Below, piece by piece: positions 1 through 36,363 of a stretch of DNA of 36,363 bases. Each line of letters opens with the position of its first letter. Position 1 is the first letter of the stretch. Under the pieces are notes generated by a model. It was given only the letters and a program-made list of their open reading frames with translations. It was not told the DNA's origin and did not search any database. The stretch is from a virus, in the IMG/VR virus record IMGVR_UViG_3300022602_002741, positions 1 through 36,363 of that record. The stretch is one strand, 5' to 3'. Position numbers and translations under genes: made by a program.

Positions 1-254
1 TGAGCAAAGACAAACACAAACCTTATCAATGGATTGATGGAGAAACTGCTGATCGCATTACTAGTCTTAATCTAAAAGACTATCGTGCGTATCTCAAAAA
101 AGAATTAAAGCAATGGAAGAAGAATCCTAAGACAGAAGATAATCCAGACGGCTATTGGTTACACCCAGACGATGTCGCAGGCAGTATACGCAGGATAGAA
201 GCACTCAATCTAATTATTGACGACTTCATTACAACAGAGGACACTATAAAATGA
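1..254 (+). CDS. Small hypothetical protein, start just outside the window
   Basis: The reading frame is open from the first base. Bases 1-2 (TG) would complete an ATG if the preceding base is A, giving a protein of about 83 residues beginning M-S-K-D-K-H-K. It is very polar, with a lysine-rich stretch (KKELKQWKK) and a tryptophan/tyrosine-rich middle. It ends in TGA at 252-254, overlapping the next start as ATGA, so the two genes are probably translationally coupled. No signal peptide, membrane segment or catalytic motif is visible and I do not recognise the family. It opens a run of seven very small genes, the usual setting for phage accessory proteins. Confidence 0.7.
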   Translation, partial: SKDKHKPYQWIDGETADRITSLNLKDYRAYLKKELKQWKKNPKTEDNPDGYWLHPDDVAGSIRRIEALNLIIDDFITTEDTIK

Positions 255-478
255 AATTAGAAGACTTACAACATATATTTAGGTTTCAAACTACAGCAGA
301 AGTAGATTACGCACCAAAAGATTCTGTAAACTATTTGCTTATTGAGGGGCAAGATCGAATTCCTGGCACACATGACGCTCATGACTTAGAGGGACTAATA
401 GTCTTACTAGACAACTTTGTATTTGAAGGATATAGAGATCGTACTCCTATATTTGTTAAACCAGAAGTGATTGTGTGA
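251..478 (+). CDS. Small hypothetical phage protein (75 aa)
   Basis: A 75-residue acidic protein with no recognised domain. The sequence alternates short hydrophobic strands and acidic turns (for example VNYLLIEGQDRIPGTHDAHD), suggesting a small soluble alpha/beta protein. There is no membrane segment or cysteine motif. The start overlaps the previous stop by four bases (ATGA) and the stop overlaps the following GTG start (GTGA), so it sits inside a coupled chain of small genes. Function unknown. Confidence 0.7.
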   Translation: MKLEDLQHIFRFQTTAEVDYAPKDSVNYLLIEGQDRIPGTHDAHDLEGLIVLLDNFVFEGYRDRTPIFVKPEVIV

Positions 479-711
479 TTGAATTGAAAAACGTAAAAGT
501 AGGCATGTTCAATTTGCCAGGACTAAGTTTTCCAAAAGACCCTAGTCCTGAAATAGTTGAAGAGATGATGGCTTGGGCCAAGGAGAACCATTGTGGATTC
601 TGCGCTGGTCCAAGGCTTTGGAGTTTTAAGTCCGAAGCACAGAGAGATTGGTTTATCTTACGATGGATCGATCATATTCCCAAAGAAGATATCAAAGAAG
701 ATAAAGAATGA
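475..711 (+). CDS. Small hypothetical phage protein (78 aa), GTG start
   Basis: A 78-residue protein starting at GTG 475, which overlaps the preceding stop as GTGA. The stop overlaps the next gene as ATGA at 708-711. The centre has a C-G-F-C pair (HCGFCAGPRLWSF) and a tryptophan-rich C-terminal half ending in acidic and lysine residues. The CxxC spacing could suggest metal or redox binding, but a single pair is weak evidence. An in-frame ATG ten codons downstream is possible, but GTG fits the overlap pattern of the neighbours. Function unknown. Confidence 0.65.
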   Translation: MIELKNVKVGMFNLPGLSFPKDPSPEIVEEMMAWAKENHCGFCAGPRLWSFKSEAQRDWFILRWIDHIPKEDIKEDKE

Positions 712-893
712 ACGAACGAATTCGACAACTTGCTCTCGAGGCTGGATTCTTAAACAAAGATGAAGAATCTATCGAATATTTCGCCGAGTTGATTGTGAGG
801 GAATGTATTGACACCGTATCTGATTGTAGTGTAGAATACTGCACCAGACCACAGATTGTTAGTGAGATTAAACAACATTTCGGAGTTGAATAA
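708..893 (+). CDS. Small conserved phage protein, MNERIRxLA...HFGVE type (61 aa)
   Basis: A 61-residue helical protein beginning MNERIRQLALEAGF and ending IKQHFGVE. I recognise this start and end as typical of a family of tiny proteins common in uncultured aquatic phages; no function is known to me. The middle reads FAELIVRECID, with three cysteines between residues 33 and 45. The last codons (HFGVE) contain GGAG seven bases before the next ATG and so also serve as the ribosome binding site for the following gene. It overlaps the previous gene by four bases and the next by one (TAATG). Confidence 0.75.
   Translation: MNERIRQLALEAGFLNKDEESIEYFAELIVRECIDTVSDCSVEYCTRPQIVSEIKQHFGVE
864..890 (+). 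repeat. Copy 1 of a coding block that doubles as ribosome binding site
   Basis: This 27-base block encodes EIKQHFGVE at the end of the gene at 708-893. It matches 1326-1352 at 25 of 27 positions, with 17 identical bases in a row (874-890). It carries GGAG (882-885) exactly seven bases before the next ATG. Confidence 0.75.
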
Positions 894-1036
894 TGCACAT
901 ACTTAATGACATTGAAGATTTGTATAATTTGATTGATGCGGTTATTCTTGAAGGTCGGCCATTGAATTATGAAACAAAACAAGATATAATGTATTTTATT
1001 ATGCAGATGAAATACACAAGAGGAGTCGAATCGTGA
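893..1036 (+). CDS. Very small hypothetical protein (47 aa)
   Basis: An ATG at 893, overlapping the previous TAA by one base and preceded by GGAG with a seven-base spacer, opens a 47-residue frame ending in TGA at 1034-1036. The protein begins MHILNDIEDLYNLIDAVIL and looks like one or two amphipathic helices. No family is recognised. It is supported by the strong ribosome binding site and by the GTGA overlap with the next gene at 1033-1036. Confidence 0.6.
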   Translation: MHILNDIEDLYNLIDAVILEGRPLNYETKQDIMYFIMQMKYTRGVES

Positions 1037-1212
1037 TATATCGAGCAGGCATGATATTGCAATCTAAAACAAGTTCTGTTAAAATTAAACTTACATCAAA
1101 ACATAACGGAAATGGCCATTGGAACTCTATTAAAATTAATTCTGGTTCTTCAAATAAGAACCATAGAGTTTATGAAGGCACATTAGATAAATTTTATAAG
1201 GTAGAAGAATAA
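1033..1212 (+). CDS. Very small basic hypothetical protein (59 aa), GTG start
   Basis: A GTG at 1033 overlaps the preceding TGA and opens a 59-residue frame ending TAA at 1210-1212. The product is basic, with many lysine, serine and asparagine residues (SVKIKLTSKHNGNGHW), and has the alternating pattern of a small beta protein. The upstream AAGAGGAG around 1018-1025 can act as its ribosome binding site. No family is recognised. Confidence 0.6.
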   Translation: MIYRAGMILQSKTSSVKIKLTSKHNGNGHWNSIKINSGSSNKNHRVYEGTLDKFYKVEE

Positions 1213-1358
1213 TGCATACATTTAAAACACTTGATGTTAAACAATATATGTGTTCTCCTACCGGTGTTCCAATAGTAATGAAACATGAATATTATGTGGA
1301 ACATTCAATCAAAGGTTGCTCAATAGAAATTAAAGAACATTTCGGAGTTGAAGGATGA
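1212..1358 (+). CDS. Very small hypothetical protein with HFGVEG tail (48 aa)
   Basis: ATG at 1212 overlaps the previous TAA by one base. The 48-residue frame begins MHTFKTLDVKQYMC and ends IKEHFGVEG before TGA at 1356-1358. The last nine residues match the end of the gene at 708-893, although the rest of the two proteins is not similar. The shared DNA block places GGAG exactly seven bases before the next ATG in both cases. It overlaps the cytidylyltransferase-fold gene by four bases (ATGA). Function unknown. Confidence 0.6.
   Translation: MHTFKTLDVKQYMCSPTGVPIVMKHEYYVEHSIKGCSIEIKEHFGVEG
1326..1352 (+). repeat. Copy 2 of a coding block that doubles as ribosome binding site
   Basis: This block encodes EIKEHFGVE at the end of the gene at 1212-1358 and matches the block at 864-890 at 25 of 27 positions. 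GGAG (1344-1347) is again seven bases before the next start, ATG 1355 of rfaE2. The host proteins are otherwise unrelated. Confidence 0.75.
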
Positions 1359-1756
1359 CAACCGTAGTAGTTAACGGTACGTTTGATATCTTGCATCCGG
1401 GGCATATTGCAATGTTAAACACCGCCCGTAGTTTGGGCAATTATCTTATTGTATGCATCGATACTGATCGTAGAGTTAAAGAACTCAAAGGCGATAAACG
1501 TCCGATTAATGATCAAGTATTCCGTAAGGTAATGCTACAAAATCTCAAGGCAGTAGATATTGTGGAATTTTTTGACAGTCAAGAAGACCTAGTCAGATTG
1601 CTTAAACTTTACAAACCAGATGTTATGGTTAAAGGTAGTGATTGGAAAGGTAAAAGCGTAGTAGCAGAAAAATATGTAAAAGAGATCTTTTGGTATGATA
1701 GAATCAACGAATACTCAACAACAAAAATCATTCAAGATATTATTAGTAGGGGATAA
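1355..1756 (+). CDS. rfaE2: Heptose 1-phosphate adenylyltransferase-like nucleotidyltransferase (RfaE2/HldE C-terminal type)
   Basis: A 133-residue enzyme of the cytidylyltransferase-like fold. Visible motifs are VNGTFDILHPGH (residues 6-17, nucleotide-binding HxGH as H14-P-G-H17), KGDKRPI (46-51) and YSTTKI (120-125). This set is typical of RfaE2, the half of HldE that converts D-glycero-beta-D-manno-heptose 1-phosphate and ATP to ADP-heptose. The nearest alternative is TagD-type glycerol-3-phosphate cytidylyltransferase; the GDKRPI motif and the adjacent RfaE1-like kinase favour the heptose role. It precedes the kinase, the reverse of the order in fused bacterial HldE, and overlaps it by 62 bases. 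The ribosome binding site is the GGAG at 1344-1347 in the previous gene. Full length for a stand-alone domain. Confidence 0.85.
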   Translation: MTTVVVNGTFDILHPGHIAMLNTARSLGNYLIVCIDTDRRVKELKGDKRPINDQVFRKVMLQNLKAVDIVEFFDSQEDLVRLLKLYKPDVMVKGSDWKGKSVVAEKYVKEIFWYDRINEYSTTKIIQDIISRG

Positions 1757-2450
1757 CTGCACTGACATCTATCAGTTTGGTACTGTAGATCGTCTTAGTC
1801 CAGAAGCACCTATTCCTGTATTTGTCCCTAGCCATACTGTAGAAAAAGCAGGCATGGCTGGCAATGTTCTTATCAATCTCAAAGCACTAGGTTGCGATGT
1901 TGATTTTCTTTGCGGACATGCTAGCAAAAAAACTAGACTAATCGACAGTCGTAGCAAACAACAAATTGTTCGCATAGACGAAGATGTCAAGTCTACCCCA
2001 ATCGCTATTGACTCGGAGATTCCTAACATATATGATGCTATCGTTATTAGCGATTATAACAAGGGCATTGTTAGTTACGAGTTAGTTGAACAATTAATTG
2101 CAACCAAGAAACCTGTATTTGTCGACACAAAGAAAACGGACTTAGCACGTTTTCAAGGTGCATGGGTTAAAATTAATGAACTAGAGTTCAGTAGACTTAC
2201 TAGCGAGTGTACAGGAATTATTACAACCTTGGGTAACAAGGGTGTGCGCTTATGGGATGAAATTTATCCCAGTTTGCCTGTTGAAGTAGCAGATGTGTGC
2301 GGAGCAGGTGACACATTTTTAGCCGCACTGGCTTATCAATACCTAAATACAAACAACATAGAAGATGCCGTAAAGTTTGCCAACAAGGCCGCAAGCATTA
2401 CAGTACAACATCTAGGAAACTATACACCAACATTAAAGGAAATACAATGA
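1695..2450 (+). CDS. rfaE1: Compact PfkB-family heptose 7-phosphate kinase-like protein (RfaE1/HldE N-terminal type)
   Basis: A 251-residue ribokinase/PfkB-family protein. The N-terminal signature ILLVGDNCTDIYQFGTVDRLSPEAPIPVF (residues 15-43) is close to that of RfaE1, which phosphorylates heptose 7-phosphate at C1. Other landmarks are ISDYNKG (118-124), VDTKK (143-147), TTLGNKG (177-183) and the catalytic GAGDTF (203-208, base D206). Bacterial RfaE1 domains are usually over 300 residues. Here, after VDFLCG (69-74), the sequence jumps directly to KKTRLID (78-84), leaving out roughly 35-45 residues that normally form the lid and sugar contacts. The only start in frame before the conserved core is ATG 1695, so the gene overlaps rfaE2 by 62 bases. 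Its stop overlaps the HIT gene by four. The kinase and rfaE2 would together make ADP-heptose; whether the shortened kinase is active is unknown. Confidence 0.82.
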   Translation: MIESTNTQQQKSFKILLVGDNCTDIYQFGTVDRLSPEAPIPVFVPSHTVEKAGMAGNVLINLKALGCDVDFLCGHASKKTRLIDSRSKQQIVRIDEDVKSTPIAIDSEIPNIYDAIVISDYNKGIVSYELVEQLIATKKPVFVDTKKTDLARFQGAWVKINELEFSRLTSECTGIITTLGNKGVRLWDEIYPSLPVEVADVCGAGDTFLAALAYQYLNTNNIEDAVKFANKAASITVQHLGNYTPTLKEIQ

Positions 2451-2845
2451 GTGAAGAAATTTTTAATGGCCCAAATCATATCACAGAAAGCTCTGCACCA
2501 TGGAACAATGTTGTACACGAAGACTTTCATGTAGCTGTTTATCTAGACAAATATCCTGTAACAGAAGGACATTTATTGTTTGTACCAAAATATAATTCAG
2601 TAGGAGTACTAAAAGATGCGTTTGAAGATGCTTTCCAACATGGTCAAAAAATGGTTGAAATGGGAGCGTGGGACGGTTTCAACATTGGATTTAATTACGG
2701 CGAAAGTGCGGGTCAAACTGTCAACTGGCCTCATATCCATCTCATCCCACGTAGAAAAGGTGATGTCGAGGATCCAGTTGGAGGCGTCCGCAACACGATC
2801 CCTGGCAAAGGCAACTATCGCTCTCCACAATATAGCCAAGGATGA
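2447..2845 (+). CDS. HIT-family nucleotide hydrolase/transferase
   Basis: A 132-residue histidine-triad protein. It has the usual order: an N-terminal strand ending in YPVTEGHLLFVPK (36-48), a helix, and the active-site strand GQTVNWPHIHLIPRRKGD (89-106). The canonical His-x-His-x-His appears as W94-P-H96-I-H98, so the first histidine is a tryptophan, while the middle (nucleophilic) and last histidines remain. The tail GGVRNTIPGKGNY (112-124) is common in HIT proteins with this variant. Family members hydrolyse or transfer nucleoside monophosphates from dinucleotides, adenylated compounds or nucleotide sugars. It overlaps the heptose kinase by four bases (ATGA), which suggests a link to ADP-heptose or ATP metabolism; this is inference. 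Confidence 0.85.
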   Translation: MSEEIFNGPNHITESSAPWNNVVHEDFHVAVYLDKYPVTEGHLLFVPKYNSVGVLKDAFEDAFQHGQKMVEMGAWDGFNIGFNYGESAGQTVNWPHIHLIPRRKGDVEDPVGGVRNTIPGKGNYRSPQYSQG

Positions 2846-2855
2846 ATCTGAAAGA

Positions 2856-2891
2856 TTCAAAGGTAGAGGATTATTGCAAATTACAGGTCGT
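2856..2891 (+). pseudogene. Remnant of a GH19 (chitinase-like endolysin) active-site motif
   Basis: In the frame of the following small gene, codons 2856-2891 read FKGRGLLQITGR, which closely matches the substrate-binding motif of glycoside hydrolase family 19 lysozymes and chitinases. No other part of that fold (catalytic glutamates, helices) is found before or after, so this is best read as recombination debris from an endolysin gene. The motif straddles the likely TTG start at 2874. It may also be translated as an N-terminal extension if the next gene starts earlier. Confidence 0.5.
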
Positions 2892-3323
2892 CAAGGTCCG
2901 CATCCCGGATTCGTTGCCGCCGCACAGGCTTGGGGTAATAATACAGGAGCATATAATACTGCTATAGGTTATCAAGCAGGGTATACTGTAGGAGCAGGAT
3001 TAGGATTGCAACAACCAAATAATAGTATTTCATTTCATAATCAAGGCAAAGCCGTATTGATTATTACCAAAGACGGTGATGTAGAATGGCATGGTAAACC
3101 CAGCGAAGCCGCAGACGCTCTGCAAACTGTTTTCCAATTTAAGGTAGAAGATATGCAAGGTATTACCAAAGCGGCCAGACGCAGATATTATCACAGGGCG
3201 TGTGAAAATATTCTAAATAAAGCAGAGAAAATGACACATGAAGAATTTCTTGACTTCTTACGCAAACATGTGTATAATAAGGAAAGACGTGTTATCATAG
3301 ATGCATTACAAGGAAGGATATGA
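2874..3323 (+). CDS. Mosaic small phage protein with YadA-like repeat and conserved C-terminal domain
   Basis: The frame is open from 2616, but that start would lie 230 bases inside the HIT gene. The first sensible start after the HIT stop is TTG 2874, preceded by AGAGGA, giving 149 residues. Residues about 22-42 (NNTGAYNTAIGYQAG) resemble the head repeats of trimeric autotransporters and phage fibres. The rest, from KAVLIITKDGDVEWHGKPSEAADAL to the end, resembles a small-protein family I associate with uncultured aquatic phages; it is helical and basic (GITKAARRRYYHRACENIL). Function unknown. The protein seems assembled from three unrelated pieces: a GH19 scrap, a fibre repeat and this domain. 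An earlier start within the HIT gene (ATG at about 2763) cannot be excluded. Confidence 0.6.
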   Translation: MQITGRQGPHPGFVAAAQAWGNNTGAYNTAIGYQAGYTVGAGLGLQQPNNSISFHNQGKAVLIITKDGDVEWHGKPSEAADALQTVFQFKVEDMQGITKAARRRYYHRACENILNKAEKMTHEEFLDFLRKHVYNKERRVIIDALQGRI

Positions 3324-3547
3324 AAACAGCCAAAACTATTTTTGACGAAACTATGGAACGTGTTAAACGGTTACAGCGTTTTGAAATCAAAAGAGAAGTA
3401 GGGCCAAATTGGATCCCAAATGGTACTATTCCTTTTAACATCAAAGCAAAAAACGGAATCGCTACGTTCGAAGTATATGCAGAGTTTTTACAAGACGCAG
3501 AAGATCAAGTTACAGCATATTTAGAAAGAGACGAAAATGAAGATTAA
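3320..3547 (+). CDS. Small hypothetical phage protein (75 aa)
   Basis: A 75-residue protein beginning MKTAKTIFDETMERVKRLQRF and ending in an acidic tail (LERDENED). The layout suggests an N-terminal helix followed by a small beta sheet (IPFNIKAKNGIATFEVYAEF). The ribosome binding site AAGGA lies just before ATG 3320, within the end of the previous gene, which it overlaps by four bases. It overlaps queE by eleven bases at its end. No family recognised. Confidence 0.7.
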   Translation: MKTAKTIFDETMERVKRLQRFEIKREVGPNWIPNGTIPFNIKAKNGIATFEVYAEFLQDAEDQVTAYLERDENED

Positions 3548-4370
3548 GGTAGCGGAATTATTTTATAGCATACAAGGTGAAGGACGGTACATGGGTGTAC
3601 CGTCTGTTTTCTTACGTACATTTGGATGTAATTTTAAATGTGCAGGATTTGGTATGCCACGTGGTGAACTAAGCACAGAAGCAGATGAACTTGCTACTGT
3701 AGCTCACTTGTATAACAAATATGAAGAACTACCTTTAGTATCTACAGGCTGTGATAGCTATGCCAGCTGGCACAAAGATTTTAAAAATCTAAGTCCATTG
3801 ATTACCAATGAAGCTATCGTAGAACGCATCAAAGAAATTCTTCCTCATAATGAATGGCAAGAAGAACATCTTGTAATTACAGGTGGTGAGCCGTTGTTAG
3901 GTTGGCAAAAGAGCTATCCAGAATTGTTAGACATGATGCCAAACTTAAAAGAAATCACATTTGAAACAAACGGTACTCAACAATTAATTCCAGAATTCAG
4001 AGAATACTTACATAACTGGAACCGAGATGGTCGTGAAATTACGTTTAGTGTGAGTGCAAAGCTGCCAGCAAGTGGTGAAATTTGGGAAGATGCAATTAAG
4101 CCTGAGATTGTTTGTACATACGAAGAAGTGGGTACAGCATATTTGAAGTTAGTAGTAGCAACAGAAGAGGATATTAAAGATGCAGAACAAGCAGTTGAAC
4201 AATTTAGAAAAGCGGGCTTTACAGGTCACGTATACCTTATGCCTGTTGGTGGTGTTGAGTCTGTGTACACTCTCAATGCTAGATCAGTTGCCATTGCCGC
4301 AATGAAGCGTGGATGGCGCTATAGTGATAGATTACAAGTTCCATTGTTTAAAAACGAGTGGGGTACTTAA
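3537..4370 (+). CDS. queE: 7-carboxy-7-deazaguanine synthase QueE, phage type (radical SAM)
   Basis: A 277-residue radical SAM protein. The N-terminus VAELFYSIQGEGRYMGVPSVFLRTFGCNF is a textbook QueE start, and VITGGEP is the SAM-binding GGE motif. QueE converts 6-carboxytetrahydropterin to 7-carboxy-7-deazaguanine, the third step toward preQ0, used for queuosine or for 7-deazaguanine DNA modification. The cluster loop is unusual: C31 and C35 are present, but the position of the third cysteine is phenylalanine (CAGFG). A cysteine followed by D-S occurs at C72 (STGCDSY), after an insertion of about 35 residues, and is the likely third ligand. I recall similar GFGMP/GCDSY forms in other phage QueE proteins. 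No queC, queD, folE or DNA transglycosylase is visible here, so the rest of the pathway must lie elsewhere or in the host. Confidence 0.9.
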   Translation: MKIKVAELFYSIQGEGRYMGVPSVFLRTFGCNFKCAGFGMPRGELSTEADELATVAHLYNKYEELPLVSTGCDSYASWHKDFKNLSPLITNEAIVERIKEILPHNEWQEEHLVITGGEPLLGWQKSYPELLDMMPNLKEITFETNGTQQLIPEFREYLHNWNRDGREITFSVSAKLPASGEIWEDAIKPEIVCTYEEVGTAYLKLVVATEEDIKDAEQAVEQFRKAGFTGHVYLMPVGGVESVYTLNARSVAIAAMKRGWRYSDRLQVPLFKNEWGT

Positions 4371-4567
4371 TGGAAACACATCAGCGAACACTAGCAAGAG
4401 CAGTATCATATAGAATTATTGCTTGTTTGATTACGGCATTGTTTACTGGACTAGGTACTGCTATTGCTATTCACGTTTTGCTAACTCTTGTACATTATGT
4501 ACACGAACGTGTTTGGTTAAAAGTTAAATGGGGAACACAATGGCAGGGTTCCGATCAAAAAGACTAA
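4370..4567 (+). CDS. DUF2061-type small membrane protein
   Basis: A 65-residue protein from ATG 4370, which overlaps the queE stop by one base and has GGGG seven bases upstream. An upstream ATG at 4358 is less likely. The start METHQRTLARAVSYRIIA and the end HYVHERVWLKVKWG match the DUF2061 pattern of short two-helix membrane proteins. The hydrophobic segment (about residues 12-42) is shorter than two full spans plus a loop, so the hairpin is compact or reduced to one long helix. It should sit in the host inner membrane. Role unknown; the family is widespread in phages and bacteria. Confidence 0.75.
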   Translation: METHQRTLARAVSYRIIACLITALFTGLGTAIAIHVLLTLVHYVHERVWLKVKWGTQWQGSDQKD

Positions 4568-4815
4568 TGGGATTAAGTAGAATGAGCGATGAGCAAGAAT
4601 ATGATTCATTTTGGAATAGAGCAATAGTTGAGCTTAAATTCAGTCTTTGGCCTAGAAAGTCTTATGAAAATAAAAAATGGATATTTGGCCCTGCGTATAG
4701 AGCATGTGCTACATGGACTGGCCCAGGAGATTCTATACACGAATATCGATGGTTGACCACAGATGAATACTTATTTGGTTTATTAAAAGGAAAATATGTT
4801 AAAAGACATTATTAA
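4540..4815 (+). CDS. Hypothetical protein (91 aa), tryptophan-rich
   Basis: The chosen start ATG 4540 follows GGGGAACACA and gives 91 residues; an in-frame ATG at 4528 would add four. It overlaps the DUF2061 gene by 28 bases and the next gene by 20. The product is rich in tryptophan and tyrosine (SFWNRAIVELKFSLWP, KKWIFGPAYRACATW) with a basic C-terminus. No catalytic motif, signal peptide or membrane segment stands out, and the family is not recognised. Confidence 0.65.
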   Translation: MAGFRSKRLMGLSRMSDEQEYDSFWNRAIVELKFSLWPRKSYENKKWIFGPAYRACATWTGPGDSIHEYRWLTTDEYLFGLLKGKYVKRHY

Positions 4816-5182
4816 TTGGTTTAAAAACATCAAAGGCAACAAGGCCGCAAAAGAATATGTTCCAGACATTACTAAACTAAGTCCGAAAGATGCGGCGACT
4901 GCCCTACGTGAACCTTGGGTAGCTGTGTTAGATACTCACATTAACAAAGAAAATGTACGTAATGGATTCTTTGAGCTTGATTGGAATGACTATTTTATAG
5001 TACAATTAAGAGATGCAGGATACCGCGGAGAAACTGACGAAGCAATCGTCGATGCGTGGTTTAAAGATCTGTGTAGAGATGTAGCCAGTGAAGAAGCTGT
5101 TCCCCCAGGTGCTGGTGGGTTCCGCCAATCGGGCTATATTAATGTAACCAACCTCGGCAACGGGAAATCGGAAATCAGTTAA
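4796..5182 (+). CDS. Conserved phage protein of unknown function (128 aa)
   Basis: A 128-residue protein whose core SPKDAATALREPWVAVLDTHI...GFFELDWNDYFIVQLRDAGYRGETDEAIV resembles a protein conserved in T4-like cyanophages and relatives. After a basic amphipathic N-terminal helix (residues 1-20) it has a mixed alpha/beta core and a C-terminal low-complexity stretch (PPGAGGFRQSG). No enzyme motif is visible. The ribosome binding site AAAAGGAAA precedes ATG 4796. The stop overlaps the RNase H start as TAATG, which links it to the nuclease in translation. Confidence 0.75.
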   Translation: MLKDIINWFKNIKGNKAAKEYVPDITKLSPKDAATALREPWVAVLDTHINKENVRNGFFELDWNDYFIVQLRDAGYRGETDEAIVDAWFKDLCRDVASEEAVPPGAGGFRQSGYINVTNLGNGKSEIS

Positions 5183-6168
5183 TGACTTATATTTTAGTAG
5201 ATACAGCAAACACATTTTTTCGTGCTAGACACGTAGTACGTGGAGATATCAACGATAAAGTTGGTATGAGTCTTCATGTTATTCTTAACTCGGTTCGTAA
5301 GGCATGGAAAGATTTTGGTGGTAGCCATGTGGTGTTTTGTTTAGAAGGTCGTAGCTGGCGAAAGGATCATTATGCACCATACAAAAGAAATAGGCAAGAA
5401 GCCAGAGATTCTTTAAGTCCAAAAGACGCAGAAGAAGATAAAATCTTTTGGGAAACATTTGATGACTTCAAATCATTTATACATGAAAAAACAAATTGTT
5501 CAGTACTGCAACATCCGCAACTAGAAGCAGATGATTTAATTGCCGGCTGGATTCAAGCACATCCAAATGATAACCACGTTATTATTTCAACAGATGGAGA
5601 CTTTGCACAATTAATTGCACCGAATGTAAAACAGTACAACGGTGTATCAGGTGTAACAATTACACACGAAGGTTATTTTGATGAAAAGGGAAAACATGTT
5701 AAAGACAAAAAAACAGGCGTTGCCAAGACTGCTCCAGACCCCGAATGGCTCCTATTTGAAAAGTGCATGCGTGGAGACACGTCAGACAACATCTTTTCTG
5801 CTTTCCCCGGAGTACGCGAAAAAGGTACTAAAAACAAAGTTGGACTCAGAGAAGCATTTGCAGACAGAAACTTAAAAGGATATAATTGGAATAATCTGAT
5901 GCTTCAGAAGTGGGTTGACCACGAGGGTGTAGAACACAGAGTTTTAGATGATTATACACGTAATGTAAAATTATGCGATTTAACTGCCCAACCCGAAGAA
6001 ATTAAGACTTTAATTAAAGAAGCTATTACCCAAGAAATTGGTAAACAGAAAAATATTGCTCAGGTTGGAATTAGGCTAATTAAGTTTTGTAGTACCTATG
6101 ATTTAGTCAAGGTTTCGGAGCAAGCAGAGAGTTATGCACACCCACTTAACGCTAGATACAATCAATAA
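5182..6168 (+). CDS. rnh: T4-type RNase H / 5'-3' flap exonuclease
   Basis: A 328-residue FEN/5'-nuclease family protein. Metal-binding acidic residues are visible in order: D7 in YILVDTANTFFRA, the LEGRSWRKDHYAPYKRNR arch and substrate loop (54-71), LEADD (114-118), STDGDF (136-141) and CMRGDTSDN (195-203). The H2TH-like part follows (FPGVREKGTKNKVGLREAF). The order and spacing match T4 RNase H (about 305 residues), which removes RNA primers and flaps during lagging-strand synthesis. It probably acts with a phage replisome encoded outside this window. ATG 5182 overlaps the previous stop by one base. A 61-base gap follows before the next likely start. Confidence 0.9.
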   Translation: MTYILVDTANTFFRARHVVRGDINDKVGMSLHVILNSVRKAWKDFGGSHVVFCLEGRSWRKDHYAPYKRNRQEARDSLSPKDAEEDKIFWETFDDFKSFIHEKTNCSVLQHPQLEADDLIAGWIQAHPNDNHVIISTDGDFAQLIAPNVKQYNGVSGVTITHEGYFDEKGKHVKDKKTGVAKTAPDPEWLLFEKCMRGDTSDNIFSAFPGVREKGTKNKVGLREAFADRNLKGYNWNNLMLQKWVDHEGVEHRVLDDYTRNVKLCDLTAQPEEIKTLIKEAITQEIGKQKNIAQVGIRLIKFCSTYDLVKVSEQAESYAHPLNARYNQ

Positions 6169-6229
6169 AAAACGTTGTGCCTATTGGGCAACGTGTACTA
6201 CAAAACATGAATTTTGCATGGAGGCAAAA

Positions 6230-6727
6230 ATGACAGAAGTTTATACAAAGCCGTTGGTTGACGGTAAATTCTGGCTTGTAGAAGCAGAAGGTGAAAAATT
6301 AGGTACCCTTACTAAAGAGAAAAAGGGTTATAGTTTTATGCGTCAAGGACGCAAAGTTGATATTGCTGATTTAGCGGTTTTTCAAACACTATTTGGCATT
6401 ACTATTACAGAAGAACAACTTAAAAAAGAAAAACTTTCAAAGACAAAATCTGAGGTTAAGAAGGAAGAAATTCATACAATATATGACTTTCCTTGCTCTA
6501 GCAAACCTTATAATCCAGTATATGATGTAAGACAAAAACTGCCAATTTACAGTAAAAGCGACAAATCAAAAAGCCAATATTGTGCAGGTTACTACATTAT
6601 TAAGTTTCGCAAAGGTTGGGTTAAGAGCTTTTGTCCAAAATTAATCACATTAGAACGCTATGATAATAGGGGTCCTTTTAAAACCGAAATTGAAATGCGA
6701 ACTATGCTGAACATTATGAATAAGTAA
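6230..6727 (+). CDS. Conserved hypothetical phage protein (165 aa)
   Basis: I chose ATG 6230 because a strong GGAGG lies seven bases upstream. The same frame is open from ATG 6134, inside the RNase H gene, but the extra 32 residues are atypical and cysteine-rich. The protein begins MTEVYTKPLVDGKFWLVEAEGEKLGTL, a small beta-rich N-terminal domain. A lysine-rich linker (about residues 70-90, KKEKLSKTKSEVKKEE) follows, then a C-terminal half with YDVRQKLPIYSKSDKSKSQYCAGYYIIKF. I have seen similar proteins in T4-like aquatic phages, but without a known function. Confidence 0.75.
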   Translation: MTEVYTKPLVDGKFWLVEAEGEKLGTLTKEKKGYSFMRQGRKVDIADLAVFQTLFGITITEEQLKKEKLSKTKSEVKKEEIHTIYDFPCSSKPYNPVYDVRQKLPIYSKSDKSKSQYCAGYYIIKFRKGWVKSFCPKLITLERYDNRGPFKTEIEMRTMLNIMNK

Positions 6728-6728
6728 A

Positions 6729-6965
6729 ATGGATCAATTAAACACAATACCAATTGAAAATCTAATCAATAAGGTTAGAATAGCGTCTAAATCAGGCCAA
6801 AAAACCGTCAATTTAGATATCAAAGAAGCACAAGCACTAAGTGATAGTCTAAGCATTATAATGACACGGTTAAGTGGCCAATTAGACGCTATTGTTAGTC
6901 AACTGGTACAAGAAACAGATCCCAATGCAGTTACTCAGGTAGAGATGGACGGCGGTACATTTTAG
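6729..6965 (+). CDS. Small helical phage protein (78 aa)
   Basis: A 78-residue protein starting one base after the previous stop. It is predicted to be mostly helical, with heptad-like hydrophobic spacing in LSDSLSIIMTRLSGQLDAIVSQLVQE (residues 36-62) that suggests a short coiled coil and oligomerisation. The end is acidic (VEMDGGTF). No catalytic residues. It is followed by the only sizeable intergenic gap in this stretch, which contains a hairpin. Confidence 0.7.
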   Translation: MDQLNTIPIENLINKVRIASKSGQKTVNLDIKEAQALSDSLSIIMTRLSGQLDAIVSQLVQETDPNAVTQVEMDGGTF

Positions 6966-6982
6966 CCCTATTTAATACTAAA

Positions 6983-7010
6983 TAAGTACGTATATTTGGA
7001 GACGTACTTA
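6983..7010 (+). promoter_or_regulatory. Perfect hairpin presenting the ribosome binding site in its loop
   Basis: TAAGTACGT at 6983-6991 is an exact inverted repeat of ACGTACTTA at 7002-7010, with a ten-base loop containing GGAG (6998-7001). The start codon of the next gene begins at 7012, right after the stem. The nine-pair stem could control access to the start or stabilise the messenger; as DNA it could be an operator. There is no U-tract, so it is not an intrinsic terminator. TACTAAATA just upstream (6976-6984) loosely resembles a T4-like late promoter. Confidence 0.55.
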
Positions 7011-7011
7011 C

Positions 7012-7299
7012 ATGAGCAGACCAAAGCCAAAAGTGCTATTAGAGATCACTAACAAAAAAAACTACAAGACCGAGCAGGTACTTGAGGCTGAAGCCATTTG
7101 GGCAGTTTTTTATAAAGATCAGCCAGTTAATTTAAAAACCACTTCTTTGGTCGCACAGCAGTTAGGACCAAAATATAAAAAGGTCAGTTTTTCAAATTCC
7201 GGCCATGCATTTAATCTTGCCGAAAAATTAAACAAGATGTTTAATTGCCAAGATTTTTCAGTTTTCAAATTAACCACCGGTGAAAAAATTACTTCCTAA
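7012..7299 (+). CDS. Conserved small T4-like phage protein (95 aa)
   Basis: A 95-residue basic protein beginning MSRPKPKVLLEITNKK. The pattern QVLEAEAIWAVFYKDQPVNLKT...GPKYKKVSFSNSGHAFNLAEKLNKMF resembles a protein widely conserved in T4-like cyanophages, whose function I do not know. The predicted fold is a small alpha/beta domain. Its ribosome binding site is the GGAG in the hairpin loop at 6998-7001. It overlaps the next gene by 20 bases. Confidence 0.75.
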   Translation: MSRPKPKVLLEITNKKNYKTEQVLEAEAIWAVFYKDQPVNLKTTSLVAQQLGPKYKKVSFSNSGHAFNLAEKLNKMFNCQDFSVFKLTTGEKITS

Positions 7300-7675
7300 A
7301 ACTCGAGAAGAGTTTGCTAAAGAAATATTTTTGCAAATTGACGAGCCTTTGCAGAAGTTAGGGTTTGACAAATTTCGAACTGCATTTTGGCAAAACCCTC
7401 GTGTAAAAAATGAAGGTGGTTGGCGGTTAACCGATTTAGGTTTTAATATCCTTAACGGTCAAGACTACAAAAACTATCCGATCACTCTTCCCCGTGATAT
7501 GACTATCACAAGCCAAACACTTATCTATATGGACCACTATCTCGATGGTCCGTGGTACCTACAAGATGGTGTGCTATATTGTTTCTTAGAAAAAACTGCT
7601 TTCCAATTGATCTTATTTTCCGGTGACGTTACTAAGTACGGCTGGAGCAGAGAACAATCTGGACAAAAGTTGTAA
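7280..7675 (+). CDS. Conserved hypothetical phage protein (131 aa), GTG start
   Basis: A 131-residue protein from GTG 7280, overlapping the preceding gene by 20 bases. The middle reads GGWRLTDLGFNILN, followed by LPRDMTITSQTLIYMDHYLDGPWYLQDGVLYCFLEKTAFQLILFSGDVTKYGW. This resembles a cyanophage T4-like protein family that has a winged-helix-like look, but no function is established. The start is uncertain because no strong ribosome binding site precedes GTG; coupling to the upstream gene may supply initiation. Transcription downstream restarts at a strong promoter 20 bases past its stop. Confidence 0.7.
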   Translation: MKKLLPKTREEFAKEIFLQIDEPLQKLGFDKFRTAFWQNPRVKNEGGWRLTDLGFNILNGQDYKNYPITLPRDMTITSQTLIYMDHYLDGPWYLQDGVLYCFLEKTAFQLILFSGDVTKYGWSREQSGQKL

Positions 7676-7695
7676 AAATACAACATCCTTTACCA

Positions 7696-7724
7696 TTGAC
7701 ATTTACCAAACACTCTAGTATAAT
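7696..7724 (+). promoter_or_regulatory. Perfect-consensus sigma-70 promoter for the MoxR gene
   Basis: TTGACA at 7696-7701 and TATAAT at 7719-7724 are separated by exactly 17 bases, an ideal host sigma-70 promoter. It lies in a 101-base gene-free gap, about 52 bases before the MoxR start. A good ribosome binding site (GAGG at 7767-7770) sits six bases before ATG 7777. The -35 and -10 flanks are shared with the second promoter at 9071-9099. Confidence 0.85.
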
Positions 7725-7776
7725 ATATACATAGAGCGTAGTAAATTAACTTGTTTTTTTTAGAAAGAGGTCAAAA

Positions 7777-8862
7777 ATGGCAAAAGGTGAAGTTAGTCAA
7801 AACCGTACACAAAGCCCAAACGAAGCCAAAGCGGCAATTCGTAAGTGCTTTAAAGTAAACCGTCCGGTTTTTATGTGGGGTCCTCCGGGCATTGGTAAAT
7901 CAGATATTGTGCATCAAATCGCGGCTGAACAAGAACGCGAAGTTATCGATGTGCGGTTGAGCTTGTGGGAACCTACAGATATTAAAGGTATTCCATATTA
8001 CAATAGTCAACTAAATTCAATGACTTGGGCTCCCCCGATTGAGCTTCCAAGCGATCCAAACTCTACAGCAGTTTTATTCCTAGACGAGCTTAATTCAGCG
8101 GCTCCTGCTACCCAGGCCGCGGCTTATCAGCTTATCCTAAACCGCCGTGTCGGTACATACCACTTGCCAAAAGGCGTTTCAATCGTTGCCGCCGGTAACC
8201 GTGAAACTGACAAGGGTGTTACATATCGTATGCCTGCTCCGTTGGCTAACCGCTTCTTGCATTTGGAACTAAAAGTTAGTTTTGATGACTGGCAAGAGTG
8301 GGCTGTTAAAAACAAAATTAGCGACCAAGTTGTTGGTTATGTAGGTTTTGCTAAACAAGACTTGTACGACTTTGATCCAAAAAGCTCAAGTCGTTCATTC
8401 GCTACACCACGTTCGTGGTCATTCGTTTCGGATCTGCTTGCTGATGATGACTTGCCAGAGAATACGCTCACTGACCTCGTAGCAGGTGCGATTGGCGATG
8501 GACTAGCAGTTAAGTTCATGGCTCACCGTAAAATCGCCAAGCAGATGCCGAACCCTTCCGATATTTTGGACGGTAAGGTTAAAAAGATGGACATTAAAGA
8601 AATTTCAGCGATGTACTCTTTAACTATTAGTATGTGCTACGAGCTTCAAACTGCTCATGAAAAGAAAGTTAAAAACTGGAATGAAATGGCCGATAACTTC
8701 TTTGGATTTATGATGGACAATTTCCCAACAGAATTGGTTGTTATGGGTTCTAAGGTAGCATTAACAAACTATGCCCTTCCGTTCGATGCAAGTAAGTTGA
8801 AAAACTTTGATCGATTCCATGAGCAATACGGAAAATACGTAATGGTTGCAATGGAGAATTAA
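7777..8862 (+). CDS. MoxR-family AAA+ ATPase
   Basis: A 361-residue AAA+ protein. Visible motifs are Walker A GPPGIGKS (35-42), Walker B VLFLDELN (99-106), sensor 1 AAGNRE (138-143) and the arginine-bearing MPAPLANRF (152-160). The IKGIPYY segment after Walker A is typical of the MoxR/CobS branch. Such ATPases act as chaperones or metal-insertion motors with a VWA-domain partner; the partner here is very probably the gene at 9129. The C-terminal third is helical and lacks a recognised extra domain. It has its own consensus promoter, and an intrinsic terminator five bases after the stop, so it can form a single-gene transcript. The substrate is unknown. Confidence 0.88.
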   Translation: MAKGEVSQNRTQSPNEAKAAIRKCFKVNRPVFMWGPPGIGKSDIVHQIAAEQEREVIDVRLSLWEPTDIKGIPYYNSQLNSMTWAPPIELPSDPNSTAVLFLDELNSAAPATQAAAYQLILNRRVGTYHLPKGVSIVAAGNRETDKGVTYRMPAPLANRFLHLELKVSFDDWQEWAVKNKISDQVVGYVGFAKQDLYDFDPKSSSRSFATPRSWSFVSDLLADDDLPENTLTDLVAGAIGDGLAVKFMAHRKIAKQMPNPSDILDGKVKKMDIKEISAMYSLTISMCYELQTAHEKKVKNWNEMADNFFGFMMDNFPTELVVMGSKVALTNYALPFDASKLKNFDRFHEQYGKYVMVAMEN

Positions 8863-8866
8863 ACAC

Positions 8867-8886
8867 AGGCCCTTCGGGGCCTTTTT
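8867..8886 (+). terminator. Intrinsic terminator after the MoxR gene
   Basis: AGGCCC at 8867-8872 and GGGCCT at 8877-8882 form a six-pair GC-rich stem closed by a stable TTCG tetraloop and followed by a T run (8882-8886). This is a clear rho-independent terminator just after the stop codon. It separates MoxR from the VWA gene in transcription, apart from any read-through. Confidence 0.88.
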
Positions 8887-8906
8887 CAACTTTTAAGGAT
8901 ATAATT

Positions 8907-9074
8907 ATGGCTGTAAAATCTTGGTACCTAACCGTAGTAGATTCAGCAACACACAAACCCGTTTTACATAAAATGTTTTTTACAGCACCCAAAATGAATG
9001 AATTCATTAAAGAAGAGGAACTTTTGGAAAAGTATCCTAAGCCACAATACTATTTTGTCAAAGAAAACTATTGA
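8907..9074 (+). CDS. Very small hypothetical protein between MoxR and VWA (55 aa)
   Basis: ATG 8907, preceded by TAAGGA ten bases upstream, opens a 55-residue frame beginning MAVKSWYLTVVDSATHKPVLHKMFF and ending PQYYFVKENY. It is basic and aromatic with a helical middle (MNEFIKEEELLEKY). No family recognised. It lies after the MoxR terminator, so it should depend on read-through unless an unseen promoter exists. Its stop codon TGA (9072-9074) is part of the -35 box of the VWA promoter. Its position between two partner genes suggests, but does not prove, a role with them. Confidence 0.65.
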   Translation: MAVKSWYLTVVDSATHKPVLHKMFFTAPKMNEFIKEEELLEKYPKPQYYFVKENY

Positions 9075-9099
9075 CATCTTGGTAAAAAGAATATATAAT
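9071..9099 (+). promoter_or_regulatory. Perfect-consensus sigma-70 promoter for the VWA gene
   Basis: TTGACA at 9071-9076 and TATAAT at 9094-9099 are spaced by 17 bases. The -35 box overlaps the stop codon of the 55-residue gene. The leader is short, with GGAG at 9119-9122 six bases before ATG 9129. The sequence TATAATATAT followed by ATAG, and the ATTGACAT around the -35 box, are shared with the promoter at 7696, which suggests a common origin or a common regulator. Confidence 0.85.
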
Positions 9100-9128
9100 A
9101 TATGTATAGTGAAAATTTGGAGTGACAT

Positions 9129-10385
9129 ATGACAACAATGAAACAAGAACGCACTAAAAAGATCAATCCAGATCGTGTGTTTACACCCGCAGAAAAAAAC
9201 AAAGTTATTGAAAAGTTAACAACTGCTCGAGTCGGACTGTTGCTCAAACATCCATTCTTTGGTAATTTGGCTACTCGACTAAAGTTAATTGACGGCAGTG
9301 AGTGGTGTTCTACCCTAGCAACAGATGGTCGCCATTTCTACTACAATAATGCATTTGTAGATGCATTAACTCCCAAACAAGCAGAATTTGGTTTTGCACA
9401 CGAGGTTCTTCATAATGTATTTGATCATATGGGTCGCCGTAACGAACGTGATCCTCAGCTATCAAACATTGCGGCTGACTTTGCGGCTAATCAAATCCTT
9501 AAAGATGAACACATCGGTGAGGTGCCTGATTTTATTAAAATCTTCCAAGACGACAAATATCGTGGTAAAAGTTACGAAGAAATTTATGACGACCTCTATG
9601 ATAAGGCTGAGAAGATCGATATTAGCCAACTTGGAGAATTACTCGACGAACACTTAGATGGTGAAGGAGATGACGGCGAGGGAGATGAGGATGGAGATGG
9701 CAACAAGAAAGGAAAAGGTCGTCCAAAACTTACCGCAGAAGAAAAGAAACAAATCCGTGACGAAATTAAAGAAGCAATGATTAGTGCCGCACAGGCCGCA
9801 GGTGCTGGGCGTGTACCATCAGGCATTCAACGCATGATAAAAGATTTGACAGAACCAAAGATGGATTGGCGTCAACTGTTGCGTATGCAAATTCAAAGTA
9901 TCATCAAAAGTAACTTTAGTTTTAGTCGTCCAAATCGTAAGTCACAACATTCCGGTGCAGTACTACCAGGTTTAATGAATGAAGAAACTATTGACGTGTC
10001 ATGTGCTATTGATATGTCTGGTAGTATTTCAGACAAACAAGCACAAGACTTTTTATCAGAAGTTAAAGGCATTATGGACGAGTACCAAGACTTCAAATTA
10101 GACATTTGGTGTTTTGATACTGAAGTTTATAACTATGCTAAATTTACCAGCGACAATGCCGATGAAATTATGGAATATGAAGTTAAAGGAGGCGGCGGTA
10201 CTGATTTCGATGCCAACTATAACTTTATGAAAGAAGAAGGAATTGAGCCTAAAAAGTTCATTATGTTTACAGATGGATATCCTTGCGGTAGTTGGGGTGA
10301 TGAAAACTACTGCGATAGTTTGTTTATTATCCACGGATCCGAAACCATAATTCCTCCATTTGGCAATGTAGCCTACTATAAATAA
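9129..10385 (+). CDS. Metallopeptidase-like / VWA-domain protein, partner of the MoxR ATPase
   Basis: A 418-residue protein with two parts. The N-terminal half has AHEVLHNVFDH (90-100), a zinc-peptidase HExxH (H91, E92, H95), followed by NIAADFAANQIL (113-124), as in DUF2201-type putative metallopeptidases. A very acidic linker (about 175-191, rich in D, E and G) leads to a lysine-rich helix. The C-terminal VWA domain (about 285-418) keeps the metal-ion-dependent adhesion site: DMSGS (295-299), T358 in GGGGTDF and D382 in TDGYP. The MoxR-VWA pairing, and the acidic linker before VWA, also recall CobS/CobT chelatase subunits, which phages sometimes carry. The HExxH half favours a peptidase or chaperone role. 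It has its own consensus promoter. Confidence 0.87.
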   Translation: MTTMKQERTKKINPDRVFTPAEKNKVIEKLTTARVGLLLKHPFFGNLATRLKLIDGSEWCSTLATDGRHFYYNNAFVDALTPKQAEFGFAHEVLHNVFDHMGRRNERDPQLSNIAADFAANQILKDEHIGEVPDFIKIFQDDKYRGKSYEEIYDDLYDKAEKIDISQLGELLDEHLDGEGDDGEGDEDGDGNKKGKGRPKLTAEEKKQIRDEIKEAMISAAQAAGAGRVPSGIQRMIKDLTEPKMDWRQLLRMQIQSIIKSNFSFSRPNRKSQHSGAVLPGLMNEETIDVSCAIDMSGSISDKQAQDFLSEVKGIMDEYQDFKLDIWCFDTEVYNYAKFTSDNADEIMEYEVKGGGGTDFDANYNFMKEEGIEPKKFIMFTDGYPCGSWGDENYCDSLFIIHGSETIIPPFGNVAYYK

Positions 10386-10397
10386 AGTAGGTACATT

Positions 10398-10676
10398 ATG
10401 GCACTAGCTAGACATGAAGTTAATGCTCTTAATGTTTTAGGAGTAAGAAAGTTAGATCACATTCCAGACAATTTTACCAGATTGTCTGTGAATGGAGTAG
10501 ATCTTAGAGCTTTAGATCTTTGGGTTTATTATAATTTGGATAGTCGATATGCTATTAAAAAGAGTCTAAAAATTGACTCAAATAATAAGTTAATCGAAAA
10601 CCAAGAAATAGGCATCGAAGATTCTAGAGAGATAACTATGCTTACACTGGCGTGTCCACATTTACATAGGAGATAA
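10398..10676 (+). CDS. Hypothetical phage protein (92 aa)
   Basis: A 92-residue protein beginning MALARHEVNALNVLGVRKLDHIPDNF. It has mixed alpha/beta composition with the stretch LRALDLWVYYNLDSRYAIKKSLKI in the middle. TAGGT ten bases before ATG 10398 may serve as the ribosome binding site. It follows the VWA gene by twelve bases and probably shares its transcript. No motif allows a function to be named. Confidence 0.65.
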   Translation: MALARHEVNALNVLGVRKLDHIPDNFTRLSVNGVDLRALDLWVYYNLDSRYAIKKSLKIDSNNKLIENQEIGIEDSREITMLTLACPHLHRR

Positions 10677-10681
10677 TAAAA

Positions 10682-10960
10682 ATGGCAGATACACAAGACC
10701 AAGGTCAAGCACAAGAACAAGCCCAAGCACCTGCTCAGGCACCAGAATTAACTATTGCTGATCTTACAAATTTACGTTCAGTTATTGACGTAGCCGCTCA
10801 ACGTGGTGCATTTCGTGCCGCAGAAATGAGTGCAGTTGGCCAAGTTTTTAACAAGCTAAATTCATTCTTAGAAGCAGTATACCCACAATCATTACCACCT
10901 TCAGAAGGTGTTGCTGACGGTGTACAACAACCAGCCCCTGCAGACGCACCGGCCGCTTAA
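10682..10960 (+). CDS. Small conserved phage protein with Q/A-rich N-terminus (92 aa)
   Basis: A 92-residue protein. The first 22 residues are low complexity (DQGQAQEQAQAPAQAP). The core LTIADLTNLRSVIDVAAQRGAFRAAEMSAVGQVFNKLNSFLEAV (about 24-67) is helical and matches a small protein I associate with T4-like aquatic phages. The C-terminus is again alanine/proline rich. It may be a minor structural or scaffolding protein, but that is a guess. A good ribosome binding site (AGGAGA) precedes ATG 10682. Confidence 0.72.
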   Translation: MADTQDQGQAQEQAQAPAQAPELTIADLTNLRSVIDVAAQRGAFRAAEMSAVGQVFNKLNSFLEAVYPQSLPPSEGVADGVQQPAPADAPAA

Positions 10961-10977
10961 TTTAAAAGGAGCCTACG

Positions 10978-11556
10978 ATGAAACACGTTGGTAAAATGAA
11001 AAGTAATTCTGCAAGGGTTGTGGTAGTTTACCGCACCTTGCCAGGGGATCCCCATAGTGCGTTGGTCGTAGGAACCCAAGGGTTAACAGATATGTATCAC
11101 GACGGTCTTATGACTGTTGTAGAAAGCGACAGCGGTCAAGCCGCTAATGAACTCGCTGAGTTATTAGCTGTTCGTAAATTTGCAGACGGTAGTAACATGT
11201 TAGCACATTTACATTCAAATGCACATCTTGTAAAGGTTCCTACAAATACGGTTGTTATGACTCCAGATACAAAGAGTCAAATTCCGTTGGATGAACTTAA
11301 CAATTTAATTGCTACACAAAAAGGAATTAAATTAGAAGACCTTGCAGTTAATGATGGATCAGACCAATCTAAGACTGTTGCTGATAAAAAAGAAACATCA
11401 ACTGTTTCTAAATCTGAAACTAAGGGAATAGAGTTGTCACCGGCTGAAATGCGTTCACGTGCAGATGCTTTGTTTAAAGAAGCTCAACGGTTACGTAAAG
11501 ATGCAGATGCTTTGGACCCGCCAAAGACTAAGAAAACAGCAAAAGCTGAAGCATAA
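10978..11556 (+). CDS. Conserved T4-like phage protein (192 aa), MKHVGKMK type
   Basis: A 192-residue protein beginning MKHVGKMKSNSARVVVVYRTLPGDPHSALVVGT. This start and the segment YHDGLMTVVESDSGQAANELAELLAVRKFADGSNML are conserved in T4-like cyanophage and pelagic phage proteins of unknown function. Residues about 95-120 (VMTPDTKSQIPLDELNNLIA) end the folded domain. The last 70 residues are a charged serine/lysine tail with a helical AEMRSRADALFKEAQRLRKDADAL. AAGGAG seven bases before ATG 10978 is a strong ribosome binding site. It is the last + strand gene and ends at a bidirectional terminator. Confidence 0.8.
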   Translation: MKHVGKMKSNSARVVVVYRTLPGDPHSALVVGTQGLTDMYHDGLMTVVESDSGQAANELAELLAVRKFADGSNMLAHLHSNAHLVKVPTNTVVMTPDTKSQIPLDELNNLIATQKGIKLEDLAVNDGSDQSKTVADKKETSTVSKSETKGIELSPAEMRSRADALFKEAQRLRKDADALDPPKTKKTAKAEA

Positions 11557-11584
11557 AAAAAGCACCCCTGGGGTGCTTTTTTTT
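11555..11584. terminator. Bidirectional intrinsic terminator between convergent genes
   Basis: AGCACCC (11561-11567) pairs with GGGTGCT (11571-11577) around a three-base loop. The stem is flanked by A6 on the left and T8 on the right, so it has a U-tract when read from either strand. It lies exactly where the + strand block (stop at 11556) meets the - strand tail-fibre block (stop at 11583) and should prevent collision of the two transcripts. Confidence 0.9.
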
Positions 11585-13451
11585 AGACCATAACTTCTAT
11601 AACATTTTCACCTGGCCCACAGCTTTGTAAGGCCTTGGCTAACACCGCCAAGGCCGAGTCTCCGTCCTTGTAAACTTCGGCATAACCAGGTGTTGCACTT
11701 GTTACTAGTAAATCACCTTTATTAATTGGTCCAATTACTTTACATGGTAAACGACCTTTTAATGCTACAAATGGATGAGTATCGATATCAGCTAATGCAC
11801 TATTCATTCTGAACGCAGGATGAACTGAAATAATTCCTCCCCATTTTACACTTGCTCGTTCTGTACATATTGTCATTTCTTCTTGGCCGCCAATCATAAG
11901 TACTGTGCCAAGTTCATAGGCAATATCTGTTACATAACGCTCTGCCAAGTCAGCGTATTCGGCATCAGTTGCAATACCTTTGAATAATGGTGTTGTAATG
12001 TTTCCGTCTTGATCGCGTTGTACTATTGTGTTAGCTGTACCTGCGGTATCTGCTGATACATATCCAGTAGATCCTGTTCCCTTAAGGGTACTTGCTTGCA
12101 TGGTTGCTGATGAATCTAAACTCCATGAACCATAAATCGTTGCTGATCCGCTTTGAGCATTTAACTTAGAAGTTGATAAGTTTTGATTAGCATCAAATTG
12201 AGCTAACTTGTTGGCTTCTCCTGTGGTCGTTGGGGTTGTAAAGAAAGGATTTCCAGAAATAGTTCCATTAGCTAATAGTGACGTTGCTTGGACACTACCG
12301 TTTAATGTTTGATTACTATTTCTAGCAACTGTCCAAGGTCCAACGAGGGTGCCACCTAGACCATCATTTGTTATCGAAGTCGCATGTATTGTGCTTACGT
12401 ATGCGTTTGTAAATTTAGAACTACCCGATCCAATAGAAACAGAATTTGTTGTACCGTTATTAGTTTTTGGAGTAGATAAACCAGGTAATACTTCTAAATT
12501 GCCACTACCATCAGTGGTTAATAACAACACGCCTGTATAAGAACTAGCAAGAGGAGGTGTAATATTAAAACTAATATTATTTCCAAGAACGTTTGTAAGA
12601 TTGCCGGTATCGTAACCTGTAACATGCAGTTTTAATGAGGAAGGATTTCCAACAATAATTCCATCATCGCTTGTTAGTGCCAGCGAAGAATTTAGAGCAC
12701 CTAATTGTGATTGCTGAACAAATTGTGTTCCATCAACATATAGATAGCTGTTATCTGATTGTCTAACTGCTAGCCCTAATGCATTTGCGGCTGTACCGTT
12801 AAACAAATTCTTATAAGTTGCTGTAACTGTTGTACCATTACTATCTATTGCACCAGGTAAATTAATACCAGATTTGATAGGACCGTTCATTGTATATTGA
12901 TCATTACCAAATACTGGATCTGCAGATACGCTAATAGAACTATAAGAAGGGCTTGAATAAAATATAGCGTTAAGTTTACTGCCGATGGAAGATTTTAATA
13001 CTGGTTGCTCAACACCATTACCATCTAGTACCTGAGAAGGATTAATACCTGTTAAACTACCGGATGTAGTTGCAATCGGTCCAACTAGCACATACCCAGT
13101 ATCTCCCAAAACATATAGTTTGTTATCTGATCTGTCCCAATAAAAATCTCCTAAAGATTGGTTGCCTTTTGCATAGTCAATAAATGGCATTGCACGATAT
13201 TGTGTAACTGTGCCATCATAAACTTTCATTTTTCTGTTTATGCTATCGTACCATAATTGTCCGTTAAGGGGACTTGATGTAGGACTTGCTCCAGCAAAAT
13301 TTTCTAGTAATTTAACAAAGTTTTCATTAACTATCTGACCATAGCCCGCATAGTTTTTACCTACAAACGTTAGGTCAGTAGACGTGTCGATAGTACCATC
13401 TTGTATGGTAGCTAAAACTGTTCCGTCTGTGTTAGTTAAAATATAAGGCAT
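11583..13451 (-). CDS. Tail-fibre protein, paralogue 4 (622 aa), with conserved C-terminal tip domain
   Basis: The N-terminal 115 residues (MPYILTNTDGTVL...VGKNYAGYGQIVNENFVKLLENFAG...LNGQLWYD) are the module shared with the next three genes and probably attach the fibre to the tail. A second short motif, GDFYWDRSDNKLYVL...LVGP, ends the module. The middle is rich in G, S, T and N with beta-repeat character (SIGSGSSKFTNAYVSTI). The C-terminal 130 residues start at AEYADLAERYVTDIAYELGTVL and include HPFVALKGRLPCKVIGPINKGDLLVTS. This tip domain is found at the ends of many phage fibre-like proteins and weakly recalls autoproteolytic peptidase G2-type domains. GGAG inside the preceding gene's end sits seven bases before ATG. 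It is last in the fibre operon and ends at the bidirectional terminator. Confidence 0.82.
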   Translation of the reverse strand: MPYILTNTDGTVLATIQDGTIDTSTDLTFVGKNYAGYGQIVNENFVKLLENFAGASPTSSPLNGQLWYDSINRKMKVYDGTVTQYRAMPFIDYAKGNQSLGDFYWDRSDNKLYVLGDTGYVLVGPIATTSGSLTGINPSQVLDGNGVEQPVLKSSIGSKLNAIFYSSPSYSSISVSADPVFGNDQYTMNGPIKSGINLPGAIDSNGTTVTATYKNLFNGTAANALGLAVRQSDNSYLYVDGTQFVQQSQLGALNSSLALTSDDGIIVGNPSSLKLHVTGYDTGNLTNVLGNNISFNITPPLASSYTGVLLLTTDGSGNLEVLPGLSTPKTNNGTTNSVSIGSGSSKFTNAYVSTIHATSITNDGLGGTLVGPWTVARNSNQTLNGSVQATSLLANGTISGNPFFTTPTTTGEANKLAQFDANQNLSTSKLNAQSGSATIYGSWSLDSSATMQASTLKGTGSTGYVSADTAGTANTIVQRDQDGNITTPLFKGIATDAEYADLAERYVTDIAYELGTVLMIGGQEEMTICTERASVKWGGIISVHPAFRMNSALADIDTHPFVALKGRLPCKVIGPINKGDLLVTSATPGYAEVYKDGDSALAVLAKALQSCGPGENVIEVMV

Positions 13452-13453
13452 TC

Positions 13454-15694
13454 TTATGCTCCGCTTCTGAATTTAATAATTGGCAACAAGGCAACGTTTT
13501 TAGGTCTAACTTCGCCTGCCGTACCTGCTGGTGCTGTTCTATTTGCAACGGTCCAAATAGTGCTATCGTTTGCTCCGCCGTCGTCTGGATAATCATCGTT
13601 ATAAGGATATACATAGCCGCCGCCTGATTTTTCAAACCAATCTACAGCATTGCCATTTACGTCTCTAGCCGGATATCCTATAGTACCATCTAAATTAACA
13701 CCCGCTGTAACGCCTGGATTACCTGTATTAACTGTCTCCGATTGATCATCAACAATCATCCAAACGTCTTGAAAATTATGTGTATGTGACCCTAAATTAT
13801 CTGCTTGTGCTGTTCCAAGATTGCGTCCTGGATCGATACCTCGTCCTGCATCCCAACCGCGTACAAACTCTCCTCGCAAATCAGGTAATGCAAATGAGTT
13901 ACCGCCATTGCCACCATATGTATATCCAATTACTGCAAATAGATCAGGATATGAACTTACTGGCAAGTTACTACCATCGCATGTTAAGTAACCCGATGGG
14001 GCACTTGTACCAGAATGATAAAAAATAGTACCTACTGGAACAGAAGGCAAACTTGCCGCTACTCCATTTATTTCTTGTGATACACCTAGCAAGGCATTAT
14101 TTAATTTTGTTGTCAGTGCCGCAATTTCAGCAGTTAAAGTAGCTACAGCATTATCAACATAAGTCTTAACTGCGTGTTGTGTTGATATTCTGTTATCTAA
14201 ATCAGCTGTTAATGTGCCGTCTGTATCAAACTGTAACAACTGATTACCAAGGCTATCTGTTAATTGCGAAAATGTAGCTGATAGATTTGGTGTTGATACG
14301 GTGTTTGCTTGTACTGTTGTAAGATAGGCTGTGTTCCACGCTAGACCAGGACCACCTAAGTTATACTGTTGACTTGTTACAGGTAACATATCACCTGTTA
14401 CGTTAACTTCACCAGTTATATTTAAAGGTGTGCTAAGTCCTGCAACCAAGGATTGCGCATAGATATTATTAAAACGTTGATTAGTAGTTCCTAAATCATT
14501 ACCTAAATCAGCATTAGGAACAAATGTAGTGCCCGAGGCCAATTTCCAATCGCCTGCAAGTGTGCCAGTTTGATTTCCTGGATTTAGAGTACCTGCATAT
14601 ACGCTGTTAAATCTTAAAGTTGAGCTTCCTAAATTATTACCTAAATCGCTAAACGGTGAAAAAGTTGAGTTGTTTGTTAACTGCCAAGATCCAGTTAAGC
14701 TGGCATTAGAAAAAGCAGATCCTGCATTAAGGTTTGGAGTCCATACTGTATTCCATATATGGTTAACATTACCTATTGTTTGACTTGCAGTTACCGGAAG
14801 AATTCCTTCTTGTAAGAAATTTGCTACGCCGGTTGAATTGTTAACAAACAAAGAAACTTGGCCCCCAGAGGCCGCAAGTCCTAAATTACCAGAACCATCA
14901 GCGTTAATAGATGACGGGTTTGAACCAACTGTGATACCGCTTGTAAAATTCCATGTACTAGAAATCGTTTCTTGTTGGGTTGTTTGTGGATATGTTGTAT
15001 CTAAGAAGCTGTTCATTCCATAGAGAGCAACATCGGTTCCCGTTGTAATGTATCTATGAGTTGAACTATAATTTTGAAATGTGATTCCTCTATATACTGT
15101 TGGGAATCCTATTGCGGCAACAGAACTAGTTGTATCAAATTTTGCTTTGGCAACAATAGCTAACGTGCTCCCGTCTACTAACATTTCCATTACTGCATGA
15201 TTTGTGCCGGAGCTATCTGCAATAGTAGTCGAACGCCATTGTGTATCTAAAAACCCAGGAACTAACTGGGGTCCTATTAATTGAAATCCTGAATTGTTTT
15301 GTATATATAACTGGTTGTTTAAACTGTTATACCAAAAATCTCCAGGCTGTGAGGCGGCAAAGGGCTGGGACGCAGAACTTCCCGCCATGGCTGTTGTATC
15401 AGTAGATGTAGAACTATATAACAATACGCTTAAAGGACGCCAGTTAACCCCATCGTTGACCAATGGACGCATGATTCCGGCTGTTGAATCGTACCAAATT
15501 TGTCCTGTAATAATATTTTGTGGTTCTATATTACTAGAAAAATTTTCTAGCAACCATAAAAAATTGTCATTTTGTGCTGTACCAAAACCAGACGTATTTT
15601 TACCAATAAGATTTATTGATGTAGATTTATCTATAATCCCATCTTGGATCTGTGTTAATACTGCACCGTCCGATTTGTATATTGTGTATGGCAT
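13454..15694 (-). CDS. Tail-fibre protein, paralogue 3 (746 aa), with tail-collar (gp12-like) C-terminus
   Basis: The shared N-terminal module is clear (IGKNTSGFGTAQNDNFLWLLENFSS...ITGQIWYD, about 30-75). The middle contains repeated units of the form LGNxLGxxxxRFNxxYAxxL (for example SDLGNNLGSSTLRFNSVYAGTL and ADLGNDLGTTNQRFNNIYAQSL), a beta-repeat shaft. STQHAVKTYVDNAV marks the shaft end before a short helical segment. The C-terminal 200 residues carry a phage tail-collar domain: VGTIFYHSGTSAPSGYLTCDGS, YTYGGNGGNSFALPDLRGEFVRGWD and a histidine-rich SHTHNF. The TxHxH pattern suggests bound metal, as in T4 gp12 short fibres. It likely forms a receptor-binding trimer. AGGA lies upstream of the start. 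Two bases separate it from paralogue 4. Confidence 0.87.
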   Translation of the reverse strand: MPYTIYKSDGAVLTQIQDGIIDKSTSINLIGKNTSGFGTAQNDNFLWLLENFSSNIEPQNIITGQIWYDSTAGIMRPLVNDGVNWRPLSVLLYSSTSTDTTAMAGSSASQPFAASQPGDFWYNSLNNQLYIQNNSGFQLIGPQLVPGFLDTQWRSTTIADSSGTNHAVMEMLVDGSTLAIVAKAKFDTTSSVAAIGFPTVYRGITFQNYSSTHRYITTGTDVALYGMNSFLDTTYPQTTQQETISSTWNFTSGITVGSNPSSINADGSGNLGLAASGGQVSLFVNNSTGVANFLQEGILPVTASQTIGNVNHIWNTVWTPNLNAGSAFSNASLTGSWQLTNNSTFSPFSDLGNNLGSSTLRFNSVYAGTLNPGNQTGTLAGDWKLASGTTFVPNADLGNDLGTTNQRFNNIYAQSLVAGLSTPLNITGEVNVTGDMLPVTSQQYNLGGPGLAWNTAYLTTVQANTVSTPNLSATFSQLTDSLGNQLLQFDTDGTLTADLDNRISTQHAVKTYVDNAVATLTAEIAALTTKLNNALLGVSQEINGVAASLPSVPVGTIFYHSGTSAPSGYLTCDGSNLPVSSYPDLFAVIGYTYGGNGGNSFALPDLRGEFVRGWDAGRGIDPGRNLGTAQADNLGSHTHNFQDVWMIVDDQSETVNTGNPGVTAGVNLDGTIGYPARDVNGNAVDWFEKSGGGYVYPYNDDYPDDGGANDSTIWTVANRTAPAGTAGEVRPKNVALLPIIKFRSGA

Positions 15695-15706
15695 CTTTTA
15701 TTCCTA

Positions 15707-17533
15707 TTAACTTATTACTCTATCATACACCCAAACTTTATTGGTTACGTAGAATCTTAAAATTTGTTGTACGCACACAGGGGCTTGACCTGCCACAGTC
15801 GCAACTGAAACACCTGCGGCATATACAACTGATTGACTGTTTTGGATTCCACCTTTATCAACTGTAGTGTATTGACCATTGAATGTTGCGTTTGCTGTTA
15901 GGCTTGGCAATACGTAATTTAATGTTATAACCCTTGCTTCAGCTTGATCCGGAATATTATATATTGATCCTCTAGGATCAACCGGAGGTAACACAATATC
16001 TAAAAAGTTACTAATAATATAGTCACTTGGATTTGTACGTCCTGTTACATCAACTGTGAATACGTAACGACTTGACCCAACAATTTGTTGAGCCGTGTCA
16101 ACATATCCTTTGGTTGCTAGGGTACTTGTACTGTCAGTAATTAATGTTGGTCTTGCCCCATATACTTTTTTACCGCCAACATTAATATTTCCAATGCTTG
16201 CGTTCTGCAAGGTTAAATCACTGAATCCGTCAGCTGTATTAATAGTTGATGTTGTAATTGTTATATTTCCAACTGTTATATTGGTCAATGTTCCAACTGT
16301 TGTTAAGTTTGGAGCTCCCACAACATTTACTAAATCTAGTCCTGAACCACCAGATTGAAACACCGCAGTGCCATCTAATAACAATGAGTTTGGTGCTTTA
16401 ATATTAATATTGTTATTAAATTCCCAAGCATACAAAGCATTACGATATAAAATTGTATGATTAGATGTTCCCATTAAAATAATACCAGCACCATCTAAAT
16501 TAACGTCTGCTGTACCAGGATATGCTAATTCAATGTTTTGTGATTCAACTTGTAATACTGTACTGGTTATAAATGTTGTTGTACCCAATACTGTTAATGA
16601 ACCATTAATAATTGTACTAGTGTTAACTGTTAAGCCGTAACCTGCTGTTGGAGTATCTGTCCAAACTCCAATTTGTTTTGTTCCTGCTTTTATTCTAATA
16701 GCTGATGCATCACCGCCTAGTGCAATACCGGCAACCTGTAATGTAAGATCTCCATCAACTGTGTTACTAGAAATTGTATTTCCTGTAATATTATCAACAT
16801 ATAATTGTAAAGCACTATTCGCTCCTACCTGCAAACCAGCGTTTGACAAAATAGCCAAACCGCCAAACATGCTGTCTCCGCCTTTAAACACAAAACTACT
16901 TGTGGATAAATTTCCAACTTGTATAGCATTTGTTGCGGTACCATTAAATGTATAACCGGGAGCAAGATTTACGCCCGGTGTAACTGTTGTTATTCCATTA
17001 ATAGGTGCGCTTGGAGTAAATGCTGATTCGCTTAGTATTGCAATAATTGTTCCATTATTGTACAATGTTGAAACTACATGATTAGCTAAAGTTCTATCTT
17101 GATACGTTTCAACGATCCATCCTGCTTTACCATTCACTGCTGAATATAGCGGTCCGGCAACATTAAGATTTGTTCCATCAAAATACTTTAATTGTTGTGC
17201 TGTTGTATCGATCCAAAGATCGCCTTGGACTAGCCCGCTCGGTTGTGTTGATGCAACTATTGGGCCACCAACTGGGCGAAATTGATAGTTTTCATTAAAA
17301 TAATACATACGTCCAGCGATTGTATTAAACCAAAGTTGACCTACTAAAGGAGCTCTTGGTTCGTTTCCGCTGGCAAAATTTTCTAATAAACTAACAAAAT
17401 TATCGTTTAATGATGTACCATACGCATTGGAATTCTTGCCGATTAAAGTCAAACTGGTAGTTTTCTGATCGACTGTTTGATCAGGTACAGTTACTAGCGT
17501 ATTTCCGTTGGTAAGTTTTAGTGTATATGGCAT
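15707..17533 (-). CDS. Tail-fibre protein, paralogue 2 (608 aa)
   Basis: The N-terminal module is present: LIGKNSNAYGTSLNDNFVSLLENFASGNEP...LVGQLWFN (about 30-75), then GDLWIDTTAQQLKYFDGTNLNVAGP. The next segment, HVVSTLYNNGTIIAILSESAFTP, is also shared with paralogues 1 and 3. The middle is a long beta-repeat region of T, N, V and G. STLATKGYVDTAQQ (about 480) is the usual motif at the end of a fibre shaft. The last 125 residues, from VGSSRYVFTVDVTGRTNPSDYI to VWVYDRVIS, form a distinct tip domain that I do not recognise. The start has only a weak ribosome binding site, five bases after the stop of paralogue 1, so translation is probably coupled. Confidence 0.83.
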   Translation of the reverse strand: MPYTLKLTNGNTLVTVPDQTVDQKTTSLTLIGKNSNAYGTSLNDNFVSLLENFASGNEPRAPLVGQLWFNTIAGRMYYFNENYQFRPVGGPIVASTQPSGLVQGDLWIDTTAQQLKYFDGTNLNVAGPLYSAVNGKAGWIVETYQDRTLANHVVSTLYNNGTIIAILSESAFTPSAPINGITTVTPGVNLAPGYTFNGTATNAIQVGNLSTSSFVFKGGDSMFGGLAILSNAGLQVGANSALQLYVDNITGNTISSNTVDGDLTLQVAGIALGGDASAIRIKAGTKQIGVWTDTPTAGYGLTVNTSTIINGSLTVLGTTTFITSTVLQVESQNIELAYPGTADVNLDGAGIILMGTSNHTILYRNALYAWEFNNNINIKAPNSLLLDGTAVFQSGGSGLDLVNVVGAPNLTTVGTLTNITVGNITITTSTINTADGFSDLTLQNASIGNINVGGKKVYGARPTLITDSTSTLATKGYVDTAQQIVGSSRYVFTVDVTGRTNPSDYIISNFLDIVLPPVDPRGSIYNIPDQAEARVITLNYVLPSLTANATFNGQYTTVDKGGIQNSQSVVYAAGVSVATVAGQAPVCVQQILRFYVTNKVWVYDRVIS

Positions 17534-17537
17534 GTTC

Positions 17538-19832
17538 TTATATCTTTATATAATAATAAATTGTCGGTAGGGTTACACCACTTGGCAAACTATTTTGTCC
17601 AGGGGGTAATGCTGGTTGCAGGCCGCCACTTGATGCAATATTTTGTCCAGTGTCAGTTATCAAGTTAGGAACCCTAAACGATGTTCCTACTCCACCGTAT
17701 TTCCATACAGATCCATCTAATCCCAATCCAGAATTAACTTTTAATACTTGAGCTAGGTTATAGTAAGTACTTCCCGGTAGCCCCTGGTCATATAAAGCTC
17801 CATCGCATACTAGCCAACCCGGGATATTCACGGGACTACCATCAGGTTTTGAACCAGCATATGGCATCATCATGCCAGTAGCAACAGTCGATGCATACAA
17901 ATCTGATAGGAAATCTCTTTTGTAGATTTGATATAATTTTCCTGCACCGTTGTCCGCTGGTGAATTGTTTAATGGACGGTATACCAGTAGACTATCAAAA
18001 TCATTTGGTATACTTCTTACAAATGTTGCTGTAGTTGTTGCCCCAGGTAAAGGTTTACCATAAATTGCATTGTTTGTTAGGGTGGCTAAGAAATTAACTC
18101 CACTACCATTTGCACCATTAAAATACTGTGGTTGAGGTATACTAACATCACCACCATTTCCAGTTGAATCTGGGAAATATGTAAAATTAAATGCGCCACC
18201 AGGTACACTAGATGCTTGCCCTGTTAAATTTCCAACAAAAGTAGCACCGCTACCTGCTTGGAATGTTGTACCTGTTAAACTTGTATTTGCAAAAGTTAAA
18301 ATGTTTGCGGGATATACATATACTGCATCAATTAATGTTCTTGCAAGAGTAACTTGATTTTGTCCTACAACATTAACACTTGAAATAAAATAATTTGTAG
18401 CAGTTAATCCACCGCCACCTGTTCCGTTTACAATAAACAATTGACCTTTAGATAAACCTGCTGTAGTAGATAATGTTACTGCTCCATTGCTTGCTACGGA
18501 TGTTATGTTTCCTGATACCGTATTTGGACCACTAAATGTTCTAGCATATACTGTATTCCAAGTAGCTGTCGGGTCTCCAATTGTTAATAAAGAACTATTA
18601 TTAGCTGTTTGTGTAGGTAAGACTGCGGCATATATACTTGTACCGGTTGGAGCAGTATCTGCACCAACAATTAGTTTACCCTGAAGTATGTGTTCATTGG
18701 TTGTTACTAATGTACCCCCAATCCCAACACCGCCATTAACTTGTAATGCGTTTCCTGAAACATTAGACAAAGTTGAAATATAAGATGTAACAACTAATGT
18801 GTTAACTGTTGCAGTATAATCTACCTTTAGTGCTCCAGTTACTTCAACATCGACTAAAGACAACCCTGTTTGACCAAATGTTGCTTGCGCATTATGTGAC
18901 CCATTCGATGTTTGACCATCTAATAATAACAATCGTTGTTGAGACCCACGACTGTCGACTGTTTTAAAGGTAAATGTTGCTCCGTTGCTAGGATATGTGT
19001 TAACAAATGCCGCATCATAAGATGCGCCTTTTTGTAATAAGAATGTTGGCTGAGATCCAATACTTATTCCGCCATCGGTTGCAATACTTAGGCTACCATT
19101 TAATGTCTGCGGAATATCATTTCTTACAAAATTGTTTCCGCTAATACTTTGTGTCCCACCAATCGTTTGTATCAACGAACTGGCCGCTGTTGCAACGCCA
19201 TTAAATGTTGATCCATATTTTGAACTTACATTAATACCAGGATTTAAACTAGCGAACCCATCGATGACAGTTAATGGAGTAAATGCATCTTTAGTTACTA
19301 CTTCCATCGGAATACCATCAACATAGTTAACAACAATACTATGACTAACCCCATAGATATCCGTCACTGTGCTTGCATATGGTCCTGTTTTTGAAGTTCC
19401 TGCTGTTTGTGGTCCTACTAAAATAAATTGACTACCATTATAGATAGATAATTGCTGTTGACTTGTATCAACCCATATATCACCTGCTAATACGTTGCTA
19501 GGTGGGTAAGGTTGCTGGTGTACTCCGTTTACTGGAGACCAGATTGCATTATTTGCGGCACCATCATTAACTTTTAACTTTTTATTATTAGTGTCGCTGG
19601 TATCAAACCATAATTGTCCTTCGATAGGATTCTGTGGTGGGGTACTGCTGGCAAAATTTTCCAGCATGTTTAATGAATCTTGTGCTAGTTTTTGACCATA
19701 ACCGCCTTGATAATTTCTACCTATAAATGTAATACTGGTAGACGAACTGTTTACAGTTCCGTCAACAACTAAAATAGGAGTGCTGAATTTTCCCGGATCT
19801 GCAAAATATATAGGATAGTAATTAGCGGCCAT
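17538..19832 (-). CDS. Tail-fibre protein, paralogue 1 (764 aa), with divergent tail-collar tip
   Basis: The shared module is more diverged here: it starts MAANYYPIYF rather than MPY, followed by FIGRNYQGGYGQKLAQDSLNMLENFASSTPPQNPIEGQLWFDT and GDIWVDTSQQQLSIYNGSQFILVGP. The shaft holds beta repeats such as LTIGDPTATWNTVYARTFSGP and a GIGGT segment. Near residue 655 a collar-like domain begins: GMMMPYAGS, then PGWLVCDGALYDQ, and after a gap SFRVPNL, the usual closing motif of the fold. The final residues (LPTIYYYIKI) form a terminal strand. Probably a receptor-binding fibre with a shortened collar. It begins five bases after the stop of the 222-residue gene. Confidence 0.83.
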   Translation of the reverse strand: MAANYYPIYFADPGKFSTPILVVDGTVNSSSTSITFIGRNYQGGYGQKLAQDSLNMLENFASSTPPQNPIEGQLWFDTSDTNNKKLKVNDGAANNAIWSPVNGVHQQPYPPSNVLAGDIWVDTSQQQLSIYNGSQFILVGPQTAGTSKTGPYASTVTDIYGVSHSIVVNYVDGIPMEVVTKDAFTPLTVIDGFASLNPGINVSSKYGSTFNGVATAASSLIQTIGGTQSISGNNFVRNDIPQTLNGSLSIATDGGISIGSQPTFLLQKGASYDAAFVNTYPSNGATFTFKTVDSRGSQQRLLLLDGQTSNGSHNAQATFGQTGLSLVDVEVTGALKVDYTATVNTLVVTSYISTLSNVSGNALQVNGGVGIGGTLVTTNEHILQGKLIVGADTAPTGTSIYAAVLPTQTANNSSLLTIGDPTATWNTVYARTFSGPNTVSGNITSVASNGAVTLSTTAGLSKGQLFIVNGTGGGGLTATNYFISSVNVVGQNQVTLARTLIDAVYVYPANILTFANTSLTGTTFQAGSGATFVGNLTGQASSVPGGAFNFTYFPDSTGNGGDVSIPQPQYFNGANGSGVNFLATLTNNAIYGKPLPGATTTATFVRSIPNDFDSLLVYRPLNNSPADNGAGKLYQIYKRDFLSDLYASTVATGMMMPYAGSKPDGSPVNIPGWLVCDGALYDQGLPGSTYYNLAQVLKVNSGLGLDGSVWKYGGVGTSFRVPNLITDTGQNIASSGGLQPALPPGQNSLPSGVTLPTIYYYIKI

Positions 19833-19836
19833 AGTA

Positions 19837-20505
19837 TTATCCAGTAATTGATGTTAATGCTTGTATTCTAACTGTATAGTCAATTTGTAACAATCTGTTT
19901 AATGACTTTTGTACAGGATGAAATATAACATGGGTTAATAGATTGCCCATTCCTGGGCCATCTGGACTATATGCTCGAAGACCTAGTTCATCAAATACAT
20001 AGGTGCTTGTTAAACTTGTGGCATTATCAAATGCCTGCTGTCCTTGAGGTTCTCCAAAATCTAATAAACAACTAACTAAAACATCAGAATAGGCTGTACC
20101 AGCGATATGTCTAACATCCATAAAATTACGACTCGGATCTAAATCTAGTGTATTTGATGCATCGATATTTTTAATATATGTTTGATTATATAAATTTGAA
20201 TTTTGACCCGACGTATTTGGAGTTAGATATGTAATAATACCTGTAGGATCTACACGAGTCCCGCCATTACCAAAACACATTTCGCTAATCCAACCATATT
20301 GTTGGTTTGAAACTGCCTGAGCCAATGCTAAACTAAAATTTTCATAGTGAATAGCATTTCGTTTATCAATAAAAACTTCGCCAGATTCTGGATCAAAAAT
20401 TTTGATATGGCCCTGGAGGTATATTCCGCCGGTTTCATCTGGACGTTTTTGTTCTTGTGGTTGTTGATTTTCAGTCATTTTAGGGTCTTTGTTGTCTTCT
20501 ATCAT
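19837..20505 (-). CDS. Conserved virion structural protein, possible fibre adaptor (222 aa)
   Basis: A 222-residue protein, beginning MIEDNKDPKMTENQQPQEQKRP with a disordered charged N-terminus. The folded part starts at GGIYLQGHIKIFDPESGEVFIDKRNAIHYENFSLALAQAVSN and continues with WISEMCFGNGGTRVDPTGIITYLTPN. Similar proteins occur next to tail-fibre genes in T4-like aquatic phages. The C-terminus, FDELGLRAYSP...LLTHVIFHPVQKSLNRLLQIDYTVRI, suggests a beta sandwich. Its location between two fibre genes suggests an adaptor or baseplate-associated role. An internal ATG at codon 10 is an alternative start; neither start has a strong ribosome binding site. A late-promoter-like AATAAATA lies just upstream. 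Confidence 0.75.
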   Translation of the reverse strand: MIEDNKDPKMTENQQPQEQKRPDETGGIYLQGHIKIFDPESGEVFIDKRNAIHYENFSLALAQAVSNQQYGWISEMCFGNGGTRVDPTGIITYLTPNTSGQNSNLYNQTYIKNIDASNTLDLDPSRNFMDVRHIAGTAYSDVLVSCLLDFGEPQGQQAFDNATSLTSTYVFDELGLRAYSPDGPGMGNLLTHVIFHPVQKSLNRLLQIDYTVRIQALTSITG

Positions 20506-20506
20506 G

Positions 20507-20515
20507 TTATTTATT
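20507..20515 (-). promoter_or_regulatory. Possible T4-like late promoter upstream of the 222-residue gene
   Basis: On the - strand the 30-base gap between two fibre genes reads GCGAATAAATAACATG, in which AATAAATA resembles the T4 late-promoter core TATAAATA. It is the only intergenic gap over 12 bases in the fibre block. It lies only two bases before the start codon, so a transcript from here would need the second ATG. The match is imperfect and could be chance in AT-rich DNA. Confidence 0.3.
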
Positions 20516-20535
20516 CGCTGTTAAATGTACGCAGA

Positions 20536-23187
20536 TTAAACCACCTTGCTCCAAGCACCGTTAATGTACACCATCAAATGTTGTAATCCATCGCTAATCG
20601 GATTCCAAGTAGTACCGTTAGATACTGCTATCATTCCAGGAACTGGACTTGAAGGAGCCGCACCAGGGGTTAATGTTTGTGTCGCAGTTGCTAGCGTACT
20701 AATAACACCGCTTCCATTAATTCCTATAGTTGAATTATCAACTTTAACTCCGCCTAATACTGTAGTCGACGCTGTAGGTAATATGTAAGAATTACCACCT
20801 TGGTTAATTGCTGTTACAACTCCGTTATTAATAACAATCGTTGTACCGTCAATTTTAACGCCACCTAGCGTACTTTGGCTAGCTGTAGGTAGGGTATAAT
20901 TTGCTGAAATTACCCCTGTTCCTGCGTTAATAGTAATTGACGTTCCGTCAATTTTAACGCCACCTAGCGTACTTTGGCTAGCTGTAGGTAGGGTATAGTT
21001 GGTATAGTTAGATCTAATAATTCCATTACTAATACTAATAGTAGTTCCGTCAATTTTAACCCCGCCTAGTACTGAGGTGCTTGCTGTTGGAAGTGTGTAA
21101 TTTGAATTTGCAGAAATAACACCTAAACCATCAATACTAATTGTTGTTCCATCAATCTTAACACCGCCCAATACTGTATTACTTGCTAAAGGTAATGTAT
21201 AAGGAGTTGCTGGATATAATGTAAACACCCCAGAGCTAGGATTGTAAGTTAATGTAGCAGTTGCACTAGATGCCGCGGTTGCCGCACTCACGCTAGAAGC
21301 CTGCAAAGGTGTATATCCTAATGCTCCTGTTATATCACTTAATTGATGATATGGAGTATAACCTAATGCCGCTGTTACCTGTTGTCCTGTAATAGCTGTT
21401 AAGAACGCACTTAGATTAGGAGGTGTGTATGTAAATTGTCCAAAAGATGGATTGTAACTTAGCGCACCGCCACCACTAGGTAAATTTGTTTGTACTGTAA
21501 AGGATGCTAACTGTGCCCCAGGAGCACTAATAACACCGTTTCCGTTAATAACAATACTAGTACCGTCTACTTTAACGCCGCCCAAAATAACAGTTGTGGC
21601 TGTTTGTAAAGCAAAAGATCCAGTTGTTACACTAATTGTACCATCTGCTGAAATTCCAATACCTGCACCAATTTTAACACCGCCTAACTGTGTGAAAGTT
21701 GCTGTAGATGCACTTAGTGTAACGTCATTAAGATTAGCGAGAGCTTGCCATGATCCACCGTGTGCAAAATATAATCTACCATCAGTGTCACTCATGCTAA
21801 CTGCACCAGCTACAGTTGATGCTGTAGGGAATGTTCCTTGACTTGGATAATAAAAAGGAACAATATTATTTGTTGTTGCGGCCGATATTTGTCCTGTTAC
21901 ATTTAATAGTCCGCCAACATTTAATGTATTAGATACTGTACTAATGATCGACTGGTTATAATTAGTCGTCCAAGGAGTTGCTACTTGATAAGAAGCTGTA
22001 ACATTTCGATAAGTCGAATCTGCTGGTGTTCCTGGAGGGACTACATTAATTACCCCGCCCATTTGAGGATGAAGTGAACACTGATAATATAAAATATTAG
22101 GAGCATCGACAGGAACCGTCCAACTTATTAAACCTGTGTCAGTTCCGTTATTGGTAACTCCGTTATTATAAGCGTTTCCTGTTCCGATACTCGGTTGTGT
22201 TTTAATATAAAACGGGTTGCCGGTGGCGGCAACCTGAAACTTATAAGTATCCCCACTTACAACATAAATTGAAGCATTGTTTGCTCCATTCATTACATAC
22301 GCTTGTGTACCAAGATTTGTAACAATAAATGTAGAATTATTAGCCGCTCCTTGAACTACTGTGTTGTATTGCGCTGGAATTCCAGGATTCCATGCTACAT
22401 TAAATTGCCCTGCATTTGCGCCGGATGTGATCGGTGTAGCCGCAATGATTTGTGAAGTATAAGTCGATGCAACATCGGAATATGAAAACGGTCCTGTAAT
22501 TGAAATTGTAACTCCTACTAGATCGTTAGCAAAGTGCAATCCAGGAAGCATTGCTATAATTCCTTCTGTAAATTTCCAGCTGGCAGTTTGTGGGTTTCCC
22601 ACTGTGCCATTTACAGCATCGCCTACGATAGATATTGTATTAGAAGTATTTGATACCAACGGACCGTGTGTTAATTGTAATGTACCATCTGGTAAAGAAT
22701 AAAAATTATTACTATCTAACTTAATACCGCCCAATGTAGAAAGAGTAGCTGTAGTTAAAGGTGTTGCTACCCCGCTTAATACTCCGTTTTTATCAATAGC
22801 TAAATTGTTACCTACAATAATACCACCAAGGACACTACTTGATGCGGTGTTTAAAACAAATGAATTTTGTGCGCTAATGGTGCCATCCGACGTAATACTA
22901 ATATTAGCACCTATCTTAACACCGCCTAACCTCACACCTGTAGCAGTATTAAGAATAAATGTTAGTCCCGGGTCTCCCTTTGCTCCCTGAGCCCCTTGAG
23001 GACCTTGCGGGCCAACATCTCCCTGAGGACCTTGTGGCCCTTGTAAACCTTGCGGACCTATTGGACCAGTTAAGTTATCTGATAAAAACTTATAGGTTAG
23101 TTGTTTTGATTGTCCGTTATCTACAACTAAAAACGTCGATGCGTTTGATAATTGAGTTATAACTGGTAATTGCGTAATTTTTGTCAT
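20536..23187 (-). CDS. Long tail-fibre protein with collagen-like segment, LGGVKI repeats and cupredoxin-like motif (883 aa)
   Basis: Residues 1-40 (MTKITQLPVITQLSNASTFLVVDNGQ) are a short anchor resembling T4-like fibre starts. Residues 41-74 are eleven uninterrupted G-x-y triplets (GPQGPQG type), a collagen-like trimer. Ten copies of a repeat of about 30 residues, LGGVKIDGTxIxIxxxGVISA, occur in the first and last thirds. In between (about 280-385) is a beta domain ending YYQCSLHPQMGGVINVV, whose C-x2-H-x2-M spacing matches a cupredoxin copper loop. The C-terminus, GMIAVSNGTTWNPISDGLQHLMVYINGAWSKVV, is a small fibre tip. GAAGGTGA before the start lies in the end of the giant gene. Probably a trimeric fibre or fibre-shaft protein. 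Confidence 0.84.
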   Translation of the reverse strand: MTKITQLPVITQLSNASTFLVVDNGQSKQLTYKFLSDNLTGPIGPQGLQGPQGPQGDVGPQGPQGAQGAKGDPGLTFILNTATGVRLGGVKIGANISITSDGTISAQNSFVLNTASSSVLGGIIVGNNLAIDKNGVLSGVATPLTTATLSTLGGIKLDSNNFYSLPDGTLQLTHGPLVSNTSNTISIVGDAVNGTVGNPQTASWKFTEGIIAMLPGLHFANDLVGVTISITGPFSYSDVASTYTSQIIAATPITSGANAGQFNVAWNPGIPAQYNTVVQGAANNSTFIVTNLGTQAYVMNGANNASIYVVSGDTYKFQVAATGNPFYIKTQPSIGTGNAYNNGVTNNGTDTGLISWTVPVDAPNILYYQCSLHPQMGGVINVVPPGTPADSTYRNVTASYQVATPWTTNYNQSIISTVSNTLNVGGLLNVTGQISAATTNNIVPFYYPSQGTFPTASTVAGAVSMSDTDGRLYFAHGGSWQALANLNDVTLSASTATFTQLGGVKIGAGIGISADGTISVTTGSFALQTATTVILGGVKVDGTSIVINGNGVISAPGAQLASFTVQTNLPSGGGALSYNPSFGQFTYTPPNLSAFLTAITGQQVTAALGYTPYHQLSDITGALGYTPLQASSVSAATAASSATATLTYNPSSGVFTLYPATPYTLPLASNTVLGGVKIDGTTISIDGLGVISANSNYTLPTASTSVLGGVKIDGTTISISNGIIRSNYTNYTLPTASQSTLGGVKIDGTSITINAGTGVISANYTLPTASQSTLGGVKIDGTTIVINNGVVTAINQGGNSYILPTASTTVLGGVKVDNSTIGINGSGVISTLATATQTLTPGAAPSSPVPGMIAVSNGTTWNPISDGLQHLMVYINGAWSKVV
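20846..20997 (-). repeat. Two exact 53-bp direct repeats inside the LGGVKI array
   Basis: The 53 bases at 20846-20898 recur without a mismatch at 20945-20997, a 99-base (33-codon) period. They encode YTLPTASQSTLGGVKIDGT. Neighbouring copies at 20740-20790 and 21045-21100 are similar but diverged at the DNA level. The exact pair indicates a recent duplication or homogenisation within the fibre gene. Confidence 0.85.
22030..22345 (-). other. Cupredoxin-like domain within the collagen-like fibre protein
   Basis: The segment begins near NNSTFIVTNLGTQAYVMNG and includes IYVVSGDTYKFQV, HPFY-like NPFYIKTQ, and WTVPVDAPNILYYQCSLHPQMGGVINVV. The last part has Cys, His and Met at C-x2-H-x2-M spacing preceded by YY, as in plastocyanin/cupredoxin copper loops. 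The usual N-terminal histidine ligand is not obvious (asparagine in GNPFYI). The fold is therefore likely, but copper binding is uncertain. Confidence 0.5.
22966..23067 (-). repeat. Collagen-like G-x-y repeat segment
   Basis: Eleven consecutive glycine-x-y triplets (residues 41-74 of the fibre), mostly GPQ with two acidic/lysine triplets, encode a short collagen-like triple helix. Such segments are common near the anchor of phage fibres and enforce trimerisation. No frame break occurs. Confidence 0.85.
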
Positions 23188-23190
23188 TTG

Positions 23191-26100
23191 TTATTCACCT
23201 TCAAGTGGACTTCCATCTTCTGCTTGTAGCTCGCCGTCTGTTTCAAGTGTGATCACTAGATCGCCACCATAGTACGAATCGTCTGGTATATCTGCAGGAC
23301 TTTCGCTCAAGAATCTAATTACTGGGCTATCTGTAATTTCTTGCATGCTTAATCCAGGAACTTCTTGATATAACTGTGTACCTTGTCGTTGGAAAACAGC
23401 TAAAGCTAGATTAGGTTCCACACCGTTAACAATATTTAACCGTAATTCAGCTCGATCCACAATTTGTATATCTTGATATGTTTGAACTATAGTGGTTCCT
23501 GTATATGCAGGAATTAATTCTTTATGAGTAATATTTGTAGAGGTTGTAACTGAAATTGATCCAGGAGTTGATCCAGATAATACCGCATAGGAAATTACAA
23601 TCAACCCGTTTCCGCCCGCACCTGTTTGTGCGGTCCCCCCAATATTTGTATTGGTTCGGTGGATGCCACCTCCACCTCCTCCGCCGGGTAAAGCTCCGTT
23701 TCCACCTTTACCGGTTGGACCATAGGAATAACTAGCATTTAACCCACTATCGCCACCACTGCCGCCACCTATATTAATAATAGATCCTGCAATTGATGCT
23801 GTTCCAATAAAGGAATTCGTAGTTGCTGTCCCATTAACTCCATATAACCCATAACCCGAAGTACTTGGACCGTTTGGGCCGCCAGCGCCTCCGCCTCCGC
23901 CAAATTTTACTACAGCGGTGTAACCTGTTAAACTAGCAACATAGCTGGTATTTGAATTACCAGACATTGTCATTGTAGAATGTCCAGAGCCTAATGCGCC
24001 AACATGACCGGTGCCTGGAGTTCCACTACTGCCTCCACCTCCTCCTGTAGCATATACGTAAACAGCACCAGAAGTAGATGTTGTGTCTCCAAAAATAGTA
24101 GTGCCACCATCGTTTGATGTGGCAGAAACATATTGCTGTGCAGGAGCAACCGTAGGTGTTCCAATTAATGTCCCATCACCGCCTTTTCCTACTACAAAAC
24201 TTACTATAGAATTAGCAGACTGAGGAATATTAGCAATGGCCGCATATCCGCCGCCGCCGCCACCGGTGGATCCTACAGATTCATCACCACCGGATCCACC
24301 CCCTCCCCAAATTTCAACTATATTAACAGCACTAAAATCATTAGGAAGGGTAAATGTTGTTCCAGAATTAATATCTAATATAATAGATTTCCATTTACCA
24401 ACACGAGACAGATATGGTGCAACCGTAATTGTTGTTGAACTAGTTGTTATCGCCCCAGTAGTTGTTGTTAATGTCTTAGTGAATGTATTGCGCTGAGCAT
24501 AATTGTTTGTTCCTTGAACAATATTAAATTCAGGTTGTACGATACTATCACTTGAAATTCCAATGCTGTTTGTACTTGAAGAATCAAATGTAACATTACC
24601 ATCATGTTGTGTAACGTTTGACAAGTTTCCAACCAATGCACCTGTGGCTGTGAATACTGCGTATGCTTCGCCATTTGGAATTTGACTTATTGTAATTTGT
24701 GTAGTTGCTGTATAAACTGCCTTAACGTAATATAATTCAGTAGTTAATAAATTACCAAACCCGTTTCCTGTAAATGCAATAGGAGTATTTGGTACAATCC
24801 CTTTTACTGTATCGAGGTTTAAATAATTTCCATCACCAACAGTTCCGCTAACATTAACAAATGGTGTTACTACAGTTGGTTTTAATAATTTACGTCCACC
24901 ATAATATACTTCTATTGTATCTGTTTCGGCAGGTACAGGTCTTCCATATATATCATCTGTGGTATTTGCAAGATTAATATCACTTAATACATAAGTCGAA
25001 GCACCAGATGTTATAAATTTTTGTATTTTTGTACTTTCATTTACGTTGATTGTTTGATTAGCACTTTGATCTATAACTTTTGCTCCAGCATTATAGGCAT
25101 TCTTAGCACCGGTACCTAATGTTCCGCGGCGTAATTGTCCTAAAATATTTCCGCTGATAGTAAAGTATTCAATACGTTCTCCAAAGATGTAAATCACTCC
25201 GGGTAGATTTAATTGTGTATTTGGTTTAGATAATACTGAACCATCCTCAACATAAATGTAAACATCGGCCAGCTGTAGAGGTTGTGCTAGGTAAGTAGAA
25301 TTTGCAGAGCTCAGGCGTTTATATCCTGTTCTACCTAAAATATCTGTAAACATTCTATAACCTAATGCCCCTATGTATGCAGATGTACTCATGCTCATAA
25401 TTACTATAACGTCATTGTTAGACTGATAGTATTTAGGTAAAATTTTTACGGTAACTCCATCTGGTTCTACTGTAAAATCTATATTTGTAATTAATGTAGC
25501 GCCGTTGTATTCAACCCAAATATAATTTGTGTCAAATACAGGACGCTGAATTACATAGGTGTTAGCAGGATTACCGTTGAACTTTTCTTTTCTAATGTGA
25601 CTACCATCATGGTTGGTAAAACTAATAATTCTTATAGTATCATTTGAACTACGAGGTACGCTGATAGTTTGTGAAAGGAATAATTGATTAGCTTCTATTA
25701 GATAATCATAATTGCTATCTAATACCGTAATTGCCAATGCATCACCTGTTTTAATAACTCCGGGCGTAACTGAGATAAAGTTTTGTTGATTGTTAATTGC
25801 ATTTTGTATTTTTGCAATATTTTCATCAACAATAGTCAATTGCGCATTTAGATTTGCTAAAGAATTAGTTAAAAGAGTATAGTTAGCTGTACCAGTTGAT
25901 ATCACCAATAGTTCGCTTTGTACATTACTAATGTCAGTAGTTAAGGTATTTCGATATGCTTGTTGTTCTACAAAAGCTGTTGAAATATTAGAAGATTGAT
26001 TTCCAAGGAAAATTTCTCCTTGGGGTTGATCCATAACATAGTCAATACCGTATTGTAACAAATCACCGTTACGATACACTTCTAGGTGAGCTACGTCAAT

Positions 26101-29100
26101 AATGCCTCTATTGTATTGTATTTCTTGACGAATAGAGAATTGAGTTTGTCCTTCTTCAACAATATAATAAACTGTTTCAGGCGGAATTAATCTTACTCCA
26201 TTGTATTCAACTATAACTTGGCTGTGATAAGGTTTTGCTGAACCCGGAGGTTGCTCTAATGTAAAAATGTTGCCTGAAGGATTTTTAATTATTTGTTCAT
26301 ACACTTCACTGTAGGCCTTATGTGGTTCATTAAAGAACCATGCTTGAGTAAAGTTGATTGCGGCGGGGTTGGCAATACTAATGCTCGGTTTAGCTATTGA
26401 AAGTAAGGCACGCGGTGTATCTGAACCACTGCTTTCATCGGCTGGAGTTAACATCCATCCATTGATTGCAATAATAGCTGTATTAGGAATATATGTTTTT
26501 GCCCATTTGGTTCCATCAATTGGATGGGTAAATTGGTTATCTGTGAATAGTTGAACATGTGTAGCATCTATAAATTTAGCAAATGATGCTCCATTTAATA
26601 GTCCTAAACCAGTATCATTAATAATCACTGCGGTGCCATCACCAGAGTTAGTTGATGTACTCAACTGTAAAGTAATTGGAGATCCGTAGTTTGTAATATT
26701 CACAATCGTAGCTGTTGTTGCCTTGGAAACAGGTAATCCATTAACAGTAACATAAACATCTTTAATGTCTGTATAGGCCGCAGAGCTTATAATATTAGTG
26801 TAAGGATTGGCATTAACATCGGCCTGCTTGTCGAGCAATCCAACTCCGCCAGTTTCAATACAGCTAATGCTTAACCAACCGGGGCCTGCTAGCGGTGTTA
26901 CCAATCCTAAGTATTGATTACTAATATCAATTAGATAATCGGTACCATGATGCAATGGAGTGTTGTTTGCAATTACAATATAAGAACTAGTATTTTGTCC
27001 TCGTGTAATTGGGAATGATTGTGTTACTCCATCTAACTGGTATCTATAAGTTTTAATTAGTGGAGAAGATTCCGGTAACTGAGTATACACGTTAATTGCA
27101 ATACTATCTTGTACTTGTCCAGGAATCATTTCTTCCGGTGCATAGGCCGCATTGGCACTAATAAATGAATCACCGTCAACTACAATTTCAGCGGGGTTAA
27201 CACCTAATGTAATTGCGGGGTTGTAATCGGCACCAGATAATAATGTATCAAGACTGTACTCATCACTAGGAAGAACTGTACCATCATCTGTTATATCACG
27301 GAAAGTAACTAGGTTATCCGTAGTAGTACTAAAAGCAGTTAACGGTACAAAAATTGTGCCTGTTGAACCTGCGGCTAGTGTTATCGTGGCAGTTGTAGCT
27401 GTACTATTTGGCAATATTGTGAAATTTGTAATTCTAGTATTGTTCAAATAAGCTGTAATTGTTGCTGTAGAATTTACAGTATAAGGAATTGGAATTTCAA
27501 TTTTTCCATAACTTCTAGCAGTAATTTCTCCCAGAACACTTTGTATCTTCAACTGAACTTCTGTTAAATTATTTTGATCTATAGACAACTGTGTTGTAAC
27601 TGATGTATACTCAGGGTTACTAACTTGTTCTGGTCCGAGACCTGTATTAACAATTATTGTGCTAGGTATAGTTGGCAACAATGCATTTAGTGTTTGAATC
27701 GCACTGGCTAAAACTGCTTGTTGATTTTCTAAATCTGCCAACTCAGAATTTAAAAATACAAGTTGATTACTCTGATTGCTTTGAGGATTTAAAACTGTAG
27801 CAAAATTTGTTGTTTGTTGGAAATTATCCCAACTTGTTGACCAATAAGGTAATGTATCCCACCCGCCTGAAAAACTGTAAGGCAACGTGTCTATTTTTAC
27901 TCCCGGATACTCTAAGCCACTCATTAGTAATGTACCGGTATTGCCTGGCATACCACTTGTTGGCTCATAGTAATCTTGCATTCTATCAAACGCATTATAA
28001 AGTTCAATATGTTTAGGATAGATAATTTTTACTAAAACATCAGGTGCTGGGATAGTAGATAAAACTAATATTGCCAATTTCTGTTTATAGTGAGCCATTG
28101 GATATGTGGTAGTATCTACAACATTGTATTCAATTGAGTAAGAATCAACTAATTGAAAAACTCCATTTACATATAAACTAATTTGTGCTTTATCTGGTGT
28201 AGGAACCCATGTTAACGGAAAATGGTAAGTTACACCGTCTCCATAAAACACATCCTGATATTTGCGGGTATAACCTACCGACGAATCATTAGGAAAGTTT
28301 GGTAATCCAATTTCTCTACCTTTTGAAATTCTATCAAATTTAATTTCAACTTTAGTTGATCTAACTAGATCATTATAAAGTTGTGCATATACTCTTGCAG
28401 GTGTATTTGCACCTCCACCGCCTTGTAGTATAACGGTAGGTGTAGCAGAATATCCGCTTCCGCCGTTTGTTACTTCAATACTAGAAATACTACCTTTAGA
28501 AATATAAGCTACTGCTGTAGCTCCTTTACCCGGATCTCCAGCGGCAGGAATGATAGTAACTGTTGGAGGATTAGTATACCCACTACCTGGGTCAGAAATT
28601 ATAATTTCTCCCACAGAATATGAATAATTTTGGAACCATGTTTTCCAAGGTTGTAATGTTAGCTGGCTGTTTCCAAATCCAACTGTTCTGAATCTTGTTT
28701 GTAATGAATCCCAATATGCCGGTAAATCATAATCGCCAATAAATGTAGAACTTACATCTGTACTTGTATAATTTACTGTAAAATTACGAATTTTTGTGTG
28801 GTATGGTTTAACTTCGTTAATATAGTCTTCATAAAAACTACTGTCTTGAAGTTTGTATGTAGGACGTTGATCTAGAGCACCAGCATGATTTGTAACTCCA
28901 ATAAACGCAGTTTTAAATGCCCAATCTAAATTCTTTTGTTCGCTTAACGCATATTTTACTGCTTTTAAGAATGTTAAATTCCAATATACCGCAAGGTCGT
29001 TTATAAACAGATCATCCTTAACAGATATTAAAATATTTCTTAGTTCTTCATCCGCTGATTGGTCCCATTCTGTTTGGTCAAACGCCGTTATTTCATCAAA

Positions 29101-32100
29101 TGCATATGGATCATTTTTTAATGACCATAAAGTACTTAAGAATTGAATAGTTCCGTTTTCGCTAACCATTACGTCCCAATTAGGACTAAATGTTCCTGTA
29201 GTTGTTCCGGGAGGAGTTCTACGTAAAATTAAATATCTTCCATCTCCTGAATTTTTTACTTTAACATAATTGCCTTCTGGAATAGATAATAAAATATCTA
29301 ATTCATAGGTAGAGTCAACTGTAGCAACAACTGGTTGCAATGAATTATATGTTGGATCATACCAATTTGTATATTTCCAGTATTGTGAAGTATCGTAAGA
29401 TTGTGTTCTTATCTTAATCCAGTTAGACAGTTTAGCATTCCATTGATATATAGCCCATTGATTAAGACTATCTGTATCTACCAACACCACCACACAGAAT
29501 GGTCTTATTGACGCTGTGGTCCCGGGTGTATATCCAGAACCTGGATTAATTATTTTATAACCAATAACTTCACCGAGTGCATTGCAGATTGCTTGAGCAA
29601 CTGCTCCGGTTCCCTTGCCATTAATTGTAATATAAGGAGGATTTGATGAACTATATCCCGAACCAGGATTGCCTATTTTTAATCCTTCAATTGCACCATT
29701 AGAACTTACTAAGACAGACGATATTGTTGCCTGCTCAAAATATTTTGTATCTATTTGATTTAATGAATATAAATCTTCTACTACTTGATCATATAAAGAT
29801 AATGACGTAGATGGCAATGGTTCTTTTGCACTAATATTTGCAAAATTTTTAATTCCTGTAGTTAGATTTACAGCCAACACACTATTGATATATTCAAATA
29901 TATTTGCAAGAGCAGATAATCTGTTTACAAACAGACTTTGACGAGGTAATACTGTTACGCCATATTGTAATCTGTTAGGTAGTGTTGGGTCCGGAACTTG
30001 GTTACCGACGCTATCTGTTCCTACCAAGCTGTCAATTAATTTTCTTGACAACATAGTATTTGGTAGACTTGTGGGATTACCTTCTTCAATTAATAACCAT
30101 TCTGTATGACGAGGAACTGTGTTACCAATTAAATCCATTTCAACATGTAGATGAATTTGATCTGAAATCAAATCAGGTTTAAGATTTACTAGTGCTATAC
30201 TATCTGGTGCTTGGAAAGTAATATACTTAACACCCTGTGCGCTAGGATTAGCGATCAGTTGCGCTGTAGAATATGCACTAATTTGTCTTGTTGGAATATT
30301 AGGAACTATTGTTTTATTTTTTACCCAATAATAATAAACATTAGTAAATGCATTGGTTATTGCATTATAAACTTGTTTGACCGAAACTACACTATTATCA
30401 GGGAACTTAGGTTGTCCGCTAATTCCTTCCGATAATCCGTCGGGTGTATCTGCCAGCGATGCCCACTGGCTTGGTAGATAATGTGTACCTACCCATTCGT
30501 AAACATCAATTGTGCTTCCTGGGAACATACCGTTCCAGTTATTTTTACGATAATCTGCATTACCTTGTTCGTACCACACAAATTTTACAGTAGATAGATC
30601 CCACCATAGTTCACCTACGTGGTCGTCGATCCAGTTAATATTACTATTAACTACAACACCACTTACACCTAAACTGTAAACAGCAGGGTCAAACATTGTT
30701 TTGTAAGATAATTCTTGATCAGCTTCGCCTGAGATTTTTCCTTTCACAGGATCAATTATTTCTAAATAATCTTTTACTTGCTCAGTAAAATCATTTAGTG
30801 TATATGCACGATTAATTCTTGTTAAATCAATCATGTCAGTTTGTTCTCTTAATTTTTGCCAAGATTTAACTGTTGTGTCATTTTCAGCAAAAATAACTAT
30901 TTCTCCACCTTCGTGTCCATTAAAATCAATGACTCCAGGTGCACCGACAACAATAGCAGAATCTGTAATGATTGTAGAGGTTCCAAACTTAGGAAGATCA
31001 GCAGAGCTAGCTGGAATTAATTCTTGTCCAAATGCAAATTTAGTATTAAATCTATTATATACAAAAGCATTACCTGAATCATTAACAGATGAATAAATTT
31101 TTGTTGAATTTGAATCAAACGTAGTTGGATTTGGTCGAAGAGGAGATGTATCATCTAGTTGATATGCAACTCCGCCAATTTTAGCTTGTGTGTATGTATC
31201 AAATGTTGCACGAGAACCTAAAATTGTACCTGATGATGAAATGACTAAAGTATCAGCCGTTGCATCCATAGAAATAAATGACCCAAAATCTCCGGTGTCA
31301 CTCAAGTTTGGAATTCTAATGTCTTGCAATGGAACATATACTCCATTTGTAAGAGTCGCAATAACTACTGCACCCGTAGCGCCGATTAAATTAGATGTAG
31401 CATTAGGAACTGTTATAGCTAGATAACTTCCGTCTGCCGACATTACTACTTGTGTACCTATTTGATGATTTGTGGTAAAATAAGGTCCTGTTGGATTAGA
31501 AGGGGTACCATACCCTAACGCATTATTAATATCTGCCGCTTGGATGACTTGTACACCTGTATATTCTCCGTTCGCATATTGATAGATTGCAACTGCACCT
31601 GTGTCATTTGCATAACCAGGAGCACCAACCGCTACATAACTTAAATCAGCGGATCCAGAAATATTATTACCAAATTTTGATCCAGCACCAAATGTAATTG
31701 AATTTATTGTAGTTGGTAATGTTGTAGTTGCAGGAACTGTTACCGTTGTAGTTGTTCCTGTAGTAACATTGAATACATAAACATTATGTTCTCCAGGAGC
31801 TCCAACTAATACCCTCGGTGAAGACTGTTGCTGTACTGCGATTGAAGTTCCAAATAATCCGCTGTTAACTGGATTGCCGCTAGCCAATACTGCAACTGTA
31901 ACTGGTGTTGGGACCAAATTAATTATTTGTACTGTGTTAATTTTAACTAGGCCAGTATTATCAATTGAGTGTTGAGTAGATCCGGCTACTCCTGCAAATG
32001 TAGGCTGTCCGCTAACTATTTTCAAGAATGGATAGCTGACTCCTGGGGCTCCAACAAATATCAAATTATCAATGGGCTCATATGCTATGCTTGTTCCAAA

Positions 32101-35100
32101 ATTTGCAGGAATATTAGAATCATAATAAGTGTTTGAATCATTTAATCCGTAGCTGACTATTGAATCTAATTCTACAGATCTAATAGATGGTTTATTGTAA
32201 ACAAACACTCGACCAACGTCCGGATGTGGGTCTGTATCTGTTGCCGCATTTTGATATGTTATTGCTCCAACAATATAATAATTAGATCCAGGAGCCCAGG
32301 ATATAGTAGAACCAAAATTTTGATCGGCTGTTAAAGAAAGATTATTTGCAAACGAAGACGATGTAAAATTATTAGCCTTTTGGAAAACTGCCCATTTACC
32401 TGTGCCGTCATCATCGACCCATACAGTTTCTCCAATACCTGCTTTTTCTAATACTGGAAATTTTGTAACATCATCAAAATTTGACAATCTTGCTGATACA
32501 AAATTAAACATTAATCCTACAGGAATTTCTATAGGTACAGGAATTGAACTTAAGGTTGTTGCAACTGTAAATTGATTGTATGTAGGAATTTGATAAACAA
32601 TGTAAACTTGATCCAATGCTTCATTATAACGAGTAACACTTACTAAATCTCCTACATTTAGATTATGAGGAATATCTGTTGTAAATGTAACTAATTTATT
32701 GATTGGATCTGTGATACCGGCCGCAACCACCTTTGAAGGCATTACAGAATATCGCAACACATCCCAGCTACCATTTTCAGCAAAGCCAACCCAAATTGTA
32801 TCACCTTCTTGTAAATTTTTATTATTGGCAATATCTAAAATACTGTTCTTATTATACGCCGTGGCAGTAACATCATCGTATCTAGGATATCCTGCCATAG
32901 GCAATACGATAGAATTAACTTGATATGTGCTAGTTGTAGTAGGAAAGGCAGTAGCAGACGAATAGTTGTCTGGTTTTATTAAAACAGCATTTGGTGTTTT
33001 ATAATATGTAAGATTATTTGGACTTACAGGCAGAGTGTCGACAAATTGTATTACTTGTGGATTTTCTCCGAATGATGTTTCATCTAAAGTTATTTCAATC
33101 TCTTGAAGAGTTTCAAAACCGCCAAATGTGCCAACACGGAACGCCCATGTTTCATTGTAAGTTACTTCACCTTTTAAATTATGAACGCTGGCTTTGATTA
33201 ATTTGTCAATAGCATTCTTTGTTCCTTTTTCTTTAATATAACCTTGATAAAATTTATATTGTGCAATAGGATCATCAAAGATGTTATCCAAATAAGGACG
33301 AGGACTATAACCTGTTAAATGTTGTGCCATGGCTTGCACACCGGCATCAAAATTATCAATATTTAGGCTATAGAAATCTTCAAACTGATTAATTTTATAA
33401 TCAAAGTTTGGAAGCAATTTTGCTGTTGGTTTACTTGGTAGTGTATCCCAATTTGTAAAATCAAATGTTGTGGTACCAGTTAATGGAATATTTGTAAAAT
33501 AATATTTGCCAGCGTATCTTACGGTAGAACCTGCACCATAGTCTGTGTATTGTGCCCAGTCTTGAATCTGTGCGTCATCGTACACAAATCCAGGACTAAA
33601 GAAATCACCATTCCAATTTGCAGTTCTAAAACCGCTTACGTGAATTCGACGTTGTCTATATCCAGATTCAATATCATATATAATATCATTAAACAAACTT
33701 CTATTGTTAAACACCAAGGCATGTTCTTTTTGTATTGTACTAAATTCAACAAAGAATAAACCTTCAGTGGTGTTTACTGTACTAATTGTAAACACGTTGT
33801 CTTGTCGTTGTAATCCAAGACTATGCGGAGGGAACGGAGATCCGTCTGCTTTTAATACACTATACTCATAAAACGCATTGTTTAGATCATCAACAACTCC
33901 GCCAATCATGTTAAATGACAATTGATCAGCAAAAGGACTTACTGTAATAATTGAATCATCAACCCAATTTTGCGTACTCCAGTATAAAAATTCTTTTCCA
34001 GAAAATTTCCAATCTAGTGTTTGATTTAAATCTGGCTGGACTTCATTAAATGTAAATCCTTGTGTTGTTAGATATTTTCCGTATCCAACAAATAAATTAT
34101 AAACTTCTTGTACCGTAGCATAAGATGTGCCGTAAGGAACAAGTGTAACATCAGACTCAAACACTCTAGGATCATACACAGTAACCCCGCCAATCACCGG
34201 AAGAGATTTTAATTGGTTCCAATTTGCTCCTGTAAATGTACCACCTGCGGTATGCGCCAAGACACATCTATAATATATGTTAGCATAAGATGCAATCACT
34301 CCTGTTTGATAAAATGCACCCGGAGTCCATGTTAGATAAGGCTCACTACGACCACCAACATTTACAACGTTATCTGCTGTTGTAGGAAGAGGATTGTATA
34401 TTGGAAAATATGGTCTTGTTTTATCATATCCTCTAACTGTAAATCCTATTTCAGTTTTTTGAACAATAACTCCAGAAACAGAATAGGTAGCGGTTGGATT
34501 GCTTTTATTAAAATAGATAGAATAATCTTCTGATGGTAGTAATACTCCAGGATTAGAACTGGTAGGATCAACTGCATCAATAATAATTTGTAATTTGTCT
34601 TTGCTTACAAATCCACCAACTTTTGCAAATAAGTTATAGTTTATATTAGATAGATCTGTCTGTAGAGTATCAAGGTATGTATAATTTCCTTGGCGTTTAG
34701 CTTCAACTAAAAACACGCTGTATCCAGATGCTAAAATTCTATTTCCATCGCTGTCTAGCGTATTTGGGACTAGAATTGAATCAAATTGTAAGAATGTTTT
34801 GTTAGATCCATAACGATATTGCCCTGCAAGATTTTTTACCAATCTTGATGTGTCCCACATCAATGACGCATACAACGCTGGTTTGGCTAGTGCCAACATA
34901 ATCTGAACAGCAAACGGATAAAGACTGCTACGTCTCCACGCTGTTTCAGCAGGGCCTTGATCACCAAACACCCAATCTTGTTCAATTAAAATATTGTTAA
35001 TTGTGCTAGGCGCAATAATTCCTATATCAGTTACGTCACGTAAATTTCCACTGTCGTCTACAGGAATGATGTTTAACAGTCCAGGACGGACATACAACGG

Positions 35101-36363
35101 ATCAACTCCTGCTCTCAAACCTTGTTGTATTGTACCTGTAGCCAGATCATTCCATAAAATTAAATTTCCAGAAGTATACGGTGCCGGACCATATACACTA
35201 GTCCACCAGTCTGGTTCTTCACTAAAGCCTAACATTTCCCAAGGACATGTATGAGGGCGATCAGTATCATAAAAATGTTTGTATATTCCTCTCCAATAGC
35301 CTGGCACTGGTAGCTTGAATAATGTGTCTATTCCTTCTGGTCTGTAGTTAAATGTAAACGGCATTGTAATGTCAGTCACTGTATTAGACTGATAATCAAT
35401 TCCAAAAAATCCGGCCCATCTTAAAAATTCAGGAACTAATAATGTGTTGATATCAAATGGACTATATTCATTATTTCTAAATGCGCCTGGCAATACCCGA
35501 TTGATATCTATAAAATCTTGATTGTAAGATACTTTAATATTGTTGTAGACCCGTGTTTCAAATTCTAAAAGAATTGCATCTCTAAAATCACCATACGCAA
35601 CAGTGATACTACCATCGTGTCCTTGTATTACTTGAGTAGGAACAGTATACGTATTATCAACATAAATTGATGGAATGAATTTTGGATATAATCCTAATTT
35701 AGTAGGCGTAGGTGGAACGTAGCTTCCAACGGTGCTGGTATAGTCTTTAATAATAATAACATCGCCCGCAGTTAATCCAATAGAAAAATCAACAACTGCA
35801 ACCACTTGATCAAAAGTATAATCTCTGCCAACAACTAATTGTGTGCCGTTGAGGTAAACTAAAACAGTTCGTTCACTTAATACATTATTATTAAACTCTG
35901 AAGAAATTGAATATCTTGTTATTCTATAATCAGTAACTGTATATGTTCGGGTTGAAACATCTGATCCGAATGGTAACATATCAGAATACGCATAGGGGAA
36001 TGAGCTATTTTTTCCATTTGTCATTGTAGCCATTACTAAATCTAATGCGGCTGAAGGAGCATACGTTCCTTTTAATTCTGTTATTATTTTGATCAAAGCA
36101 AGTTTAAAAGAATGATATTGATCGGAAGTTTTTCTAATAGCGTCAATTAAATTGTGCTCTTTAACTCCGATAAACATTTGAGCAAAGCTCAAAGGAGTTT
36201 CATGAGAAATTAATCGTGTTCCATAATTTGATATATTCCCAATATCTCTTAAATTGCTATCTCCAGGAAATACTCCAGAAAACGTAGGGCAGTTATCTGT
36301 GATAGATTTTACATGATCTGAAATTTCAGCCAGAGTAAATTGTTCTATTGAAGAGTTTAATGG
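23191..36363 (-). CDS. Giant tail/fibre structural protein, at least 4390 aa, start beyond the window
   Basis: The frame is open from the stop at 23191-23193 to the last base, so at least 4390 residues are encoded and the true start is off the end. The TTG at 36192 is internal: upstream codons continue a plausible protein (PLNSSIEQFTLAEISDHVKSITDNC). In protein order: an N-terminal part with YPKFIPSIYVDNTY and IQGHDGSITVAYGDFRDAILLEFE (about 35560-35690), typical of huge structural proteins of T4-like aquatic phages; IKEKGTKNAIDKLIKA (about 33180-33240); an FG-GAP-type propeller (30900-32330); paired GSGY repeats (28400-28620, 29500-29690); two coiled-coil stretches (27510-27770 and 25770-25960); a glycine-rich domain (23580-24330); and an acidic tail. 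It is first in the fibre operon as seen here. Likely an extended tail fibre or baseplate protein. The reading frame is intact throughout. Confidence 0.85.
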   Translation of the reverse strand, partial: PLNSSIEQFTLAEISDHVKSITDNCPTFSGVFPGDSNLRDIGNISNYGTRLISHETPLSFAQMFIGVKEHNLIDAIRKTSDQYHSFKLALIKIITELKGTYAPSAALDLVMATMTNGKNSSFPYAYSDMLPFGSDVSTRTYTVTDYRITRYSISSEFNNNVLSERTVLVYLNGTQLVVGRDYTFDQVVAVVDFSIGLTAGDVIIIKDYTSTVGSYVPPTPTKLGLYPKFIPSIYVDNTYTVPTQVIQGHDGSITVAYGDFRDAILLEFETRVYNNIKVSYNQDFIDINRVLPGAFRNNEYSPFDINTLLVPEFLRWAGFFGIDYQSNTVTDITMPFTFNYRPEGIDTLFKLPVPGYWRGIYKHFYDTDRPHTCPWEMLGFSEEPDWWTSVYGPAPYTSGNLILWNDLATGTIQQGLRAGVDPLYVRPGLLNIIPVDDSGNLRDVTDIGIIAPSTINNILIEQDWVFGDQGPAETAWRRSSLYPFAVQIMLALAKPALYASLMWDTSRLVKNLAGQYRYGSNKTFLQFDSILVPNTLDSDGNRILASGYSVFLVEAKRQGNYTYLDTLQTDLSNINYNLFAKVGGFVSKDKLQIIIDAVDPTSSNPGVLLPSEDYSIYFNKSNPTATYSVSGVIVQKTEIGFTVRGYDKTRPYFPIYNPLPTTADNVVNVGGRSEPYLTWTPGAFYQTGVIASYANIYYRCVLAHTAGGTFTGANWNQLKSLPVIGGVTVYDPRVFESDVTLVPYGTSYATVQEVYNLFVGYGKYLTTQGFTFNEVQPDLNQTLDWKFSGKEFLYWSTQNWVDDSIITVSPFADQLSFNMIGGVVDDLNNAFYEYSVLKADGSPFPPHSLGLQRQDNVFTISTVNTTEGLFFVEFSTIQKEHALVFNNRSLFNDIIYDIESGYRQRRIHVSGFRTANWNGDFFSPGFVYDDAQIQDWAQYTDYGAGSTVRYAGKYYFTNIPLTGTTTFDFTNWDTLPSKPTAKLLPNFDYKINQFEDFYSLNIDNFDAGVQAMAQHLTGYSPRPYLDNIFDDPIAQYKFYQGYIKEKGTKNAIDKLIKASVHNLKGEVTYNETWAFRVGTFGGFETLQEIEITLDETSFGENPQVIQFVDTLPVSPNNLTYYKTPNAVLIKPDNYSSATAFPTTTSTYQVNSIVLPMAGYPRYDDVTATAYNKNSILDIANNKNLQEGDTIWVGFAENGSWDVLRYSVMPSKVVAAGITDPINKLVTFTTDIPHNLNVGDLVSVTRYNEALDQVYIVYQIPTYNQFTVATTLSSIPVPIEIPVGLMFNFVSARLSNFDDVTKFPVLEKAGIGETVWVDDDGTGKWAVFQKANNFTSSSFANNLSLTADQNFGSTISWAPGSNYYIVGAITYQNAATDTDPHPDVGRVFVYNKPSIRSVELDSIVSYGLNDSNTYYDSNIPANFGTSIAYEPIDNLIFVGAPGVSYPFLKIVSGQPTFAGVAGSTQHSIDNTGLVKINTVQIINLVPTPVTVAVLASGNPVNSGLFGTSIAVQQQSSPRVLVGAPGEHNVYVFNVTTGTTTTVTVPATTTLPTTINSITFGAGSKFGNNISGSADLSYVAVGAPGYANDTGAVAIYQYANGEYTGVQVIQAADINNALGYGTPSNPTGPYFTTNHQIGTQVVMSADGSYLAITVPNATSNLIGATGAVVIATLTNGVYVPLQDIRIPNLSDTGDFGSFISMDATADTLVISSSGTILGSRATFDTYTQAKIGGVAYQLDDTSPLRPNPTTFDSNSTKIYSSVNDSGNAFVYNRFNTKFAFGQELIPASSADLPKFGTSTIITDSAIVVGAPGVIDFNGHEGGEIVIFAENDTTVKSWQKLREQTDMIDLTRINRAYTLNDFTEQVKDYLEIIDPVKGKISGEADQELSYKTMFDPAVYSLGVSGVVVNSNINWIDDHVGELWWDLSTVKFVWYEQGNADYRKNNWNGMFPGSTIDVYEWVGTHYLPSQWASLADTPDGLSEGISGQPKFPDNSVVSVKQVYNAITNAFTNVYYYWVKNKTIVPNIPTRQISAYSTAQLIANPSAQGVKYITFQAPDSIALVNLKPDLISDQIHLHVEMDLIGNTVPRHTEWLLIEEGNPTSLPNTMLSRKLIDSLVGTDSVGNQVPDPTLPNRLQYGVTVLPRQSLFVNRLSALANIFEYINSVLAVNLTTGIKNFANISAKEPLPSTSLSLYDQVVEDLYSLNQIDTKYFEQATISSVLVSSNGAIEGLKIGNPGSGYSSSNPPYITINGKGTGAVAQAICNALGEVIGYKIINPGSGYTPGTTASIRPFCVVVLVDTDSLNQWAIYQWNAKLSNWIKIRTQSYDTSQYWKYTNWYDPTYNSLQPVVATVDSTYELDILLSIPEGNYVKVKNSGDGRYLILRRTPPGTTTGTFSPNWDVMVSENGTIQFLSTLWSLKNDPYAFDEITAFDQTEWDQSADEELRNILISVKDDLFINDLAVYWNLTFLKAVKYALSEQKNLDWAFKTAFIGVTNHAGALDQRPTYKLQDSSFYEDYINEVKPYHTKIRNFTVNYTSTDVSSTFIGDYDLPAYWDSLQTRFRTVGFGNSQLTLQPWKTWFQNYSYSVGEIIISDPGSGYTNPPTVTIIPAAGDPGKGATAVAYISKGSISSIEVTNGGSGYSATPTVILQGGGGANTPARVYAQLYNDLVRSTKVEIKFDRISKGREIGLPNFPNDSSVGYTRKYQDVFYGDGVTYHFPLTWVPTPDKAQISLYVNGVFQLVDSYSIEYNVVDTTTYPMAHYKQKLAILVLSTIPAPDVLVKIIYPKHIELYNAFDRMQDYYEPTSGMPGNTGTLLMSGLEYPGVKIDTLPYSFSGGWDTLPYWSTSWDNFQQTTNFATVLNPQSNQSNQLVFLNSELADLENQQAVLASAIQTLNALLPTIPSTIIVNTGLGPEQVSNPEYTSVTTQLSIDQNNLTEVQLKIQSVLGEITARSYGKIEIPIPYTVNSTATITAYLNNTRITNFTILPNSTATTATITLAAGSTGTIFVPLTAFSTTTDNLVTFRDITDDGTVLPSDEYSLDTLLSGADYNPAITLGVNPAEIVVDGDSFISANAAYAPEEMIPGQVQDSIAINVYTQLPESSPLIKTYRYQLDGVTQSFPITRGQNTSSYIVIANNTPLHHGTDYLIDISNQYLGLVTPLAGPGWLSISCIETGGVGLLDKQADVNANPYTNIISSAAYTDIKDVYVTVNGLPVSKATTATIVNITNYGSPITLQLSTSTNSGDGTAVIINDTGLGLLNGASFAKFIDATHVQLFTDNQFTHPIDGTKWAKTYIPNTAIIAINGWMLTPADESSGSDTPRALLSIAKPSISIANPAAINFTQAWFFNEPHKAYSEVYEQIIKNPSGNIFTLEQPPGSAKPYHSQVIVEYNGVRLIPPETVYYIVEEGQTQFSIRQEIQYNRGIIDVAHLEVYRNGDLLQYGIDYVMDQPQGEIFLGNQSSNISTAFVEQQAYRNTLTTDISNVQSELLVISTGTANYTLLTNSLANLNAQLTIVDENIAKIQNAINNQQNFISVTPGVIKTGDALAITVLDSNYDYLIEANQLFLSQTISVPRSSNDTIRIISFTNHDGSHIRKEKFNGNPANTYVIQRPVFDTNYIWVEYNGATLITNIDFTVEPDGVTVKILPKYYQSNNDVIVIMSMSTSAYIGALGYRMFTDILGRTGYKRLSSANSTYLAQPLQLADVYIYVEDGSVLSKPNTQLNLPGVIYIFGERIEYFTISGNILGQLRRGTLGTGAKNAYNAGAKVIDQSANQTINVNESTKIQKFITSGASTYVLSDINLANTTDDIYGRPVPAETDTIEVYYGGRKLLKPTVVTPFVNVSGTVGDGNYLNLDTVKGIVPNTPIAFTGNGFGNLLTTELYYVKAVYTATTQITISQIPNGEAYAVFTATGALVGNLSNVTQHDGNVTFDSSSTNSIGISSDSIVQPEFNIVQGTNNYAQRNTFTKTLTTTTGAITTSSTTITVAPYLSRVGKWKSIILDINSGTTFTLPNDFSAVNIVEIWGGGGSGGDESVGSTGGGGGGYAAIANIPQSANSIVSFVVGKGGDGTLIGTPTVAPAQQYVSATSNDGGTTIFGDTTSTSGAVYVYATGGGGGSSGTPGTGHVGALGSGHSTMTMSGNSNTSYVASLTGYTAVVKFGGGGGAGGPNGPSTSGYGLYGVNGTATTNSFIGTASIAGSIINIGGGSGGDSGLNASYSYGPTGKGGNGALPGGGGGGGIHRTNTNIGGTAQTGAGGNGLIVISYAVLSGSTPGSISVTTSTNITHKELIPAYTGTTIVQTYQDIQIVDRAELRLNIVNGVEPNLALAVFQRQGTQLYQEVPGLSMQEITDSPVIRFLSESPADIPDDSYYGGDLVITLETDGELQAEDGSPLEGE
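23580..24330 (-). other. Glycine-rich domain near the C-terminus of the giant protein
   Basis: The domain begins NIVEIWGGGGSGG and ends GGNGLIVISYAV, with runs of four to seven glycines between (GGGGGGYAAIANIP, YATGGGGGSS, KFGGGGGAGG, PGGGGGGGIHR). This arrangement of framing beta strands and glycine runs matches glycine-rich phage-tip domains, comparable in composition to gp38-type adhesins of T-even phages that form polyglycine helices. A receptor-contact role is inferred from composition and position only. Confidence 0.65.
25770..25960 (-). other. Coiled-coil segment in the giant protein (second)
   Basis: TLTTDISNVQSELLVI and then SLANLNAQLTIVDENIAKIQNAINNQQ show regular hydrophobic spacing without prolines or glycines. 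A similar segment occurs about 1.7 kb upstream in the gene (27510-27770: FLNSELADLENQQAVLASAIQTLN and then TQLSIDQNNLTEVQLKIQSVL). Both look like helical hairpins between beta domains, suitable for trimerisation or as a hinge. Confidence 0.55.
28400..29690 (-). repeat. Four GSGY-type beta repeats in two pairs
   Basis: Four short units share the form I-x-N/D-x-GSGY-x3-P-x-V/I-x-I. The pair at 29500-29690 reads KIGNPGSGYSSSNPPYITI and KIINPGSGYTPG. The pair at 28400-28620 reads IISDPGSGYTNPPTVTI and EVTNGGSGYSATPTVIL. Each pair is linked by a GAxAxA segment (GTGAVAQAICN, GKGATAVAYISKG). They are about 1 kb apart and probably derive from one duplicated module. Confidence 0.7.
30900..32330 (-). 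other. FG-GAP / integrin-alpha-like beta-propeller in the giant protein
   Basis: Seven blade-like units are visible, with FG at the start and GAPG at the end: FGSTISWAPGSNYYIVGAI, FGTSIAYEPIDNLIFVGAPG, FGTSIAVQQQ...RVLVGAPG, FGNNISGSADLSYVAVGAPG, IGTQVVMSADGSYLAITVP, FGSFISMDATADTLVISSS and FGTSTIITDSAIVVGAPG. This is the FG-GAP repeat of integrin alpha subunits and related bacterial surface proteins. Units 5 and 6 have lost the GAPG. Seven units would close a propeller, suggesting a compact binding head inside the long protein. Confidence 0.7.

Follow-up and report, generated by a model that had tools for sequence, protein, structure and literature searches.

Organization of the locus

The window analyzed here is an entire IMG/VR virus record of 36,363 bases. 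It probably represents part of a larger phage genome; related records reach 150-360 kb. Megablast against phage records returned no named relative at the DNA level, and no tRNAs in the window and no RNA families in positions 1-6000 were found.

Three genes are arranged in series on the plus strand. The first (1355-1756, 133 aa) appears to encode an RfaE2/HldC-like adenylyltransferase, an HxGH nucleotidyltransferase of the heptose 1-phosphate adenylyltransferase type. For the second (1695-2450, 251 aa), a compact RfaE1/HldA-like heptose 7-phosphate kinase of the PfkB fold is predicted. The third (2447-2845, 132 aa) encodes a HIT-domain hydrolase/transferase and is a phage-backbone gene, which we judged to lie outside the sugar cassette (see below). 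The first two genes, referred to here as the pair, overlap by 62 nt (1695-1756, plus strand). One frame of the overlap encodes the C-terminus of the RfaE2-like protein (YDRINEYSTTKIIQDIISRG), and the other encodes the N-terminus of the RfaE1-like protein up to its first core strand (MIESTNTQQQKSFKILLVGD). The kinase and HIT genes share the 4 nt ATGA (2447-2450). The coordinates of all three open reading frames (ORFs) and of both overlaps are exactly those of an initial annotation of this DNA.

Among 69 measured relatives, the overlap within the pair was 62 nt long in 34 and 59 nt long in 12, with gene starts as called by a script. The dN/dS values were 0.055 for the kinase (window versus relative L008), 0.096 for the adenylyltransferase (window versus relative L103), and 0.125 for HIT, indicating at the sequence level that purifying selection acts on all three genes. 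Together with the recurrence of the same overlap in relatives, this argues that the three-ORF layout is not due to chance. Start contexts were judged by eye: The first gene (GGAG) and HIT (AAAGGA) have plausible ribosome binding sites, and no clear Shine-Dalgarno sequence precedes the kinase start. This lack, combined with the 62-nt overlap, suggests that the kinase is translated by coupling to the adenylyltransferase.

Additional reading frames were noted in the window. A longer ORF at 2616-3323 covers most of HIT in another frame and extends downstream of it, where it contains a fibre-like motif (NTAIGYQAG); its family (c14) recurs directly 3' of HIT in many relatives. On the minus strand, an ORF of more than 4,300 aa (23191-36363) runs off the end of the record and would encode a very large structural-type protein.

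Assignment of the adenylyltransferase and the kinase

The adenylyltransferase matched the Pfam family CTP_transf_like with 63.9 bits (cut-off, 21) and PHROG 7878 with an E value of 4.8e-45. Its best NCBIfam match was rfaE_dom_II (TIGR02199, 7e-36), with a score of 123.2 bits, which is under the equivalog cut-off of 181.5. Because TIGR02199 was best by E value and the score stayed under the cut-off, we describe the protein only as working like HldC. The motifs HPGH, KGSD, and STTKII are conserved in 49 to 71 relatives, and H14, G16, and H17 are invariant, in keeping with the fold and motifs of HxGH nucleotidyltransferases. By its sequence, protein 1 looks like an HxGH nucleotidyltransferase of the HldC (RfaE domain II) type and is predicted to form ADP-heptose.

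For the kinase, matches were obtained to Pfam PfkB (68.7 bits; cut-off, 25.8), to PHROG 8133 (1e-90), and, as the best in NCBIfam, to rfaE_dom_I (TIGR02198, 5e-44). The score of the latter, 150.7 bits, is under the equivalog cut-off of 345, the model having 315 positions and the kinase 251 residues. When solved structures were searched with a kinase profile (hmmsearch), Burkholderia HldA ranked first (4e84, 2.6e-32), followed by ribokinase (6e-13). Foldseek comparison of an AlphaFold model of the kinase (pLDDT 91.8) with the PDB also gave HldA as the best match (4e8y, 1e-22), the first non-HldA entry following at 2.5e-14. The TM scores by query were 0.73-0.81 against HldA entries, showing that HldA is the closest PfkB fold. 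The kinase is approximately 60 residues shorter than HldA, with the main gaps after residue 73 and around residues 158-171, and the PfkB catalytic residues are kept: GAGD (G203, G205, and the catalytic aspartate D206), NxxE (N161/E164), and N57 are invariant across 52 relatives. The term "compact," used for this protein in the initial annotation, is therefore apt. Both sequence and model make protein 2 look like a heptose 7-phosphate kinase of the HldA (RfaE domain I) type. Since both members of the pair score under the equivalog cut-offs, these matches do not prove their substrate.

The closest relatives of the two genes do not coincide. For the window adenylyltransferase, the nearest relatives are HIT-type loci (88% to L103), whereas the window kinase is closest to L008 (94%) and next to L009 (78%), where the cassette lies in a different gene context. 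This mismatch points to recombination within or near the pair. In phages of the HIT lineage, a second RfaE2-like adenylyltransferase, distinct from the first, was observed (150-190 aa; TIGR02199, 2e-24; L155:6384-6881, L159:6396-6893, L110:4560-5009, L128:4815-5279, and others); some records contain both it and the pair.

Gene neighborhoods of the pair and of HIT

IMG/VR scans yielded 75 kinase loci and 80 HIT loci. Neighboring genes were clustered and then counted over the 52 unique kinase loci with full context. The adenylyltransferase was present in 51/52, a cupin in 48/52, an HldD-like epimerase in 39/52, a GmhB-like or other HAD phosphatase in 25/52, and HIT in 8/52. Dozens of phages keep the overlapping RfaE2-RfaE1 pair, among them Kyanoviridae cyanophages as well as freshwater, marine, and jumbo phages. 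In the complete cyanophages S-CAM3, P-SSM2, and S-SSM7, the adenylyltransferase and kinase genes, likewise in that order, are followed by genes for a small HAD protein, a cupin, and an epimerase. The epimerase of the relatives matched TIGR02197 (ADP-heptose 6-epimerase) with 2.5e-71, under the curated cut-off; such matches were found in 30 of 36 records, the best reaching 254 bits (cut-off, 274.6). The commonest phosphatase matched the GmhB model NF006506 with 8e-40, also under the curated cut-off. GmhB-like genes occur in 8 of the 36 records, and other HAD-like proteins adjoin the pair elsewhere. In a phage contig that was binned with a Marinimicrobia genome, a fused 379-aa kinase-adenylyltransferase is encoded together with an HldD-like epimerase, a cupin, and GmhB, and GmhB adjoins the cupin in a Bacteroidota contig. 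With an HldD-like epimerase, a cupin, and often a HAD phosphatase as its usual partners, the pair belongs to an ADP-heptose-type nucleotide-sugar cassette. The TIGR02197 and NF006506 neighbors thus support what the initial annotation had read from the window, namely, that the first two genes form an ADP-heptose kinase/adenylyltransferase pair.

Several side observations were made at these loci. The contig with the fused gene (L174:4748-8985; also L175) looks like phage DNA in a Marinimicrobia metagenome-assembled genome (MAG). A 5-aminolevulinate synthase gene (L074:7594-8805, minus strand; TIGR01821, 561 bits, above the cut-off) adjoins the heptose cassette; this cluster is also present in L037, L047, and L080, and jumbo-sized records are included. 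In NC_006883, the RefSeq names of two genes appear doubtful. PSSM2_311 (L003:8728-9072, "phosphoheptose isomerase") belongs to a small HAD-like family with DxDGT and a weak EcbF match, and PSSM2_312 (L003:9053-9409, "cysteine dioxygenase") is the cassette cupin.

In the window, neither a cupin nor an HldD-like epimerase nor a GmhB phosphatase was found by tblastn or profile searches. The initial annotation had listed both gmhA and gmhB as missing from the window; this holds for gmhB, and the absence says little because the window is a 36-kb fragment. HldD-like and GmhB genes were also absent from the closest large HIT-type relatives (records of 166, 200, and 151 kb), and no TIGR02197 match was found in records G021, G023, and G028. 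In the window and its nearest large HIT-type relatives, the pathway is therefore incomplete or host-reliant: The epimerase and GmhB must be either supplied by the host or encoded off the fragment. A GmhA SIS-type isomerase (PF13580) was detected in 0 of 35 large records, and the idea of a GmhA hidden elsewhere in these phages was rejected on this count.

A candidate for this step is the cupin. Its matches were weak, to mannose-6-phosphate isomerase models in 23 of 40 members and to D-lyxose isomerase in 17 of 40. In fold, the cupin model (pLDDT 91.9) is similar to D-lyxose isomerase and to the single-domain phosphomannose isomerase of archaea (TM by target, 0.79-0.83), with many other cupins ranking equal or higher in the same fold comparison. 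Cupins have many different functions. Because phosphomannose and D-lyxose isomerases interconvert ketoses and aldoses, we hypothesize from the model that the cupin may substitute for GmhA. Bacterial relatives of the cupin were found at eight loci in GTDB genomes; two of these are phage contigs in a Marinimicrobia MAG, and one has a GmhB neighbor. Among 296 genomes sampled from the phylum to which the latter locus belongs, only two cupin matches were obtained. All five cupin-holding bacterial genomes tested also have SIS proteins, and thus the bacterial holders add nothing to the replacement idea.

The product of the third gene matched Pfam PF01230 with 41.3 bits (cut-off, 21.5), showing that it has a HIT domain. 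It shares this domain and the middle and last histidines of the HxHxH triad with the HIT superfamily (HINT, FHIT, and Ap4A hydrolases). In contrast to that superfamily, it has a tryptophan at the position of the first histidine (WPHIH, residues 94-98, window positions 2726-2740), as do 65 unique phage relatives. Its reaction class is uncertain because of this tryptophan. HIT is a conserved backbone gene of the phage lineage of the window, located a few genes upstream of queE and independent of the pair. In 45 of 50 loci, queE lies at most five genes downstream of HIT. Long flanks were available for 27 HIT loci; the pair occurs in 8 of these and the second RfaE2-like gene in 6, and the remaining 13 lack both. 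In the window, a homologue of QueE (7-carboxy-7-deazaguanine synthase) is encoded at 3537-4370, and most relatives also have it near HIT. In some of them QueD-like genes are present in addition, pointing to a 7-deazaguanine pathway.

The initial annotation had proposed that the three genes act as one functional unit, which might make and then break a signal. In a fuller form of this reading, the pair would produce ADP-heptose or some other adenylylated sugar like it. HIT would then hydrolyze the product or by-products, thereby breaking the signal or limiting its level. HIT enzymes do act on adenylylated compounds. The ATGA junction in the window would provide direct coupling, but 23 of 39 pairless loci likewise show HIT overlapping the gene before it, which means that the junction is no special mark, and HIT has its own AAAGGA site. 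The pair is directly upstream of HIT in 15 of the 56 unique HIT loci with upstream context, yet it is absent from the other 41, where the synteny on the queE side is unchanged, and HIT is missing from 44 of the 52 pair loci. Genome-level scans gave the same picture. HIT is present and the pair absent in G022 (145 kb) and G026 (143 kb); all six complete cyanophages that were searched, as well as G003, G007, G019, and G020 (142-167 kb), have the kinase of the pair but no HIT; and the pair lies more than 100 kb from HIT in G025 and G027, in the latter inside a cupin-HldD-pair cassette. The second RfaE2-like gene, which is located near HIT in another clade and directly after it in L155 and L159, is in favor of the proposed unit. 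Overall, HIT is not co-conserved with the pair, an outcome that the initial annotation had itself named as speaking against the unit. On synteny and the genome-level scans, we rejected HIT as part of one unit with the pair and regard its action on the product of the pair as very unlikely. With HIT independent of the pair, the idea of a signal made and then broken loses its genomic support, and a tempting three-gene system is removed as unsupported.

Proposed role of the pair and comparison with known systems

We consider it likely that region 1355-2450 is a phage heptose-activating pair, whose HldA-like kinase and HldC-like adenylyltransferase would yield ADP-heptose for use in a surface glycan, with HIT being separate. 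The compact PfkB kinase would phosphorylate C1 of D-glycero-D-manno-heptose 7-phosphate, and a phage or host phosphatase would then remove the 7-phosphate. With ATP as the AMP donor, the RfaE2/HldC-like enzyme would adenylylate heptose 1-phosphate to ADP-D-glycero-manno-heptose, on which the phage HldD-like epimerase would act next in relatives. Ahead of these steps, the small cupin may stand in for GmhA, converting sedoheptulose 7-phosphate to heptose 7-phosphate. The 62-nt overlap would couple translation of the kinase to that of the adenylyltransferase. The product would most likely enter a surface glycan during infection, either as altered host LPS or capsule or on decorated virions. The downstream HIT gene is a separate lineage backbone gene that merely abuts the inserted pair. 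As a sink for the sugar, a heptosyltransferase was considered and rejected: Only 4 of 35 records had a GT9 match that exceeded the cut-off.

The pair and its HldD-like and GmhB-like partners in relatives are all under the NCBIfam equivalog cut-offs, and thus the enzymes could act on a related sugar phosphate instead. A non-heptose NDP-sugar, destined for either a glycan or a secondary metabolite (cf. the proposal for the S-SSM6a cluster), would agree with these scores, with the shortened kinase, and with the lack of GmhA in the 35 large records. Carbamoyltransferase, halogenase, and oxygenase genes neighbor the pair in some cyanophages, and PMC7824862 gives a wider sugar/metabolite reading. 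Moreover, cyanobacterial LPS reportedly lacks heptose (PMC4390846), leaving the sink of a cyanophage heptose unclear. However, independent lines lead to heptose, namely, the HldD-like and GmhB-like neighbors and HldA as the best match of the kinase in both sequence and fold, and we consider a non-heptose product unlikely. That the pair is functionless cargo (stuffer DNA) in this phage, a possibility that Sullivan et al. (2010) conceded for the LPS genes of cyanophages, would be consistent with its patchy presence in the lineage and with a window devoid of cupin, epimerase, and phosphatase. The low dN/dS values of both genes against close relatives, the intact active-site residues, and the conserved overlap make this extremely improbable.

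The reading of the pair as heptose-activating can be extended to a tentative and rather doubtful proposal: Many large phages may own an ADP-heptose route, with a small phosphomannose-isomerase-like cupin in place of GmhA and a compact kinase coupled to the adenylyltransferase. This would put heptose under phage control even where host LPS is heptose-less, e.g., for virion decoration. If the cupin acts for GmhA, an otherwise well-known pathway would have a non-homologous first step.

Sullivan et al. (2010) list T4-GC 304, 305, 307, and 308 as LPS genes that co-occur in P-SSM2, S-SM2, and S-SSM7, with functionality left open (PMC3037559). The jumbo cyanophage set described by Iyer et al. (2021) comprises an epimerase, a cupin sugar isomerase, a PfkB kinase, a HIGH nucleotidyltransferase, and a HAD phosphatase, interpreted as a surface-polysaccharide system against superinfection (PMC7824862). 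A cyanophage announcement names heptose genes outright (PMC7378029). In the gene lists of pelagiphage and Lake Baikal surveys, rfaE/gmhC is among the auxiliary genes, and the Baikal table also has queE (PMC7029224, PMC9611531). In the relevant sections of the cited papers, neither the lack of GmhA nor the conservation of the gene overlap is stated, nor is the pair assigned specifically to the heptose pathway across freshwater and jumbo phages.

The phage pair has the kinase and adenylyltransferase folds and the active-site motifs of bacterial HldA/HldC-type ADP-heptose enzymes, and its relatives have HldD/GmhB-type neighbors. It differs in being encoded by separate overlapping genes in the order adenylyltransferase-kinase. 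The phage side also differs from the bacterial pathway by the shorter kinase, by the scores under the equivalog cut-offs, and by having no GmhA-type isomerase in the relatives examined. With the LPS clusters of T4-like cyanophages (T4-GC 304, 305, 306, 307, and 308; P-SSM2, S-SM2, and S-SSM7; PMC3037559, PMC7824862), the cassette shares a homologous pair, epimerase, cupin, and small HAD protein, and the genes of the pair also overlap in P-SSM2 and S-SSM7. In contrast to these clusters, the pair stands alone in the 36 kb of the window, inserted before HIT and queE with no glycosyltransferase cluster beside it. Identity between window and cyanophage proteins is 37-44% for the kinase and 42-55% for the adenylyltransferase. 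The pair is thus a further example of the phage sugar cassette already described in cyanophages in 2010 and 2021, and large aquatic phages well beyond the isolated cyanophages commonly carry such an overlapping kinase/adenylyltransferase pair for a sugar of the ADP-heptose type.
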